In this document: one piece after another, positions 1 through 64,000 of the stretch
Layout: the number at the start of each line of letters is the position of its first letter
Position numbering within the stretch: the first letter of the stretch is position 1
From: Hyunsoonleella aquatilis
GTDB taxonomy: Bacteria; Bacteroidota; Bacteroidia; Flavobacteriales; Flavobacteriaceae
Assembly: GCF_014270105.1 (NCBI RefSeq)
Contig: NZ_JACNMF010000002.1
Coordinates: 496,001-560,000, forward strand
Reading direction: 5' to 3'
DNA: 64,000 nucleotides
Position numbers and translations under genes: made by a program
Notes under the pieces: generated by a model
Seen by the model: only the letters and a program-made list of their open reading frames with translations
What the model was told of the DNA's origin: nothing
Databases searched by the model: none

Positions 1-120
1 CACATTCAAAATCGGCTGAAACGATACCGCATCCTTTACGCTTCCTTTTACAATAGTCTGCTGGCAAATGCCTTTGATAGAAAATAATCCGAATAAAAGT
101 ATGAGGGCAAATTTATTCAT
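1..120 (-). CDS. N-terminal 40 residues of a secreted/outer-membrane protein, cut by the window edge
   Basis: An ATG at 118-120 on the minus strand opens a frame that runs off the left edge without a stop. The first 20 residues are a basic start, a hydrophobic core (ALILLFGLF) and a cleavage-like Cys-Gln-Gln, so this is a signal peptide. The following residues (TIVKGSVKDAVSFQPILNV) have the shape of the first strand of a carboxypeptidase-regulatory-like domain, the module that begins many Bacteroidota TonB-dependent receptors and surface proteins. It is divergent from the endonuclease gene. Only this end is visible, so the product cannot be named. Confidence 0.7.
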   Translation of the reverse strand, partial: MNKFALILLFGLFSIKGICQQTIVKGSVKDAVSFQPILNV

Positions 121-196
121 AGATACTATATAGGACACACAAAGTACGTAAAAGTAACCGAATGAAGGATAAAACACAATATTTCGTATAAACGTT

Positions 197-204
197 TAAC
201 TTTG
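197..204 (+). promoter_or_regulatory. -7 box (TAACTTTG) of the endonuclease gene
   Basis: TAACTTTG matches the Bacteroidota -7 consensus TAnnTTTG exactly and lies 49 bp before the ATG at 254. No clear TTG -33 element is present. Transcription would begin around 210. Confidence 0.5.
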
Positions 205-253
205 GCTTGGGTTTTGTATTGTTGCAAACGTGAACGTTTCTATATTCCATCAA

Positions 254-1303
254 ATGAAATTTTCGAGACTGGCTTTTATCCTACTTTTTTTAATTGGAAT
301 TGGCAATTCCAATGCCCAAGACAAGAGGTTTAAAATCCATACCGTTGGTTTTTACAATCTTGAAAATCTTTTCGATACGATTAACGATCCGTTGAAGTTT
401 GATGAGTACAGCCCTATCATGGAACTGAAAACTGATCGTAACCAAGCCTATCATCAAAAGGTGAAAAACATGGCACGGGTAATTGCCGATATTGGGAAGG
501 ATGTGACCCAAAACTCGCCGGCCATTTTAGGCATTTGTGAAGTTGAAAACCGATCGGTTATTGACGACCTTATAAACGATTCTATATTAATTGATAAAAA
601 TTACGGCATTGTTCATAAAGATTCACCGGATGCCAGAGGGATTGATGTAGCACTTTTATACCAGAAACAGCTTTTTACGCCAATACATTACAACACCTAT
701 AAACTTCGCATTTTTGATGACCAAAACCGAAAGGAATTGACTACCCGCGATCAATTGGTGGTGAGTGGTGAGTTGGAAGGTGATCTCATCCACATCATTG
801 TAAACCATTGGCCTTCCAGACGTGGAGGTGAAGTGCGTAGCAATCCCAAACGCGTTGCCGCCGCAAAATTGAACAAGCGTATTGTAGATTCCTTACAGGT
901 TATAGACCCCTACGCCAAAATTGTCGTTATGGGTGATTTGAATGACAACCCAAATAACGAAAGTTTAAAATCAGTTTTAAAAACACAACGAAAACGCAAA
1001 AAAGTCGGTTTTAAAGGCCTGTACAATCCTTTTGAAAACTTTTATCGCGATGGGTTGGGTACTACCGCCTATCGTGACAATTGGAGCCTTTTTGATCAAA
1101 TTATTCTATCCAAACCCCTACTTGAAAAAAAGTATTCGTCTTTTCGATTCTACAAAGCAGGTATTTTTAACAAAAGCTACTTAATCACATCAAACGGAAG
1201 ATATGAAGGTTACCCTTTTAGAAGTTGGAACTACAGCGGCTTTAGTAATGGTTTTAGCGACCATTTTCCGGTATATGTGTATTTGATTAAGGAGGTGCAA
1301 TAA
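254..1303 (+). CDS. secreted endonuclease/exonuclease/phosphatase family protein
   Basis: A 349-residue protein of the metal-dependent EEP (DNase I-like) fold. Numbering from the ATG, it has a signal peptide (about 1-21, ending SNAQ), then NLENLF (35-40), the metal-binding Glu in ICEVEN (94-99), NHWPSR (184-189), GDLNDNP (227-233) and the catalytic His in SDHFPV (335-340). These are all the landmarks of the family, so it should be active. The frame is also open from a GTG at 230, but the ATG at 254 places the signal peptide at the very N-terminus and fits the -7 box at 197. The signal peptide implies periplasmic or extracellular action, for example nucleic-acid or phosphodiester scavenging. 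The exact substrate is not visible. It is transcribed alone. Confidence 0.88.
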   Translation: MKFSRLAFILLFLIGIGNSNAQDKRFKIHTVGFYNLENLFDTINDPLKFDEYSPIMELKTDRNQAYHQKVKNMARVIADIGKDVTQNSPAILGICEVENRSVIDDLINDSILIDKNYGIVHKDSPDARGIDVALLYQKQLFTPIHYNTYKLRIFDDQNRKELTTRDQLVVSGELEGDLIHIIVNHWPSRRGGEVRSNPKRVAAAKLNKRIVDSLQVIDPYAKIVVMGDLNDNPNNESLKSVLKTQRKRKKVGFKGLYNPFENFYRDGLGTTAYRDNWSLFDQIILSKPLLEKKYSSFRFYKAGIFNKSYLITSNGRYEGYPFRSWNYSGFSNGFSDHFPVYVYLIKEVQ

Positions 1304-1629
1304 AGAAGACTTATCTAGTTTTTAGAAACAGCAATGTTCAAAATAGAAAAAAGCGTTGCGTAAGACCCCAACTCCTCTTTCTTTCAATTCTTTATTAAAA
1401 ATTGAAATTCATTCTCCTCTTTTTGTAAAGAGGAGAGCTAAATACGATGATGCATTTCGAAATCTTTAAAATTCTATATAAATTTTGTCTAATATCTGCT
1501 CCTCCATTTTCAAAAGGGAGGAAAATTTCAATGCCATCGAAATTAGGAGGGCTTACATAAAACTATTTTGAAGAGTTGTGTTTCGAAAACCTCACAAGTC
1601 AAACTAAAAAACTTTATAACTCGCCCCGT
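1304..1629. other. intergenic region between convergent genes
   Basis: There is no credible gene in these 326 bp between the 3' ends of the endonuclease and the small membrane protein. It holds a strong hairpin at 1413-1436 and a weaker pyrimidine/purine pair near 1499-1526 (CTCCTCC against GGGAGGA). Neither is followed by a proper U-run, so I do not call a terminator. Confidence 0.6.
1413..1436. repeat. perfect 10-bp hairpin, CT-rich/GA-rich
   Basis: TCTCCTCTTT (1413-1422) is perfectly complementary to AAAGAGGAGA (1427-1436) across a TTGT loop. The same style of CCTCT/AGAGG hairpin recurs at 18521-18540 and 38665-38681. Confidence 0.6.
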
Positions 1630-2070
1630 CTATCTAAACCAAGCGTCCCAAGGAATTCTTGACAGGAATAACAACAACGCTATGGTATAAAAAGAGGCAA
1701 TAGTCTTCAACTTAGGTGCGGAGGTCAACTTCTTTTTATGTTTGGAATAGCCAATGGTGATCAAAGCCACGGCAATAATGTTCACTAAAGGATGCTCCAC
1801 CAAATACAAGCGCAACAACGAATCCTTCATGACGCCACCCATACCAAGCTCTCCAAAGGATTTAATCCAAGGGGCTACAAAATATAGGATAATACCTATT
1901 AGTAATTGAATATGTGACACTATTAAAGTAAACAATGAAATCCTAAAGTCCTTAGCTTCGTATTCTTTCCCCCCAACAGATTTGATAATGGCGTTAAACA
2001 CCGCTATTATTAATACTATCAACACGATGTAGGCCCAGTAGGAATGTAATACTTGTATAGTTTCGTACAT
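1630..2070 (-). CDS. small four-helix membrane protein with histidines near each helix (function unknown)
   Basis: A 146-residue protein with four predicted membrane segments (about 8-30, 45-66, 90-108, 122-138). I recognise the type from flavobacterial genomes, where it carries inconsistent names such as cytochrome B or ribosomal protein L27. Nothing here resembles L27. Histidines sit at or near helix ends or inside helices (H9 in LHSYW, H53 in VSHIQ, H93 in VEHPL, H111), which would permit haem ligation but does not prove it. It is monocistronic, with its own -7 box at 2095-2102, and lies between a terminator and a convergent gene. Confidence 0.72.
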   Translation of the reverse strand: MYETIQVLHSYWAYIVLIVLIIAVFNAIIKSVGGKEYEAKDFRISLFTLIVSHIQLLIGIILYFVAPWIKSFGELGMGGVMKDSLLRLYLVEHPLVNIIAVALITIGYSKHKKKLTSAPKLKTIASFYTIALLLFLSRIPWDAWFR

Positions 2071-2094
2071 GATGGTTTCGTTTTAAAATGATAC

Positions 2095-2102
2095 CAAAAA
2101 TA
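2095..2102 (-). promoter_or_regulatory. -7 box (TATTTTTG) of the small membrane protein gene
   Basis: Read on the minus strand this is TATTTTTG, an exact TAnnTTTG match 24 bp before the start codon and just downstream of the receptor terminator. No -33 TTG is obvious. Confidence 0.5.
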
Positions 2103-2117
2103 GTGATTTTAGTTGAT

Positions 2118-2161
2118 AAAAAAACCGCTCCTCCTGATAGCTATCGGGAAGGGAGCGGTTT
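2118..2161 (-). terminator. Rho-independent terminator of the TonB receptor gene
   Basis: On the minus strand a 10-bp stem (AAACCGCTCC with GGAGCGGTTT) is followed by a T-run (2118-2124). The loop is itself a near-palindrome, TCCCGATAGCTATCAGGA (2132-2149), a member of the dispersed palindrome family found at 9731, 12661 and 18421. Confidence 0.85.
2132..2149. repeat. dispersed palindrome, TCCCGATAGCTATCGGGA family
   Basis: TCCTGATAGCTATCGGGA, one mismatch from a perfect 18-bp palindrome centred on AGCT. It forms the loop of the receptor terminator. Related copies lie at 9731-9749, 12661-12678 and 18421-18434. Confidence 0.6.
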
Positions 2162-2178
2162 CTACTAATTTGCAATTT

Positions 2179-4731
2179 TTAGAAATTAAAACGTGCACTC
2201 ACGTTCCAAGTCCTACCATATCCAAATCGCCCATTATTGTTGACATTAACGCCTTTATAATTTTCAGCCGGATCAGAAGATGCCGCAGTATTTCCATTCA
2301 CGGATTCTAAATAAATCTCTTGGAAGATGTTATTCACATTTGCCCTAAATACGATAGATTTCTCTTTATTTTCACCCACAAGCATTCTGTAAGTAAGTCC
2401 TAAGTCAACAGTATCATATTCTGGCAATTCTATTGGAGGCGCATCCTTTGAAGCATCCCCTTGGGAGAATAGTCCGCTGTAGAAGTTCCAAGTTGCGTCC
2501 AGATTTAAACTTTTACAAATTGTATAGAACGCAGAAAGGCCTCCAGTGGTTTGAGCAGCACCTCCAACTTGCAGACCATCCAAATCAACTTCAGTTTCTG
2601 CTTCAACCTCATTTCCAGCCTCATCGAACACCCTTCTTCTTCCATTGCCATCAAATTTCCAATCACCAAAAGAAATGAAACCATTCACTCTAAGCCCGTC
2701 AAACGGTCTTGTAAACACCTCCAATTCTATACCTTGGTGTACTTGGGTAACACCCTGTGTTTGGAATAATCGAAACTCAGATGTCCCTTGGTCCTGACCA
2801 TTGTTATTGAGCAAAGTTCTATTCGCCCAGGTAGTATGGTATACATTTAAGTTTGCAGAGACCCTGTTACCTCCAAATTGATATCCTGCCTCAATACCGG
2901 TGATTTCCTGGTTTTCAACTTCTGGTACTATCAATTCATTAGAATTCCTGTCGCTTACGAACAAGTCGCTGTGAAATGGCTGGCGGGAATAAAAGCCAAC
3001 ATTGGCAAATACCTTATGCTGATCGGCAATTGTATAGGCGGTCCCAGCCTTTACATTAAATCCCGGGTTATTTACTTTTTCTGATTCCTCGGATTGCCCT
3101 TCATTGGCAGCATTTAGATATTCGGTTCTCACATGGGATTGGGAAGAGGCAGAACCTTGGAAAAAAGCAGAAAAATTGTTTTTGGTGTATTCCAACTGAC
3201 CAAAAACCCCTCCATAATTAATTTGCTCTTCGTAATCGTAACCAAAACGCTGCCCATGGCCATCATTTGGGTTGAATGTTACATTCCATGGATTCACGCC
3301 ACCAAATGCATTGGTCAATTCATAATCCCCTCCATTGAATGCACTATTGGCGCTTACCGAATTGACAGAAATGAATTCTCTAACATCCCTAAAGTGAATA
3401 CCGTTGTACAAACGCACATCAATACCAAAATTAAGGCTAAGGCTCTCACTCAATTGGTTTTCATAATTTGAAACCACTCCATACCAGTTATGGTTATTGT
3501 TCGAACCCCTGGCGTAGGTAACCTCTCCCCCGCTAGTTCTCGCTTGGGCAAAACTTCCTCGCCCAATAGACCCATAAATAATTGTGGAGAGAGATGATTT
3601 ATCGTTTATCGCGAAATCCCAACTTAAGTTGGCGACAGGTTTATGGTAAATATTGCGCCCACCTGGATATCTTCCGCTTTTTAGATTATTAGGGCTATTA
3701 ACCCCTTCAAAATTCCATGGATTGTATTTTATCCCATTCTCTAAAAAAGCACTAATTCTGTCTCTACCCGCTGCCGCATGCCATTGTGGCGCTCCGGTTA
3801 ACAAGAAGTTGAACAAATGTTTATCACTGGGCTTGTATCCCAAAGACAAGAAATAGGTTTGTCCTTGGCCATCAGTATCTTCTACATAGCCGTCACCTTG
3901 CCAATGGCCCAACATTGCAGAAAATGCCCAGCCACTCTCTAGCAAACCAGTGGAATAGTAAGCATTAGTTTTAATGTAGTCATCGTTTCCAACCATAGTT
4001 TGGAAAAACCCACCTTCTTTTCTGTCAACAGTTTTAGTGACGATATTTACCGTACCACCTACAGATGAAATAGCAAGTTTAGAAGACCCCAAACCACGTT
4101 GTACCTGTACAGCATTAGCTACATCCAAAACACCGGCCCAGTTAGACCAGAACATCCTGCCGTCTTCTGGACTGTTTATAGGCTGACCATTTAACATAAA
4201 CGCCGTATTGGTTTGGTCAAAACCTCTTAAAAACATGCTACCGTCACCAAAACCACCACCTTTAATATTTTGGACGGATGGTGTTGATTTTAGTACTTCG
4301 GGTAAATCCCAGTTACCGGCTCTTTCCCTTATTTCTTTTGCCTTAATGGTAGATACTGCAATTGGTGTATTTCTATCTTCAGCCAAATCGATAACTCCCG
4401 TTCCAGTAATCACAATTTCGCCCAAAGAATTATCGGGGCTTAATTCTATTTTACCAAGATTAGCATCTCCATTAAAACTGATAGTGACAGACCCGTACCC
4501 AACATAGGTTACGACTATGCTACCTGAATTATTTTCCGAATTCAACGTAAAATTCCCATCAAAATCAGAAGACACACCATTGGTAGTGCCCTTTTCAATC
4601 ACATTGGCTCCTGGGAGCGGTGTGTTTAGATCGGCGTCAATTACAGTACCTTTTATGGTACTTTGAGCCATGGCAACCGTTGCAAAAAGCAAAACTGTTA
4701 CCAAAATCAATAAATTGGTAGTTTTTTTCAT
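2179..4731 (-). CDS. TonB-dependent receptor with N-terminal carboxypeptidase-like domain
   Basis: An 850-residue outer-membrane active transporter. Order: signal peptide (1-22, ending AMAQ), carboxypeptidase-D regulatory-like domain (about 24-105, with the typical GTV, GANV and FDGNF strands), plug domain (about 110-235, with LKSTPSVQNIKG, FLRGFDQ and GGTVNIVTK), then a 22-strand-type beta-barrel ending in the aromatic-terminated strand SARFNF. The frame is open upstream to 4785, but the ATG at 4731 starts the signal peptide and the -7 box at 4773 would lie inside the longer version. The substrate is unknown: no SusD partner or siderophore gene is adjacent, so iron chelate, vitamin or oligomer uptake are all possible. 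Monocistronic, with a promoter at 4773 and a terminator at 2118. Confidence 0.9.
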   Translation of the reverse strand: MKKTTNLLILVTVLLFATVAMAQSTIKGTVIDADLNTPLPGANVIEKGTTNGVSSDFDGNFTLNSENNSGSIVVTYVGYGSVTISFNGDANLGKIELSPDNSLGEIVITGTGVIDLAEDRNTPIAVSTIKAKEIRERAGNWDLPEVLKSTPSVQNIKGGGFGDGSMFLRGFDQTNTAFMLNGQPINSPEDGRMFWSNWAGVLDVANAVQVQRGLGSSKLAISSVGGTVNIVTKTVDRKEGGFFQTMVGNDDYIKTNAYYSTGLLESGWAFSAMLGHWQGDGYVEDTDGQGQTYFLSLGYKPSDKHLFNFLLTGAPQWHAAAGRDRISAFLENGIKYNPWNFEGVNSPNNLKSGRYPGGRNIYHKPVANLSWDFAINDKSSLSTIIYGSIGRGSFAQARTSGGEVTYARGSNNNHNWYGVVSNYENQLSESLSLNFGIDVRLYNGIHFRDVREFISVNSVSANSAFNGGDYELTNAFGGVNPWNVTFNPNDGHGQRFGYDYEEQINYGGVFGQLEYTKNNFSAFFQGSASSQSHVRTEYLNAANEGQSEESEKVNNPGFNVKAGTAYTIADQHKVFANVGFYSRQPFHSDLFVSDRNSNELIVPEVENQEITGIEAGYQFGGNRVSANLNVYHTTWANRTLLNNNGQDQGTSEFRLFQTQGVTQVHQGIELEVFTRPFDGLRVNGFISFGDWKFDGNGRRRVFDEAGNEVEAETEVDLDGLQVGGAAQTTGGLSAFYTICKSLNLDATWNFYSGLFSQGDASKDAPPIELPEYDTVDLGLTYRMLVGENKEKSIVFRANVNNIFQEIYLESVNGNTAASSDPAENYKGVNVNNNGRFGYGRTWNVSARFNF

Positions 4732-4772
4732 AATTTTTGAAAAATTATTTAATAATTTGAAATTAGTCACCC

Positions 4773-4780
4773 CAAAATTA
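4773..4780 (-). promoter_or_regulatory. -7 box (TAATTTTG) of the TonB receptor gene
   Basis: An exact TAnnTTTG match 41 bp upstream of the ATG at 4731. It argues against the upstream start at 4785. Confidence 0.5.
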
Positions 4781-4839
4781 GGCAATATTGAAACACTAAC
4801 ATTAACTAAACGTTAAGAGTTTTAACCTCAATTATTAAC

Positions 4840-4875
4840 AAAAAAAAGACACCCATTCGCATGAATCGGTGTCTT
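4840..4875 (-). terminator. Rho-independent terminator after pgi
   Basis: Minus strand: stem AAGACACC/GGTGTCTT (4868-4875 with 4846-4853) around an imperfectly paired ATTC/GAAT region, followed by eight T (4840-4847). It lies 19 bp after the pgi stop. Confidence 0.85.
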
Positions 4876-4894
4876 CAAAAAATATCCTTTGGAT

Positions 4895-6514
4895 TTATGA
4901 CTGCTGTTTATAATAACTCAACAAATTTGCTGTAGAGCCATCATGCTCGTTCTTAGCTTCACCACTAAATTCTTTGAGAATTTTATTTGCTAGTTGTTTC
5001 CCTAATTCTACCCCAAACTGGTCGTAACTAAAAATGTTCCAAATTACCCCTTGCACAAATATTTTGTGCTCGTACATGGCTATTAATTTGCCCAAGCTTT
5101 CTGGGGTCAATTTATTAATGAAAATAGTATTGGTAGGTTTGTTCCCAGAAAAGACTTTAAAAGGAATAATAGCTTCTTCTGTCCCTTCTGCAATAACCTG
5201 TTCTTTTGTTTTACCATTTAATAAAGCCTCAGTTTGTGCCAAGAAGTTTGAAATCAATTTATCTTGATGGTCTTGATTGCCATGAAGCGATTTAACAAAA
5301 CCAATGAAATCCGCTGGAATAAGCTTTGTACCTTGATGTATCAATTGGAAAAACGCATGTTGTGAGTTAGTTCCCGGCTCCCCCCAGATTAAAGTACCTG
5401 TTTCGTAATCAATTGGGTTGCCGTTTCTATCCACTGACTTTCCATTACTCTCCATGATACCCTGTTGCAAATAGGTTGCAAACTGGTTTAAATATTGAGA
5501 GTAGGGTATAATAGCTTCGCTTTCGGCCTTAAAAAAGTTATTGTACCAAATACTAATAAGCCCTAAAACTACGGGGATATTGTTGCTAAAGTCCTCGTTC
5601 TTAAAATGTTGATCCATTTTATGGGCGCCAGTTAACAAACTATCATAGTTGTTGTATCCAACGGCCAAACTAATGGACAACCCAACGGCACTCCAAAGTG
5701 AGAAACGGCCTCCTACCCAATCCCACATCGGAAAAACATTATTCTCGTCTATTCCAAAACTCTTTACCGCATCCAAGTTTGTGGATACCGCTACAAAATG
5801 CTTTGCGATATCCTCTTCTTCAGCCGACTCCAAAAACCAAGATTTTATGGTATTGGCGTTGGAGATAGTCTCTTGTGTAGTAAAGGTTTTTGATACAACA
5901 ACAAAAAGGGTAGTTTCCCTATTTATTTTCTTTATGACTTCATTGACATGATCACCATCCACATTGCTCACAAAATGAGTGGTCAAATGATTTTTGTAAT
6001 ACTGTAAGGAATCAACTACCATGGCTGGTCCCAAATCAGAACCTCCAATACCAATATTTACCACGTGCGTAAATGGTTTTCCGCTAAAGCCCTTTCGCTC
6101 TCCGCTTATCACTTCATTGGTAAAGGCTTCTATTTTTCGCTTTACGTCATATACCTCTGGAATTACGTTTTTCCCATCTACTTCAAAAACTGCAGATTCC
6201 GGTGCTCTTAGTGCAGTATGCAATACAGCCCTCCCTTCCGTTTGATTAATTTTTTCACCTGAAAACTGACTTTGGATAGCATCTTTTAATCTGACATCAT
6301 CTGCCAATTCCAAAAGGTATTTAAAGGTCTCTTCCGTAATTCTATTTTTGGAGAAATCAACATAAAAATCATCCCATTTAATACTGAATTTATTCGCTCT
6401 GTCTGAATCCTTTGCAAATAAATCCTTCATTTTAATGGATTTTGTTTTATCGAAATGCTCTCCTAACTTTTTCCAGGAAGGGGTTGCGGTGGGGTTTACA
6501 TTTGGTAGTGCCAT
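4895..6514 (-). CDS. pgi: glucose-6-phosphate isomerase
   Basis: A 539-residue cytoplasmic enzyme interconverting glucose-6-phosphate and fructose-6-phosphate, close to the usual 540-550 residues. Visible signatures are the phosphosugar-binding [11 protein letters not shown], the PGI signature [11 protein letters not shown], the catalytic Glu region IMESNGK, the catalytic His in GTNSQHAF and the catalytic Lys in [12 protein letters not shown]. Nothing is missing. It is the last gene of a minus-strand run (DUF3108, kynA, M23 peptidase, pgi), one base after the peptidase stop, and is followed by a strong terminator. Co-transcription with the peptidase is near certain from the spacing. Confidence 0.97.
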
Positions 6515-6515
6515 A

Positions 6516-7835
6516 TTACGAGTTGGATTGGTAAATTACAGGTTGGTTTAGTTCCTCTTCTGTAATTTCTGGTTGAAAAAATATGTTATCTAGTTTATGC
6601 TTTAAAGGTTGAATAAATTCCAAATACTTCACTTTTAAAGAATCTGAAATAGGTTTGGCCTCTGGCAGTTTTTGTTTAAAAGGATCTACTTGCCTACCGT
6701 TTTTCCAGAAACGATAGCAAACATGTGGCCCACCAGTGTTTCCTGTCATACCTACCCAGCCAATAACATCGCCCTGCTTAACAAACTGCCCAACTTTTGC
6801 CTTTCGCCTGCTCATATGAAGGTATTGTGTTTCGTAGGTTGCATTGTGCCGAATTTTTACATAGTTACCATTCCCGCCTCTTCTCCTTGACTCAGTAACC
6901 GTTCCATTTGCCGTAGCCATAATTGGTGTTCCAATGGGCGCCGCAAAATCGGTGCCTTTATGTGGCCGCACCCGATATCCATAAACCGCAATGCGCCTTC
7001 TTAAATTATATCTGGACGATATTCTACTAAACTTTACTGGAGCCTTTAAAAATGCACGTCTTAAATTTTTGGCATTATCATCAAAATAGTCGATAATACC
7101 TTTTACGGTATCCGTCATAAATTCAAATGCATAAAAAGGCTCTTTATTATGTTCAAAATAAGCAGCCTTAATTTTTTCTACACCAGTGTATATAGTATCA
7201 TCAATATACTTATCGGTATAAATTACTTTAAATCTATCCCCTTTTTGCAGGCGCCTAAAATCGATAGTCCACGCATAAATATCGTCTGCCATTATATAGG
7301 CTAGTCTGGGGCTTAACCCCTGTTCTTCCAAAGTTAATGAAATATTATCTTCAACGACGCCCGTAGCTACTTTTTCAACATATTTGATAGGCTTTCTACT
7401 TCTATAGGCATGGATGGAATCTTGAAAATTAATAACAACAAAATCTTCCAAATTAGGTTGATAGATGAAGGTTTTTGCAGTTTCCAAAGAGTCTTTGGCA
7501 CATAAAACCGTGTAGGGCTTTCCCACTTGCAGTCCTCGCCTTATATCAAACGTGTCCTTTGCCTTTTCAGCAATATTGAAAATTTTGGGATAACCCACAT
7601 TATGCCGTTCCAAAATAATCCCGAAAGTATCGCCATTTTTTATAGTGTCGCGCTTCACGATAAAGTCGTCCAACGCAAAACCAAATTCCATTACTGGCTC
7701 AGGTTCTTCAATCACCTCAACTACTTCCTGTTCTACCACAGGTTTGGATTCTTCCTTGCACCCTAAAAAAAAGATACCTAGTGCTAATCCTATTAAATAT
7801 TTGTTCCCCAATCGCGTATTTCTTGAGCTGTCCAT
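6516..7835 (-). CDS. M23-family peptidoglycan endopeptidase, probable lipoprotein
   Basis: A 439-residue LytM/M23 zinc endopeptidase expected to cut peptidoglycan cross-bridges in the periplasm. The N-terminus has a hydrophobic stretch ending in a lipobox-like FFLGC (Cys26). There is a long N-terminal region (about 50-265), then the M23 core: zinc ligands in HKGTD (H292, D296), YLHMS (H340) and PHVCYRF (H371). The family HxH motif is HxC here: the second His, normally a zinc ligand, is Cys373. I recall this variant from other Bacteroidota, so it may still bind zinc. The start overlaps the end of kynA by 43 bp; a TTG at 7811 would shorten the overlap but leave the lipobox. It ends one base before pgi. 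Confidence 0.88.
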
Positions 7836-8722
7836 AAATCTGGAAAAAATATTCGTTTTTGATACTTTGGATGCATGTATTTAACCCATTCGCTACCACC
7901 AGTGGCCTCGGCTGCTTTTCCCCCAATATTTAAATAATGGTTGGCCGTATTGTAATGCGCCATTACCCATTTTACGTTTACTGTATAATCGTAGTGACGC
8001 ATGGCATTTACCAATGCCTCGTCGGACTGGGATGCTTTAGGTAATTCCTTGAATTTGCTCCAAAGGTTATTATGCTGATAAAACTTTGTAAATCTAATGA
8101 ACTCTTCTTTATAACGCACCTCAAAATCGGATAAAGTATAGGTTTTTTTACCTGTTTCATAATCCTTACCTGCCGCTTGCCAATACAAATGCTCAAAGGC
8201 ATTTTCATAAGAAGAACTTCTGTCAATAGTATCACGAAAACGCTTGTCTATCAGATTGATCAATTCAGTAGAGGCAAACTCCACTTTTCTGTATTGTGCG
8301 CTTTGGAAACCGCTGGCAGGGGTCAATGTCGTCCGGAATTGATTGTATTGGTCAATATTCATCCCGTCCTTCATAATGCTAAAGGAAGAAGTCAAAACGT
8401 CAAAATACCGACTGATGCGCATTATTTTTTCAGTAAAAATAGCAGTATCCAAATAGTCGATTTCATTTTTGGCCACCTGCTCAATTTCTGTAAGAATCAT
8501 TTTGAAAAGCAGTTCGCTAATCTGATGGTACATAATAAACACCATCTCGTCAGGAAAGTCCGTTCTGGGTTTTTGAAGGTTGAGCAGTACGTCCGTTTGA
8601 ATATAGTCCCAATAGCTAATTGGTTTGCTATGGAGCAAGCCTTCTAAGTGAACATCAAAATCTTGGTCTATGGAATTGTACTTTTCCTTAAGTTTTTTGG
8701 TTATGTCAGCCTCTGATTTCAT
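7793..8722 (-). CDS. kynA: tryptophan 2,3-dioxygenase
   Basis: A 309-residue haem dioxygenase that opens the indole ring of L-tryptophan to N-formylkynurenine, the first step of the kynurenine route. Recognisable parts are WDYIQTDVLLNLQ (38-50), DEMVFIMYHQISELLFK (58-74, with H66 as the substrate-base His), LTPASGFQSAQYRK (132-145) and the C-terminal haem region VMAHYNTANHYL (H255 or H261 as proximal ligand) with TGGS (273-276). The start overlaps the upstream DUF3108 stop (TAATG). No kynurenine formamidase, kynureninase or kynurenine monooxygenase is in the window, so the rest of the path is elsewhere. The tyrosine enzymes hppD and hmgA lie just upstream on the same strand. Confidence 0.93.
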   Translation of the reverse strand: MKSEADITKKLKEKYNSIDQDFDVHLEGLLHSKPISYWDYIQTDVLLNLQKPRTDFPDEMVFIMYHQISELLFKMILTEIEQVAKNEIDYLDTAIFTEKIMRISRYFDVLTSSFSIMKDGMNIDQYNQFRTTLTPASGFQSAQYRKVEFASTELINLIDKRFRDTIDRSSSYENAFEHLYWQAAGKDYETGKKTYTLSDFEVRYKEEFIRFTKFYQHNNLWSKFKELPKASQSDEALVNAMRHYDYTVNVKWVMAHYNTANHYLNIGGKAAEATGGSEWVKYMHPKYQKRIFFPDLWTAQEIRDWGTNI

Positions 8723-9504
8723 TAATTATCGACAACGATTTGAAACGGATATTTCAACCCCTTAAAGGCCTCAAGGTCTGCCCGAAGTGAACCAACCGCC
8801 AAATCAGCTTGAACTCGTAAAGGTACTTTATTTTTGTCTTTGGAAACCCAAAGCGTTAAGCTTTCTTCCTCTTTAAATACCCTTCCTGCCATCACGTAAG
8901 GCCTAAATTTAAGGGTTTTTACCATACCAAAGTCCGTTTCAATGGTTTCTTCACCCAAATATTTAAGTTTAAACCCGTAATTTTCCTCATCAAAAAACAT
9001 ATCCACCCTTACTTCATCACCTGTTTTTAGGGTATCCGTATTCACATTATTCCGAAGATAATAGAAGGTTGACACCATGTCCTGAATATCAGGTCGGGTA
9101 TCAAAAACCTTTTGTGTTTTGTGCTTTTTATTGTTGACGTGAGCTTTGTTGTTCTCTTGGTCAAAATCTATCTCAATATCCTTCGTATGCCCACCTTCGT
9201 CAATATTCCTAACAAACTTGTAGGGCACAATGGTTTCCTTATCAAAATAACTTTCATAACGGTCCTTCACCTTAAAAAACCATTTAATCATGCCCGTAGT
9301 CCAGCCTTTGCCCACCACGTGATACACATCCTTCTCGCCGATCCTGCCATCTTTAACCGTTAAGGTAGCGTTCCCAGCCTTCAGCCAGCTACTGTAGCTC
9401 ATCTTAAACTTGAACCACTCGCCTGTATCAAAAGCCGATTCCTGTTGGGCTACCGCCGCGTACATCGACATTAATGCTATTAATATAAGTAGTATTCTTT
9501 TCAT
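8722..9504 (-). CDS. DUF3108 periplasmic protein
   Basis: 260 residues with a clean signal peptide (1-19, ending AVAQ) and the body of a DUF3108 protein: FKFKMSYSSWLKAGNATL near the start, then repeated beta-strands with SYFDKETIVPYKFVRN and LWVSKDKNKVPLRV. This family of predicted lipocalin-like or barrel-type periplasmic proteins has no settled role; lipid or polysaccharide binding has been suggested but not shown here. It is first in the run with kynA, the M23 peptidase and pgi, sharing one base with the kynA start. Confidence 0.85.
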   Translation of the reverse strand: MKRILLILIALMSMYAAVAQQESAFDTGEWFKFKMSYSSWLKAGNATLTVKDGRIGEKDVYHVVGKGWTTGMIKWFFKVKDRYESYFDKETIVPYKFVRNIDEGGHTKDIEIDFDQENNKAHVNNKKHKTQKVFDTRPDIQDMVSTFYYLRNNVNTDTLKTGDEVRVDMFFDEENYGFKLKYLGEETIETDFGMVKTLKFRPYVMAGRVFKEEESLTLWVSKDKNKVPLRVQADLAVGSLRADLEAFKGLKYPFQIVVDN

Positions 9505-9579
9505 GCCATTTGGGTCATTATAATGTAACTTTCAAGGCCACATTTTATTGTTATACCCTAGAAATTACAATTACTGTTC

Positions 9580-9587
9580 CAAAAATA
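9580..9587 (-). promoter_or_regulatory. -7 box (TATTTTTG) of the DUF3108-kynA-M23-pgi operon
   Basis: An exact TAnnTTTG match on the minus strand, 75 bp before the DUF3108 start codon. No clear -33 TTG. Confidence 0.45.
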
Positions 9588-9652
9588 GAAATTTTATTGA
9601 AACCCATTATGGCAGAAAAAGTTATACTTATGTGAAGATTTTACCGTTTTTA

Positions 9653-9765
9653 GGGCGTTACCACAAGGGTCGGGCTTTCCGTTCCAAGTCCTCGTCACGC
9701 TTTAAGGCGTGACTGTGGGCTTTCCTCTGCTCCCGATAGCTATCCGGGACCCTAACGCGCCACTC
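9653..9765. repeat. GC-rich structured intergenic element
   Basis: The segment starts AGGGCGTTACC and ends GGGACCCTAACGCG. It contains the internal stem GTCACGC(TTTAAG)GCGTGAC and the palindrome at 9731-9749, so the ends and the middle can pair. This pattern (GGGCGTTACC, GGTCGGGCTTTCCG, a variable stem, CCTAACGC) is one I associate with dispersed intergenic elements of Bacteroidota. A fragment of the CCTAACGC end recurs on the other strand at 12653-12678. Confidence 0.5.
9731..9749. repeat. dispersed palindrome, TCCCGATAGCTATCGGGA family
   Basis: TCCCGATAGCTATCCGGGA: the perfect palindrome with one inserted C. It is embedded in the structured element at 9653-9765. Confidence 0.6.
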
Positions 9766-9789
9766 TTGCTCTTAAAATCCACCCCTATC

Positions 9790-9827
9790 CCCTCCGCCCG
9801 TGTGTCGCCGAAGCTTTAGCGGAGGAG
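9790..9827 (+). repeat. left arm of a perfect 38-bp inverted repeat flanking hppD
   Basis: Positions 9790-9827 are the exact reverse complement of 11159-11196. Each arm is also a hairpin (CCTCCGC near one end with GCGGAGG near the other). It sits 48 bp beyond the hppD stop. Confidence 0.85.
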
Positions 9828-9875
9828 TAAAGAAGGTAATGCTCACTCATACAGAAATGGAATCCCCCAAGCTAC

Positions 9876-11033
9876 TTAAAGCGTTCCTCGACTGGCCTGC
9901 TCGCGTTCAATCGATTCAAAAAGCGCTTTAAAGTTTCCTGCTCCAAACCCTCTAGCACCCATACGCTGTATGATTTCAAAGAACAAAGTGGGCCTATCCT
10001 GAACAGGTTTTGTAAATATTTGCAACAAATAGCCTTCCTCGTCTGCATCAATCATAATACCCAAGTTTTTAAGGGTTTCAATATCCTCTCTAAGTTCGTG
10101 GCTATGCTCCTCCAATCGACCTGGCACAGCTTGATAATAGGTCTCCGGCGGTTTGGATAAAAACTCCACGCCACGGCTTCGCAACTGCGATACTGTTTCA
10201 ATTATGTCATCCGTGGCCACGGCAATATGTTGCACCCCTGCACCTTCATAAAAATCCAAATACTCCTCAATTTGAGATTTTTTCTTCCCTTTAGCCGGCT
10301 CGTTAATCGGGAATTTTATGCGTCCGTTACCATTACTCATCACCTTGCTCATCAGTGCCGAGTATTCCGTATGGATTTGCTTATCGTCAAAAGAGAGGAA
10401 ATTTTCAAAACCCATCACGTCCTCGTACCATTTTACCCAAGTGTTCATTTGGCCCCAGCCCACGTTACCCACCATGTGGTCGATATACTTAAGACCGACC
10501 GGCTTAGGGCTGTAATCGGATTCCCATTTCCGAAATCCCGGCAAAAACGCCCCGTTGTAATTTTTGCGTTCCACAAACATGTGCACGGTTTCGCCATAAG
10601 TATAAATCCCAGCTCTGACTACTTCGCCGTGCTCATCACTTTCTACAAATGGCTCCATATAGGATTTGGCTCCTCTACTTGTGGTTTCCTGGTATGCCTT
10701 TCGCGCATCTTCCACCCAAAGCGCAATTACTTTAACACCATCCCCATGCTTTACGATGTGGTCATTTAGTTTTGACTTGCTAGTCAATGGTGTCGTCAAT
10801 ACCAAACGGATCTTATCCTGTTTAAGCACATAGCTTACCGTGTCTTTCGAGCCTGTTTCCAAACCCTTGTAGGCATGGGACTGAAACCCAAATGCAGTTT
10901 TATAAAAGTGGGCCGCCTGCTTGGCATTGCCCACGTAAAGTTCAACGTAATCTGTTCCTAATAGAGGCAAGAAGTCCTGCGCCCCTTCAAATATTTTTTC
11001 TAAACCGTAGTTTACTGATTTTATGTTTTTCAT
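9876..11033 (-). CDS. hppD: 4-hydroxyphenylpyruvate dioxygenase
   Basis: A 385-residue Fe(II) enzyme of the vicinal-oxygen-chelate superfamily. It turns 4-hydroxyphenylpyruvate into homogentisate, the second step of tyrosine degradation. Two VOC repeats are visible (about 25-155 and 182-345). The iron triad is H186 (in IDHMVGN), H269 (in VQHIAV) and E353 (in FFEIIQR). The C-terminal lid (RMGARGFGAGNFKALFESIE) is intact. Length is in the normal 350-400 range. It lies downstream of hmgA, the next enzyme of the pathway, 179 bp away, and the gene is bracketed by a 38-bp inverted repeat. Confidence 0.97.
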   Translation of the reverse strand: MKNIKSVNYGLEKIFEGAQDFLPLLGTDYVELYVGNAKQAAHFYKTAFGFQSHAYKGLETGSKDTVSYVLKQDKIRLVLTTPLTSKSKLNDHIVKHGDGVKVIALWVEDARKAYQETTSRGAKSYMEPFVESDEHGEVVRAGIYTYGETVHMFVERKNYNGAFLPGFRKWESDYSPKPVGLKYIDHMVGNVGWGQMNTWVKWYEDVMGFENFLSFDDKQIHTEYSALMSKVMSNGNGRIKFPINEPAKGKKKSQIEEYLDFYEGAGVQHIAVATDDIIETVSQLRSRGVEFLSKPPETYYQAVPGRLEEHSHELREDIETLKNLGIMIDADEEGYLLQIFTKPVQDRPTLFFEIIQRMGARGFGAGNFKALFESIEREQASRGTL

Positions 11034-11049
11034 TATGAGCCCCTCTTAA

Positions 11050-11066
11050 TCCCGCCTTAGGCGGGA
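11050..11066. repeat. perfect 7-bp hairpin between hmgA and hppD
   Basis: TCCCGCC/GGCGGGA around TTA, 17 bp upstream of the hppD start codon. On the minus strand it is followed by AGAGGGG rather than a T-run, so it is not a standard terminator. It would sit in the hppD leader if the two genes are co-transcribed. Confidence 0.55.
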
Positions 11067-11158
11067 AACTCAAAGCGGGAATTTGAGTATTTATTTTAAA
11101 AAGTTTTTTATTTTCATTTTCCAAGACTCAACCTCTGAGTACTCAGTTCCCCTCCTTG

Positions 11159-11196
11159 CTCCTCCGCTAAAGCTTCGGCGACACACGGGCGGAGGG
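11159..11196 (-). repeat. right arm of the perfect 38-bp inverted repeat flanking hppD
   Basis: Exact reverse complement of 9790-9827, located 17 bp after the hmgA stop. The wider context (CCCCTCC before, GGGATTTAGGGGAGG after) extends the potential hairpin to about 11149-11207. Confidence 0.85.
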
Positions 11197-11212
11197 ATTT
11201 AGGGGAGGCTTG

Positions 11213-12367
11213 TTACAACCACGATTTGTGATACCCCTCATCGGCTATTTTCATCGCCTCTTCCGTGACCATTAAGGGTTTAAATGTATCTACCATCACG
11301 GCCAATTCTTCAGTTTCTGTTTTACCAATACTTCGCTCTGTGGCACCAGGATGAGGCCCATGCGGAATACCTGCTGGGTGCAACGAAATATGCCCGGCCT
11401 CAACATCATTCCTGCTCATAAAATCACCATCTACATAATAGAGTACCTCATCACTATCAATGTTGCTATGATTGTATGGTGCGGGAATGGACTGCGGATG
11501 GTAATCGTACAACCTTGGCACAAAACTGCACACTACAAAGGCATCGGTTTCAAACGTTTGATGCACCGGTGGCGGTTGATGGATACGACCCGTTATGGGT
11601 TCAAAATCATGAATGGAAAAGGCATAAGGGTAATTGTACCCATCATAACCCACCACATCAAAGGGATGAGAGGCATAGACCATTTCGATGATATCATCCT
11701 GTTTTTTTACTTTAATCAAAAAATCCCCATTTTCGTTATAGGTTTCCAATTCTTCAGGTCTTCGGATATCCCGTTCGCAAAAGGGGGAATGTTCCAACAA
11801 CTGACCAAACCAATTTCTGTATCGCTTCGGTGTATAAATGGGTCTTCTGGATTCCACAATAAAAAGCCGATTGTCTTCGGTATCAAAATCAATTTTATAG
11901 ATGATGCCACGGGGTATCAACAAATAATCACCGTACTTAAAATCTAGATTTCCCAGCATGGTTCGCAATTTGCCCGTACCCTTGTGGACAAAAATCAACT
12001 CGTCCGCATCCGTATTCTTATAAAAATACGCTTTTGTGGATTGTTTCGGCGCAGCCAAAATAATGCCGCAATCGTTGTTGATTAAAACTGTTTTTCGGCT
12101 ATCCAAAAAGTCTTTTTCGGGCTTTACCTCGAAACCCCTAAACCGATAGGATTTGATATTGTTGGCGTTTGCAATTTTTGGCGAGACGCTGTATTGATTT
12201 TTTATTTCCTTAACCTGTGTCGGTCGCTGTTCGTGGTAGCTATTGGTGGACATCCCATCAAAACCAATGGTGCCGAACAGTTGCTCGTAATACAAACTGC
12301 CGTCGGCTTTTCTAAACTGGGTGTGTCTTTTGGGCGGAATACTTCCTAATTTATGATAAAAAGGCAT
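11213..12367 (-). CDS. hmgA: homogentisate 1,2-dioxygenase
   Basis: A 384-residue cupin-type iron dioxygenase that opens homogentisate to maleylacetoacetate. It belongs to the shorter bacterial form (the eukaryotic enzyme is about 445 residues). Signs are the start MPFYHKLG.IPPKRHTQFRK, cupin strands including GDYLLIPRG (146-154), and the metal region YNHSNIDSDEVLYY (H300, E307) with HPAGIPHGPHP (330-340, supplying the third His). Together with hppD it makes a tyrosine-to-ring-cleavage cassette. The following fumarylacetoacetase is not in the window. A -7 box at 12437 gives a leader of about 65 nt. Confidence 0.94.
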   Translation of the reverse strand: MPFYHKLGSIPPKRHTQFRKADGSLYYEQLFGTIGFDGMSTNSYHEQRPTQVKEIKNQYSVSPKIANANNIKSYRFRGFEVKPEKDFLDSRKTVLINNDCGIILAAPKQSTKAYFYKNTDADELIFVHKGTGKLRTMLGNLDFKYGDYLLIPRGIIYKIDFDTEDNRLFIVESRRPIYTPKRYRNWFGQLLEHSPFCERDIRRPEELETYNENGDFLIKVKKQDDIIEMVYASHPFDVVGYDGYNYPYAFSIHDFEPITGRIHQPPPVHQTFETDAFVVCSFVPRLYDYHPQSIPAPYNHSNIDSDEVLYYVDGDFMSRNDVEAGHISLHPAGIPHGPHPGATERSIGKTETEELAVMVDTFKPLMVTEEAMKIADEGYHKSWL

Positions 12368-12436
12368 TTTTTAAAATTTAGATATTAAATAAATATGATC
12401 CTCAGACCCGAGTCAGGGTAACAATCCTCTAAAAAT

Positions 12437-12444
12437 CAAACATA
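12437..12444 (-). promoter_or_regulatory. -7 box (TATGTTTG) of hmgA
   Basis: An exact TAnnTTTG match on the minus strand, 69 bp before the hmgA ATG. No clear -33 TTG. Confidence 0.45.
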
Positions 12445-12652
12445 TATAAAGATACGAAAATGCCGGCTTATTCAGGATTTCTCTTGATAAGGTAGTGAAG
12501 AAATTGCAGTAAGTCCTTGAATAAAAATGTCATAACCTTACAAATATCGGAAAAATTTGGGGAATTTGAATACTGTATTCTCGCAAACCTACCTTTGGCA
12601 GGCAGGGATGCAAAGTCACAAAGTGGAGGCCGACCGTTGACTCGTAGGTTCG

Positions 12653-12678
12653 CGTTAGGGTCCCGATAGCTATGGGGA
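12653..12678. repeat. fragment of the structured element with palindrome TCCCGATAGCTATGGGGA
   Basis: CGCGTTAGGGTCCCGATAGCTAT is the reverse complement, apart from one inserted base, of the end of the 9653-9765 element. The palindrome half is degraded (GGGG for CGGG). Confidence 0.5.
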
Positions 12679-12924
12679 GAAACGGCATGTTTGAAATCCT
12701 TTTTTAAAGCTGTTATGGTTTAGGAGTGGGCAGAAACCAAATTTCTGAGATTGCCTCAGTCCTTCCTTCTTTGCATTGACGCTTTAAAAAAGATTGAGTA
12801 GTGAAATGTTTACATTCACGATTTCATTAATTTGAAATTAACAATCAATGAGTAAAGCCCGACTCGAGGACGTAAATTTTATTTGACCAACGGCTGCTTA
12901 ATCGAGGAGAACGCCCAAAAAATA

Positions 12925-15165
12925 CTAAAACCAGAAACCTAAATTAAAGTACCAAACACTGTTATTATCCTCTGGTGAATAGCTGTACTTAATCTGTACG
13001 GGCCCTAAAAAACTGTCGTAGGCATAACCGAGGGCATAACCGCGATAGTCCGGAAGCGTAAACCACTCACCAGTTTCAAATATATCATCTTCTACATTGG
13101 CCCAATTGCCTTCAACTGTGATATGGTTCTTATTAAAAATTTCAAAGTCGGCACTAGCATAGGCCTTTACGTAACTATTCCCGGTAAGGGAAATAAAATC
13201 ATACCCATAAAATGGCACAAAATTGTTAATCAGATTGTTTCCGTACCCACCGAGAGCAAAATCAAGTGTGGTGGTGGATTTATCTCCTATTTTAAACCCG
13301 CCACTGGTTTGAAAATTAAGAGACAGTTTATCCGAAATGCTAAAAGCATAGCCCATGGTGGCCTTGGCTATAGAGAAACTATCAAAATCCGCATTAAATT
13401 TTGAAGCGAAAAGATACATGTGTAAATCACCGTCAAAGAACACCCCTTTTTTAGGAAAGTATTTGTTGTCGTATGTATCCAGCTTTAAACCTCCAAAAAC
13501 GCTGAAATAATCCGTGCTTTCAAAGGTAAAATCATCCTGATTGGGGTTGACTATGGTCTCCGATTTTATCTTTAATCTTTTATGCTCTGCGCCAATACTT
13601 AAAGCAAAATCCCGCCGAAATAGGGTTTCCAAATATACCTGGTTGGTTTGGTCATAAAGCAACACATCAATTTTATTTAACCCCGTCCCCATGATTTGCG
13701 TATCATCCAGCAACAATTCTGCATTAATCAGCTTTTCAAATTGGTTATATCGCGATCGTACACCAACACTCCAATAAAATCCTTTGTCAATAAGGTAATC
13801 AAAATTATAACGCACATTATCACCCAGGATGATATCCAATGACGCCAAGTCGTTTTTGAATAGCAGGCGCTTTTTGGTCAAGTTCACTAGAGCCGCACTT
13901 TTGTACAAATCATCGTAATGCACTCCAAACTTAAAAAAAGTAGTGGCTTTGGATTCTCTTACGTTAGCAATCAAATCATAAGTATTCGCCTCACCTGTCG
14001 GCTTTAGCTGAAAATAAAAGGATTCAAAATTATTGGTGGCCACCAAACTATTCACCTTTTTGGTAAACTTTTGGTAACTTAAGGTTTGCCTGTTTTTAAG
14101 TTTTAACTTTCCAAGAATATAGGACCTGGTGTATTCCTGATTACCCTTAACAATCACGCTGTTAATAGTAATGGTATCCTCAATATTTTTTGCCACCTCC
14201 CTTTTTGGATTAGCTTTCTGATCAGAGGCCAATTTCCTTAAACTATTTATGCTGTTTATGGCCGCCTCTTCTCCCCTTCGTATGATATCAATCGCATCGC
14301 TGAAGGATACCACATTAAAATCCGTAATATCAGGCTTGATATACACATCTGTTTGCTGAGCCTTATCCTTCATATCATTTATGGTCCTGAAGTTGTTAAT
14401 TTGCAGAAGCACATCGGGTGCGGAGGTGAGTTCGTCCCTTTTTAACAAGCCATCCTGAACGTCCACCCCAATAATGATATCCATGCCTTTGGCACGCAAT
14501 TCCTCGATTGGGTAATTGTTTACCACACCGCCATCAATCAATACCATATCGTCAATTACTACTGGTTGAAACAATGAGGGTAATGCGCCACTTGCCATAA
14601 CAGCCTGAGGTAAATTGCCACTTTCTAACTGGACAGGTTTCCCCGTTTCAATATTGGTGGCCATACAAAAATATGGAATGGGCAAATCTTTAAACTCGTT
14701 GATATCACTGACGTGTAATAAAAGTCGTGTTAGTGCATTATAGGTATTTTGACCGCGTGAAAGGGCCGATGGAAGCTTTAATTTTAAATCCTCAAAAGGC
14801 AGAGTGATAGCATACCTTTCGGCATTGTTACGCTCATTGAATGCTTTTGAAGCCCGGGGTAAATCGTCGTTGATGACTTTATCAAAATCCAAACTATTGA
14901 AAATGGAATCCAGTTCCTGACCGAAGTAACCGGAAGCGTATAATGAACCTACAATGGCACCCATACTCGTACCCGCCACATAGTCGATTTTTAGACCGAG
15001 GGAGTCTATCACCTTTAACACGCCCACATGGGCCAGGCCTTTTGCACCACCACCACTTAGGACCAGGCCTATTTTTGGCCTGTCCTCTTCTAGCTCATTG
15101 GTTTGCCCTTTAGTGGCAAAGCTGATGAGTAGGGTTAGGGTTAATATGATGATTCTAACTCTCAA
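12925..15165 (-). CDS. patatin-like phospholipase fused to POTRA and outer-membrane beta-barrel
   Basis: 746 residues. Order: signal peptide (1-20, ATKGQ), patatin domain (about 32-300) with oxyanion GGGAKG (38-43), nucleophile GTSMG (Ser67) and the dyad Asp in DGG (211-213), one POTRA-like domain (about 328-400, IVKGNQEYTRSYILGKLKLK), then a BamA/Omp85-like barrel (about 405-746) ending in an aromatic strand LGFWF. This is the architecture of Pseudomonas PlpD, a type Vd autotransporter with phospholipase A1 activity. The catalytic dyad is intact, so a surface or released lipase is expected. It is last of three minus-strand genes (uvrC, small membrane protein, this), overlapping the previous one by 4 bp. 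Confidence 0.9.
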   Translation of the reverse strand: MRVRIIILTLTLLISFATKGQTNELEEDRPKIGLVLSGGGAKGLAHVGVLKVIDSLGLKIDYVAGTSMGAIVGSLYASGYFGQELDSIFNSLDFDKVINDDLPRASKAFNERNNAERYAITLPFEDLKLKLPSALSRGQNTYNALTRLLLHVSDINEFKDLPIPYFCMATNIETGKPVQLESGNLPQAVMASGALPSLFQPVVIDDMVLIDGGVVNNYPIEELRAKGMDIIIGVDVQDGLLKRDELTSAPDVLLQINNFRTINDMKDKAQQTDVYIKPDITDFNVVSFSDAIDIIRRGEEAAINSINSLRKLASDQKANPKREVAKNIEDTITINSVIVKGNQEYTRSYILGKLKLKNRQTLSYQKFTKKVNSLVATNNFESFYFQLKPTGEANTYDLIANVRESKATTFFKFGVHYDDLYKSAALVNLTKKRLLFKNDLASLDIILGDNVRYNFDYLIDKGFYWSVGVRSRYNQFEKLINAELLLDDTQIMGTGLNKIDVLLYDQTNQVYLETLFRRDFALSIGAEHKRLKIKSETIVNPNQDDFTFESTDYFSVFGGLKLDTYDNKYFPKKGVFFDGDLHMYLFASKFNADFDSFSIAKATMGYAFSISDKLSLNFQTSGGFKIGDKSTTTLDFALGGYGNNLINNFVPFYGYDFISLTGNSYVKAYASADFEIFNKNHITVEGNWANVEDDIFETGEWFTLPDYRGYALGYAYDSFLGPVQIKYSYSPEDNNSVWYFNLGFWF

Positions 15166-15551
15166 ATTTTGTCAGTTCTGTCATTCTTAATGATATCGAT
15201 ATGCTTTCTACTTAAGATGTAAACCAAAATCCCCACCCCAAGAAACAAAGTGTTCTTAACTATATTACTGAACTCTATTTGACCTTCTATTAAAGCCATT
15301 AAAACTTTCATTAACAAAGAAATGCCATTACCAAATATTAATATTATCCCCCATACCTGAAGTCCTTGCTTTACGAATTTATTTTCAATTACTATTAAAA
15401 CAATAAGACTTATCTGCACCAACAAGGGTATCAATGCTCTACTATTTCCTTCCATTAGGGCATATCCGTTCCATGCCGAAAGTAAGATTAAAACAGTGAT
15501 TAATAGTATCCGATATAATTTATTCCTGAATATTACGATTTCATTTCCCAT
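15162..15551 (-). CDS. small four-helix membrane protein of unknown function
   Basis: 129 residues from the ATG at 15551 (133 from an upstream in-frame ATG at 15563). There are four hydrophobic segments at about 12-28, 36-52, 61-82 and 95-113, with a charged C-terminal tail (RKHIDIIKNDRTDKI). I do not recognise a family. It is wedged between uvrC (overlap 11 bp with the shorter start) and the patatin-barrel gene (overlap 4 bp), so translational coupling in one transcript is likely. No catalytic motif is visible. Confidence 0.75.
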   Translation of the reverse strand: MGNEIVIFRNKLYRILLITVLILLSAWNGYALMEGNSRALIPLLVQISLIVLIVIENKFVKQGLQVWGIILIFGNGISLLMKVLMALIEGQIEFSNIVKNTLFLGVGILVYILSRKHIDIIKNDRTDKI

Positions 15552-17334
15552 GATAATAATCATAAACCTTTTCAGCCCGAGACACCCCCACCACAGCTTC
15601 TAATTCATCGAGCTTAGCATGCGCCACCCGCTTTGCGGATTTAAAATGCTTTAATAAGTCCACTACCGTTTTTTCTCCCACTCCGGGGATGGTTTCTAGT
15701 TCGGTATTTAACGCACTTTTACTGCGTTTGTTGCGATGATGCTCGATACCAAAACGGTGCGCTTCGTTGCGTAACTGCTGGATGATTTTCAGGGTCTCGC
15801 TTTTTTTATCTAAATATAACGGAATTGGGTCGTTTGGGTAAAATAATTCTTCCAAACGTTTGGCAATCCCGATAATGGCAATCTTGCCTCTTAGTTCCAA
15901 TGCGTCCAAACTTTTTAAAGCTGAGGACAACTGTCCTTTGCCTCCGTCAATAATGATGAGCTGAGGCAATGGCTGTTCCTCTTCCAAAAGTCGTCTGTAA
16001 CGTCGAAATACCACTTCTTCCATGGAAGCAAAATCATCGGGCCCTTCCACAGTTTTGATATTGAAATGACGATAGTCCTTTTTGCTGGGTTTCCCATCCT
16101 TAAAAACCACACAGGCGGCTACAGGATTGGTGCCTTGAATGTTGGAATTATCAAAACATTCAATATGTCTCGGCTCTTCATTTAAGCGCAAATCGGCTTT
16201 CATTTGGGCCATAATACGATTGGCGTGCCTGTCAGGGTCCACGATTTTCATCTGCTTGAAACGCTCCATGCGATAGTACTTCGCATTCCTGAGGGACAAA
16301 TCCACAATGTGTTTTTTATCGCCCAGTTTTGGCACGGTCACCCTCACCTCTTCACCTAAATCCACCTTAAACGGCACATATATTTCTTTTGAATTGGAAT
16401 TAAATCGTTGCCGGATTTCTATAATGGCCAATTCCAACAGTTCACGATCCGTTTCATCCAATTTCTTTTTGATTTCCAACGTATGCGACCGAATAATGGA
16501 TCCATAGGACAATTGCAAAAAATTCACATAGCCATAACTCTCATCGCTGGTAATGGAAAACACATCCACATTGCTGATTTTAGGGTTGACAATGGTGGAC
16601 TTGGCCTGATAATTTTCCAGAACCTCAATTTTTTCTTTGATACCTTGCGCCTCTTCAAACTGCATATTTTCGGCACACTGCTTCATTTGCGCCTTAAATT
16701 GAGATAACGAATCCTTAAAATTACCTTTGATAATTTCCTTAATACGCTTGATGTTGCCGTGATATTCTTCCTCAGTTTCCAAACCCTCACAAGGACCCTT
16801 ACAATTCCCTAAATGGTACTCCAAACACACCTTATATTTCCCTGCCTCCACTTTTTCTCTGCTCAAATTATAATTGCAGGTGCGCAAAGAATACAAGCCT
16901 TTAATCAAATCCAATAGCGTCCTAACGGTTTTCATACTGGTGTAGGGCCCAAAATATTCGCTGCCGTCCTTGAATACGCGCCGTGTTGGAAACACCCGAG
17001 GGAAACGTTCATTTTTTATACAAATCCATGGATAGGACTTGTCGTCCTTCAGCATCACGTTGTATCGTGGTTGGTATTTTTTTATGAGATTATTTTCAAG
17101 CAGAAGCGCATCGGTTTCCGTTTCTACAACAATATGCTTTATCCTTACGATTTTTTTTACCAATACTCGGGTTTTACCGTAATCGTGATTTTTAGTGAAA
17201 TAGGAACTGACCCTTTTTTTTAGATTTTTGGCCTTTCCCACGTAAATAAGCGTATCATTTTTATCGTAGTATTGATAAACGCCCGGCTGGTTCGGAAGTG
17301 TTTTAAGCTGTATCTCTAGGTCTGGGGTATCCAT
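15541..17334 (-). CDS. uvrC: excinuclease ABC subunit C
   Basis: A 597-residue nuclease subunit of nucleotide excision repair that makes both incisions around the lesion with UvrB. It has an N-terminal GIY-YIG domain (GVYQYYDKNDTLIYVGKA at about 18-35, with RVSSYF), a cysteine cluster near 150-180 (CNYNLSREKV...CLEYHLGNCKGPC), a UVR domain (about 205-235), the RNase H-like second nuclease domain with ECFDNSNIQG and IIDGGKGQL, and C-terminal helix-hairpin-helix repeats (ETIPGVGEKTVVDLLKHF). All expected parts are present. It heads a three-gene minus-strand run and is divergent from rimK. Confidence 0.97.
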   Translation of the reverse strand: MDTPDLEIQLKTLPNQPGVYQYYDKNDTLIYVGKAKNLKKRVSSYFTKNHDYGKTRVLVKKIVRIKHIVVETETDALLLENNLIKKYQPRYNVMLKDDKSYPWICIKNERFPRVFPTRRVFKDGSEYFGPYTSMKTVRTLLDLIKGLYSLRTCNYNLSREKVEAGKYKVCLEYHLGNCKGPCEGLETEEEYHGNIKRIKEIIKGNFKDSLSQFKAQMKQCAENMQFEEAQGIKEKIEVLENYQAKSTIVNPKISNVDVFSITSDESYGYVNFLQLSYGSIIRSHTLEIKKKLDETDRELLELAIIEIRQRFNSNSKEIYVPFKVDLGEEVRVTVPKLGDKKHIVDLSLRNAKYYRMERFKQMKIVDPDRHANRIMAQMKADLRLNEEPRHIECFDNSNIQGTNPVAACVVFKDGKPSKKDYRHFNIKTVEGPDDFASMEEVVFRRYRRLLEEEQPLPQLIIIDGGKGQLSSALKSLDALELRGKIAIIGIAKRLEELFYPNDPIPLYLDKKSETLKIIQQLRNEAHRFGIEHHRNKRSKSALNTELETIPGVGEKTVVDLLKHFKSAKRVAHAKLDELEAVVGVSRAEKVYDYYHGK

Positions 17335-17500
17335 TAGTGTAAAGGTAGGCTAAATAGGCAAAAACTGAAAATTCGCCGACCTTTTTTACTATATTGCACT
17401 TAGCTATTTGAGTGCCTAAAATTTTATGCGCACCAAAATGCCTAAATCCAATCCGAATAACCTTAAATACTTGAAACTTAAGCCACTTTAAGTACTGTAA

Positions 17501-18376
17501 ATGAACATCGTTATCCTCTCCAGAAATGCCAATTTGTACTCTACCAACCGACTTGTTGAGGAGGGCGAAGCTAGAGGTCATGAGATGGAAGTAATCGATC
17601 CGTTGAAGTGCGATATTATTATTGAAAAGGAAAAGCCCACGATATATTACAAGGACCGATATTTGGACTATGTAGATGCCATTATCCCGAGGATAGGTGC
17701 CTCTGTGACATTTTTTGGCTGTGCTGTAGTACGTCAGTTTGAAATGATGAATGTGTTTACGTCGGTTACGTCGGATGCTATTATCCGTTCCCGGGACAAA
17801 CTTCGCAGTTTTCAACGCTTGTCCAAAGCAGGTATTGGAATGCCAAAAACGGTGTTTACCAATTATTCGCGGGATGTGGAGAAGGTATTGGCGCACGTGG
17901 GTGGTACTCCGGTTATCATCAAACTTTTGGAAGGCACCCAAGGTTTGGGCGTTGTTCTAGCCGAAACCAGAAATGCGGCGGAATCGGTTTTGGAAGCTTT
18001 TAATGGGTTGCAGGCGAGGGCTTTGGTTCAAGAATATATCGAAGAGGCCAAAGGCGCCGATTTACGTGCTTTGGTGGTGGACGGCCATGTGGTTGGCGCC
18101 ATGAGACGCCAAGGCAAGGAAGGCGAGTTCCGCTCTAATTTACACCGTGGTGGCACTTCTGAAATTGTTAAGCTAAGTGAAGCCGAAATCAAAGTAGCGA
18201 TGAAAGCCTCGAGAGCATTGAAATTGCCCGTTTGTGGGGTGGATATGCTACAATCCAACCGCGGGCCTTTGCTACTTGAGGTGAATTCAACCCCCGGATT
18301 GGAAGGCATAGAAGGTGCAACAAGAAAAAATATTGCAAAGAATATCATTACCTATGTGGAACGTAATAGACGTTAA
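17501..18376 (+). CDS. rimK: RimK-type ATP-grasp glutamate ligase
   Basis: A 291-residue ATP-grasp ligase of the RimK family, whose E. coli member adds glutamates to the C-terminus of ribosomal protein S6. It has an N-terminal pre-ATP-grasp domain (1-95), an ATP-binding Lys141 followed by GTQGLG (145-150), RSNLHRGG (211-218), GVDML (246-250) and the Mg-binding [11 protein letters not shown] (260-270). Length equals E. coli RimK (300). A deacylase of the M14 superfamily follows 219 bp downstream on the same strand, suggesting a functional pair. Whether S6 is the target here cannot be read from the window; the S6 gene is not present. Confidence 0.92.
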
Positions 18377-18408
18377 AATTAAAATACCAAAAAAGGCAAA
18401 ACGATTCT

Positions 18409-18553
18409 ACACACCCCTTATCCCCATAGCTATCTTGATCTCCTTTTTAGGAGGGATACTCAAAACCTAAAAAAACTAACATCTAAAATGAAGCAATCAA
18501 AAAACACTGAACACAACGAGTCCCCTCTAAAAAGAGGGGATTTAGGGGTGTGT
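18409..18553. repeat. nested hairpins between rimK and the deacylase gene
   Basis: Outer arms ACACACCCC (18409-18417) and GGGGTGTGT (18545-18553) enclose a perfect inner hairpin TCCCCTCT-AAAA-AGAGGGGA (18521-18540) and a degraded copy of the palindrome (TCCCCATAGCTATC, 18421-18434). The run of T after 18553 means the outer structure could terminate plus-strand transcripts, but the long loop makes that uncertain. Confidence 0.5.
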
Positions 18554-18595
18554 TTTTCAAACATTCGGACCTTTAATCAAATTATTTGCGCCTAA

Positions 18596-19567
18596 ATGAC
18601 GATTGAAAAGAAACCCCTAGAAATTCTCGGAACAGAAGTTCAACCTGGCGAAACGAAAGAAGTCAACTTTGATGTAGCCAATTTGCATACTGCTTCACCC
18701 ATTGACGTGCCTGTGATCATCAGCCGTTCTAAAAAGGAAGGCCCAACAGTGCTGTTTACCGCTGGTATTCATGGGGACGAAGTGAATGGGGTAGAGATTA
18801 TCCGCCAATTGATTGCAAAGGGTATCAATCAGCCAAAGTGTGGCACCATTATTTGTATGCCGGTCATCAATATTTTTGGATTTATCAACTTGAAACGTGA
18901 GTTCCCCGATGGACGGGATTTAAACCGCGTTTTTCCCGGAAGTAAACACGGGTCGCTAGCCAGTCGCGTGGCTCACAAACTCATCAATGAAGTTGTTCCC
19001 CATGCCGATTTGATTATCGATTTTCATACTGGAGGTTCAGGACGTTTTAATGCGCCACAATTACGCTATACCAAAGGCCAAAAAGACTTAGACGAATTGG
19101 CATCTGTTTTTGGTGCGCCCTTCGTGTTGTATTCCAAAAATTTAACGAAATCATTCAGGAGTACTTGTACTAAATTAGGTAAATCGATGTTACTTTTTGA
19201 AGGCGGGAAGTCTTTTCATATTGATGATGTCGTGACGAATTCGGGAGTGAATGGTTCCAAGCGGGTTTTGAAACATTTGGGCATGTTGAAAACCGTATTT
19301 AAGTCATCCAAACCAAAAAAGAAATGTGTCTTTATTGACCAAAGCACATGGCAACGCGCAAAATATTCGGGGATGTTCAAGGCCTCGATTTCTGTAGGAA
19401 CCGAAGTTAAAAAAGAGGATATTATTGGTAATATTACAGACCCTTATGGAAAGTTCAACTATTTTGTAAGGGCACAAAACTCAGGGTATGTTATCAATGT
19501 AAATGAATTACCTATTGTGTATCAAGGGGATGCCCTGTTTCATATTTCGACTGATATTAAATCTTAA
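18596..19567 (+). CDS. succinylglutamate desuccinylase/aspartoacylase family zinc deacylase
   Basis: A 323-residue M14-superfamily protein of the AstE/AspA group, which hydrolyses N-acyl amino acids. Zinc ligands are H59 and E62 (GIHGDE) and H144 (DFHTGG). DLNRVFPG (108-115) is the substrate-carboxylate region. The C-terminal 90 residues form the usual small beta-domain (GTEVKKEDIIGNI...YVINVNELPIVYQGD). Family knowledge gives hydrolase activity but not the substrate. It follows rimK and lies 2 bp before the 5-formyl-THF cyclo-ligase gene, so the latter two are surely co-transcribed. Because M14 enzymes also include deglutamylases, a link to RimK is worth testing. Confidence 0.88.
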   Translation: MTIEKKPLEILGTEVQPGETKEVNFDVANLHTASPIDVPVIISRSKKEGPTVLFTAGIHGDEVNGVEIIRQLIAKGINQPKCGTIICMPVINIFGFINLKREFPDGRDLNRVFPGSKHGSLASRVAHKLINEVVPHADLIIDFHTGGSGRFNAPQLRYTKGQKDLDELASVFGAPFVLYSKNLTKSFRSTCTKLGKSMLLFEGGKSFHIDDVVTNSGVNGSKRVLKHLGMLKTVFKSSKPKKKCVFIDQSTWQRAKYSGMFKASISVGTEVKKEDIIGNITDPYGKFNYFVRAQNSGYVINVNELPIVYQGDALFHISTDIKS

Positions 19568-19569
19568 AA

Positions 19570-20133
19570 ATGACCAAATCAGAACTTCGAAAAAAATATA
19601 AAGCACTACGCTCCGAACTTTCAGAAGATCAAATTGAGGACCTCAGTATGGCCATCGCCAATCAACTTTTAAAATTACCCATTTGGGATTTTTCCTTTTA
19701 TCATATTTTTCTATCCATCGAAGAACAAAAGGAAGTCAACACCGATTATATTTTGAACATTCTTTCAGGAAAAGACAAGAATATTGTGATCTCTAGAAGT
19801 AATTTTACAACAAACGAACTCACACACTTTTTATTGACCGATAACACCGTTATTAAAAAGAACAACTACAATATCCCTGAACCTGCTGATGGCATTGAAA
19901 TCTCAAACGATAAAATTGATGTGGTGTTTATACCACTTTTAGCTTTTGACAAAAAAGGCAATCGGGTGGGTTACGGCAAAGGCTTTTATGACACCTTTTT
20001 AGATAAATGCAACCCTGAAACCCTTAAAATCGGTTTGTCTTTTTTTGAAGCCGAAAATGAGATTAGTGATGCTTTTGAGGGTGATGTTGGGTTGGATTAT
20101 TGTATCACTCCGAAAACAATTTGTGCCTTTTAG
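19570..20133 (+). CDS. 5-formyltetrahydrofolate cyclo-ligase
   Basis: A 187-residue ATP-dependent enzyme that converts 5-formyl-THF to 5,10-methenyl-THF, rescuing folate from a dead-end form. Marks are the N-terminal KSELRKKYKALR helix, FIPLLAFDKKGNRVGYGKGFYD (about 122-141, the ATP/phosphate loop of the family) and normal length (180-200). It starts 2 bp after the deacylase stop. Its 3' end overlaps the convergent lspA stop by 4 bp, leaving no room for a separate terminator. Confidence 0.93.
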   Translation: MTKSELRKKYKALRSELSEDQIEDLSMAIANQLLKLPIWDFSFYHIFLSIEEQKEVNTDYILNILSGKDKNIVISRSNFTTNELTHFLLTDNTVIKKNNYNIPEPADGIEISNDKIDVVFIPLLAFDKKGNRVGYGKGFYDTFLDKCNPETLKIGLSFFEAENEISDAFEGDVGLDYCITPKTICAF

Positions 20134-20753
20134 TCGTTTTTAGCAAACGCCTGTTTATTAAATACAATCAACATCAAAAACCCCGTACTAATGGCCATGT
20201 CGGCAATATTAAATACTGGTTCAAAAAAAGTGAAGAATTGACCGCCGTAAACTGGCACCCATTCAGGAAGATACCCTTTGTAAAATGGAAAGTACAACAT
20301 ATCCACAACTTTGCCATGAAGCAATGTGTCATAACCCCCAGTTTCTGGAAGAAATTCAGCCACCTCCCCCATACTTTCACCAAACAAGACACCATAAAAC
20401 ACGGAATCGATAATGTTCCCAAGTGCACCTGCAAAAATTAGGGCAATAGCGATTATCAATATTTTGGAGCCTCTATTTTTTACCGAACGATACAACCAAT
20501 ATCCAATCCCAAAAATAGCAACTACCCTAAACAAGGTGAGACATTTTTTGGCTGTCCGTTCGGACATAAAGGTCAAAAAATCACTGATTTTTGTTCCCCA
20601 TGCCATTCCATCGTTTTCAATAAAATATATTTTAAACCAACTGAATACTTCAACACTTTCATGAAGCATGAAATTGGTTTTGATGTAAATCTTACTTATT
20701 TGGTCGATAAGTAAAATAATGAGGATTAGAAGGGTGGATTTTTTTAGGGACAT
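20130..20753 (-). CDS. lspA: lipoprotein signal peptidase (signal peptidase II)
   Basis: A 207-residue inner-membrane aspartyl protease that removes the signal peptide of prolipoproteins. It has four membrane helices, the conserved FIENDGMAWG (45-53) and the catalytic aspartates D116 (GNIIDSVFYG) and D185 (FNIADMAIS). It is longer than E. coli LspA (164) because of about 40 extra residues between the two aspartates (120-175), common in Bacteroidota. It fits the many lipoproteins in this window. It follows ileS and the DksA-like gene, but a hairpin terminator lies between the latter and lspA. Confidence 0.96.
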   Translation of the reverse strand: MSLKKSTLLILIILLIDQISKIYIKTNFMLHESVEVFSWFKIYFIENDGMAWGTKISDFLTFMSERTAKKCLTLFRVVAIFGIGYWLYRSVKNRGSKILIIAIALIFAGALGNIIDSVFYGVLFGESMGEVAEFLPETGGYDTLLHGKVVDMLYFPFYKGYLPEWVPVYGGQFFTFFEPVFNIADMAISTGFLMLIVFNKQAFAKND

Positions 20754-20786
20754 TAACTAATGTACGATTTCCGATTCTTTGTAAAT

Positions 20787-20823
20787 AAAAAACGCCGTTC
20801 CCTTTTGGAAGAGATTGGCGTTT
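20787..20823 (-). terminator. terminator after the DksA-like gene
   Basis: Minus strand: AAACGCC (20817-20823) pairs with GGCGTTT (20790-20796) and is followed by a T-run (20787-20792). A second hairpin of CCCCT/AGGGG type (20833-20851) lies directly before it. lspA begins at 20753, so it is expressed by read-through or from its own promoter. Confidence 0.7.
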
Positions 20824-20856
20824 CATTTTGAGCCCCCTAATTGCAAAGGGGTTTGT

Positions 20857-21240
20857 TTATTTCTGCATGTTCTTTGCCTCAATACTTAAAGTAGCATGTG
20901 GCACCAGCTCTAAACGTTTTCTATTGATAAGCTTCCCTGTAACGCGACATACACCGTACGTTTTATTTTCAATTCGAATTAAAGCATTTTTTAAGTCACG
21001 GATAAATTTTTCCTGACGTATAGCCAATTGGGAATTGGATTCCTTGCTCATCACAGCACTGCCTTCGTCAAATGCCTTAAACGTTGGAGATGTATCGTCC
21101 GTACCATTATTATGGTCGTTCATATAGGCACTTTTGATTAATTCTAAATCGTGTTGTGCTTTGTCAATTTTTTCCTGGATCAATTTTTTGAATTCTGCTA
21201 AATCAGCATCTGAATATCTTGCATTTGTATTTGAAGCCAT
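20857..21240 (-). CDS. TraR/DksA-family protein with degenerate zinc finger
   Basis: A 127-residue DksA-like protein. A coiled-coil-type helical N-terminus (about 10-90, including DDTSPTFKAFDEGSAVMSKE) leads to the C-terminal YGVCRVTGKLINRKRLELVPHATLSIEA block. The family zinc finger normally has four Cys; here only C98 is present, with other positions replaced (T101, V113, H115 nearby), so it probably does not bind zinc the usual way. This form is typical of Bacteroidota. DksA proteins enter the RNA polymerase secondary channel and adjust promoter output with ppGpp. The gene lies 4 bp after ileS, tying it to translation supply. Confidence 0.88.
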   Translation of the reverse strand: MASNTNARYSDADLAEFKKLIQEKIDKAQHDLELIKSAYMNDHNNGTDDTSPTFKAFDEGSAVMSKESNSQLAIRQEKFIRDLKNALIRIENKTYGVCRVTGKLINRKRLELVPHATLSIEAKNMQK

Positions 21241-21244
21241 ATCC

Positions 21245-24200
21245 TTAATGTTTAGTGATAAATAATTTGGTATTCACATCGTCAAAAGCAATTTCTATAC
21301 CATTATTTATCTGGTCAATTATTTCAAGTTCCTCGGTTAATGTTTCTGTTTTTATATACTCTATATTGGAGTCCACAGCTTGTTTGATCTGCTCGTCCTT
21401 TTGTAATTTTACATCTATTCTGTCGGTAACTTCAAAACCGGAATCCTTTCTTAAATTTTGGATACGGTTTACCAACTCCCTCGCAATACCTTCTTTTCGC
21501 AAGTCATCAGTTATTGTAACATCCAAAGCTACGGTTAAACTCCCTTCATTGGCTACTAACCAGCCTTCGATATCCTGAGAAGTAATCTCGACATCTTCGA
21601 GTCCTAAAGTAATGCTTTTTCCGTTTATTTCAACGTCAAAATTTCCATTTTGCTCGATTTTCTGAATATCCTCTGACGAAAACTGCATAATTGCCCCTGC
21701 AATCGCCTTCATATCCTTGCCAAAACGCGGGCCCAGCACCTTAAAATTCGGTTTTATTTTCTTAACCAAAATATCCGAAGCATCTTCAAGCAACTCAATT
21801 TCCTTTACGTTAACTTCATGTTTGATAAGATTCGAAACCGCCAAAATCTCTTCCTTTTGTTGCGTGCTATTTACAGGAATCATTATTTTTTGTAACGGCT
21901 GGCGTACCTTAATCTTTTCTTTAGCCCTTAACGACAATACAAGTGAAGAAATTGTTTGAGCAGCTTCCATTTTGCGTTCCAAACTTTTATCCACATAGGA
22001 TTCATCATACTTAGGGAAATCTGCTAAATGCACACTTTCAAAAGCTTCTTTATGGGTTACCGCATTCAAATCCAAATACAGTCTATCCATATAGAATGGT
22101 GCGATGGGCGCTCCCAATTTGGCAAGCGTTACCATACAAGTATATAACGTTTGGTAGGCTGAAATTTTATCGGTTTGATAATCGCCTTTCCAGAATCGTC
22201 TTCTACTTAAACGTACATACCAATTGCTCAAATAGTCCTGCGTAAAATCAGAAATTGCTCTGGCTGCCTTCGTGGGCTCATAATCGGCGTAATAGGCGTC
22301 AACCTTTTTAATCAAAGTATATAATTCTGAAAGAATCCATCGGTCTAATTCCGGACGCTCTTCTAACCGAATATCAGCCTCGGTGTAACTAAAATTATCC
22401 AGATTAGTATATAAACTGAAAAACGAATAAGTATTGTAAAGCGTTCCGAAGAATTTACGCTTCACTTCCTCAACACCGTCCAAATCAAACTTCAGATTAT
22501 CCCAAGGATTTGCATTTGAAATCATGTACCAGCGTGTGGCATCCGCACCATAGGTACTCAAAGTTTCAAATGGATCGACCGCATTACCTAAACGCTTAGA
22601 CATTTTTTGTCCGTTTTTGTCCAACACTAAACCGTTAGACACAACATTTTTATAGGCGATGGAATCAAAAACCATCGTTCCGATAGCATGCAAAGTGTAG
22701 AACCACCCACGTGTTTGGTCAACGCCTTCTGCTATAAAATTAGCTGGAAAGGTAACGCCATCATCGATAAATTCTTTATTCTCAAAAGGATAATGCCACT
22801 GAGCATAAGGCATAGAACCAGAATCGAACCACACATCAATCAAATCACTTTCACGCTTCATTGGTTTTCCTGATGGCGAAACCAAAATGATGTCGTCAAC
22901 AATATTTTTATGCAAATCGATTTTGGCGTAATTATCATCGGAATTGTTTCCGATTTCGAAATCAGCGAAAATATCAGCTTTCAAAACGCCTTCACTGACA
23001 GCTTTGACCATTTCGGCTTTTAACTCCTCAACCGAACCAATGCACAATTCTTCTTTTCCATCTTCTGTTCTCCAAATCGGCAAAGGAATACCCCAATAGC
23101 GCGAACGGGATAGATTCCAATCGTTGGCATTTGCCAGCCAGTTACCAAACCTACCTGTTCCAGTAGCCTTTGGTTTCCAATTAATAGTTTCGTTCAATTC
23201 GAACATCCTATCTTTCACATCCGTCACCTTGATAAACCAAGAATCCAATGGATAATAAAGAATCGGTTTATCAGTTCGCCAGCAGTTGGGATAGCTGTGC
23301 TTATATTTTTCAACCTTAAAGGCTTTATTCTCTTCTTTCAGTTTGATAGCAATTTCAACATCTACAGAACGTTCCGGAGCCTCGCCATCATTATAATACT
23401 CGTTCTTTACATACTTCCCTGCCAATTCCTTCATTTCGGGTCGGAAACGGCCTTGTAAATCAACTAATGGCACCAAATTCCCATTTTCATCCTTCACCAA
23501 CATCGGCGGCACTTCTGGCTTGGCTTGTTTAGCTACTAAAGCATCATCGGCACCAAAAGTCGGGGCTGTATGTACAATTCCAGTACCATCTTCCGTAGTA
23601 ACGAAATCTCCTGAAATAACCCTAAAGGCATTTTCGGGATTGTCGTTTGGAAGAGTATAAGGGAGCATTTGTTCATATTCAATTCCAACCAAATCCTTTC
23701 CAGCAAATTCCTTTACGATGTAATAGGGGATCTTTTTATCACCTGATTTGTAGCCAAGTAATTCAGACTTTTCTTCAACTTTACTAAACTTTCCAGAGAA
23801 CTGATAGTTTACCAACTTTTTAGCCAACACCACGTTTATTGGCTCAAACGTGTACTGATTATATGTCTCAACTAAAACATAATCAATTTTAGGACCGACG
23901 GTTAATGCGGTGTTACTTGGCAATGTCCATGGGGTGGTTGTCCATGCTAAAAAGTGAATATCACCTTCATTTTGTAAAAACTCAGGTAGTGATTCCGCTT
24001 TTGCTTTGAATTGAGCAACAATAGTTGTATCCGTAACATCTTGATATGTACCGGGTTGGTTCAATTCATGTGAACTTAACCCTGTTCCCGCTTTTGGTGA
24101 ATAAGGCTGAATCGTATAGCCTTTATAAAGAAGGTTTTTATCATAAATCTGCTTGAGCAACCACCAAACCGATTCCATATATTTAGGCTCATAAGTGATA

Positions 24201-24649
24201 TAAGGATCGTCCATATCCACCCAATAGCCCATTTTTTCGGTAAGGTCGTTCCATACATCGGTATATTTCATGACCGCTTTTCGACAGGCTTCGTTGTAAG
24301 CTTCGACTGAAATCGTTTTACCGATATCCTCCTTCGTAATACCCAATTCCTTTTCAACACCCAACTCAATTGGTAGTCCGTGAGTATCCCAACCTGCTTT
24401 TCGCTTTACTTGAAAGCCTTTCATGGTTTTATACCTTGGAAAAATATCTTTAATGGCACGCGCCAAAACATGGTGCACCCCGGGCAATCCGTTTGCTGAA
24501 GGAGGGCCTTCATAAAATACATATGGCTCATTCCCTTCCCTCGTAGTTACACTTTTTTCAAAAACGTTGTTTTCCTGCCAATAGTTGAGAATTTCCTCCG
24601 CTACTTTTGGTAAGTCAAGTCCTTTATATTCAGCAAATTTCGCGCTCAT
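21245..24649 (-). CDS. ileS: isoleucyl-tRNA synthetase, eukaryote-like (type 2) form
   Basis: A 1134-residue class I synthetase that charges tRNA-Ile. The HIGH-box region is PSANGLPGVHHVLAR (50-64) and KMSKRLGN lies near 683-690. The editing domain insert lies between, with WTTTPWTLPSNTALT. The C-terminus is long and lacks the four-Cys zinc finger of E. coli-type IleRS. The HIGH variant, length and C-terminus match the type 2 group shared by eukaryotes and many Bacteroidota, a class known for natural mupirocin insensitivity; that property is family knowledge, not shown here. It heads an operon with the DksA-like gene. Confidence 0.96.
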   Translation of the reverse strand: MSAKFAEYKGLDLPKVAEEILNYWQENNVFEKSVTTREGNEPYVFYEGPPSANGLPGVHHVLARAIKDIFPRYKTMKGFQVKRKAGWDTHGLPIELGVEKELGITKEDIGKTISVEAYNEACRKAVMKYTDVWNDLTEKMGYWVDMDDPYITYEPKYMESVWWLLKQIYDKNLLYKGYTIQPYSPKAGTGLSSHELNQPGTYQDVTDTTIVAQFKAKAESLPEFLQNEGDIHFLAWTTTPWTLPSNTALTVGPKIDYVLVETYNQYTFEPINVVLAKKLVNYQFSGKFSKVEEKSELLGYKSGDKKIPYYIVKEFAGKDLVGIEYEQMLPYTLPNDNPENAFRVISGDFVTTEDGTGIVHTAPTFGADDALVAKQAKPEVPPMLVKDENGNLVPLVDLQGRFRPEMKELAGKYVKNEYYNDGEAPERSVDVEIAIKLKEENKAFKVEKYKHSYPNCWRTDKPILYYPLDSWFIKVTDVKDRMFELNETINWKPKATGTGRFGNWLANANDWNLSRSRYWGIPLPIWRTEDGKEELCIGSVEELKAEMVKAVSEGVLKADIFADFEIGNNSDDNYAKIDLHKNIVDDIILVSPSGKPMKRESDLIDVWFDSGSMPYAQWHYPFENKEFIDDGVTFPANFIAEGVDQTRGWFYTLHAIGTMVFDSIAYKNVVSNGLVLDKNGQKMSKRLGNAVDPFETLSTYGADATRWYMISNANPWDNLKFDLDGVEEVKRKFFGTLYNTYSFFSLYTNLDNFSYTEADIRLEERPELDRWILSELYTLIKKVDAYYADYEPTKAARAISDFTQDYLSNWYVRLSRRRFWKGDYQTDKISAYQTLYTCMVTLAKLGAPIAPFYMDRLYLDLNAVTHKEAFESVHLADFPKYDESYVDKSLERKMEAAQTISSLVLSLRAKEKIKVRQPLQKIMIPVNSTQQKEEILAVSNLIKHEVNVKEIELLEDASDILVKKIKPNFKVLGPRFGKDMKAIAGAIMQFSSEDIQKIEQNGNFDVEINGKSITLGLEDVEITSQDIEGWLVANEGSLTVALDVTITDDLRKEGIARELVNRIQNLRKDSGFEVTDRIDVKLQKDEQIKQAVDSNIEYIKTETLTEELEIIDQINNGIEIAFDDVNTKLFITKH

Positions 24650-24712
24650 TTATACTCAAATCTTATAAGTTCGCGAATTTAATCAATTATCCTTAAATCT
24701 TTATTCCAAAAT

Positions 24713-24742
24713 AAAAAAAAGCCAAACTGTTTGTTTGACTTT
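24713..24742 (-). terminator. terminator after the first T9SS LamG gene
   Basis: Minus strand stem AAAGTCAAAC / GTTTGGCTTT with a 5-nt loop, followed by a T-run (24713-24720). It lies 29 bp after the stop codon. Confidence 0.75.
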
Positions 24743-24770
24743 TTTCGCTTTGGTTGATATTTAGGTTTGG

Positions 24771-27700
24771 TTAATTTATAATGATCTTTTTCGTGATCAC
24801 TTGGTTCGCATCCGTCCTGAAACAGGCCACGTAGGCGCCCGTAGATGCGTCCGCCAGCTTCAGCCCCCTGTCAAGGGTGTCCCCCGATACGTTGTCCAGC
24901 TCCATAACGGACTGCCCTGTTATGCTGTACAGCGTGAATTTCGTTACCTCGCCGTTGAGTCTCTTCGCAAAGAGCATGTTGCTCCCCTTGTGGTAATAGA
25001 TATAGTCCTCGGATGCCTCGGATGCCTCGGTGCCCAAGGTACTGGCCTCCGACTGGAACACGATCTCAAACCGCTGGTTGAACTTCCCCTGCTGGGAGGA
25101 AAAACCGTAGGGCTGGCCGTTGGTAAGGTCGAAGTATTCCCCGTTCAGGTTGTCCTTTAGATAGATTTCTTGGTCGTCTTCAATATTTTCGGTTTCCGTT
25201 ATTTTTATTTCAAAGGTGTTGTTCCCCGAGGACTTGAAGTTCAACGGCACCACCTTGTCCGCCGTGATAGGCCCGTAGGCCATGATGTTCATGTTCTTGC
25301 CCTCCAGGCTGAGGCTCAGGTCGTTGTTGTTGATGTCGTCGCTCTCCGCGTCGAAGGCGTAGTCGAAGGCGTCCGATGTTTCATTACTGAAGCCCAACAG
25401 GAGCTCCCTCCTAGTGTCGGGGCCCGTTACCGAGCTGAACTCCAGGCGGACCCTTTTCATCGGGCCTTCGCCTTCTTCCGGTCCTTCCGACTTTGCGGAA
25501 GCCCCCTTCGACTTTTTGCCCCCGTTCTTGAAGAACGTGGAACCGTTGCCGTACGTGCCGTCGGCATCGGACTCTTTTATAAATAGGCGCTGGCCGTTGT
25601 TGAACTCGACCGTGCCGTCGGCAACGATCTCCGTGATGAAGCCCTGACCCACGGGCAGGTATCTTGTTGGAGTCTTCGTGCCGTCCTGATTGCCGTTGTT
25701 CGCGCCGTAGAAGCCCACGAACTGGTAGGCGCGCACCGAGCCGGTCTTGTTCACCTGGGCGTAGCCACCGTTGTACTCGTTAAGGTTGTGCGAGCTACCG
25801 CTCCACTGTTGCCACAGTTGCAACGTCCCGTCGATTACCCCGGCGTTGTCGTCGATAAACTGGTGGACGTCCAGTGCCGAGGGGTAGGGGTTGCCCAAAA
25901 GGTATTCCGTCTTCGTGGCATTGGCCACGGAGCCGGGACCGCCCCTGTCCGTTACGCTTATTAAAATAGTACCGTTGTTCGGCTTGCCCTCGAAGATATA
26001 CTGTTGCTCGGTGCCCGGTACGCCCGTGCCCTTCTGCGTATAGCCCACGCCGGGGCCCAGGTTGGTCGACGGGGCGATCTGCGCCCAGTCCCAGTAGGTC
26101 AGCCCGTTGATGAACGTATAGAGCCAATAGGTGCTGATGTTGCCGCTGGCCGTATAGTCCGAGGTAAACGAGCAGTTGAAGCCCGAGTCGTCCTTCAGCA
26201 TATCCAGGCTGAACGCCGTGTTGTTCGTATTGTTACTTGCCGTATTGTTGTCGGCCAAGCTTGTTGCTCCCTGCGATCCCACAGGGGAGGCCCAGTAGTT
26301 GTACCAGTAGGCGCTCGGTACGCCCTCCTGTCTCCGCAGTACCTTCCCGTCCGCAGAGGTCACAAGGTCGCTTTGATCGGTCTGAACCAGCTGGGAATCG
26401 CCCATCAGGTCAAGCGTGCCGTTGAGCTCCAGGTAGTAGCTGTTCTTTATTTCATTATCGCCCTGGACCGTCAATGTTGCTCCGGAATCCAGTACCAGGC
26501 CCAATGTGCTTACCGAAGTGGAAACGTCCATATCGTGGCCTACCTGGACGATGGAATATCCGGAATCGTTCAGCTCGCCCATGTCCCAGGCACTGCCCGA
26601 TGCCCAATTGGAGGTGGCATTCCAACTACCGGAACTGGATGTCCGGTAGGGCATCGGTGCCGTCTGCTCCTGTAGCGTAAGAATGTTGTACAGTTGAACC
26701 GTATGGCCGTTGGACGAGCGGTCGTCCGTCGTCGAATTGATAATGTCCGACATCGGATAATAGGCCTTCAGGCTGGACCACGATATGGTGGCTCCTGTAC
26801 TTTCGTCGCTGATGGGCTTTGGCACAACAGCACCCGTAACCAGTCCCGAAACTTCCTGTATCTCCTGGTACACCATCCTCCGTACCTGGGACGTCGTAAG
26901 CGCGGTATCAAAGACGCGGACCTCATCAATGTCCCCGTAAAAATACCCGGAATCCGACGACGAACTCTTACCGATGGTAAAGGCGTCCGTTGAGGCCGTT
27001 ATATTTGAGCTCAGCGCCCCGTCGTCGCTACCGGCCCTGAAATGCCCGTTCACGTATATTTTAAGCTTGCCCGAAGGTGCCGCATTATCAAATACCAATG
27101 CGATGTGCGCCCATACGTTGTCCGTCAGCGCATCCGAGCCCGAAAGGGAAAGGGTATGCCCGTTCAAACGAAAGGCCGGCACCTTCGAGCTGTTCACCTG
27201 CATGTGGAAGTCCCCCTGCTCCATGATCTTCCCGGTGCCCGAGAAGGAGGGGTCCACCCTTACCCAGGCCATGGCCGTCATCTGGCCGTAGCCGCTCAAA
27301 TCCAAACTGCTGTCCAGGTAATCGTCAACCCCGTCAAAATCTATCGTGGCGGAGGCGGGCGGGTTAGGGCTGAAAAGGTCGCGGTAGTCAAGGTCGCCAC
27401 CGATACCCAGATCGCCGTCACTATCGGGAAGTACCGAAAGGTCCGTAGGGTCGTCTATCTCATCGTTCGCATCGTTCGGGTCGTTGATGTCCGTGCCCTC
27501 GAAGAGCAGGTCCAGCCCGTCGTTGTCGGAGTCCGAGAACAAGGTGATGGCATCGGCCATGCCGTTCTCCTCGATGTCCAACAGTCCGTCGTTGTCGCTG
27601 TCAAGATCCAATATGTCAGGGTAGATGTCCGTGTCCGTGTTCACAACGCTGATACCGCTCCCGTAGGCAATGTCGATGCCGGTCTTGAACGAGACCGTGC

Positions 27701-28985
27701 CAGTGGGGGCCACGTAGCCAGCCGTGGACTGGCCCTCTACGTTGTCCGGGATACCGTCGTTGTCGCTGTCCAGGTCCAGGTAGTTGAACTTCCCGTCCCC
27801 GTCGAAGTCCTCGCCGGTCAATATGATCAGAGAATTGGCATTGAAATCCAAAAACTCGCACTGAGTGAAGGACATACCAAATTGTCTTTTTCTTGAAGAA
27901 GTTGTTGTACTGATAGCCTGCATACGCATGGTAAAGGAGTTGCCTATGAACTGGTAGTAGGCCCGCAGTACTTTTAAAGTAGAAAACCCAGGGCCTTCCT
28001 GCAATCCAGATGCACTAATTTGTATATCGCCACCTCCTAAGTCCAAAGTTTCTAGCGAAGTTGGGTTTTCCGTACCATATGCTGCAACATCATTGTAAAC
28101 TACAGATTCCTTCAAACTGCCACTTCCATCACAATCCCAAGTAATTCCATTGATTCTGAATATTTCCGTTGACGGTACTATTGTACCCGCATTTACAATA
28201 GTAAACTTAAATGTAGCACCCGGTGTACCTGTACCTGCAAACGTAAGTTCCGTTTGTAAATACGTCGGATTATCTACAGTGTCGTTGTCTATATTAGCAA
28301 TTGTAGTGTTAGTCAATTCGGTAACTTCCATCAAAACGTCGTAACCTTGAATTGAATTGCTGAAACGGTAAACTGCTCCGACCGCACCATCGGCTCCCGT
28401 ACTCGCCCCCGCATCATAGGTAGCATTCTCGAATGCAAGTTCCGGAAGGGTACATTCAAACCTTTCTTCTCCCAAATTCTCGACACCATCGGTTATCCCG
28501 TCTCCGTCATCGTCATAATCCAAATAATCCACCATCCCATCATTGTCCGTATCCAAAAGTCCGTTGCAGGTAGCATCACCACCGGAAACATTGAAATATA
28601 TGTTTTGTCCAGTACTACTTGCCCCGCTCCCATCATTATTGATCACTTCAACACCAGCGACAACCACAGAAACATAACTAGAAGCATCCCAGCCGTCATT
28701 GGCAATATCGTATAGTTTTATATAATAATTGTTCCCATTAGCGACGCAACCTAAATCGTACCTAGAACCGTAAGCGTCCGTTACGCCTTGCTGTGTGGCA
28801 ACGTAGCATTGATTGTCATCACAGATGGTAGTGATTAAATCATTGGTTGTGTTATAAACCTCAATTTTGTTTTCAAAAGCATTCCCAGGCCATTTCACCG
28901 TGATTCTCACATCGGAATTTTGAGCAAAGGAAAAACTGCACAGGAAAAAAACAAAAAGTAGACTAAAAAGTAACTTTGCTTTCAT
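24771..28985 (-). CDS. giant T9SS-exported LamG/TSP3 surface protein, copy A
   Basis: 1404 residues. Order: signal peptide (1-22), N-terminal beta module (about 23-138) with YDLGCVANGNNYYIKLYDIANDGWD, a TSP3-type calcium repeat (143-172), a variable domain (about 175-370), more TSP3 repeats (about 388-545, DSDNDG pattern), a LamG/concanavalin-like domain (about 547-705), a long beta-rich region (705-1325) and a C-terminal type A T9SS sorting domain (last 75, ending KKIIIN). It should be secreted across the outer membrane and anchored to the surface; LamG suggests carbohydrate or matrix binding. From residue 370 onward it is near-identical to copy B (29355-33566), and that part is GC-rich with CTG/CTC/GGC/GAC codons unlike its own AT-rich 5' third. 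Confidence 0.9.
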   Translation of the reverse strand: MKAKLLFSLLFVFFLCSFSFAQNSDVRITVKWPGNAFENKIEVYNTTNDLITTICDDNQCYVATQQGVTDAYGSRYDLGCVANGNNYYIKLYDIANDGWDASSYVSVVVAGVEVINNDGSGASSTGQNIYFNVSGGDATCNGLLDTDNDGMVDYLDYDDDGDGITDGVENLGEERFECTLPELAFENATYDAGASTGADGAVGAVYRFSNSIQGYDVLMEVTELTNTTIANIDNDTVDNPTYLQTELTFAGTGTPGATFKFTIVNAGTIVPSTEIFRINGITWDCDGSGSLKESVVYNDVAAYGTENPTSLETLDLGGGDIQISASGLQEGPGFSTLKVLRAYYQFIGNSFTMRMQAISTTTSSRKRQFGMSFTQCEFLDFNANSLIILTGEDFDGDGKFNYLDLDSDNDGIPDNVEGQSTAGYVAPTGTVSFKTGIDIAYGSGISVVNTDTDIYPDILDLDSDNDGLLDIEENGMADAITLFSDSDNDGLDLLFEGTDINDPNDANDEIDDPTDLSVLPDSDGDLGIGGDLDYRDLFSPNPPASATIDFDGVDDYLDSSLDLSGYGQMTAMAWVRVDPSFSGTGKIMEQGDFHMQVNSSKVPAFRLNGHTLSLSGSDALTDNVWAHIALVFDNAAPSGKLKIYVNGHFRAGSDDGALSSNITASTDAFTIGKSSSSDSGYFYGDIDEVRVFDTALTTSQVRRMVYQEIQEVSGLVTGAVVPKPISDESTGATISWSSLKAYYPMSDIINSTTDDRSSNGHTVQLYNILTLQEQTAPMPYRTSSSGSWNATSNWASGSAWDMGELNDSGYSIVQVGHDMDVSTSVSTLGLVLDSGATLTVQGDNEIKNSYYLELNGTLDLMGDSQLVQTDQSDLVTSADGKVLRRQEGVPSAYWYNYWASPVGSQGATSLADNNTASNNTNNTAFSLDMLKDDSGFNCSFTSDYTASGNISTYWLYTFINGLTYWDWAQIAPSTNLGPGVGYTQKGTGVPGTEQQYIFEGKPNNGTILISVTDRGGPGSVANATKTEYLLGNPYPSALDVHQFIDDNAGVIDGTLQLWQQWSGSSHNLNEYNGGYAQVNKTGSVRAYQFVGFYGANNGNQDGTKTPTRYLPVGQGFITEIVADGTVEFNNGQRLFIKESDADGTYGNGSTFFKNGGKKSKGASAKSEGPEEGEGPMKRVRLEFSSVTGPDTRRELLLGFSNETSDAFDYAFDAESDDINNNDLSLSLEGKNMNIMAYGPITADKVVPLNFKSSGNNTFEIKITETENIEDDQEIYLKDNLNGEYFDLTNGQPYGFSSQQGKFNQRFEIVFQSEASTLGTEASEASEDYIYYHKGSNMLFAKRLNGEVTKFTLYSITGQSVMELDNVSGDTLDRGLKLADASTGAYVACFRTDANQVITKKIIIN

Positions 28986-29201
28986 ATTAAGTAGATTTGG
29001 GCTTCTTAAAATTAACTTGTTATCAACGAATTACATATCTTTTCATCAAAATATGCTTGCCACTGCGATTATATAGACGAAATATATCAACCTTTATACC
29101 ATACAATAAACTCTACTGAAATTAAACTTGAGGGAAGGAAACTTCAATTACGATAACACACTTCTTTAGTACTAAACTAAAATGCAATACAATATTACTC
29201 C

Positions 29202-29237
29202 AAATTATCGACAAAAACAACAAAATAATCGACAAAA
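29202..29237. promoter_or_regulatory. tandem direct repeats, 21-bp period, upstream of copy A
   Basis: AAATTATCGACAAAA (29202-29216) and AAATAATCGACAAAA (29223-29237) differ at one base and repeat with a period of 21 bp, two turns of the helix. The same pair is conserved at 33744-33779 upstream of copy B. The arrangement suits a dimeric activator binding one face of DNA. The distance to the copy A start codon is about 217 bp. Confidence 0.55.
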
Positions 29238-29296
29238 TACACAAACAGCAAGATTTTGGTATTTAGATTGAAACTTAAAACCTTTACCCGTAAAAC

Positions 29297-29329
29297 AAAA
29301 AAGCCCAACAATCTAGCTGGGTCTTTTTT
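29297..29329 (-). terminator. terminator after T9SS copy B
   Basis: Minus strand stem AAAAGACCCAGC / GTTGGGCTTTT followed by T, 26 bp after the stop codon. It is flanked on both sides by A/T runs, so it could work in either direction. Confidence 0.7.
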
Positions 29330-29354
29330 GTTATGGTCGGTCGTTCTGTTCGGA

Positions 29355-32300
29355 CTAGTTAATAATGATCTTTTTCGTGATCACTTGGTTCGCATCCGTC
29401 CTGAAACAGGCCACGTAGGCGCCCGTAGATGCGTCCGCCAGCTTCAGCCCCCTGTCAAGGGTGTCCCCCGATACGTTGTCCAGTTCCATAACGGACTGCC
29501 CCGTAATGCTGTAGAGCGTGAACCTGGTCACGTCGCCCTCTAGCCTCTTGGCAAAGAGCATGTTGCTCCCCTTGTGGTAATAGATATAGTCCTCGGACGC
29601 CTCGGATGCCTCGGTGCCCAAGGTACTGGCCTCCGACTGGAACACGATCTCGAAGCGCTGGTTGAACTTCCCCTGCTGGGAGGAAAAACCGTAGGGCTGG
29701 CCGTTGGTAAGGTCGAAGTATTCCCCGTTCAGGTTGTCCTTTATATAGATTTCTTGGTCGTCTTCAATATTTTCGGTTTCCGTTATTTTTATTTCAAAGG
29801 TGTTGTTACCCGAGGACTTGAAGTTCAACGGCACCACCTTGTCCGCCGTGATAGGCCCGTAGGCCATGATGTTCATGTTCTTGCCCTCCAGGCTGAGGCT
29901 CAGGTCGTTGTTGTTAATGTCGTCGCTCTCCGCGTCGTAGCCGTAGTCGAAGGCGTCCGATGTTTCATTACTGAAGCCCAACAGGAGTTCCCTCCTCGTG
30001 TCGGGGCCCGTTACCGAGCTGAACTCCAGGCGGACCCTTTTCATCGGGCCTTCGCCTTCTTCCGGTCCTTCCGACTTTGCGGAAGCCCCCTTCGACTTTT
30101 TGCCCCCGTTCTTGAAGAACGTGGAACCGTTGCCGTACGTGCCGTCGGCATCGGACTCTTTTATAAATAGGCGCTGGCCGTTGTTGAACTCGACCGTGCC
30201 GTCGGCAACGATCTCCGTGATGAAGCCCTGACCCACGGGCAGGTATCTTGTTGGAGTCTTCGTGCCGTCCTGATTGCCGTTGTTCGCGCCGTAGAAGCCC
30301 ACGAACTGGTAGGCGCGCACCGAGCCGGTCTTGTTCACCTGGGCGTAGCCACCGTTGTACTCGTTAAGGTTGTGCGAGCTACCGCTCCACTGTTGCCACA
30401 GTTGCAACGTCCCGTCGATTACCCCGGCGTTGTCGTCGATAAACTGGTGGACGTCCAGTGCCGAGGGGTAGGGGTTGCCCAAAAGGTATTCCGTCTTCGT
30501 GGCATTGGCCACGGAGCCGGGACCGCCCCTGTCCGTTACGCTTATTAAAATAGTACCGTTGTTCGGCTTGCCCTCGAAGATATACTGTTGCTCGGTGCCC
30601 GGTACGCCCGTGCCCTTCTGCGTATAGCCCACGCCGGGGCCCAGGTTGGTCGACGGGGCGATCTGCGCCCAGTCCCAGTAGGTCAGCCCGTTGATGAACG
30701 TATAGAGCCAATAGGTGCTGATGTTGCCGCTGGCCGTATAGTCCGAGGTAAACGAGCAGTTGAAGCCCGAGTCGTCCTTCAGCATATCCAGGCTGAACGC
30801 CGTGTTGTTCGTATTGTTACTTGCCGTATTGTTGTCGGCCAAGCTTGTTGCTCCCTGCGATCCCACAGGGGAGGCCCAGTAGTTGTACCAGTAGGCGCTC
30901 GGTACGCCCTCCTGTCTCCGCAGTACCTTCCCGTCCGCAGAGGTCACAAGGTCGCTTTGATCGGTCTGAACCAGCTGGGAATCGCCCATCAGGTCAAGCG
31001 TGCCGTTGAGCTCCAGGTAGTAGCTGTTCTTTATTTCATTATCGCCCTGGACCGTCAATGTTGCTCCGGAATCCAGTACCAGGCCCAATGTGCTTACCGA
31101 AGTGGAAACGTCCATATCGTGGCCTACCTGGACGATGGAATATCCGGAATCGTTCAGCTCGCCCATGTCCCAGGCACTGCCCGATGCCCAATTGGAGGTG
31201 GCATTCCAACTACCGGAACTGGATGTCCGGTAGGGCATCGGTGCCGTCTGCTCCTGTAGCGTAAGAATGTTGTACAGTTGAACCGTATGGCCGTTGGACG
31301 AGCGGTCGTCCGTCGTCGAATTGATAATGTCCGACATCGGATAATAGGCCTTCAGGCTGGACCACGATATGGTGGCTCCTGTACTTTCGTCGCTGATGGG
31401 CTTTGGCACAACAGCACCCGTAACCAGTCCCGAAACTTCCTGTATCTCCTGGTACACCATCCTCCGTACCTGGGACGTCGTAAGCGCGGTATCAAAGACG
31501 CGGACCTCATCAATGTCCCCGTAAAAATACCCGGAATCCGACGACGAACTCTTACCGATGGTAAAGGCGTCCGTTGAGGCCGTTATATTTGAGCTCAGCG
31601 CCCCGTCGTCGCTACCGGCCCTGAAATGCCCGTTCACGTATATTTTAAGCTTGCCCGAAGGTGCCGCATTATCAAATACCAATGCGATGTGCGCCCATAC
31701 GTTGTCCGTCAGCGCATCCGAGCCCGAAAGGGAAAGGGTATGCCCGTTCAAACGAAAGGCCGGCACCTTCGAGCTGTTCACCTGCATGTGGAAGTCCCCC
31801 TGCTCCATGATCTTCCCGGTGCCCGAGAAGGAGGGGTCCACCCTTACCCAGGCCATGGCCGTCATCTGGCCGTAGCCGCTCAAATCCAAACTGCTGTCCA
31901 GGTAATCGTCAACCCCGTCAAAATCTATCGTGGCGGAGGCGGGCGGGTTAGGGCTGAAAAGGTCGCGGTAGTCAAGGTCGCCACCGATACCCAGATCGCC
32001 GTCACTATCGGGAAGTACCGAAAGGTCCGTAGGGTCGTCTATCTCATCGTTCGCATCGTTCGGGTCGTTGATGTCCGTGCCCTCGAAGAGCAGGTCCAGC
32101 CCGTCGTTGTCGGAGTCCGAGAACAAGGTGATGGCATCGGCCATGCCGTTCTCCTCGATGTCCAACAGTCCGTCGTTGTCGCTGTCAAGATCCAATATGT
32201 CAGGGTAGATGTCCGTGTCCGTGTTCACAACGCTGATACCGCTCCCGTAGGCAATGTCGATGCCGGTCTTGAACGAGACCGTGCCAGTGGGGGCCACGTA

Positions 32301-33566
32301 GCCAGCCGTGGACTGGCCCTCTACGTTGTCCGGGATACCGTCGTTGTCGCTGTCCAGGTCCAGGTAGTTGAACTTCCCGTCCCCGTCGAAGTCCTCGCCG
32401 GTCAATATGATCAGAGAATTGGCATTGAAATCCAAAAACTCGCACTGAGTGAAGGACATCATATACTTTCTAGTACTTGAGGAGGTTGTTGACTTAATAG
32501 CCTGCATGCGCATGGTAAAGGAGTTGCCGATGAACTGGTAATAAGCCCTTAACCAAGATAGCGTGGAATACCCATTTACGGTTACATCACCTGAAGTCAT
32601 CTCAATATTATTAGATCCTAAATCGGTAACCGTTAAACTCGATGGATTTTCAACACCATATGCAGCAACATCATGATACACAACGGATTCCAACAAACTT
32701 GAAGTACCATCACAATCCCATGTTATACCATTAACTCTAAAAATTTCCGTGGAGGGAGTTGTAGTGCCAGCATCAACAATTGTAAACATAAATGTAGCTC
32801 CGGGAGTTCCAGACCCAGTAAAAGTTAGTTCCGTTTGCAAATACTCAGCTATACCTGTAGAGTCATCATCTATATTTGAGATAGTGGTGTTAGTCAGCTC
32901 CGTTATTTCCATCAGTACATCATACCCCTGGATTGAATTGCTGAACCTATAAACTGCTCCAACTGATCCATCGGCTCCCGTACTCGCTCCCGCATCATAG
33001 GTAGCATTCTCGAATGCAAGTTCCGGAAGGGTACATTCAAACCTTTCTTCTCCCAAATTCTCGACACCATCGGTTATCCCGTCTCCGTCATCGTCGTAGT
33101 CCAGATAATCGGGCATTCCATCCCCATCTGTATCCAACAAACCGTTACAGGAAGCATCTCCTCCTGATACGTTAAAGTATAAGGTTTGACCTGTAGTGTT
33201 CGCTCCACTCCCATCATTGTTGATTACTTCTGAACCATTAACGGACACAGATACATGGCTAGTACCTTGCCAGCCATCATTGGCAATATCATATAGTTTA
33301 ATATAGTAGTTGTTCCCATTTGTAACACAGCCCAAATCGTATCTCACAAAATATTTGTCGTTGGAGGTAGCCCCAGTGCTGGTATAGCATTGTGAATCAT
33401 CACAAAGCGTAAGCAACAAATCATTAGAGGTATTATAAACCTCTATTTTATTTTCATTCGAATTTGAAGTCCACTTGACTGTTACCTCCAAAGGCGAATT
33501 TTGAGCCAATCCAATATTGAAAATAGAAAGAATTACAAGCAGGCATAAAAAAGGTCTTGTCTTCAT
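29355..33566 (-). CDS. giant T9SS-exported LamG/TSP3 surface protein, copy B
   Basis: 1403 residues with the same order of parts as copy A: signal peptide (1-21), N-terminal beta module with YDLGC and KLYDIANDGWQ, TSP3 repeat (142-171), variable domain to about 369, TSP3 repeats, LamG, long beta region, type A sorting domain ending KKIIIN. Residues 370 to the end differ from copy A at only a handful of positions (for example DYGYDAES for DYAFDAES, EIYIKD for EIYLKD, RLEGDVTRF for RLNGEVTKF). About 25440-27876 and 30024-32460 look identical base for base, with a constant offset of 4584. Residues 22-369 are diverged. A recent duplication or conversion made the pair. Confidence 0.9.
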   Translation of the reverse strand: MKTRPFLCLLVILSIFNIGLAQNSPLEVTVKWTSNSNENKIEVYNTSNDLLLTLCDDSQCYTSTGATSNDKYFVRYDLGCVTNGNNYYIKLYDIANDGWQGTSHVSVSVNGSEVINNDGSGANTTGQTLYFNVSGGDASCNGLLDTDGDGMPDYLDYDDDGDGITDGVENLGEERFECTLPELAFENATYDAGASTGADGSVGAVYRFSNSIQGYDVLMEITELTNTTISNIDDDSTGIAEYLQTELTFTGSGTPGATFMFTIVDAGTTTPSTEIFRVNGITWDCDGTSSLLESVVYHDVAAYGVENPSSLTVTDLGSNNIEMTSGDVTVNGYSTLSWLRAYYQFIGNSFTMRMQAIKSTTSSSTRKYMMSFTQCEFLDFNANSLIILTGEDFDGDGKFNYLDLDSDNDGIPDNVEGQSTAGYVAPTGTVSFKTGIDIAYGSGISVVNTDTDIYPDILDLDSDNDGLLDIEENGMADAITLFSDSDNDGLDLLFEGTDINDPNDANDEIDDPTDLSVLPDSDGDLGIGGDLDYRDLFSPNPPASATIDFDGVDDYLDSSLDLSGYGQMTAMAWVRVDPSFSGTGKIMEQGDFHMQVNSSKVPAFRLNGHTLSLSGSDALTDNVWAHIALVFDNAAPSGKLKIYVNGHFRAGSDDGALSSNITASTDAFTIGKSSSSDSGYFYGDIDEVRVFDTALTTSQVRRMVYQEIQEVSGLVTGAVVPKPISDESTGATISWSSLKAYYPMSDIINSTTDDRSSNGHTVQLYNILTLQEQTAPMPYRTSSSGSWNATSNWASGSAWDMGELNDSGYSIVQVGHDMDVSTSVSTLGLVLDSGATLTVQGDNEIKNSYYLELNGTLDLMGDSQLVQTDQSDLVTSADGKVLRRQEGVPSAYWYNYWASPVGSQGATSLADNNTASNNTNNTAFSLDMLKDDSGFNCSFTSDYTASGNISTYWLYTFINGLTYWDWAQIAPSTNLGPGVGYTQKGTGVPGTEQQYIFEGKPNNGTILISVTDRGGPGSVANATKTEYLLGNPYPSALDVHQFIDDNAGVIDGTLQLWQQWSGSSHNLNEYNGGYAQVNKTGSVRAYQFVGFYGANNGNQDGTKTPTRYLPVGQGFITEIVADGTVEFNNGQRLFIKESDADGTYGNGSTFFKNGGKKSKGASAKSEGPEEGEGPMKRVRLEFSSVTGPDTRRELLLGFSNETSDAFDYGYDAESDDINNNDLSLSLEGKNMNIMAYGPITADKVVPLNFKSSGNNTFEIKITETENIEDDQEIYIKDNLNGEYFDLTNGQPYGFSSQQGKFNQRFEIVFQSEASTLGTEASEASEDYIYYHKGSNMLFAKRLEGDVTRFTLYSITGQSVMELDNVSGDTLDRGLKLADASTGAYVACFRTDANQVITKKIIIN

Positions 33567-33743
33567 AATTAATAGATTTGGGGGAAATCCATGTTAACTT
33601 ATTACTAAACAGTTATATACTTTATTCAGTTAAAAAATAATTCACACATCACATTAATTGAAACTAAACTTGAGGGAAGAAAACTTCAATTACAACACAC
33701 ACTTTTTATGCTACTTAATTAAAAGGTATCACAATATTACTTC

Positions 33744-33779
33744 AAATTATCGACAAAAACAACAAAATAATCGACAAAA
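33744..33779. promoter_or_regulatory. tandem direct repeats, 21-bp period, upstream of copy B
   Basis: AAATTATCGACAAAA (33744-33758) and AAATAATCGACAAAA (33765-33779), the same pair and the same 21-bp spacing as upstream of copy A, about 180 bp before the copy B start. The neighbouring bases between and around the repeats are also conserved (CAATATTACTTCAAATT against CAATATTACTCCAAATT). Confidence 0.55.
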
Positions 33780-33849
33780 TACATATTTCAAAGATAAACG
33801 TAATTTTCCGTAAGTATATTAAACCCAGGCCCATATCAACTTTCCTGAA

Positions 33850-36800
33850 TTAATTTACAATTATCTTTTTGGTCAAAACCACATCAGAATCCGTTCTAAA
33901 ACATGTGATATAAGTCCCGGTTGAAACACTTGGAAGACTTAAACCACTCTCGAAGGTTAAGTTTGGTACATCGCTCATTTCAAAAACGCTTTGCCCAGAA
34001 ATGTTGTAAAGCGTGAATTTTTTAATGGGACCAGAAAGTTTTTTAGTAAACAGTAGGTTATTACGCATGTCGTAGTAAATAAAATTTTCATCCACTTGGA
34101 CCTCTTCCATACTTAGAGTACTTGCTTCAGACTGAAATACAATTTCAAACCGCTTATTAAATTTTCCTTGTCTAGATGAAAAATGGTAGGCCTCGCCACT
34201 GGTTAAGTCAAAATAATCACCTGTAAGATTATCGCGTAAGTATATCTCTTGATATTCACCGATATTTTCCATTTCAGTAACTTTTACCTCAAAAGCATTA
34301 TCCCCAGAGGATTTGAAATTTAGTGGCACCACCTTATCTATAGAAATTGGTCCATAGGCCTGCATATTAAAGTTTTTGCCTTCAAAATTTAGGTTCAAAT
34401 CGTTGTTATTGGAGCCGTCAGTTTCGGCATCATAGCCAAAATCAAAATCATCCGAAGTGTCTTTGCTAAAGCCCAAAAGCAATTCCCGTTTGGTTTTAGG
34501 CCCTTTTACTGAATTAAACTCCAAACGTATTTTTTGCATTTCGCCAAGATCTGCTTCCGAATCAGTACTCTGATTAGATTTTCCATTACCCCTTTTTGAA
34601 AATACCGAGCCGTTATTATAGCTTCCGTCCGCATCTGCCTCCTTGATAAACACTCGCTGACCGTTGTTGAATTCAACATTTCCATTTGCAACAATTTCCG
34701 TAATAAACCCTTGTCCAACCGGCACATATCTCGAGGGTATAACAGTACCCCGTTCTTCTCCAGTAGTCGCTCCGTTGAATCCCACAAATTGACGCGCTCT
34801 AACTGCTCCCAATTTATTTACTTGGGCGTATCCTCCATGGTATTCATTCAGGTTATGTGAGGCGCCACCCCACTGTTGCCAAAGCTGAATAGTACCACCA
34901 ATAATGCCTGCATTATCATCGATAAATTTATGAAGGTCTAGTGCTGATGGATACGGATTACCCATCAAGTACTCAGTTTTTGACTTACCCGCAACGGAAC
35001 CCGGGCCTCCCTTGTCTTGGACTTTTAACAAAATGGTGCCATTATTGGGTTTGCCTTCAAAAATGTATTGTTGCTCGTCAAATGGCACTCCTGTTCCCTT
35101 TTGGGTATAACCCACCCCAGGGTTCAATTTTGAAGTTGGGCTAATCTGCGCCCAATCCCAGTAGGAAGTACCATTCATATATGTATAAAGCCAATAGGTG
35201 CTTATGTTTCCATTGGCCGTGAAGCTGTTAGTAAATTCCTTATTAAATCCAGTTTCGTCCTTAATCATTTGCAGTTTGAAGTCCGAGTTGTTTGGGTTAT
35301 TTTTGGATGTGTTGTTGTCCGTTAAAACTGTCGCTCCAGCAGTCCCAATAGGAGATGACCAATAGTTGTACCAAAAAGGGTTTGATGTTCCTTCTTGTCT
35401 TCTCAGTACTTTTCCATCTTGGGAGGTCACCAAATCACTATTTTTGGTTTGTACCAACTGCGAATCGTCCATCAAATCTAAAGTCCCGTTCAATTCTAGG
35501 TAAAAACTGTTTCTAAATTCGTTGTCGCCATTAACAGTTATGGTTGTGCCTTCATCCAAAATTAGACCCGCCGTTTTTACTGAAGTATTGACGTCAAGGT
35601 CGTGGCTTACCTTTACAATTGAAAACTCAGAATTCGTTAATTGGTCGGTATCTTGCACATCACCCATCTCCCAATTTTCAACATCCTCCCAGCTTCCAGG
35701 GGCTTTGGTTACAAAAGGTATTGGCGCTGATTGCGCCTTTACGGTTTCGGCATTAAAAATTGTGGCCATATGCTCATATGACGAAAAATCTTTGGTAGAT
35801 CCGCTAATGATGTCGTTCATTTTATAATAGGCCACTAAACTGGACCAAGGAATTGTCGCTCCGGTATCATCGTCTTTTATTAACTTTGGAATAGTTACAC
35901 CTGCAACGCTATTGGCACTTTCGGTTATTTCTTGATATACCATTTTTTGCACCTGACTTTCTGTAAGCGCCATATCAAAAAGCCTAACCTCATCCACGTC
36001 GCCGTTAAAAAGCTCCTTATTGTTGGTTACATTTTTACCAATTGTGAATAGATTCGTGGTTTTACCTATGGCTTCAGAAAACAATTTGTCATTGCCCGTT
36101 TTGGCCAAATGGCCATTGATAAACAATTTTAATTTTTGATTTTTTATCGAACTGTGGAAAGTAATGGCAATATGAGTCCATCTACTATTTTGAAGTCCCT
36201 CTAAAATCTCTCTGGAATTGGCAACAATCGATTTTCCATTAACGCGTGCTACCACCCTTTTATGCTTATTTACCTTAATCTTCATTTTACCCTGACTGAT
36301 TAATGTGCCTGTTTCAGTAAAACTTTTGTCCAATTTCACCCAAGCCATTATGGTCAGCTGATTGTAACCACTTAAATTTAGATCACTCTCTAAATAATCG
36401 TCAATTCCATCTAAATCAATGGCCGCGGAAGCTGGTGGATTGGGCGTAAACATATCTTCAAGGTCTGGGATACCGTCGCCGTCTGTGTCTTTATCTGGGT
36501 CTGTATGGGTTACAAAATTAATGTTGTAGTCCTCAATTTCACCGGATTGATATTTGTAATCGCAACTGCTGAAGTTTTGCTTTTTTCCCGTTCTGAACCC
36601 AATTCGAATAACCGATTTACTGGTCTTTACCGATTTTGGGATTTCTATTTTAAAAGGGATAATTATTGACTTGTTCCCTTTGGAATTTGTCTTATCCTCT
36701 GCCCAGAAAATGAAGCGTTCGCCCTCATCGTCAAAGCTCTTATTTCTATTCAAATCCATCCAAACTACCAAGGCATTCTCTTTGGTGTTCCACCCATTTA

Positions 36801-37062
36801 GGGTGACCGTAACTTCTCCTTTTAATGTCTCTCCAATTTTTATATTTATGCTGTTCAGGTCTGAAAAATACGAGTAGCCACCTGTTTTTCCTTTGCTCGT
36901 GTTTGAAAAATCACCTATTGAGACTTTGGAAATGTAGTTGGTATTGAACTTGCCAATATTCTTGGGCTGGCAAAACTGGCCAAAAACGTTGGCAAATGCG
37001 AAAAATGTTAAAAAAAGTAGGCTATAAATTCTGAAATCGGGTTGAGTATCATTTCTTTTCAT
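33850..37062 (-). CDS. T9SS-exported LamG surface protein with GEVED N-terminus, copy C
   Basis: 1070 residues. Order: signal peptide (about 1-29), GEVED-type domain (about 45-185, closing with SGEIEDYNINF), a short TSP3 unit (DTDGDGIPD, about 193-201), LamG domain (about 213-375), the same long beta-rich region as copies A and B, and a type A T9SS sorting domain (last 75, ending KKIIVN). The shared part is roughly 70-80 percent identical to A/B at protein level in stretches compared by eye, but the DNA is AT-richer (43-45 percent GC in two 60-base lines counted) and uses host-like codons. The N-terminal module is unrelated to that of A and B. It is probably the resident paralogue. Confidence 0.88.
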   Translation of the reverse strand: MKRNDTQPDFRIYSLLFLTFFAFANVFGQFCQPKNIGKFNTNYISKVSIGDFSNTSKGKTGGYSYFSDLNSINIKIGETLKGEVTVTLNGWNTKENALVVWMDLNRNKSFDDEGERFIFWAEDKTNSKGNKSIIIPFKIEIPKSVKTSKSVIRIGFRTGKKQNFSSCDYKYQSGEIEDYNINFVTHTDPDKDTDGDGIPDLEDMFTPNPPASAAIDLDGIDDYLESDLNLSGYNQLTIMAWVKLDKSFTETGTLISQGKMKIKVNKHKRVVARVNGKSIVANSREILEGLQNSRWTHIAITFHSSIKNQKLKLFINGHLAKTGNDKLFSEAIGKTTNLFTIGKNVTNNKELFNGDVDEVRLFDMALTESQVQKMVYQEITESANSVAGVTIPKLIKDDDTGATIPWSSLVAYYKMNDIISGSTKDFSSYEHMATIFNAETVKAQSAPIPFVTKAPGSWEDVENWEMGDVQDTDQLTNSEFSIVKVSHDLDVNTSVKTAGLILDEGTTITVNGDNEFRNSFYLELNGTLDLMDDSQLVQTKNSDLVTSQDGKVLRRQEGTSNPFWYNYWSSPIGTAGATVLTDNNTSKNNPNNSDFKLQMIKDETGFNKEFTNSFTANGNISTYWLYTYMNGTSYWDWAQISPTSKLNPGVGYTQKGTGVPFDEQQYIFEGKPNNGTILLKVQDKGGPGSVAGKSKTEYLMGNPYPSALDLHKFIDDNAGIIGGTIQLWQQWGGASHNLNEYHGGYAQVNKLGAVRARQFVGFNGATTGEERGTVIPSRYVPVGQGFITEIVANGNVEFNNGQRVFIKEADADGSYNNGSVFSKRGNGKSNQSTDSEADLGEMQKIRLEFNSVKGPKTKRELLLGFSKDTSDDFDFGYDAETDGSNNNDLNLNFEGKNFNMQAYGPISIDKVVPLNFKSSGDNAFEVKVTEMENIGEYQEIYLRDNLTGDYFDLTSGEAYHFSSRQGKFNKRFEIVFQSEASTLSMEEVQVDENFIYYDMRNNLLFTKKLSGPIKKFTLYNISGQSVFEMSDVPNLTFESGLSLPSVSTGTYITCFRTDSDVVLTKKIIVN

Positions 37063-37293
37063 GGTATTAATTGTTTGGGGCGCAATTAAAAAATCGAATA
37101 CTATTGTAATATTCCAAGAAATTGAAAAACCGAGAGAACGTTTATCAAATAAAAGTTTTCCTAATCAAATAAATTATGCTTGTATTAAAATTAAAACGTA
37201 GCAAAAGTAATACAGATAAGTCAAATATCCTAAAAATATTGCAATTTTTATCGATTAAATGAAAATAACATCGTTGAAATACTTGATTTGGAA

Positions 37294-38652
37294 TTATACT
37301 AAAAGCCCCACCAAATCCTCAATTTTTGAAATAAGTTGTATTTTAATTCTTGTGCCTTTCAGTGAAATTTTATTGTATTTAGACACAAAAATGGTCGAAA
37401 ACCCAAGCTTTTCGGCTTCCAAAATACGTTGTTCCACACGCTGGACTGGGCGAATTTCTCCAGAAAGCCCCACTTCCGCTGCAAAGCAAAAGTCGTTAAG
37501 AAGGGGCTCGTCCTCGTTTGAAGACAATATAGCCGCAACAACGGCCAAGTCAATCGCTGGGTCGTCAACAGTTATGCCTCCCGTTATATTTAAAAACACG
37601 TCTTTGGCTCCCAATCGAAACCCGGCGCGTTTTTCTAAAACGGCTAAAAGCATGTTCAAACGTTTGGCATTAAAACCTGTTGCACTGCGCTGTGGCGTAC
37701 CGTAAACTGCTGTACTGACCAAAGCTTGAACTTCAATCATCAATGGGCGCATACCCTCTAAAGTAGCCGCAATAGCATTGCCGGACAACTCTTCTTCCTT
37801 TTTCGAAATCAAAATTTCCGACGGATTGGACACTTCTCTTAATCCCGAACCTTGCATTTCATAGATACCCAACTCATTCGTGGAGCCAAAACGGTTTTTA
37901 TGTGCACGAAGAATTCGAAATACATGGTTTCTGTCACCCTCAAACTGCAAAACGGTGTCCACCATATGCTCCAAAATCTTTGGGCCAGCAATATGCCCAT
38001 CCTTTGTAATATGGCCTATAAGTATGACGGGGGTAGCAGTTTCTTTGGCAAATTTTATGAGTTCTGCTGTACACTCTTTTATTTGTGATATGCTTCCGGC
38101 GGATGATTCAATGTAATCGCTATGTAAGGTCTGAATGGAATCCACAATAACAATATCGGGTTCCAAAGCCTCAATTTGTTTAAAAATATTTTGGGTTTTT
38201 GTCTCCGTTAGTATGAAGCAATTTTTGCTTTTGGGATTGATACGCTCGGCTCGCATCTTGATTTGTTTCTGGCTTTCTTCACCTGAAACATATAGTGTTT
38301 TGAAAGGCAGTTTTAAAGAAACCTGAAGTAAAAGGGTACTTTTCCCAATACCTGGTTCACCACCTAATAATATTAACGACCCTGGTACGATTCCTCCACC
38401 TAAAACACGGTTGAACTCGCCATCCAAGCTATTCAGCCTTTCTTCCTCCGAAACATCAATATCTTTTATACGTAAGGGTTTTGAAACTCTTTTTGTGGGG
38501 TTTGAATTTGTCTTCCAATCTGCCTTTTCTGGTTTTTGAACCACCTCTTCGGCAATGGTGTTCCACTCCTTACAGGAATTGCACTGCCCCTGCCATTTGG
38601 CATATTGCGCCCCACAGTTTTGGCAGAAAAATGTTGTCTTTACTTTTGCCAT
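37294..38652 (-). CDS. radA: DNA repair protein RadA
   Basis: A 452-residue RecA-related branch-migration ATPase that processes recombination intermediates. It has an N-terminal four-Cys zinc finger (C10, C13, C24, C27), Walker A GEPGIGKST (98-106), a Walker B-like IVIVDSIQT (167-175), the RadA-specific KNRFG (252-256) and a C-terminal Lon-protease-like domain (about 280-452, without need for a catalytic Ser). Length is normal (450-460). It is last in the panC-panD-flippase-esterase-radA minus-strand series. Unusually for this phylum, GGAGAGGAA directly precedes its ATG, within a hairpin-forming leader. Confidence 0.97.
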   Translation of the reverse strand: MAKVKTTFFCQNCGAQYAKWQGQCNSCKEWNTIAEEVVQKPEKADWKTNSNPTKRVSKPLRIKDIDVSEEERLNSLDGEFNRVLGGGIVPGSLILLGGEPGIGKSTLLLQVSLKLPFKTLYVSGEESQKQIKMRAERINPKSKNCFILTETKTQNIFKQIEALEPDIVIVDSIQTLHSDYIESSAGSISQIKECTAELIKFAKETATPVILIGHITKDGHIAGPKILEHMVDTVLQFEGDRNHVFRILRAHKNRFGSTNELGIYEMQGSGLREVSNPSEILISKKEEELSGNAIAATLEGMRPLMIEVQALVSTAVYGTPQRSATGFNAKRLNMLLAVLEKRAGFRLGAKDVFLNITGGITVDDPAIDLAVVAAILSSNEDEPLLNDFCFAAEVGLSGEIRPVQRVEQRILEAEKLGFSTIFVSKYNKISLKGTRIKIQLISKIEDLVGLLV

Positions 38653-38681
38653 TTCCTCTCCTAACCTCTCCTAAGGAGAGG
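38653..38681 (-). promoter_or_regulatory. Shine-Dalgarno-containing leader of radA with competing stems
   Basis: On the minus strand the leader reads CCTCTCC (38681-38675), TTA, GGAGAGG (38671-38665), TTA, GGAGAGG (38661-38655), AA, ATG. The single CCTCTCC can pair with either GGAGAGG; only the second one covers the ribosome-binding site. GGAG is 5 nt from the ATG. Confidence 0.5.
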
Positions 38682-38708
38682 AACTGATTTAGTTAAAAAA
38701 ATTCAATA

Positions 38709-39857
38709 TTAGTACCCGAAGTCCTGTTTTATCTCCTCGGCCAATTCTAAAACTTTGTCTTTTGTAATACCAGCAATTTCATCCAAGGCATAAGCGGATT
38801 GATAGGTACGCATGGCCTTTTTGGGTTCGCCCATTTCCTCATAAAACCTTGCCGTATAATAGCTGCCTAACATGGTTTCGGGATAATCCTTTCGGGCGAG
38901 TTTGCCCAATTGCTCATAAAACTCGAACAACTGATTCTTTTCAATGGCTGCCGAAATGGCCTTGTAATCATTTATGAGGATTTTCTTTTCAATGCCGAAA
39001 AGATCTTTTATGGCCTGATATTTTTCTTCAAGATATAGAACGGGAGAGATTTCCAACTCTAAAATTTCTTCCTTGTATTCCTTTTTGCTGATCGGCTGGA
39101 ACACCTTAAAAATAGTTTCTAAAGCATTTGGAATGGCGTGGGCCGGCACGGAATAATGCGAGGCATTTTCATAGCTGTCAAAACTATAGGAAATATTCTC
39201 GTTTTCAATTTGCTCGATATCGGAATGCAAGGCTCTCGTCATCTGTTTTATGGATTTGTTGTCAAACTCGGTATTTGCCAGATAATAAAATAATTTAGTC
39301 TCCACTTTGCTCAACCCTTCTGGAATGTATTCCAGCATCTGCGGAGCTAATTCGGGGCTTACCACAATATAGCCTTGAAACAATGGTCGGGACTTTAAAA
39401 TATAATAATTGATAAAATTTGCCGTTTCGCCATGGCCAACGGCTACCCTAAAGTTTGCCGTTCGATAGTTGGTTTCAATGTACGGCAACAGTTCCATCCC
39501 AATAAATTCAAAAAACCTTGCCCCTGTTTCCACTGGCAGGGAATTTTGTTCGGAATACATACAGTCGTCATAGCGCTTATCAATTTGATTGATGCCCACC
39601 ACGATACATTCGGGCATGTCTTCCCAATAGGAATAATAATCGACATTTCCGGCCACAGCCTCAAAAAGGTAGTCACCATCCAAAACTATAAAAACGGGAT
39701 AGTTTTTCTCAACATCGCTGGAATACCCTCTGGGCAATTGGATCTTTATCTGGCGTTCCTCACCCATTTTATTGGACTGGAATACCTCGTGTTTTACCTG
39801 GGCATTCATACTCAAGCAGAACAAACATATCAATAGGGAAATAGCAACTCTCATCAT
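38709..39857 (-). CDS. secreted esterase-fold protein lacking the nucleophile serine, with TPR-like tail
   Basis: 382 residues: signal peptide (1-19, SMNAQ), alpha/beta-hydrolase of the putative-esterase (esterase D-like) family (about 25-275), and a helical, TPR-like C-terminus (about 315-382, TMLGSYYTARFYEEMGEPKKAMRTYQSAY). The family nucleophile elbow is GHSxG; here residues 141-145 are GHGET, so the serine is glycine. A His in the expected C-terminal position (NASHYSVP) remains. On this evidence it is not a serine esterase and may be a binding or scaffolding protein, unless another residue substitutes. It lies 56 bp before radA and 76 bp after the flippase-like gene. Confidence 0.8.
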   Translation of the reverse strand: MMRVAISLLICLFCLSMNAQVKHEVFQSNKMGEERQIKIQLPRGYSSDVEKNYPVFIVLDGDYLFEAVAGNVDYYSYWEDMPECIVVGINQIDKRYDDCMYSEQNSLPVETGARFFEFIGMELLPYIETNYRTANFRVAVGHGETANFINYYILKSRPLFQGYIVVSPELAPQMLEYIPEGLSKVETKLFYYLANTEFDNKSIKQMTRALHSDIEQIENENISYSFDSYENASHYSVPAHAIPNALETIFKVFQPISKKEYKEEILELEISPVLYLEEKYQAIKDLFGIEKKILINDYKAISAAIEKNQLFEFYEQLGKLARKDYPETMLGSYYTARFYEEMGEPKKAMRTYQSAYALDEIAGITKDKVLELAEEIKQDFGY

Positions 39858-39933
39858 TTAAAACTTTAAATAAACAACGTGAGCAAGGTATAAAATATGC
39901 TAGAAGAATTCAAAAAAAGAAGACCGCCGAAAT

Positions 39934-40893
39934 CTACTTTGGCTTGATGCGGTTATATATCGGCAGATAAATCAAAGATAAACCCCCAAAAATAATAATC
40001 AAAAGCGTTTGGGAACCCCACATAATCCAACCGAATGCGCGACTTGGATCTTCGGGAATGCTAAATAGCAAAAATGCCAAAACTATGGCTTCGGGATAGG
40101 AACCAATGCCTCCGTTTGTTGCAGCAATACTGAAACTGGCGGCAATAAACCCGATTAATATAGCCGCAAATGGGATATTGCTCGTTTCTTCCAATGTAAA
40201 AGAGGTCACGTAAAACATGAGCACGTACATGCCCCAAATGAAAAGGGTATGAAATATGAACGCCCATTTCTTTTTCATTTTGAAGATACTCAGTATGCCT
40301 TCAACAAGACCATTGATGAAGCCCTTCAGTTTTAGTGCAATTTTTGAACTACTTCTCTTCATAAAACTGAATAACACCACTAAGCCAATCAGCCCGGCAG
40401 TTAATAATACTCCTATTTTTAAGGGGTCGAATTTTTCAATTAAAAAGGCATATATAAAATCGAACTGAAGAAAAAGGGTAATACAAATGATACAGAACAT
40501 CACCGCCAAGTCAGCTATACGCTCAGCCACAATGGTACCGATGCCTTTTTCAAAAGGAACGTTTTCATAATTGGTCATAATAGAAGCTCGTGCAACTTCG
40601 CCAGCGCGTGGGATGGTATAATTAATTAAATAAGTTGCGAAAACAGCCATTATGCTGTTGGGAAGCTTCACGTTATAGCCCATGGGTTCCAATTGAAATC
40701 GCCAGCGGTACGCCCGGGACAAATGACTTAAGAGGCCGAAAAACACTCCCAAAAGAATCCAGAAATAGTCGGCCTTTTTAAAATAACCAATCAATTTTTC
40801 AATCGAGATTTGGGATAAAGAATACCACACTAAAAAAACTCCCAACAAAAGTGGGAGCATAATTTTTAGGATCTTCTTTATTTTGGAGCTCAA
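39934..40893 (-). CDS. UPF0104/lysylphosphatidylglycerol synthase flippase-like membrane protein
   Basis: 319 residues with about seven to eight membrane helices and the family landmarks: an early RAYRWRFQLEPMG (60-72), NYTIPRAGEVARASIM (90-105), a central charged loop, and a C-terminal SIAATNGGIGSYPEAIV (about 253-270). This matches the membrane domain found alone in UPF0104 proteins and fused in MprF, where it flips aminoacylated lipids. There is no synthetase domain here, so the cargo is unknown. It starts 4 bp after the panD stop, so the two are co-transcribed. Confidence 0.87.
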   Translation of the reverse strand: MSSKIKKILKIMLPLLLGVFLVWYSLSQISIEKLIGYFKKADYFWILLGVFFGLLSHLSRAYRWRFQLEPMGYNVKLPNSIMAVFATYLINYTIPRAGEVARASIMTNYENVPFEKGIGTIVAERIADLAVMFCIICITLFLQFDFIYAFLIEKFDPLKIGVLLTAGLIGLVVLFSFMKRSSSKIALKLKGFINGLVEGILSIFKMKKKWAFIFHTLFIWGMYVLMFYVTSFTLEETSNIPFAAILIGFIAASFSIAATNGGIGSYPEAIVLAFLLFSIPEDPSRAFGWIMWGSQTLLIIIFGGLSLIYLPIYNRIKPK

Positions 40894-40897
40894 TGCT

Positions 40898-41248
40898 TTA
40901 TTTTAAAAGATTTGTGGCTTCATCAGGAAATACCAAAGAAGGCTTAAATACCTTGGCTTCCTCAATACCCATAAAGGCGTAAGTAATCAAAATTAAGGTG
41001 TCGCCCACCGAAACCTTTCTTGCTGCCGCACCATTCAGGGTTATTTCACCACTATTACGTGGCCCCGGTATACAGTAGGTTTCCAGACGTTCGCCATTGT
41101 CATTGTTGACAATCTGAACTTTTTCTCCTTGAATAATATTAGCAGCATCCATTAAATCTTCGTCAATAGTAATACTACCGATATAATTAAGGTCAGCGCC
41201 AGTGCACTTTACCCTATGGATTTTGGATTTTACAACTTGAATTTGCAT
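40898..41248 (-). CDS. panD: aspartate 1-decarboxylase
   Basis: A 116-residue pyruvoyl enzyme producing beta-alanine for pantothenate. The precursor self-cleaves between G24 and S25 in NYIGSITID; the serine becomes the pyruvoyl group. [12 protein letters not shown] (9-20) and the [27 protein letters not shown] block are the expected core. The size fits the family (115-140). It follows panC by 13 bp, which supplies the enzyme that joins beta-alanine to pantoate. Confidence 0.97.
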
Positions 41249-41261
41249 GTGGCAAAGATAA

Positions 41262-42113
41262 TTAATTTAATGCGATATTGTCTATCAACCTGATATCGCC
41301 GGCGTACGTGGCTATAAAAGCCCTATACTTCTTTTTTCGCGATTTTCTTTTAATTGGCTTTAGGGTTTCCACATCAGCAATGATGAAATATTCCAATTCT
41401 AACAGATCATGTGCTTTAAATTGATTTTCAACCCATTCCGTTATTTTAGTAGCACTTTCTGTGCCAAATTTTGCTTTGGCAGTTTTTAGAGTTTTATAAA
41501 TAAAAGGCGACGCATTTTTATGCTCTGGCGTTAGCCTAGTGTTTCGCGAACTCATGGCCAAACCATTGGCTTCACGATGGATTTTGCAACCCACAATTTG
41601 GACAGGTAAATCATGTTTTTCAACCAATTTCCTAATGATTTGCAATTGTTGGAAGTCCTTTTCACCAAAATAGCCCTTATTCGGTTTTACAATTTGGAAA
41701 AGACGTTTTACAATTGTACCAACCCCATCAAAATGCCCGTGCCTAAACCTGCCTTCCATTTCAAACTCCAGCCCGTCAAAATCAAAGTTTTCGGATACGG
41801 GATTATCACCATAAATATCTCTTATTGTGGGCGCATAAACCAAAATACCTGTCTCACTTACCGTTTTCAATAAAGCAACATCACTTTCAAGCGTCCTGGG
41901 ATACTTTTCTAAATCCTCTTTATTATCGAACTGCGTTGGGTTTACAAAAATACTGACCACGGCCTTATCGTTCTCGGCAATTGCTTTTTTAACCAATTGT
42001 AAATGCCCCTCATGAAGCGCGCCCATAGTGGGAACCATTCCGACAGATAACCCTTCGGATTTCAATTCTGCTATGGCATCGCCAATCTTGCTTTTTTCGT
42101 TGTAAACAGTCAC
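41262..42113 (-). CDS. panC: pantothenate synthetase
   Basis: A 283-residue ATP-dependent ligase of pantoate and beta-alanine. The HIGH-type motif is in [16 protein letters not shown] (26-41), followed by [21 protein letters not shown] and MSSRNTRL, all conserved. Normal length. It is first gene of the panC-panD unit, with a -7 box 25 bp upstream of its start, back-to-back with the promoter of the glycogen-synthase-like gene. panB is not in the window. Confidence 0.97.
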
Positions 42114-42137
42114 GTTTTAATAAAAAATTAACGGGTG

Positions 42138-42145
42138 CAAACTTA
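42138..42145 (-). promoter_or_regulatory. -7 box (TAAGTTTG) of panC
   Basis: An exact TAnnTTTG match on the minus strand, 25 bp before the panC start codon. It is 31 bp from the divergent box at 42177. Confidence 0.5.
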
Positions 42146-42176
42146 TGATTTTACAGGGACTTTGCATAAATTTTTG

Positions 42177-42184
42177 TACTTTTG
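42177..42184 (+). promoter_or_regulatory. -7 box (TACTTTTG) of the glycogen-synthase-like gene
   Basis: An exact TAnnTTTG match 38 bp before the ATG at 42222. It fixes that ATG as the start, because the upstream in-frame start at 42135 precedes the promoter. Confidence 0.55.
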
Positions 42185-42221
42185 CGTGTTTTTATTTTTG
42201 AATCTTGCAAAAGCAAACCGT

Positions 42222-43031
42222 ATGAAAGATAAGAGGATATTGTATGTATCATCTGAAGTAGTGCCCTATTTACCCGAAACCGAAATTTCTTCAATGTCAT
42301 TTGAAGCCCCCAGAATGGTGAACCAGCAGGGTGGACAAATCAGAATCTTCATGCCACGCTATGGCAATATTAACGAAAGAAGGCACCAGTTGCACGAGGT
42401 TATCCGTTTATCAGGTATAAATTTGGTAATCAACGATTTAGATATGCCTCTGATTATTAAAGTGGCTTCTATTCCAAAGGAACGCATCCAAGTTTATTTT
42501 ATTGACAACGACGAATATTTTAAAAGAAAGGCAACGTTAACGGATGAAAACGGGGCCCTTTTTGACGATAACGACGAACGTGCCATATTTTTTGCAAAAG
42601 GCGTTATTGAAACCGTTAAAAAATTAAATTGGTCTCCAGATATTATTCACGTCCATGGCTGGTTGGCTTCCTTATTGCCTTTGTATCTAAAAGAATATTA
42701 TAAGGACGAACCCTTGTTCAACGAAAGCAAAATAGTAACCTCAGTGTACAATCAAAGTTTTAACAATACGTTAAATAAAGATATGCACAATAAGATTAAA
42801 TTTGACAATATAAACGAAGAGGCTATTAAACCACTTGAAGAACCATCATACAACAATTTAATGAAGGTTGCTATTGACTATTCCGATGCTTTGATTATCG
42901 GCTCACAAGAGATTCCCGAATATCTTGAAAATTACATCAAAGAGTCCGGTAAGCCTATTATGGATTACAAGAGCAAGGACGAATTTAGCGAAGCATACAC
43001 GCAATTCTTTAACACCGAAGTGCTTAGCTAG
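42222..43031 (+). CDS. glycogen/starch-synthase-like protein, N-terminal domain only
   Basis: 269 residues matching only the first Rossmann half of GT5 glycogen synthases: RILYVSSEVVPY (4-15), RIFMPRYGNI, DNDERAIFFAKGVIE, and HVHGWLASLLPLYLK in place of HxHDW. A full enzyme is about 480 residues and begins with a KTGGLGDV motif that binds ADP-glucose; here that position reads ETEISSM. The whole C-terminal GT-B half is absent, and the stop is followed by ordinary intergenic sequence and an intact next gene, so this is not a recent truncation. It cannot be a normal synthase. It is followed by a DUF4270 lipoprotein gene 68 bp on. Confidence 0.82.
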   Translation: MKDKRILYVSSEVVPYLPETEISSMSFEAPRMVNQQGGQIRIFMPRYGNINERRHQLHEVIRLSGINLVINDLDMPLIIKVASIPKERIQVYFIDNDEYFKRKATLTDENGALFDDNDERAIFFAKGVIETVKKLNWSPDIIHVHGWLASLLPLYLKEYYKDEPLFNESKIVTSVYNQSFNNTLNKDMHNKIKFDNINEEAIKPLEEPSYNNLMKVAIDYSDALIIGSQEIPEYLENYIKESGKPIMDYKSKDEFSEAYTQFFNTEVLS

Positions 43032-43099
43032 TTTTCTATCGATTACCCTATTTATTTTATGAAAGCCCATAATGGGCATTTGGCAAAAAAAATACATTG

Positions 43100-44797
43100 A
43101 TGAAAAAGATATATAAAGCCCTAAGATATATATTTCCGGTACTGATTACGGTATTAGCGCTTGTCTCATGTGACAAAGACTTTAGCACTATACAGAGTGA
43201 TGTTTTAGGTGAAGGCAATTTTAATTTCAATGCCGCCGACACTTCGTTCACAATCACTTCCTATAACAAAAAAATAGACACTGTTCAAGTCAACGGGCTG
43301 TCATCAAATATGTTAGGCGTATATAATGACCCTGTTTTTGGAAGAACAACTGCAAGTATCGTTACGCAAGTTACGCCTACCCTAAATGATCCAGATTTCG
43401 GATTTGAACGGGAAATTGATTCCGTTGTTTTAACAATTCCCTACTTTAGTACGCAAGTTGATGTAGAGGATGATGGCAAACCAGTATACCGATTAGATTC
43501 TTTGTTTGTCAAAGACAACAATACTGCGGAACCTGGCAGTTTTCAGCTATCTATATATCAAAACGACTATCCGTTAAGGGACTTTGCCTTCAGTTCGGAA
43601 GACGTTCCTCAATATTATTATTCATTGGCTGAAAACAACCCTAGCCCAAATGATAATTTCATCTTCACTGGGACTTCCGCGGTAAATTTTGACGAAAATA
43701 TTGGTGCTATGCTTTATCAAAATAATGCATTTACCCCAAGTCCTGACCCTATTGAAACAAATGTCGTTACTGGCACTGAAACCGTTACAGTCTTTTCTGA
43801 ACCCGCTATCAGATTAAATTTGGCAAGCTCAGAAAGCCAGAAAACCTATTGGAAAAATTTGATTTTGGATATGGGAGGTACCCCAGAATTGAGCAACGCC
43901 AATCAGTTCAGAAACTACTTCAAAGGGCTTTACATTAAAGCAGAAACCTCAGGTGATGACGGTAGTTTGGTAATGCTGAACTTATTAAGCAGTAATGCAA
44001 ACCTTGTTGTTTACTATAAACGGAAAATTAATGCAAGCGATGAAGAGGCAACTGCTACCTCTTATACCCTAAATTTTTCAGGTAACAGGGTAAATACTCT
44101 TATAAATAATTACGTCGGCTTGAGCCACGGGGATAAAGATAATGGTGACGCCGAGCTATTTTTAAAAGGACCCGCAGGATCTATGGCAATTATTGAGTTA
44201 TTTGATGATGACGAACTGGACGGTTTTAAGGATCTATTCATACAACGAGACGATCAAAACGAGTTTTTGGAACAAAACGGCAATAAGGTATTAAAACGCT
44301 TGATAAACGAAGCGCAGATTGTTATTCATGAAGATGAGGTTATGAGGTTATCTCCTGAAATCTCAAAGTATCCAAATGGTGACGATCATTCGGGATATTT
44401 AAGACTCTATCTTTACGACCTTAAAAACAACATACCAATAATTGACTATTTTTCAGATCCAACGGATAACTTATCCAATCCAATAAACTCAAAAGTATTT
44501 AGTTTAGGACAGCGATTGGTTGATGAAGATACGGGGGAAGTGACTTACAAACTCCGAATTACAGATCATCTTAACAATATCCTTGTTAGGGATTCTACCA
44601 ATGTAAAATTGGGACTAGTAGTCTCCACCAATGTAAATGCCACTCAGAATGCTCAAGTTTTAAATAGTGGAAGTACACTAACAGGTGTACCTTCGGCAAG
44701 TATCATTTCTCCAAAAGGAACCGTATTAAACGGTAGCAATAGAACAGATGGCAAAGAGATGAAATTTGAAATATTTTTCACTGAAGCTAAAAGGTAA
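43100..44797 (+). CDS. DUF4270 lipoprotein
   Basis: 565 residues from the second of two adjacent ATG codons (the first is at 43097). A lipoprotein signal ends in LALVSC (lipid Cys at 24). The body is beta-rich with the DUF4270 pattern: DFSTIQSDVLG after the Cys, VYNDPVFGRTTASIVTQ, repeated IDSVVLTIPYF and YFKGLYIKAE strands, and a closing MKFEIFFTEAKR. The family is restricted to Bacteroidota and has no established function; surface or periplasmic placement follows from the lipobox. It is likely co-transcribed with the upstream glycogen-synthase-like gene. Confidence 0.88.
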   Translation: MKKIYKALRYIFPVLITVLALVSCDKDFSTIQSDVLGEGNFNFNAADTSFTITSYNKKIDTVQVNGLSSNMLGVYNDPVFGRTTASIVTQVTPTLNDPDFGFEREIDSVVLTIPYFSTQVDVEDDGKPVYRLDSLFVKDNNTAEPGSFQLSIYQNDYPLRDFAFSSEDVPQYYYSLAENNPSPNDNFIFTGTSAVNFDENIGAMLYQNNAFTPSPDPIETNVVTGTETVTVFSEPAIRLNLASSESQKTYWKNLILDMGGTPELSNANQFRNYFKGLYIKAETSGDDGSLVMLNLLSSNANLVVYYKRKINASDEEATATSYTLNFSGNRVNTLINNYVGLSHGDKDNGDAELFLKGPAGSMAIIELFDDDELDGFKDLFIQRDDQNEFLEQNGNKVLKRLINEAQIVIHEDEVMRLSPEISKYPNGDDHSGYLRLYLYDLKNNIPIIDYFSDPTDNLSNPINSKVFSLGQRLVDEDTGEVTYKLRITDHLNNILVRDSTNVKLGLVVSTNVNATQNAQVLNSGSTLTGVPSASIISPKGTVLNGSNRTDGKEMKFEIFFTEAKR

Positions 44798-44951
44798 TAC
44801 GGCATTTTTTGGAATGTAATTGTCTGAAAATAAAACTTAAATGAATTTTATCGTATATATTTGAGCATTCGTATAATAATTATGAATGCATTCGCAATTA
44901 TTTTTCATCTTTGCGCTTTAAATATGATAACCCCAGAAATCGAATAATATT

Positions 44952-46799
44952 ATGTGCGGAATCGTTGGATATATTGGACACAGAGAGGCCTACCCCATTG
45001 TAATAGAAGGACTTAAAAGATTAGAATATAGAGGATATGACAGTGCCGGAATTGCGCTTTTTGATGGTTCGGACTTAAAAGTATCAAAGACCAAAGGAAA
45101 AGTTTCTGACTTAGAAGAAAGAGTAACTAGCGAAATAACCAAAAGTGGTAATTTAGGAATAGGGCATACGCGTTGGGCAACACACGGCGTACCTAACGAT
45201 GTCAACTCACACCCACATGTTTCCAATTCTGGAGATCTGGTTCTCATTCATAACGGTATTATTGAAAACTACGAATCCTTAAAAAAGGAATTGATTGCGA
45301 GGGGGTACACTTTCAAATCTGATACAGATACTGAAGTTTTGGTCAATTTAATAGAGGAAATAAAAACCCAAGAAAACATTAAATTGGGAAAGGCTGTACA
45401 AATTGCTCTAAACCAAGTAGTAGGAGCCTATGCCATTGCAGTATTTGACAAAAACAAACCTGAAGAAGTAGTAGTAGCCCGATTGGGAAGTCCTCTTGCC
45501 GTAGGTATCGGTGAGGACGAATTTTTCATTGCCAGTGACGCTTCACCATTTATAGAATATACTAAAAATGCGATCTATTTGGAAGATGAAGAAATGGCAA
45601 TTATTAGATTCCATAAAGGTATCAAAGTGAGAAAAATTAAAGACGATTCTTTAGTTGACCCCTATATACAGGAACTCCAGTTGAATTTAGAGCAAATTGA
45701 AAAAGGAGGTTACGACCACTTTATGCTAAAGGAAATCCATGAACAGCCCAAAGCCATAACAGACACTTATAGGGGGCGCTTGCTGAGAGATGAAGCAATT
45801 ATTAAAATGGGAGGTATTGAGGACAATATGAAAAGATTTCTCAATGCAGACCGTATAATTATTGTGGCTTGTGGCACATCATGGCATGCCGGTTTGGTAG
45901 CCGAGTACATCTTTGAGGATTTAGCTAGAATTCCCGTTGAAGTGGAGTACGCCTCAGAATTTAGATATCGAAATCCTGTTATTACCGAAAATGATGTATT
46001 GATTGCCATTTCCCAATCAGGGGAAACTGCCGATACACTTGCGGCAATTAAATTGGCAAAATCAAAAGGAGCATTTGTTTTTGGCGTCTGTAACGTTGTA
46101 GGTTCGTCAATTGCAAGAGAAACGGATGCGGGGGCCTACACCCATGCAGGGCCCGAAATTGGTGTAGCTTCCACAAAAGCGTTTACTACACAAATTACTG
46201 TTTTAACGCTTATTGCGTTACGATTGGCTCGAGCAAAAGGAACGATTTCGAGTTCTGATTTCCGTCGTCATTTACTGGAATTGGAATTGATTCCTAATAA
46301 AGTAGAAAAGGCTCTGGAGTCTGATGCCCATATTAAAATCATATCGGATATATATAAGGACGCCACGAACTTTTTGTATTTAGGGCGGGGATATAATTTC
46401 CCAGTGGCTTTAGAAGGTGCCCTCAAATTAAAGGAAATATCTTATATCCACGCGGAAGGTTATCCAGCTGCTGAAATGAAACATGGTCCTATTGCTTTGA
46501 TTGACGAAAACATGCCTATTGTAGTTATAGCCACCAAGGCAGAGCATTATGATAAGGTTGTGAGTAATATCCAAGAGATTAAATCTCGAAAAGGGAAAAT
46601 AATTGGAGTTGTTACTGAAGGTGACAGTATCGTTAGAGAACTTGCCGATCATGTTATCGAAGTGCCTGATACGCTGGAATCATTGTCCCCATTATTAACC
46701 ACTATCCCTTTACAATTACTTTCGTACCATATAGCTGTGATGCTCGACAAAAATGTGGATCAACCACGAAATCTAGCAAAATCAGTTACTGTAGAGTAA
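44952..46799 (+). CDS. glmS: glutamine--fructose-6-phosphate aminotransferase
   Basis: 615 residues, the first committed enzyme of amino-sugar synthesis, supplying glucosamine-6-phosphate for peptidoglycan and LPS. The glutaminase half starts MCGIVGYIG with catalytic Cys2 exposed after Met removal, then RLEYRGYDSAG and GHTRWATHG. Two SIS domains follow (about 285-420 and 455-600), with ACGTSWHAG and SQSGETADT. The C-terminus is PRNLAKSVTVE. The family length is 600-615. No glmS-type ribozyme sequence is recognisable in the 154-bp leader, as expected outside Firmicutes. Confidence 0.97.
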   Translation: MCGIVGYIGHREAYPIVIEGLKRLEYRGYDSAGIALFDGSDLKVSKTKGKVSDLEERVTSEITKSGNLGIGHTRWATHGVPNDVNSHPHVSNSGDLVLIHNGIIENYESLKKELIARGYTFKSDTDTEVLVNLIEEIKTQENIKLGKAVQIALNQVVGAYAIAVFDKNKPEEVVVARLGSPLAVGIGEDEFFIASDASPFIEYTKNAIYLEDEEMAIIRFHKGIKVRKIKDDSLVDPYIQELQLNLEQIEKGGYDHFMLKEIHEQPKAITDTYRGRLLRDEAIIKMGGIEDNMKRFLNADRIIIVACGTSWHAGLVAEYIFEDLARIPVEVEYASEFRYRNPVITENDVLIAISQSGETADTLAAIKLAKSKGAFVFGVCNVVGSSIARETDAGAYTHAGPEIGVASTKAFTTQITVLTLIALRLARAKGTISSSDFRRHLLELELIPNKVEKALESDAHIKIISDIYKDATNFLYLGRGYNFPVALEGALKLKEISYIHAEGYPAAEMKHGPIALIDENMPIVVIATKAEHYDKVVSNIQEIKSRKGKIIGVVTEGDSIVRELADHVIEVPDTLESLSPLLTTIPLQLLSYHIAVMLDKNVDQPRNLAKSVTVE

Positions 46800-46937
46800 A
46801 AACAATCAAGAGGTTGGACATAACGTTTTTGACCTCTTATTTTATTGTTTTGACAATTTTCACTTTCATTTTTTACTAAATGCGCAGTTTTTTAGTTACT
46901 TTTTTACTAAAAAATACTATGCGTGCATAATTTTTTA

Positions 46938-46945
46938 TATTTTTG
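46938..46945 (+). promoter_or_regulatory. -7 box (TATTTTTG) of the second TonB receptor gene
   Basis: An exact TAnnTTTG match 51 bp before the ATG at 46997. Upstream is AT-rich with two TTTTTTACTAAA repeats (46869 and 46906 region) that might be regulator sites. Confidence 0.45.
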
Positions 46946-46996
46946 GCGCACCATTCAAATTTTTTAGCCCAATAGTAACACTAATTAATAGCGTAG

Positions 46997-49840
46997 ATGA
47001 AAACAATACTCAAATGTATTTTGTTGTTATTTTGCGGTTCAGTTTATGCCCAAACAACAATCTCAGGAACCGTAACTGACGATAGCGGTCAGCCTATCCC
47101 AGGAGCCAATATTATAATAGTTGGCACTTCCTCAGGGACGGTAACCGACTTCGACGGTGGTTTTACTTTAACTTCGAATCAAAATCCACCATTTACTATT
47201 CAGGCAAGTAGTGTCGGTTTTGAATCCGCAACACAAGAAGTAACCTCGGATGGCCAAAAATTCGACCTCGTATTAACTGAAGGGACTTCACTTGACGAGG
47301 TAGTAATTTCCGCCTCGCGGACACCCGAGCGAATTTTCGAATCGCCGGTAACCATTGAGCGTTTCGGTTTAAAAGAAATTAAAAATACTGCGGCAGCCGA
47401 ATTCTATGATGGCCTTGAAAATCTAAAAGGTGTAGATATCAACACAAACAGTTTAACTTTCAAATCGATCAATACCAGAGGTTTTGCCACATTTGCCAAT
47501 ACACGTTTTATGCAACTTGTGGATGGTATGGACAACGCGGCTCCATTACTGAACTTTCCTCTCGGGAACTTACTCGGAATGATTGAAACCGATGTGCAAA
47601 GTGTCGAATTATTGCCCGGAGCCGCTTCAGCACTCTACGGCGCTAACGCTTTTAACGGTATTCTGTTTATGCGCAGTAAAAATCCTTTTGACCATGCAGG
47701 AATCAGTGGATATTATAAGTATGGGATGACTTCGCAGGAAGCCGCTGGAGATAACCAGTATATTGATTATGGTATACGTGCTGCCCATAAATTTAGTGAT
47801 AAGTTCGCCGCCAAAATCAACTTTAGCTACCTTCAAGGTACGGACTGGGTAGCAAATGATACGAGAGGAAAGGACAGGACAACTTCTATCGTAAACCCAA
47901 ATAGTACAAGGGAGAATGATATTGATTACGATGGGGTTAATGTTTATGGTGATTTAGCATCAAGTAATATTGCAAACGTGGCACAAATCCTTGCAGATTT
48001 AGGACGATTGCCAAACCCTGCACTTGCCAACTTAGTCCCTTCCGTAAATGTCAGCAGAACAGGCTATGCTGAATCAGATTTAACAGATTATGATGCCAAA
48101 AGCATCAAAGCAGATTGGGGCCTTTACTATCGACCTTGGGGCAATGATTTTGAAATACAATATGTTGGTAAAATAGGTTCCGGCGCTACTATCTACCAAG
48201 GGTCCAACAGATATCAAATCAAGGATTTCTTTTTACAACAACACAAAATAGAGGTGAAAAACGACAACTTTTTTGTGAGGGGCTACATCACTCGGGAAAA
48301 TGCTGGAAACTCCTACGATATGGTATTTACCGGTTTGAACATCAACAGAAAATGGAAGTCAGATGAGCAATGGTTTGGTGAATATACCGGGGCATTTATA
48401 GAAGGTACTCTGGCTGGTTTAACAGCAGATGAAGCCCACGCCCAAGCACGAGCTGTAGCTGATACTGGAAGATTTGAACCAGGTACTCCTGAATTCCAGC
48501 AGGCTTTTAATACGGTAACATCCGACCCAGATGTATTAACAGGAAGTCAACTGAGAGACCAATCTAAACTAAATCACGTTGATGCTAATTATAATTTTGG
48601 GCACTTAATCGATTGGGCAGAAATTCAAGTTGGTGGGTCTTATAGAAATTATGAATTGAATTCCTTTGGATCTATTTATACGGATAAATTAAGTTCCATT
48701 CCTTATTCCGAGGTTGGAGTTTACACACAACTTCAAAAGAAGTTCTTGGAGGACGAACGTTTAAAAGTTACGGCATCTATCCGATATGATAAATCTGAAC
48801 TTTTTGATCCTTTTTTCTCTCCGAGAGTATCTTTCGGCTATAATATAGGTGATGACGAAAATCATAACATAAGGGCATCGTTCCAAACGGGTTTTAGAAA
48901 TCCAGATACGCAATCCCTTTATATTGGATTTGATGTAGGGCCGATTATTTTATTGGGAGGTGCAAATGACAATCCCCAAAGGGATATTAGAACCAGAAGC
49001 GGAGCGGACATTTCACCTACCGGCCAAGCCATTTTAGGCACGAATAGTTTTACTTATGACGCTACTGGCGCTTATAATAATTCTTTTACCCGAAGTTCAG
49101 TTACGGCATTCAGCCAATCGCAAAACCCAGCCGATTTACAAATTGCAAATCCAGAATTGGTAAAGCCTGAGCAGGTTACTTCTATCGAGGTAGGTTATAG
49201 AGGTAAGGTTGACAAAGTTGTTATCGATTTGAGTGCGTATCACAATAGGTACAAAGATTTTATTACATCTGTAGATGTTATTAGTCCTTTTTATGGTGAC
49301 GTACAATTATCGGAAACGTTTCCGGTAAACGGTACACCTACCCCCCTTTCGGTTATTGCCTTGGCCAATGAAGATTTTCAAGCTTATAGGGCTAATACAA
49401 ATACCACGGCAGATGTTAGCTCATGGGGTGCTTCTGTGGGTGTTACAACTAAAGTCTTTGGTGATTTTGATTTAGGTGCAAACTATACCTATGCTCGCTT
49501 AGACTTTGACCGTGCGGCAAATCCTGATTTCCAGACAAACTTCAATACCCCTGAGCACAAGTTTAAAGCTACTTTCGGAAATACGGATCTTTTCAAAAAC
49601 TTTGGCTTTAATGTGGCGTGGAGATGGAGCGATAATTACGTCTGGGAAGCCACATTCCTAACGGCTGATGTGCCGGCGTACCATGTACTGGATGCCCAAA
49701 TTAATTTTAGGGTTCCAAAAATTAAATCTCAGTTTAAGGCAGGCGCAACAAACCTTTTGGGGGATGAATATTTCACAGCAGCGGGAACTGGACGTATCGG
49801 TTCCCAATATTATGTTTCATGGATAATTAATAACTTATAG
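46997..49840 (+). CDS. TonB-dependent receptor paired with a GDSL lipoprotein
   Basis: 947 residues: signal peptide (1-18, SVYAQ), carboxypeptidase-regulatory-like domain (about 20-105, GTVTDDSGQPIPGANI, DFDGGFTL), plug domain (about 110-235, with LKGVDINTN, INTRGFATF, LLPGAASALYGANAFNGIL) and a large barrel to residue 947. The C-terminus (YYVSWIINNL) ends in Leu rather than an aromatic residue. A GDSL lipoprotein follows 1 bp after the stop, so the pair is translationally linked; the arrangement parallels SusC-SusD but with an esterase-type lipoprotein in place of SusD. Lipid or ester-linked substrates are a reasonable guess, not shown. Confidence 0.9.
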   Translation: MKTILKCILLLFCGSVYAQTTISGTVTDDSGQPIPGANIIIVGTSSGTVTDFDGGFTLTSNQNPPFTIQASSVGFESATQEVTSDGQKFDLVLTEGTSLDEVVISASRTPERIFESPVTIERFGLKEIKNTAAAEFYDGLENLKGVDINTNSLTFKSINTRGFATFANTRFMQLVDGMDNAAPLLNFPLGNLLGMIETDVQSVELLPGAASALYGANAFNGILFMRSKNPFDHAGISGYYKYGMTSQEAAGDNQYIDYGIRAAHKFSDKFAAKINFSYLQGTDWVANDTRGKDRTTSIVNPNSTRENDIDYDGVNVYGDLASSNIANVAQILADLGRLPNPALANLVPSVNVSRTGYAESDLTDYDAKSIKADWGLYYRPWGNDFEIQYVGKIGSGATIYQGSNRYQIKDFFLQQHKIEVKNDNFFVRGYITRENAGNSYDMVFTGLNINRKWKSDEQWFGEYTGAFIEGTLAGLTADEAHAQARAVADTGRFEPGTPEFQQAFNTVTSDPDVLTGSQLRDQSKLNHVDANYNFGHLIDWAEIQVGGSYRNYELNSFGSIYTDKLSSIPYSEVGVYTQLQKKFLEDERLKVTASIRYDKSELFDPFFSPRVSFGYNIGDDENHNIRASFQTGFRNPDTQSLYIGFDVGPIILLGGANDNPQRDIRTRSGADISPTGQAILGTNSFTYDATGAYNNSFTRSSVTAFSQSQNPADLQIANPELVKPEQVTSIEVGYRGKVDKVVIDLSAYHNRYKDFITSVDVISPFYGDVQLSETFPVNGTPTPLSVIALANEDFQAYRANTNTTADVSSWGASVGVTTKVFGDFDLGANYTYARLDFDRAANPDFQTNFNTPEHKFKATFGNTDLFKNFGFNVAWRWSDNYVWEATFLTADVPAYHVLDAQINFRVPKIKSQFKAGATNLLGDEYFTAAGTGRIGSQYYVSWIINNL

Positions 49841-49841
49841 G

Positions 49842-51515
49842 ATGATGACTTCAAATTTTAAATATATATGGCTATTTACACTTCTCTTAGGGTTCTTATC
49901 CTGCGAGGAAGTTCAAGATATTATTCCTGAAGAGGAAATGCTCCCCGAGTTGACAGCGGGCTCTGCTGATTTTTCAAACTATGTTGCCGTTGGAGCCTCT
50001 TTTACAGCTGGTTTTACTGATAACGGTTTATTTATAGCCGCCCAAGAGAATTCTTTCCCAAATACCTTGTCAAAGCAATTTGCAAAAATTGGGGGTGGGG
50101 AATTCAAACAGCCACTAATGAACGACAACACCGGTGGGATTTTAGCAGGAGGCAATGTAGTACGAGGGTATCGTTTTATTTTTAATCCCAATATCCCAGG
50201 GCCTCAGGCGGTGGATCAATTTTTGGCAAACCTTGGTGCCCCAGTGCCACCGATAACTACCGAAGCAACTACTAATATAGGTAGTGATTTTAATAATTTT
50301 GGAATACCCGGAGCTAAAAGTTTTCATTTAGTAACCCCTGGTTATGGGGCTTTTAATCCATTTTATACAAGGATTGCTTCTTCTCCAGGCGCTACCGTTT
50401 TAGGAGATGCCATGGCACAAAACCCAACCTTCTTTACGCTATCGGAAGTAGGCGGCAATGATGTTTTAGGCTATGCCATAGCTGGAGGCGATGGTGTCGA
50501 CCAAACTGGAAATTTAAACCCAGCATCTTATGGCGTTACTGATATTACGGATCCCAATGTATTTGCCCAAACCTTTAACGCTATGGTAACAACTTTAACG
50601 GCAGGAGGTGCCAAAGGCGTAGTTACTAATGTGCCAGATATTACGGATTTGCCACATTTTACAACAGTGCCACACAATCCTTTGGATCCAACGACCAACG
50701 CAGAATTAAAGGCACAAATAACTTTACTAAATACAATTTATGGCGCTTTGAATGGTGTTTATGCCTTTTTAGAATCTCAGGGTGAGATAGATAATGCTGC
50801 TGAACGTAGTATAATTTTTTCAGAAACTGCAACAAATGCAGTAGTGATTATTGATGAGAATCTAGATGATATTTCGGCTCAAATTACAGGAACTTTAAGT
50901 GCAAACCCAGCTTTTCCAGCCTTCGTACAATCCTTCGGATTACCAGCACAAGCAGCACCTTTAGTTGCCGGACTGCTAGGTTCCAGATATGGCCAATCGC
51001 GACAGGCTACAGAAAATGATTTGCTTGTACTTACAAGTTCCACAGTAATAGGTACGGTTAATACAACTTCGGTTGCAGGATTGGTGCAATTTGGGTTGCC
51101 ACAACAATTGGCAGGACAGCTCTCCGCAGAAGGCATAACGTTCCCTTTGGAAGATAAATGGGTAATTACACCTGAGGAACAAATGGCCATCACTATGGCT
51201 ACGGATAGTTATAATGCCACTATTGCAGGCGTAGCGAATTCCAATGATAACATCGCCTTAGTGGATCTCAATGCCGAGCTTAAACAGGCGGCTACCACGG
51301 GAATAAACTTTGACGGCTTTAACCTTACCGCCGATTTGGTTACCGGCGGTGCCATTGGACTGGACGGTATTCATTTAACTGGACGGGGCTATGCATTTAT
51401 GGCCAATAAATTTTTGGAAGCTATCGATGAAGCATTTGGCTCCAACTTTATTGCTTCGGGCAATATTGCCAAAGCCAATAGTTTTCCAACAAATTACTCA
51501 CCAACTCTGCAATAG
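49842..51515 (+). CDS. SGNH/GDSL-type lipoprotein hydrolase
   Basis: 557 residues. A lipoprotein signal ends LLGFLSC (Cys21). The SGNH block I is VAVGASFTAG (48-57, Ser53 in GxSx form), the Gly block is in FGIPGAKSFH, the Asn block is SEVGGNDVLGYA, and the closing DxxH is GLDGIHLTGRGY (about 510-521). All four catalytic or oxyanion blocks are present, so it should be an active esterase or lipase on the cell envelope. A large insert separates blocks compared with minimal GDSL enzymes (about 200-250 residues). It is followed by a clear terminator. Confidence 0.87.
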   Translation: MMTSNFKYIWLFTLLLGFLSCEEVQDIIPEEEMLPELTAGSADFSNYVAVGASFTAGFTDNGLFIAAQENSFPNTLSKQFAKIGGGEFKQPLMNDNTGGILAGGNVVRGYRFIFNPNIPGPQAVDQFLANLGAPVPPITTEATTNIGSDFNNFGIPGAKSFHLVTPGYGAFNPFYTRIASSPGATVLGDAMAQNPTFFTLSEVGGNDVLGYAIAGGDGVDQTGNLNPASYGVTDITDPNVFAQTFNAMVTTLTAGGAKGVVTNVPDITDLPHFTTVPHNPLDPTTNAELKAQITLLNTIYGALNGVYAFLESQGEIDNAAERSIIFSETATNAVVIIDENLDDISAQITGTLSANPAFPAFVQSFGLPAQAAPLVAGLLGSRYGQSRQATENDLLVLTSSTVIGTVNTTSVAGLVQFGLPQQLAGQLSAEGITFPLEDKWVITPEEQMAITMATDSYNATIAGVANSNDNIALVDLNAELKQAATTGINFDGFNLTADLVTGGAIGLDGIHLTGRGYAFMANKFLEAIDEAFGSNFIASGNIAKANSFPTNYSPTLQ

Positions 51516-51536
51516 ATTCAAAATTCTAAAAATAGA

Positions 51537-51570
51537 AAAGCACTTTCAGTATTTTGAGAGTGCTTTTTTT
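51537..51570 (+). terminator. Rho-independent terminator after the GDSL lipoprotein gene
   Basis: AAAGCACT (51537-51544) pairs with AGTGCTTT (51559-51566), with extra pairing toward the loop, and is followed by a run of T. Confidence 0.88.
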
Positions 51571-51700
51571 ATATTCCAAAATTCCATCCGATAAAACTAG
51601 AAATTCTTAAAATTTTAAGGAATTCATAATCGGATTGATTAAAAGTACCAGAACCTTTTACAAATATCTTCAAATGCATATCATATTTTACCAAAAGTTG

Positions 51701-51708
51701 TATTTTTG
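51701..51708 (+). promoter_or_regulatory. -7 box (TATTTTTG) of sucA
   Basis: An exact TAnnTTTG match 38 bp before the sucA ATG. No clear -33 TTG at 17-23 bp. Confidence 0.5.
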
Positions 51709-51746
51709 AAGAATATTTTTTCTCGAAGCGATAGCATCAAAAAATA

Positions 51747-54488
51747 ATGGATAAATTTTCCTTTTTAAACGCCGCACATACCGCATATTTTGCGGATTTA
51801 TATGAGCAATATTTGAAAAATCCCGATAGTGTTGAACCCAGTTGGAGAGCCTTTTTTCAAGGTTATGATTTTGGCTCTGAAAACTATGGCCTTGACGGTG
51901 AGATTGTAGAAGGCGTTACAACACAAATCCCCGAGCACATTCAAAAAGAATTCCAGGTAGCCCGTTTAATTGACGGCTACAGGGGGCGGGGGCATCTGTT
52001 TACAAAAACCAATCCAGTTAGGGATCGAAGGTCCTATTCACCTACTTTGGGCATCGAAAATTTCGGCCTCTCCGAAAACGATTTAGATACAGTTTTTAAT
52101 GCAGGTGAAGTTTTAGGGATTGGTCCCCAAACACTTAGGATAATCATTGCGCATCTTGACAGTATTTACTGTGACTCCATTGGTGTGGAGTACATGTACC
52201 TTAGAAATCCTGAGGTGATAAAATGGTGGCAGGACAAGCTAAACGTCAACGACAATCATCCAAACTATTCCGCAGAAACCAAAAAATACATCCTTTCAAA
52301 ATTGAACCAAGCGGTAAATTTTGAAAACTTTTTGCAAACCAAATACGTAGGCCAAAAACGATTTTCGTTGGAAGGTGGTGAGTCGTTAATTCCGGCTATC
52401 AGTAATACATTGTATATGGCCGTTGAAAAATATGGTGTAAAGGAATGTGTACTGGGGATGGCGCACCGCGGAAGATTGTCCACATTAGTCAATATTTTTA
52501 GAAAGCCAATGCGAGAGCTGTTTAGTGAGTTTGAAGGCAAAGATTTTGAGGATGAAAATATTGATGGTGATGTTAAGTACCATTTAGGATTAACATTGGA
52601 TAAAACCTATCAAAATGGTAAGTCCATAAAAATGAATTTAGTGCCGAATCCATCGCACTTAGAAACAGTTGGCCCAGTGGCCGAGGGAATTACACGTGCC
52701 AAAATCGATGCCGATTATGGTGGAGATGATTCTAAAATTCTACCAATCCTTGTGCATGGTGATGCTGCCGTCGCCGGGCAGGGTATCGTTTATGAAGTAG
52801 CTCAAATGAGTCAGTTAAACGGCTATAAAACTGGTGGTACCGTGCATATTGTTGTAAACAACCAGATAGGGTTTACTACAAATTATCTTGACGCCCGTTC
52901 TAGTACCTACTGCACAGATGTTGCAAAAGTAACATTATCCCCGGTGATGCACGTTAATTCAGATGATGCAGAAGCTGTTGTGCATGCCGTGGAAATGGCT
53001 CTGGACTACAGAATGCGCTATAAAAAAGATGTATACATTGATTTATTGGGCTATAGAAAATATGGGCATAATGAAGGTGATGAGCCTCGATTTACACAAC
53101 CCAATTTATATAAAAATATTTCCAAACACCCCAACCCTTTCAAGATATATTCGGATAAGCTCATCGCTGAAAATACGATAGATAAAACTTACTCCGATGC
53201 CATCGTTGCAGAATTCAAAAACACTTTGGAAAGTGAATACGAAAAGGCCAAAGAAGCTGAGTCTTCCAAAGTAAGGGAGTTTATGCAGGAACGCTGGAAT
53301 GGTTTCGAACGAAAAGGCATAGAAGCCATGTTGGAAAGTGAGGATACAACCTACGGGGAAGATGAATTAAAATATATTTCAAAATTAGTTTCAACAGTTC
53401 CTGAGGGCGTCAAGTTTTTGCGCAAAGCAGAACGTATTTTAGAAGGGCGCGCCAAAATGGTATTTGAAACCGACACTTTGGATTGGGGGATGGCAGAAAC
53501 TCTGGCATATGGTAGTCTGTTGGAGGAAGGTTACAACGTGCGTATATCAGGTCAGGATGTGGAGCGAGGGACCTTTAGCCATCGTCATGCCATTTTACGT
53601 GATGTGATTTCTGAGGAACGGGTCAATCTATTGAATACCAACCCAAACAACAAAGGCCATATGGAAATCTATAATTCATTTTTGTCGGAATATGGCGTAC
53701 TTGGTTTTGACTATGGTTATGCTATGGCCAACCCAAATACATTGACCATTTGGGAAGCGCAGTTTGGCGATTTTAGCAATGGTGCACAAATTATTTTTGA
53801 CCAGTATTTATCGGCGGCCGAGGACAAGTGGAAAGCACAAAATGGTATTGTAGTTTTACTACCACATGGCTATGAAGGACAGGGTTCGGAGCACTCATCC
53901 GCAAGGATGGAACGCTATTTACAATTGTGCGGCAACGACAATATGATTGTTGCCGATTGCACCACTCCTGCTAACATGTTTCATTTATTAAGACGACAAA
54001 TGAAACGCGGTTTCAGGAAACCTCTCATCGTTTTCACACCTAAAAGTTTATTGCGACACCCAAAAGCAGTGTCTTCTATCGGTGAATTGGCAAATGGTAC
54101 GTTTCAAGAAGTTATCGATGATACTATTGACCCAAAAAGGGTTGAAAAATTAGTGTTTTGTACCGGTAAATTTTATTACGATTTATTGGCGAAACGCGAG
54201 GAGTTGGATACTTCCAATATTGCTTTAGTGAGGATTGAACAGCTGTTCCCTTTACATCTCGAAAACATTCAAAAGGTTATTGAAAGATACCCAAACGTGA
54301 AGCGTTATGTATGGGCTCAGGAAGAACCTGAAAATATGGGTGCCTGGAGTTATTTGTTGCAACGTATGAGTTTGGTGAAATTAGAAGTAAATTCCAGACC
54401 GTTTAATTCGGTACCTGCACCAGGTTCTAGCACAAGGGATAAGGCGCGACAGCAAAAGGTTATCAATACAGTTTTTGATATAAAATAA
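51747..54488 (+). CDS. sucA: 2-oxoglutarate dehydrogenase E1 component
   Basis: A 913-residue thiamine-diphosphate enzyme that decarboxylates 2-oxoglutarate in the TCA cycle. The N-terminal E2-binding peptide FSFLNAAHTAYFADLYEQYL is followed by the E1 core with GMAHRGRLSTLVN (catalytic His), PNPSHLE, HGDAAVAGQG (ThDP/Mg region) and, in the second half, SGQDVERGTFSHRHA, LPHGYEGQGSEHSSARMERYLQL and PKSLLRHP. The length is near E. coli SucA (933). It is followed 30 bp later by sucB; the E3 gene (lpd) is not adjacent. Confidence 0.97.
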   Translation: MDKFSFLNAAHTAYFADLYEQYLKNPDSVEPSWRAFFQGYDFGSENYGLDGEIVEGVTTQIPEHIQKEFQVARLIDGYRGRGHLFTKTNPVRDRRSYSPTLGIENFGLSENDLDTVFNAGEVLGIGPQTLRIIIAHLDSIYCDSIGVEYMYLRNPEVIKWWQDKLNVNDNHPNYSAETKKYILSKLNQAVNFENFLQTKYVGQKRFSLEGGESLIPAISNTLYMAVEKYGVKECVLGMAHRGRLSTLVNIFRKPMRELFSEFEGKDFEDENIDGDVKYHLGLTLDKTYQNGKSIKMNLVPNPSHLETVGPVAEGITRAKIDADYGGDDSKILPILVHGDAAVAGQGIVYEVAQMSQLNGYKTGGTVHIVVNNQIGFTTNYLDARSSTYCTDVAKVTLSPVMHVNSDDAEAVVHAVEMALDYRMRYKKDVYIDLLGYRKYGHNEGDEPRFTQPNLYKNISKHPNPFKIYSDKLIAENTIDKTYSDAIVAEFKNTLESEYEKAKEAESSKVREFMQERWNGFERKGIEAMLESEDTTYGEDELKYISKLVSTVPEGVKFLRKAERILEGRAKMVFETDTLDWGMAETLAYGSLLEEGYNVRISGQDVERGTFSHRHAILRDVISEERVNLLNTNPNNKGHMEIYNSFLSEYGVLGFDYGYAMANPNTLTIWEAQFGDFSNGAQIIFDQYLSAAEDKWKAQNGIVVLLPHGYEGQGSEHSSARMERYLQLCGNDNMIVADCTTPANMFHLLRRQMKRGFRKPLIVFTPKSLLRHPKAVSSIGELANGTFQEVIDDTIDPKRVEKLVFCTGKFYYDLLAKREELDTSNIALVRIEQLFPLHLENIQKVIERYPNVKRYVWAQEEPENMGAWSYLLQRMSLVKLEVNSRPFNSVPAPGSSTRDKARQQKVINTVFDIK

Positions 54489-54518
54489 TTTAAAGAATAC
54501 AATTAAAGTTATACACAC

Positions 54519-55730
54519 ATGATTTTAGAAATGAAAGTACCATCACCAGGAGAATCTATTACAGAAGTAGAGATTGCTGAGTGGTTAGTTGAAGATGGGG
54601 ATTATGTTGAAAAGGATCAAGCCATTGCCGAAGTAGATAGCGATAAAGCTACGCTAGAACTTCCAGCTGAAGCCAGTGGTACTATTACATTAAAGGCCGA
54701 AGAAGGTGATGCTGTGGCCGTTGGCGCAGTAGTTTGCCATATCGATACAAGTGCCGAAAAACCGGAGGGTGGCGATGCCCCAAAAGAAGAAAAGAAAGAA
54801 GAAGCACCCAAACCAGAGGCTAAATCTGCTCCTGTAACTGAAACCAAGACTTACGCTACTGGAAGTGCAAGTCCTGCTGCCAAAAAGATTTTGGCAGAAA
54901 AAGGTATTGAAGCTTCATCCGTTCCAGGAACGGGCAAGGATGGAAGAGTAACTAAGGAAGATGCTGTTCAAGCTGTTCCTTCAATGGGTACACCAACGGG
55001 CGGAAGCCGTGGCACTTCAAGAAGCAAAATGTCCATGTTGCGACGTAAAGTTGCCGAACGTTTGGTGGAAGCTAAAAATACCACGGCAATGTTAACCACA
55101 TTTAATGAAGTTGATATGTCACCTATTTTCGCTTTAAGAAGTGAATATAAAGAAACGTTTAAGACGAAACATGGGGTAAGTTTAGGGTTTATGAGTTTCT
55201 TTACCCTAGCAGTGGTTAGAGCGCTTAAAATGTATCCAGCTGTTAATTCTATGATTGATGGGAAAGAAATGATTTCCTATGATTTTTGTGATATCAGCAT
55301 TGCTGTTTCTGGACCAAAAGGCTTGATGGTCCCTGTAATGCGAAATGCCGAAAATTTAAGCTTTAGAGGTGTTGAATCTGAAGTGAAACGTTTAGCCATT
55401 CGTGCTCGTGATGGCCAAATTACTGTAGATGAAATGACAGGTGGCACCTTTACGATTTCTAACGGCGGTGTATTTGGAAGTATGTTATCTACGCCTATCA
55501 TCAACCCTCCTCAAAGTGGTATTTTAGGAATGCACAACATTGTGGAACGTCCGGTTGCTGTGGATGGCAAGGTTGAAATCAGACCAATTATGTATGTGGC
55601 TCTGTCCTATGACCACCGAATTATTGATGGTAAGGAAAGTGTTGGTTTCTTGGTAGCCGTAAAAGAAGCACTCGAAAACCCGGTTGAATTACTAATGGAT
55701 AATGATGTAAAAAAAGCCCTAGAGCTTTAA
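54519..55730 (+). CDS. sucB: dihydrolipoyl succinyltransferase (2-oxoglutarate dehydrogenase E2)
   Basis: 403 residues. An N-terminal lipoyl domain carries the lipoylated Lys43 in [11 protein letters not shown]. An acidic Glu/Lys/Pro/Ala linker (about 80-108) is followed by the peripheral subunit-binding domain (about 112-150, [13 protein letters not shown] and [11 protein letters not shown]) and the catalytic acetyltransferase-type domain (about 170-403) with SYDHRIIDG (H366, D370). A single lipoyl domain matches SucB rather than the pyruvate E2. It moves the succinyl group from E1 to CoA. It ends in a terminator shared with the convergent symporter gene. Confidence 0.97.
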
Positions 55731-55751
55731 TCATTTTGAGAATAGTACTTT

Positions 55752-55781
55752 AAAGGTGAGGCAAAAGCTTCACCTTTTTTT
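55752..55781. terminator. terminator between sucB and the convergent symporter gene
   Basis: AAAGGTGA (55752-55759) pairs with TCACCTTT (55770-55777), with a T-run to 55781 on the plus strand. It is a good sucB terminator. The A-content on the other side is weak, so it is less suited to the minus-strand gene that ends at 55780. Confidence 0.85.
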
Positions 55782-57510
55782 ATGCAATTTTTTTCCAGTT
55801 TCTTACCAAAATGGACACACACGTAATCGAAGCTGCCGACAATGCAATACCTCTGTTAATATCACCATAAATAAAATACCCAGTTGCAAAAAGAAAACTA
55901 TAAGTCCCAATTATCCCAAGCAAGAATCCTAAAATTTTAAACTTAAAATTCTTGAACTTATCTTCTTCGCCAAATACCAAATCTTCAAATTCATGGATGG
56001 TTTCCACGTCCGTTTTTGTTGTGAGTAACGTGACTATCACCCAACCAATTGTGGTTATCAATACTCCTAAAATCAACTGCCAATAACTCTTTATTTCGAG
56101 CCAAGGTGTGTCCAGCTTTCCATTAATAAAGAAAATTACGGCTATTATAAATGAAATAACCATAGCAGCTATTTCGCTATATGGGTTAATGCGATTCCAA
56201 AACCATCTCATAATGAATAGTAATCCCGTACCCGCTCCAATTTGCAACAACAAATCGAATACATCCTTTGCCGACTTGATATAAAAAGAAAACAAGGCGG
56301 CACAAACCATTAACACCACAGTTGAAATTCTACCAATAAACACCTTTTGCTTTTCGGAGGCCTCCTTATTCACAAAACGTGCATAAAAATCATTGACTAC
56401 ATATGAGCTCCCCCAGTTGAGTTGGGTGGAAATTGTACTCATGAATGCGGCGATAAGAGACGTAAGCACAATACCGATTAGCCCTGCTGGCAAATATGTC
56501 ATCATTGCCGCATAAGCCACATCGTGCCCTTGCATATCGGCGTTTAAATTGGGAAAGGCTGTATTTATGCTTTCTAAACTGGGAAACACAACCAATGAAG
56601 CCAAACCTACCACAATCCATGGCCAAGGCCTTAAAGCGTAATGCGCAAAATTGAAAAATAAAGTAGCCCAAGTGGCATGTTTTTCGTCCTTGGCCGCCAG
56701 CATGCGTTGGGCTATATAGCCTCCTCCCCCGGGCTCAGCTCCAGGATACCATGTACTCCACCATTGCACGGCAAAAGGAATTATAAACAATGTAATCAAT
56801 ACTTCGGAATTGGAAAAATCAGGAAGAATGTCCAGCCTATCAACCACGTTTTCGTGAGCTAATAAATTTTGCATCCCGCCAATTTCGGGAAGGTTTACAA
56901 TGTAAATGGTTGCCCAAATTGAGCCGACCATGGCTATAATGAACTGTATAAAATCTGTTATCAAAACTCCCTTCAAACCGCCTAAGGAAGAATAAATTAC
57001 GACGATGATGGAAGAATACAGCAATGCATCCGATTGTGACAAACCAAGCAAAATATTGGCTATTTTAGCCCCTGCCAAACAAACACCTGCCATGGTAATA
57101 ATATTAAAAACCACTCCTAAATAAATAGCCCTAAAGCCTCTCAAAAAACTGGCAGGTTTCCCTGAATACCTTAATTCATAAAACTCCAAATCAGTAGAAA
57201 TCCCAGATTTTCGCCAAAGTTTCGCATAAAAAAATACGGTAAGCATGCCTGTTAAAAGAAAGGCCCACCAAACCCAATTGCCTGATACCCCATCTTTTCT
57301 AACAAGTTCAGTCACCAATCCTGGCGTATCTGCCGCAAACGTAGTGGCCACCATGGAAACCCCCAATAGCCACCATGGCATATTACGCCCCGATAAAAAG
57401 AATTCCGCACTATTTTTTCCTGCCTGTTTTGAAACCCAAATACCAATGCATAATGTAACGATAAAGAAAGCTATTATGATTCCAATATCTAATCCAGAAA
57501 GGTTAACCAT
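55780..57510 (-). CDS. sodium:solute symporter (SSS family)
   Basis: A 576-residue inner-membrane protein with about 13-14 helices. Family signs: AEFFLSGRNMPWWLLGVSMVATTFAADTP near residues 34-62 (unwound helix 1 region with the Na2-site-type small residues), YLGVVFNIITMAGVCLAGAKI, SSLGGLKGVLITDFIQF and LIAAFMSTISTQLNWGSSYVVNDFY (the helix 8 Na+ site, SxxST-like). The solute is not predictable from sequence; sugars, amino acids and carboxylates are all carried by the family. It starts 18 bp after umuD on the same strand, which is an odd partner. Confidence 0.92.
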   Translation of the reverse strand: MVNLSGLDIGIIIAFFIVTLCIGIWVSKQAGKNSAEFFLSGRNMPWWLLGVSMVATTFAADTPGLVTELVRKDGVSGNWVWWAFLLTGMLTVFFYAKLWRKSGISTDLEFYELRYSGKPASFLRGFRAIYLGVVFNIITMAGVCLAGAKIANILLGLSQSDALLYSSIIVVIYSSLGGLKGVLITDFIQFIIAMVGSIWATIYIVNLPEIGGMQNLLAHENVVDRLDILPDFSNSEVLITLFIIPFAVQWWSTWYPGAEPGGGGYIAQRMLAAKDEKHATWATLFFNFAHYALRPWPWIVVGLASLVVFPSLESINTAFPNLNADMQGHDVAYAAMMTYLPAGLIGIVLTSLIAAFMSTISTQLNWGSSYVVNDFYARFVNKEASEKQKVFIGRISTVVLMVCAALFSFYIKSAKDVFDLLLQIGAGTGLLFIMRWFWNRINPYSEIAAMVISFIIAVIFFINGKLDTPWLEIKSYWQLILGVLITTIGWVIVTLLTTKTDVETIHEFEDLVFGEEDKFKNFKFKILGFLLGIIGTYSFLFATGYFIYGDINRGIALSAASITCVSILVRNWKKIA

Positions 57511-57528
57511 ATATAAGAAACTATAGTG

Positions 57529-57972
57529 CTAGTAAACTTTTTTTATTACATTGGTCACAATCCCCCAAATGATGAAGTTATTTTCCTCAGTTATTTGAAT
57601 TATGGGATACTCGGGATTTTCAGGTTGCAACCACACCCCATTCTCTCTGACCTTTAGTCGCTTTACAGTAAACTCGCCATCTAAAAAACACACTGCTATT
57701 TTATTATGCTCGGGTTTCAAGCTTCTATCGATAACCAATAAATCGTCATCATCCAATCCAGCTCCAATCATGGACTGTCCGCTTACGCGAGCAAAAAAGG
57801 TGGCATCTTTGTTCCTGATGAGTTCCCTGTCAAGAGATAGTCGCTGTTCCTTAAAATCATCTGCTGGTGATGGGAATCCAGCCGAAACGCCTATATCAAA
57901 AAAGGGGGCGCCAGAATTCATGAAGGATTGCGGACTAAAAATGGTTAAGGCTTTTGAACTATATTGCAACAT
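57529..57972 (-). CDS. umuD: UmuD-like S24 peptidase, without a umuC neighbour
   Basis: 147 residues matching UmuD. A self-cleavage site Ala31-Gly32 (VSAGFPSP), a nucleophile Ser67 (GQSMIGAGL) and a catalytic Lys104 (FTVKRL) are all present, and there is no DNA-binding domain (LexA would have about 70 more residues). In the SOS response UmuD is cut to UmuD' and joins UmuC to form DNA polymerase V. The gene normally precedes umuC, but here the downstream gene is a symporter, 18 bp on. I saw no LexA-type operator, though Bacteroidota LexA boxes are poorly known to me. Confidence 0.9.
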   Translation of the reverse strand: MLQYSSKALTIFSPQSFMNSGAPFFDIGVSAGFPSPADDFKEQRLSLDRELIRNKDATFFARVSGQSMIGAGLDDDDLLVIDRSLKPEHNKIAVCFLDGEFTVKRLKVRENGVWLQPENPEYPIIQITEENNFIIWGIVTNVIKKVY

Positions 57973-58048
57973 ATTTTTCGGAATTAGGACAGGGTTAAAA
58001 GCTTCTAAAGTTAATAAATATCAAACCGATTATTGAGTTTTGGAACAT

Positions 58049-58078
58049 AAAAAAAGTCGAGAATAAACTCCCGACTTT
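58049..58078 (-). terminator. terminator of the ExbB/ExbD operon
   Basis: Minus strand AAAGTCG (58072-58078) pairs with CGACTTT (58053-58059), with partial pairing inside, and is followed by T (58049-58055). It lies between the last exbD gene and umuD, so umuD has its own promoter. Confidence 0.8.
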
Positions 58079-58130
58079 CAGATGTTCAAACGAGAACATT
58101 ATTTTTAACAGTACTAAGATTTTTTTTAGT

Positions 58131-58610
58131 TTACTTTATGTTGGTCAAGGCGTCACCCAAACCAGTAGTATAATTGATCTTTAAAGCATTTACTTTCCTT
58201 AGTTCCTGCTTTACGTCGCCTACAATACCCATATTGGCATCTCTATCCACCTTCAGTGAAACGGTTAAAAAAGGCACCAACTCCTCACGCAAAGCAGCTC
58301 TTTCCTCTGCTATAAATGGCGCGATGTCCCTGATGTCTGAAAACTTATCATTCAGCTGAATTCTAGCCTCAGTTCCAAATTTTTCATATCCTTTACTTGG
58401 TTGTCCCATGTAAATGTAACTGACTGGGTTCTTTTTATCTAGCTTCTCAACTTGATCAGCTAAAGGCAAGTTATTTTTAATAAAAAGCGTGTCTTCCCTC
58501 ATTACCGTTGCCACCATAAAAAAGAATAACAACATGAAAACAATATCGGGTAAAGACGCCGTATTGATTGGTGCCAAACCACCGTCCTTTTTCTTTTTAA
58601 ATTTAGACAT
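58131..58610 (-). CDS. exbD: ExbD/TolR-family biopolymer transport protein, second copy
   Basis: 159 residues with one membrane helix (about 20-40). The proton-pathway aspartate is in SLPDIVFMLLFFFMVATVM (D23). A periplasmic domain follows. It lacks the Cys-containing insert seen in the other ExbD copy. ExbD subunits sit inside an ExbB pentamer and use the proton gradient to drive TonB. It is last of four genes, 29 bp after the first exbD and followed by a terminator. Two different ExbD proteins next to one ExbB suggests a mixed complex, common in Bacteroidota. Confidence 0.93.
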   Translation of the reverse strand: MSKFKKKKDGGLAPINTASLPDIVFMLLFFFMVATVMREDTLFIKNNLPLADQVEKLDKKNPVSYIYMGQPSKGYEKFGTEARIQLNDKFSDIRDIAPFIAEERAALREELVPFLTVSLKVDRDANMGIVGDVKQELRKVNALKINYTTGLGDALTNIK

Positions 58611-58639
58611 ATTCTTTTAAGTTATTTTATTCTTTGTTA

Positions 58640-59248
58640 TTAGTCAACTACCTCTGACAACTTCTGAGGAATCTCAGTCTTAATCTCGTCAATAAGAGCC
58701 TTTAATTTGTCCTTATTTCCATTCCATCTCACATCCTTGTAGGTTTCCTGCATTTCTATGAAATTCATGTTAGGAAACCCCCTTTTAGCTCCAACTTGCA
58801 GGGCTCTTCTGTTTCTTAAAACATTGTACGCTGCCACAAGTTCATTTTGAACCGCTATGTAAGCTGCATAGGATGTCTCACGGTCATTCTTCAATGAAAT
58901 TACTGCTTTATCCGGATTATCAGAGGACTTCGGATCCTTTTTTCCTTGACAGAAGCTACAAGATTTATCACCGTTGTTATCCAAAAATTCAACGGCCGCT
59001 TTTCTTAAATCCTTAATCTCCATTTGCTCATCTTCCACTAGCAATTGATCATTTTTATTAATCAATACCGTGAAGATATTTTTTTGCTTTATAATGACAT
59101 CTTCTTCAGATTCTTCCATTGGCGGCAACTTACGGTTAATACCGGAGTCCTTTTCAATGGTTGTGGTCACAAGGAAGAAAATCAATAAAAGGAAAGCAAT
59201 GTCGGCCATTGAGCCTGCATTAACTTCCGGTGCTGCTCGTTTTGCCAT
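58640..59248 (-). CDS. exbD: ExbD/TolR-family protein with a CxxC-bearing periplasmic insert
   Basis: 202 residues with a single helix (about 16-33) containing the essential Asp in SMADIAFLLLIFFLVTTT. The periplasmic part carries an insert of roughly 25 residues with SCSFCQGKKD (a CxxC pair) and a long Lys-rich stretch, making it some 60 residues longer than typical ExbD (about 140). The CxxC could form a disulfide or bind metal; no role is known to me. It starts 2 bp before the upstream 134-residue membrane protein stop and is surely co-transcribed. Confidence 0.92.
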   Translation of the reverse strand: MAKRAAPEVNAGSMADIAFLLLIFFLVTTTIEKDSGINRKLPPMEESEEDVIIKQKNIFTVLINKNDQLLVEDEQMEIKDLRKAAVEFLDNNGDKSCSFCQGKKDPKSSDNPDKAVISLKNDRETSYAAYIAVQNELVAAYNVLRNRRALQVGAKRGFPNMNFIEMQETYKDVRWNGNKDKLKALIDEIKTEIPQKLSEVVD

Positions 59249-59250
59249 AT

Positions 59251-59655
59251 TTATTTAATCATTTTTTTAATTCCTGAGAACAACATAGTCCCAGCGGCTA
59301 TAATGATAAGGAAATAGAATAGATATAATCCAGCTCCCACCATTTTTGAAGCTCCCGCGGAAAGCGTTCCACCATCTTTTAAATCGGTTTCTGTCCCAGT
59401 AGCCATTGCATAACAAATAACCGCCAACAAAAGGAAAGCCCCAAGATTGATAAGCGTTCTCTTCAAATTAGCCGGATTTGCAAAAGTATTTACCAATGTA
59501 AAAATTACAACTGCCGCCAAAACTATAGCCAAGACTATGTAGGCCACAAATAATATGCTTCCTACTTGTCCTTCATTGCCACTAGCAATCATTGCCGTAA
59601 GAATAATGGCAATAACAGCAAGCACATAGGCCAATATTTTAAATATTTTATGCAT
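59251..59655 (-). CDS. four-helix membrane protein inside the ExbB/ExbD operon
   Basis: 134 residues with four hydrophobic segments (about 6-24, 31-53, 69-86, 103-128) and short loops (NPANLKRT, GTETDLKDGGTLSAGAS). I do not know a named family. The position between exbB and exbD is one I associate with Bacteroidota exb operons, so an accessory role in the energiser complex is plausible. It lies 21 bp after exbB and 2 bp before exbD. Confidence 0.82.
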   Translation of the reverse strand: MHKIFKILAYVLAVIAIILTAMIASGNEGQVGSILFVAYIVLAIVLAAVVIFTLVNTFANPANLKRTLINLGAFLLLAVICYAMATGTETDLKDGGTLSAGASKMVGAGLYLFYFLIIIAAGTMLFSGIKKMIK

Positions 59656-59676
59656 AATAGTTTATGTTTTTAATTA

Positions 59677-60447
59677 TTACTTTTTGTGTCTGATCAACAA
59701 GTCCATTAACGTGATGGAAGCATCTTCCATATCGTTTACGATGCTATCGATCTTAGCAATAATATAGTTGTAGAATATCTGAAGGATAATTGCAACAATC
59801 AAACCGAAAACCGTTGTTAAAAGTGCTACTTTAATACCTCCTGCTACAAGTGACGGGTTCATATCCCCAGCGGCTTCAATTTTATCGAATGCTTGAATCA
59901 TACCAATTACCGTACCCATGAAACCAAGCATTGGCGCCAATGCGATAAACAATGAAATCCAAGACACATTCTTCTCTAATTGCCCCATTTGAACACCTCC
60001 GTAAGCCACTACAGCTTTTTCTGCAGCGTCCAGACCTTCATCCACTCTATCCAAACCTTGATAGTAAATAGAAGCGATAGGTCCTTTTGTATTTCTACAA
60101 ACCTCTTTAGCAGCTTCAACACCGCCGGATGCCAAGGCGTCTTCTACGCTTTGAACTAATTTTTTGGAGTTGGTCGTTGAAAGATTTAAAAAGATAATTC
60201 TTTCTATGGCAATTGCTAAACCAAGAATTAAACACAATAATACAATTCCCATAAAATCGGCGCCACCTTCAATGAAACGCTTCTTTAATTCTTGATGAAA
60301 CCCAAGGTCTTCACCAGCTGCTGCTTCAGCTTCTTCTTGAATAGTTACAACAGTTGTAGCAACAGAACTTGTTGCATTTGTGGTTGCATTTGCTGTTCCA
60401 AATACCATCATTCCAGTTATGGCTAGGATAGAAAATAATCTTTTCAT
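59677..60447 (-). CDS. exbB: MotA/TolQ/ExbB proton-channel protein
   Basis: 256 residues. A cleavable-looking signal sequence (1-21, TANA) and a Thr/Glu-rich stretch (22-48) precede three membrane helices of the MotA/TolQ/ExbB domain (about 65-85, 155-180, 200-225), with ISLFIALAPMLGFMGTVIGMIQAF and KVALLTTVFGLIVAIILQIFYN. It is the pentameric stator that, with ExbD, converts proton flow into force for TonB-dependent receptors such as the two in this window. It heads the four-gene operon. No tonB is present here. Confidence 0.94.
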   Translation of the reverse strand: MKRLFSILAITGMMVFGTANATTNATSSVATTVVTIQEEAEAAAGEDLGFHQELKKRFIEGGADFMGIVLLCLILGLAIAIERIIFLNLSTTNSKKLVQSVEDALASGGVEAAKEVCRNTKGPIASIYYQGLDRVDEGLDAAEKAVVAYGGVQMGQLEKNVSWISLFIALAPMLGFMGTVIGMIQAFDKIEAAGDMNPSLVAGGIKVALLTTVFGLIVAIILQIFYNYIIAKIDSIVNDMEDASITLMDLLIRHKK

Positions 60448-60521
60448 GTTCTAAATCTTAATGTTATTAGTTAAAGTGTTAAAGATATAAAAAAAATACA
60501 ACTAAAGCATAAATAAAAATG

Positions 60522-60609
60522 CAGAGAGGAAGGGATTCGAACCCTCGATACGCTTTTGGCGTATACACACTTTCCAGGCGTGCGCCTTCGACCACTCGGC
60601 CACCTCTCT
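60522..60609 (-). tRNA. tRNA-Ser (anticodon GGA)
   Basis: 88 nt on the minus strand. Acceptor AGAGAGG (5') pairs with CCTCTCT (3'), discriminator G, D-arm with GGCCGAGTGG, anticodon loop CTGGAAA giving GGA, a long variable arm (TATACGCCAAAAGCGTATC region) as in all class II serine tRNAs, and a T-arm with GGTTCGAATCC. The CCA end is not encoded. It lies between exbB and the asparaginase gene. Confidence 0.96.
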
Positions 60610-60682
60610 TTATCCCAACAATACTTTAGGGTTGCCCAAATAACAAAAAATATTTTAAACCCTAAAACTTTGGGTATTATTT

Positions 60683-61714
60683 TTAGGAAACTTCCCCTGC
60701 CAGAGAGGCTTCAAACTTGATTTTGAGGGTTTTGCCAGAAAGGTTTTTTCCCAACAGATACATCAATTTGGTAACTGCGGATTCCGTAGTCATATCTCCT
60801 CCGGAAATCACTCCGATTTTTTTCAGTTGACTACTCGTTTCGTATTGCCCCATGTTAACGCCTCCGCCGATACATTGCGTCACATTAATTATATGTATGC
60901 TTTTTGAAACGGCTTCTTTCAATACATTTATAAACCATTGTTCCGTAGTGGCATTTCCTGAGCCGTAGGTTTCCAAAATCAGTCCTTTCAAATTTGAAGT
61001 TTTCAAAACACTCTTTAAATAGGCTTCCCTAATTCCAGGGAATAATTTTACAAGTGCAATATTGTTGTCCAAATTTTTGTGGATTTGAAGGGGCTGATTG
61101 TCTTTTGTTCTGAACAGATATTTTTTATTGATTTTTAAATGAACACCCGATTCCACCAAACAGGGATAATTAGGAGAGTTAAAGGCCTGAAAATGCTCTG
61201 CGTTCATTTTGGTAGTGCGATTGCCTCGATATAATTTATATTCAAAATAAAGGCATACCTCTTTGATAACCGGCTTGCCTTTATCCTGTAATGAGGCGAT
61301 TTGAATAGAGGTAATCAAGTTTTCTTTGGCATCTGTCCTTAAATCGCCGATGGGCAATTGAGAACCTGTAAACACCACAGGTTTTGACAAATTTTCCAGC
61401 ATGAAGCTCAATGCCGAGGCGGTATAGCTCATTGTGTCGCTTCCGTGGAGGACAACAAATCCGTCACAATTCTCATAACTGGATTCAATAATTTCTGCAA
61501 TTTTTACCCAATAATCGGGATTCATATTACTGGAATCGATGGGGTTTTCAAAAGACACCGTTTCAATATGGCAATCCAACAATTGCAGTTCGGGAATACG
61601 CTTCAACAAATTTTTAAAATTGAAAGCATGAAGACTTCCCGTTTTAGCATCCTTCACCATTCCGATAGTACCCCCAGTATAAATCAATAATATATTTGGC
61701 TTTGAACTACTCAT
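60683..61714 (-). CDS. ansA: type I (cytoplasmic) asparaginase
   Basis: A 343-residue enzyme hydrolysing L-asparagine to aspartate and ammonia. The first catalytic Thr is in YTGGTIGM (12-19). The second catalytic block is VLHGSDTMSYTASAL (88-102), with Ser where E. coli AnsA has Thr (HGTDT), and FTGSQLPIG follows. There is no signal peptide, so the cytoplasmic type is meant. Length fits (335-350). The start overlaps the upstream TatD stop by 4 bp, so the two genes are coupled. Confidence 0.93.
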   Translation of the reverse strand: MSSSKPNILLIYTGGTIGMVKDAKTGSLHAFNFKNLLKRIPELQLLDCHIETVSFENPIDSSNMNPDYWVKIAEIIESSYENCDGFVVLHGSDTMSYTASALSFMLENLSKPVVFTGSQLPIGDLRTDAKENLITSIQIASLQDKGKPVIKEVCLYFEYKLYRGNRTTKMNAEHFQAFNSPNYPCLVESGVHLKINKKYLFRTKDNQPLQIHKNLDNNIALVKLFPGIREAYLKSVLKTSNLKGLILETYGSGNATTEQWFINVLKEAVSKSIHIINVTQCIGGGVNMGQYETSSQLKKIGVISGGDMTTESAVTKLMYLLGKNLSGKTLKIKFEASLAGEVS

Positions 61715-62478
61715 ATTTTAAAAACGTCTTTCGAATTTTGAGTAGTAATTTCGGCAATTTCTTCTTTAGAAACCCCATAAATTTCAGATAGTTTTCCCAA
61801 TACATTAATAATGTAGGCACTTTCGTTGCGCTTACCTCTATAAGGTACAGGTGATAAGTACGGCGCATCGGTTTCCAAAACGATATGCTTTAAATCGATT
61901 TGATTGAGGAATTTATCAATCTTCCCATTTTTAAAAGTGGAAACCCCACCGATGCCCAATTTCATGTTATAGGATAATGCCTGATGTGCTTGCTCAAAAG
62001 TCCCAGTGAAGCAATGGAAAATCCCGAAAAGTTGGTCGTCTTTTTCACTTTCCAAAACTTCAAAAATTTCATCAAAGGATTCACGGCTGTGAAGTACTAT
62101 CGGTAATCGGTATTGTTTCGCCAAGCGAATTTGATGTTTGAAGGCCTCAATTTGCATCCCCAAAGTGGATTTGTCCCAATACAAATCGATACCGATTTCG
62201 CCCACGGCGTAAAACTGTCTTTGCGCCAGCATTTCTTCCACATGTTTTAGCTCTTCCATAAAATTTTCTTTAACGTGAGTGGGATGCAGTCCCATCATCA
62301 AAAACACATGATCTGGAAAATCTTTTTCCAATTGCAACATGGCTTTGGTGTATGTGGAATCGATGGCAGGAATGAAAAAACGTTTCACGCCTTTATCCAT
62401 GGCACGATTTATCATTTCGTGACGGTCTTCGTCAAAGGCTTCGCTGTATAAGTGGGTGTGAGTGTCGGTGATAATCAT
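61711..62478 (-). CDS. TatD-family metal-dependent DNase
   Basis: A 255-residue amidohydrolase-fold protein. Metal-binding features are HTH (H7, H9), AVGEIGIDLYWD (Glu), VLHSRES (His), FHCFTG (His) and ETDAPYLSP (Asp), the complete TatD set. TatD/YcfH enzymes are magnesium-dependent 3'-5' nucleases implicated in DNA repair and quality control. It is first gene of a two-gene unit with ansA. The 165 bp upstream hold only hairpins. Confidence 0.94.
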   Translation of the reverse strand: MIITDTHTHLYSEAFDEDRHEMINRAMDKGVKRFFIPAIDSTYTKAMLQLEKDFPDHVFLMMGLHPTHVKENFMEELKHVEEMLAQRQFYAVGEIGIDLYWDKSTLGMQIEAFKHQIRLAKQYRLPIVLHSRESFDEIFEVLESEKDDQLFGIFHCFTGTFEQAHQALSYNMKLGIGGVSTFKNGKIDKFLNQIDLKHIVLETDAPYLSPVPYRGKRNESAYIINVLGKLSEIYGVSKEEIAEITTQNSKDVFKI

Positions 62479-62533
62479 TAAGCAAAAATAGGATGTTTAA
62501 CACGGATTGCACGGATTTTCATGGATAAAATTA

Positions 62534-62588
62534 GACCTCACAGGTTTTGGCTTGGACTTCCCTCAGCCACCATATAATCTGTGAGGTC
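62534..62588. repeat. hairpin GACCTCACAG / CTGTGAGGTC with a 35-nt loop
   Basis: A perfect 10-bp inverted repeat (62534-62543 with 62579-62588) between the TPR gene and tatD. A neighbouring hairpin at 62602-62632 begins with the same GACCT. These ACCTCACAGGTTTTG-type units look like dispersed intergenic repeats. Confidence 0.6.
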
Positions 62589-62596
62589 TAAATATC

Positions 62597-62632
62597 AAAA
62601 AGACCTACAAGGTTGGCAAAACCTTGCAGGTC
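62597..62632 (-). terminator. terminator of the sigma factor/TPR operon
   Basis: Minus strand GACCTGCAAGGTTT (62632-62619) pairs with AACCTTGTAGGTC (62614-62602) with one mismatch, followed by TTTTT (62601-62597). It lies 12 bp after the TPR gene stop. Confidence 0.85.
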
Positions 62633-62643
62633 GGGGTTAGGAT

Positions 62644-63387
62644 TTAATCCAATTTCTTAATTAATTTTTGTGCTTGCTTGTAGTCATCGGCATCTTCGGG
62701 GATGGTTTTTAAAATTTGCAAACAGGCATCATGGTCCTCTTGTTTTAGTTTGCTTAGTGCCAAATACCAAGTGGCTTTATTTTTATAGGCTGAGGCACCT
62801 GCTGAAAGCTTTCCAAATAGACTATCAGCTTCATCAAATCGATTCAATTCCAATAATGAAATACCTTTATACAATTGCAGTTCTATATTTGAAGCATCGT
62901 TTCCGAGTAATTCGCTAAATGTCTCGTTTGCTTTTTCAAAATTTCCAACGTTAAATGCCTCCTCAGCGGTTTTTAAAAGCGCATCATTATCACCTCTGAC
63001 GGTCAAACTAATCGTACCATAATCATCATAGTCCGTATAACTTGGTGTGGAAAGCTGATTAAATGTGAAAAGCCCAAACACTATGGCTACGGAGGCGGCC
63101 ACCAAGTATTTCATTAAAACATAGGTTTTTGAGGAACCCGATTTGGTTTGGGTTTCCGTTTTTTCAAAATGGGTTTTTGAAATTTTATCCAAGTTTTTTT
63201 GAAAGGCTTCGGAAGCTTCTTCGTTTCCAAATCTGTGCTCTAAAAATGAAGACAGTTCCTTGTAGGTTTCAAAGGCTTCTTGAAATTCGGGGTCGGTTTC
63301 CAATCTGGATTCAAAATCGGCTTGTTCTTTCGTGGAAAGTTCCTCGGAAAGGTAGGCTTCAAACAGTATGTAATTTTGATCTTCCAT
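62644..63387 (-). CDS. anti-sigma-factor-like membrane protein with TPR repeats
   Basis: 247 residues: a cytoplasmic N-terminus (1-85) of the type found in Bacteroidota anti-sigma partners (FEAYLSEELSTKEQADFESRLETDPEF), one membrane helix (about 93-112, LMKYLVAASVAIVFGLFTF), and a periplasmic region with two or three TPR-like units (about 140-240, AEEAFNVGNFEKANETFSELL, YKGISLLELNRFDEADSLF, WYLALSKLKQEDHDACLQIL). It starts 5 bp after the ECF sigma gene, so it is probably its regulator, sensing a partner through the TPRs. No zinc-binding anti-sigma motif (HxxxCxxC) is present. Confidence 0.82.
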   Translation of the reverse strand: MEDQNYILFEAYLSEELSTKEQADFESRLETDPEFQEAFETYKELSSFLEHRFGNEEASEAFQKNLDKISKTHFEKTETQTKSGSSKTYVLMKYLVAASVAIVFGLFTFNQLSTPSYTDYDDYGTISLTVRGDNDALLKTAEEAFNVGNFEKANETFSELLGNDASNIELQLYKGISLLELNRFDEADSLFGKLSAGASAYKNKATWYLALSKLKQEDHDACLQILKTIPEDADDYKQAQKLIKKLD

Positions 63388-63392
63388 AACAA

Positions 63393-63974
63393 TTACAATT
63401 TAAGTTGGTTAAACTTTGGCGACCCTTGAACCAGTTCTGTCAATTTCCCGATGCAGAGGGATTTCTTTTTGCGGGCGTAGGCGTAGGTTACACCCAAACT
63501 CTTGGCTACTTCTTCCATAGATTTTATTTTAAAAGTAGCTTTAAGCAAATCCTTGCACGCGGTTCCGAGCTGGTTAAACATTTCCGTAAACAGTGCTTGT
63601 TTTTCACCGAAAACGGACGTTTCAAAAGCCAGTTCTTGGGCCTCGTCACCTTTAGATAACACTTCCTCATTAATTGTTACCTCTTTATTGGAAGATTTTT
63701 TTAAAACATTGAGCCATTTTCGTTTGCAGAGCAGGAAAAAATAGGCGTCGAATGGACAGGTTAATTGCAATCCTTTTTGGCTGGCTTGATTATATATGGT
63801 AATTAATGTCTCCTGGACGACGTCCTGAGCTTCATCAGCGCTTCCACTGTTCTGTTTGATGTAATTCACCACTTTGGGCACGAATTGGTCATATATAGAT
63901 TGAATGACAAAGGAATTGTTTTTCAGTAATCCGTCGATATACTTTTGGTCTTCGTGAATTTTCTTTTCGGCCAT
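63393..63974 (-). CDS. ECF-type RNA polymerase sigma factor
   Basis: 193 residues with region 2 (about 25-90: YDQFVPKVVNYIKQNSG, DEAQDVVQETLITIYNQ) and region 4 (about 140-185: CKDLLKATFKIKSMEEVAKSLGVTYAYARKKKSLCIGKLTELV, a helix-turn-helix). The linker is short and there is no region 3, so it is an extracytoplasmic-function sigma. Region 2 departs from the usual DAEDLVQEVF pattern. The next gene, 5 bp downstream, is a single-pass membrane protein that could hold it inactive. The regulon is not visible. Confidence 0.88.
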   Translation of the reverse strand: MAEKKIHEDQKYIDGLLKNNSFVIQSIYDQFVPKVVNYIKQNSGSADEAQDVVQETLITIYNQASQKGLQLTCPFDAYFFLLCKRKWLNVLKKSSNKEVTINEEVLSKGDEAQELAFETSVFGEKQALFTEMFNQLGTACKDLLKATFKIKSMEEVAKSLGVTYAYARKKKSLCIGKLTELVQGSPKFNQLKL

Positions 63975-64000
63975 GCCCGTTTTTGTATTTGCCCCTAAAA

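Follow-up and report, generated by a model that had tools for sequence, protein, structure and literature searches.

Two tandem genes in the window, the 64,000-nucleotide stretch of DNA analysed here, have almost certainly undergone concerted evolution, and the process behind it is probably recurrent gene conversion between the two paralogues with a bias toward G/C. Genes A (24771..28985, minus strand; a 1404 aa ORF) and B (29355..33566, minus strand; a 1403 aa ORF) have the same architecture, consisting of a diverged N-terminal part, LamG, a long conserved C-terminal region and a T9SS-type tail. The host genome, a draft assembly of 21 contigs, belongs to the Hyunsoonleella/Jejuia group of Flavobacteriaceae. 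A third paralogue, C (33850..37062, minus strand; 1070 aa), carries GEVED and LamG domains, is not homogenised, and matches A at 60% of 887 aligned amino acid positions. The array is adjoined on its 3' side by ileS (isoleucine--tRNA ligase; 21245..24649, minus strand; TIGR00392, 999 bits) and on its 5' side by radA/sms (37294..38652, minus strand; TIGR00416, 590 bits). These genes were found at 70 and 73, respectively, of 90 other survey loci, and are the array's 3' and 5' neighbours in most relatives.

The first-pass annotation had described base-for-base identity of A and B over about 25440-27876 and 30024-32460. Nucleotide alignment shows that this identity is real and slightly longer: 2,462 bp are exact, at 25414..27875 in A and 29998..32459 in B (both minus strand; constant offset 4584). 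The sharp upstream divergence described there was also found, as A-B identity is lost within ~150 bp upstream of 27876 and dS reaches 1.05-1.59 in codons 23-365. The diverged 5' parts (27876..28985 in A and 32460..33566 in B, both minus strand) encode N-terminal thirds of nearly equal length with 50-98% amino acid identity per 50 codons. Thus, the proposed constant C-terminal part beneath diverged N-termini holds, but the N-terminal thirds are diverged paralogues, not unrelated modules. Within them, a second short homogenised island covers codons 151-200 (28386..28535 in A and 32967..33116 in B, both minus strand; amino acid identity 0.98, third-position identity 0.90, GC3 0.44 in A and 0.46 in B). 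Downstream of the block, the 3' end of A (24771..25413, minus strand) differs from B at 27 of 643 bp and is still GC-rich, with a GC3 of 76% in the last 100 codons of A and 81% in those of B. In the protein tree A and B are sister rows, 99% identical to each other and at most 68-69% identical to any other protein found. The copies are therefore nearer each other than to orthologues, the other homogenised pairs are grouped likewise, and the tract edges are abrupt within otherwise diverged paralogues; of the duplication or conversion first suggested for the block, sharing by conversion is supported.

Identical copies in a 21-contig draft could also be an assembly artefact, arising if the assembly had doubled a single copy or had merged two that differed slightly, in which case the assembler may have given a single consensus to both. 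Short-read graphs can produce identical copies from a tandem loop. We regard this explanation as extremely improbable, because the upstream parts and the intergenic DNA differ between the copies, 27 differences separate their 3' parts, and G208 and G371, both of them single-contig genomes, show the same pattern; an artefact would also leave the jump in GC3 unexplained. Under recurrent conversion, the C-terminal two thirds of A and B would have been repeatedly overwritten, one copy from the other, by homologous gene conversion, and the 5' thirds would have diverged beyond the similarity needed for it. Mismatches from this exchange would be resolved to G or C more often than to A or T, so that GC at silent sites would build up with every round, and the outcome of repeated exchange would be a tract of 76% GC3 within genes starting at 36-37%.

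The composition of the two genes follows the tract. The block has 57.3% GC, whereas the window apart from A-B has 39.3%, and GC3 is 76% within the tract, 37% upstream of it in A, 36% upstream in B and 40% in neighbouring genes. Per 100 codons of A and B, GC3 is 30-52% in codons 1-400 and 65-87% from codon 401 onward. The AT-richer character of the 5' thirds and of the third paralogue, noted at first reading, was borne out (GC3 is 39% in C), and ileS has 37%.

Such a sharp compositional edge, together with tract codon usage that is uncorrelated with that of neighbouring genes (r = 0.04), is what would be expected if a GC-rich C-terminal segment had entered from a relative of higher GC content, with duplication or conversion then placing it in the second copy, as the first-pass annotation had suggested. 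The phylogeny argues against this origin, which we consider improbable. A and B are nested in a 20-row clade composed mostly of low-GC copies from their own genus and near relatives (SH-aLRT 97), and the nearest tree rows outside the pair have a GC3 of 25-38%. The best proteins elsewhere are ~60-61% identical over 1004 aa (part of the searches scored the two best candidates per genome), the best C-terminal match is 68-69% identical over 599 aa, and no closer GC-rich donor outside the clade was seen among the genomes searched. Protein branch lengths are ordinary (for example, a stem of 0.14 for H. flava and 0.12 for H. pacifica). Moreover, other genera have GC-rich homogenised pairs at this site too, and the pairs of nine genomes would each need a GC-rich import of their own.

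Selection on codon usage, strengthened by conversion or by high expression, would account for a shift that lies largely at third positions (GC12 within and outside the tract is 47 vs 44 in this genome and 44 vs 43-44 in H. flava) and for a rise that is mostly absent from intergenic DNA. The codon-usage comparison proposed at the outset makes this explanation very unlikely. Five genes around ribosomal L2, presumed to be highly expressed, have a GC3 of 25-38% and prefer TTA/TTG, GGT and CAA, whereas the tract prefers CTG, GGC and CAG; tract codon fractions are uncorrelated with those of the five genes (r = -0.03), and the CAI is 0.353 for the tract compared with 0.58 for neighbouring genes. The tract thus does not match the favoured codons of this genome, the one genome in which the comparison was made. 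In addition, the shift sets in within the gene, where the conversion edge lies or close to it.

We surveyed the radA-ileS site at 91 loci, which represent fewer genomes because some give two or three loci (e.g., G371, G019, and G201). The survey table left out 15 loci repeating the contig of another locus, members below 400 bits, and L067-L069, which are without a member. L161 overlaps L160 (both from G371) and was dropped from the raised-row counts, the per-locus comparison and the count of 8 changes given below, and kept in the survey-table and tree counts. Thresholds of 0.95 for window identity and of +5 and +8 points were set post hoc, with the data already seen. Homogenised pairs were found in nine genomes, two of them single-contig (G208 and G371), and in all nine the GC3 of both copies rises by 6 to 42 points from the upstream part to the tract. 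GC3 in the tract and upstream (copy A/copy B) is 76 vs 37/36 in this genome, 63 vs 20/23 in H. flava, 56 vs 24/19 in W. ouciana, 31 vs 17/15 in G208, 30 vs 19/17 in Algibacter sp., 50 vs 44/36 in G371, 33 vs 25/21 in H. ulvae, 32 vs 23/23 in Tamlana sargassicola, and 30 vs 23/25 in Flaviramulus multivorans.

Non-homogenised copies typically show almost no rise in GC3. At the 9 homogenised loci, the difference in GC3 between the C-terminal domain and the background is +6.6 to +37.6 points, and 83 non-homogenised locus entries have a median difference of -1.0 (Mann-Whitney p = 4e-6). GC is therefore raised where the sequence recombines, at least 5 points over background in 18 of 18 homogenised tree rows, though 11 of 97 other rows are raised too. 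Placed on the protein tree, the homogenised label requires at least 8 changes without L161 and 10 with it. Independent pairs number 4 to 7 for and 0 against by the background measure (median p 0.016), and give a median p of 0.125 when +8 over the N-terminus is used. The GC3 excess grows with tract length (Spearman 0.74, p = 0.024, n = 9). We lean toward the broader view that tandem paralogues of Flavobacteriaceae convert each other with a strong GC bias, which brings silent sites over half a gene to 56-76% GC against a 28-40% background, with GC3 as an odometer of past recombination.

The direction of silent change was counted at third positions of conserved amino acids on four lineages (W, A or T; S, G or C). 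There were 120 W-to-S and 1 S-to-W substitutions on the A/B lineage, 61 and 1 on that of H. flava, 73 and 2 on that of W. ouciana, and 49 and 3 on that of G208. AT-to-GC changes thus exceed GC-to-AT changes on all four lineages, the per-site rates are above those of control branches, and G and C are both increased in the four genes examined. Recombination-linked mutagenesis, in which repair synthesis at exchanged repeats would make AT-to-GC errors while strand choice is unbiased, would leave, in the tests made, a footprint identical to that of biased conversion. Since the copy-private differences in the 3' part of A and B (11 WS, 6 SW, 7 SS, and 3 WW) cannot be polarised, some probability must be left to such a mutation bias. 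Nothing speaks for it directly, however, and passages of PMC4450053 call mutation universally AT-biased, so that an unusual mutational spectrum would be needed; we consider it unlikely. We infer instead that biased mismatch resolution is the cause, and repair enzymes are presumably responsible for the bias.

Several observations fit poorly with GC-biased conversion. Intergenic DNA within the tract is not raised at L082 (292 bp, 26% vs 27% GC) or L159 (81-82 bp, 24-26% vs 23% GC); the 63 bp at L128 are the exception (41% vs 31% GC), and L164 has 4-5 bp only. The 11 raised non-homogenised rows include single copies at G009, L087, L089, L095, L106, and L123, whose genomes are without a second close copy, and one of the two diverged copies in G001 (GC3 46 vs 25). 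In H. ulvae (36/38 vs 33), F. multivorans (32/28 vs 30), and T. sargassicola (35/34 vs 32), the downstream sequence roughly equals the current tract in GC-richness. Contig ends inside arrays were checked as hidden counter-examples: contigs C78 and C83 of G019 have a 127-bp terminal overlap, and this broken array is raised when set against its N-terminus, at 38 and 29 vs 22, and not raised when set against background (34 vs 33), while the ends in G003 and G010 had no shared sequence. A second tandem-paralogue set (L178-L197; G000, the genome studied here, to G009, and relatives), taken as a replicate, contained no two-ORF pair sharing 200 bp at 94% identity. Two of its loci, L194 and L195, have internal repeats only, with a GC3 shift in the same direction as that of the A/B tract.

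Whether bacterial gene conversion is GC-biased is disputed, and published claims conflict. Lassalle et al. (2015; PMC4450053) argue in favour, and an excerpt of PMC8223754 cites Bobay and Ochman (2017) for the opposite view. PMC4450053 and our locus have in common a higher GC3 in recombining sequence of one genome, independent of codon optimality. That study contrasts core genes that show evidence of recombination with those that do not, and a word search of its text did not find "paralog" or "tandem"; in the homogenised pairs described here, unlike there, exchange occurs between tandem paralogues of one chromosome, tract edges lie inside genes, and the excess reaches ~42 points. Concerted prokaryotic paralogues (PMC6053082) resemble A and B in that same-genome copies are nearer each other than orthologues at both silent and non-silent sites. 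A word search of that text had no match for GC content, GC3 or GC-biased, and A and B differ from those paralogues in being homogenised over part of the gene only, with a shift in composition. Long-lived near-identical copies with a history of GC-biased conversion are also described (PMC8981503) for primate X-chromosome palindromes; that system consists of mammalian palindrome arms, ours of bacterial tandem genes. If our reading is true, the locus offers repeated within-chromosome evidence for GC-biased conversion in bacteria, with visible tract edges and with built-in controls: the part of each gene left unconverted, the adjacent genes, and orthologues at this site that are not homogenised. 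It makes an old correlation measurable, in a family of which strains are in culture. The locus is also a warning against taking a GC-rich block as horizontally acquired on the strength of its foreign-looking codons: a composition-only detector could label the A/B tract as foreign.

The suggestion that the pair serves surface variation found no support, and selection on the N-termini was rejected as its basis, given a dN/dS of 0.12-0.18 between A and B over the N-terminal codons. Antigenic-variation cassettes, with one expressed copy and silent partial donors, were likewise set aside on sequence grounds: A, B, and C are all full-length ORFs with a T9SS-type tail, and the shared part is the constant one, not the variable one. 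The constant C-terminal part may serve export and anchoring, and its uniformity may be a tolerated by-product of conversion. TSP3 repeats claimed by the first-pass annotation had no Pfam or NCBIfam match at E 0.001; by eye, only DxDxDG-like motifs can be made out. The predicted structure of the C-terminal 599 aa is poor (pLDDT 53.8, pTM 0.30). The LamG assignment was confirmed by PF13385 (in A, residues 552-701, 26883..27332, minus strand, 80.9 bits, within the identical block), and the T9SS signal in part: the C-terminal type A sorting domain (TIGR04183, cut-off 23) scores over the cut-off in B (23.3) and C (26.4), while A lies just under it (21.8). A and B most likely encode surface proteins that are secreted by the T9SS and carry a LamG lectin-like domain. 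Compared with T9SS-secreted LamG proteins of Flavobacteriaceae, the family itself showed nothing unusual; PF13385 was present in 9 of 9 proteins scanned, several of them with TIGR04183 or PF18962 tails.

On the minus strand, genes A (24771-28985) and B (29355-33566) are flanked by ileS (21245-24649) on one side and by a third paralogue, C (33850-37062), on the other, with radA beyond C. The GC-rich block that the first-pass annotation described as shared base for base was borne out: positions 25414-27875 of A and 29998-32459 of B are exactly identical over 2,462 bp, and identity drops abruptly above 27876. The last 643 bp of the two genes differ at 27 sites. GC content is 57.3% in the block versus 39.3% in the window outside A-B, and within both genes GC at third codon positions (GC3) is 36-37% upstream of the near-identical tract, in line with the AT-richer 5′ thirds reported earlier, and 76% inside it. 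Concerted evolution of pairs of this type by gene conversion is close to certain, and a bias of that conversion toward G/C probably caused the tract composition.

Both proteins contain the LamG domain (PF13385) expected from the first-pass annotation; of the T9SS signal assigned to both, the TIGR04183 tail is recovered in B, just over the cut-off, and falls just under it in A. The N-terminal parts are diverged paralogues of nearly equal length and are under purifying selection (dN about 0.19, dS 1.05-1.59, dN/dS 0.12-0.18). They share a single short homogenised island at codons 151-200. Codon selection, as in highly expressed genes, is an unlikely cause of the tract composition: codon fractions in the tract are unrelated to those of five genes around ribosomal L2 in the window genome (r −0.03), whereas the A/B N-termini and gene C resemble them (0.72 and 0.73). 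These five genes have GC3 of 25-38%; L2 was identified by PF00181, and we take the other four to be ribosomal from context.

The genus of the window genome appears also to hold Hyunsoonleella flava, H. ulvae, H. pacifica and Jejuia pallidilutea. A match to our search profile for the C-terminal part of the array genes lies at the ileS locus in 13 of the 16 relatives in which ileS was found, intact in 11 and as contig-end pieces in genomes G019 and G010. Only a cut, more distant gene adjoins ileS in G003, where the profile member sits on another contig, and G004 and G011 have no profile member at this locus. In G007, a long N run lies inside the array gene adjoining ileS (locus L037, 2728-8169). 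Across the family, 44 of 397 Flavobacteriaceae genomes carry the profile at E 1e-150; among 395 genomes from the order and 395 from the phylum, with the best two candidates scored per genome, nothing exceeded 60% identity outside the window genome.

With 72 named loci added, the survey comprised 127 genes at 91 loci. Within the fetched stretches of the 90 loci besides the window, 70 have ileS, 73 radA, 62 both and 9 neither. The window's radA/sms (37294-38652), annotated as a DNA repair gene, adjoins the array; this position is probably a coincidence.

A pair counted as homogenised when its two copies reached 95% identity or more in some 300-bp stretch of the C-terminal domain; this threshold and that for GC excess were set after the data were seen. 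Such pairs, with a tract that could be measured, occur in nine genomes, two of which (G208 and G371) consist of one contig; in each of the nine, at least one of ileS and radA is present at the site. Another pair, in L161 (likewise from G371), qualified by the 300-bp rule, had no tract under a stricter rule and was left out. In every one of the nine, both copies have higher GC3 inside the tract than upstream of it. The effect is strongest in the window genome, in H. flava (GC3 63 versus 20/23 upstream, in a pair with 99.94% identity over 1,639 bp) and in Winogradskyella ouciana, from a different genus (56 versus 24/19). The domain is not GC-rich as such: non-homogenised entries have a median C-terminal GC3 of −1.0 relative to the locus background (83 entries) and +2.6 relative to their own N-terminus (82 entries). 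Longer tracts have a larger GC3 excess (Spearman 0.74, p = 0.024, n = 9).

The protein tree (121 rows; quick search, with SH-aLRT as the only support measure) requires at least 8 changes of the homogenised state once the L161 rows are removed, and at least 10 if they are kept; homogenised pairs are placed mostly among low-GC relatives. H. flava and H. ulvae adjoin, and their homogenisation may have one common origin. In independent-pair tests of homogenisation against raised GC3, 4 to 7 pairs were in favour and 0 opposed when the locus background was the reference (median p 0.016); with the N-terminus as reference, 4 to 6 were in favour and 0 to 1 opposed (median p 0.125). At third positions with a conserved amino acid, changes from A/T to G/C per A/T site reach 0.79 in A/B (0.20 in three of four controls, 0.36 in C), 0.52 in H. 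flava (controls 0.14-0.37), 0.45 in W. ouciana (0.12-0.19) and 0.26 in G208 (0.11-0.21). G and C both rise in all four genes examined, and the change is therefore not strand-specific.

Several results run against GC-biased conversion. Intergenic DNA inside tracts mostly has no raised GC. Of 97 non-homogenised tree rows, 11 are GC-raised, and several of these come from genomes that have no other close copy; the partner may have been lost or collapsed, or strains may have exchanged sequence. In three genomes the sequence downstream of the current tract is about as GC-rich as the tract itself, and could represent older tracts. The two GC-rich copies at locus L094, which are just 80% identical to each other, also weigh against this reading. 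Mutagenic repair, in which recombination-linked errors change AT to GC, is a less likely but possible source of the GC rise. A 2026 preprint on M. tuberculosis reports that in this species the frequency of conversion between paralogues is not associated with GC content (PMC13061034). Among the mainly open-access papers searched, none was seen to describe GC-biased conversion between bacterial tandem paralogues in which tract edges are visible. For the conversion reading, the mechanism is ordinary concerted evolution; its compositional footprint is unusual, strong and repeated.

A second, more distant tandem paralogue set (about 35% identity to A) occurs in the window genome (L178, G000:C16:66000-85900) and at similar loci in relatives; no pair there is homogenised to 94% identity across 200 bp. 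In G001, two diverged copies (L040, 11493-15896) have domain GC3 of 46% in one versus 25% in its neighbour, and the search of that genome yielded no other close copy. The MAG Bacteroidia Co_bin.381 (L094) carries two GC-rich array copies (1-1398 and 7562-11761) with only 80% mutual identity and C-terminal GC3 of 59% and 71% (background 42%), perhaps former conversion partners. Repeats within single genes were also seen: a 1288-codon ORF (L194, G012:C10, 18981-19818) has internal tandem repeats 97-98% identical with GC3 of 54-57% versus 35-37% outside, and a 2929-codon ORF in single-contig G036 (L195, 16177-19901) has internal repeats with GC3 of 35-38% versus 29-31% outside.
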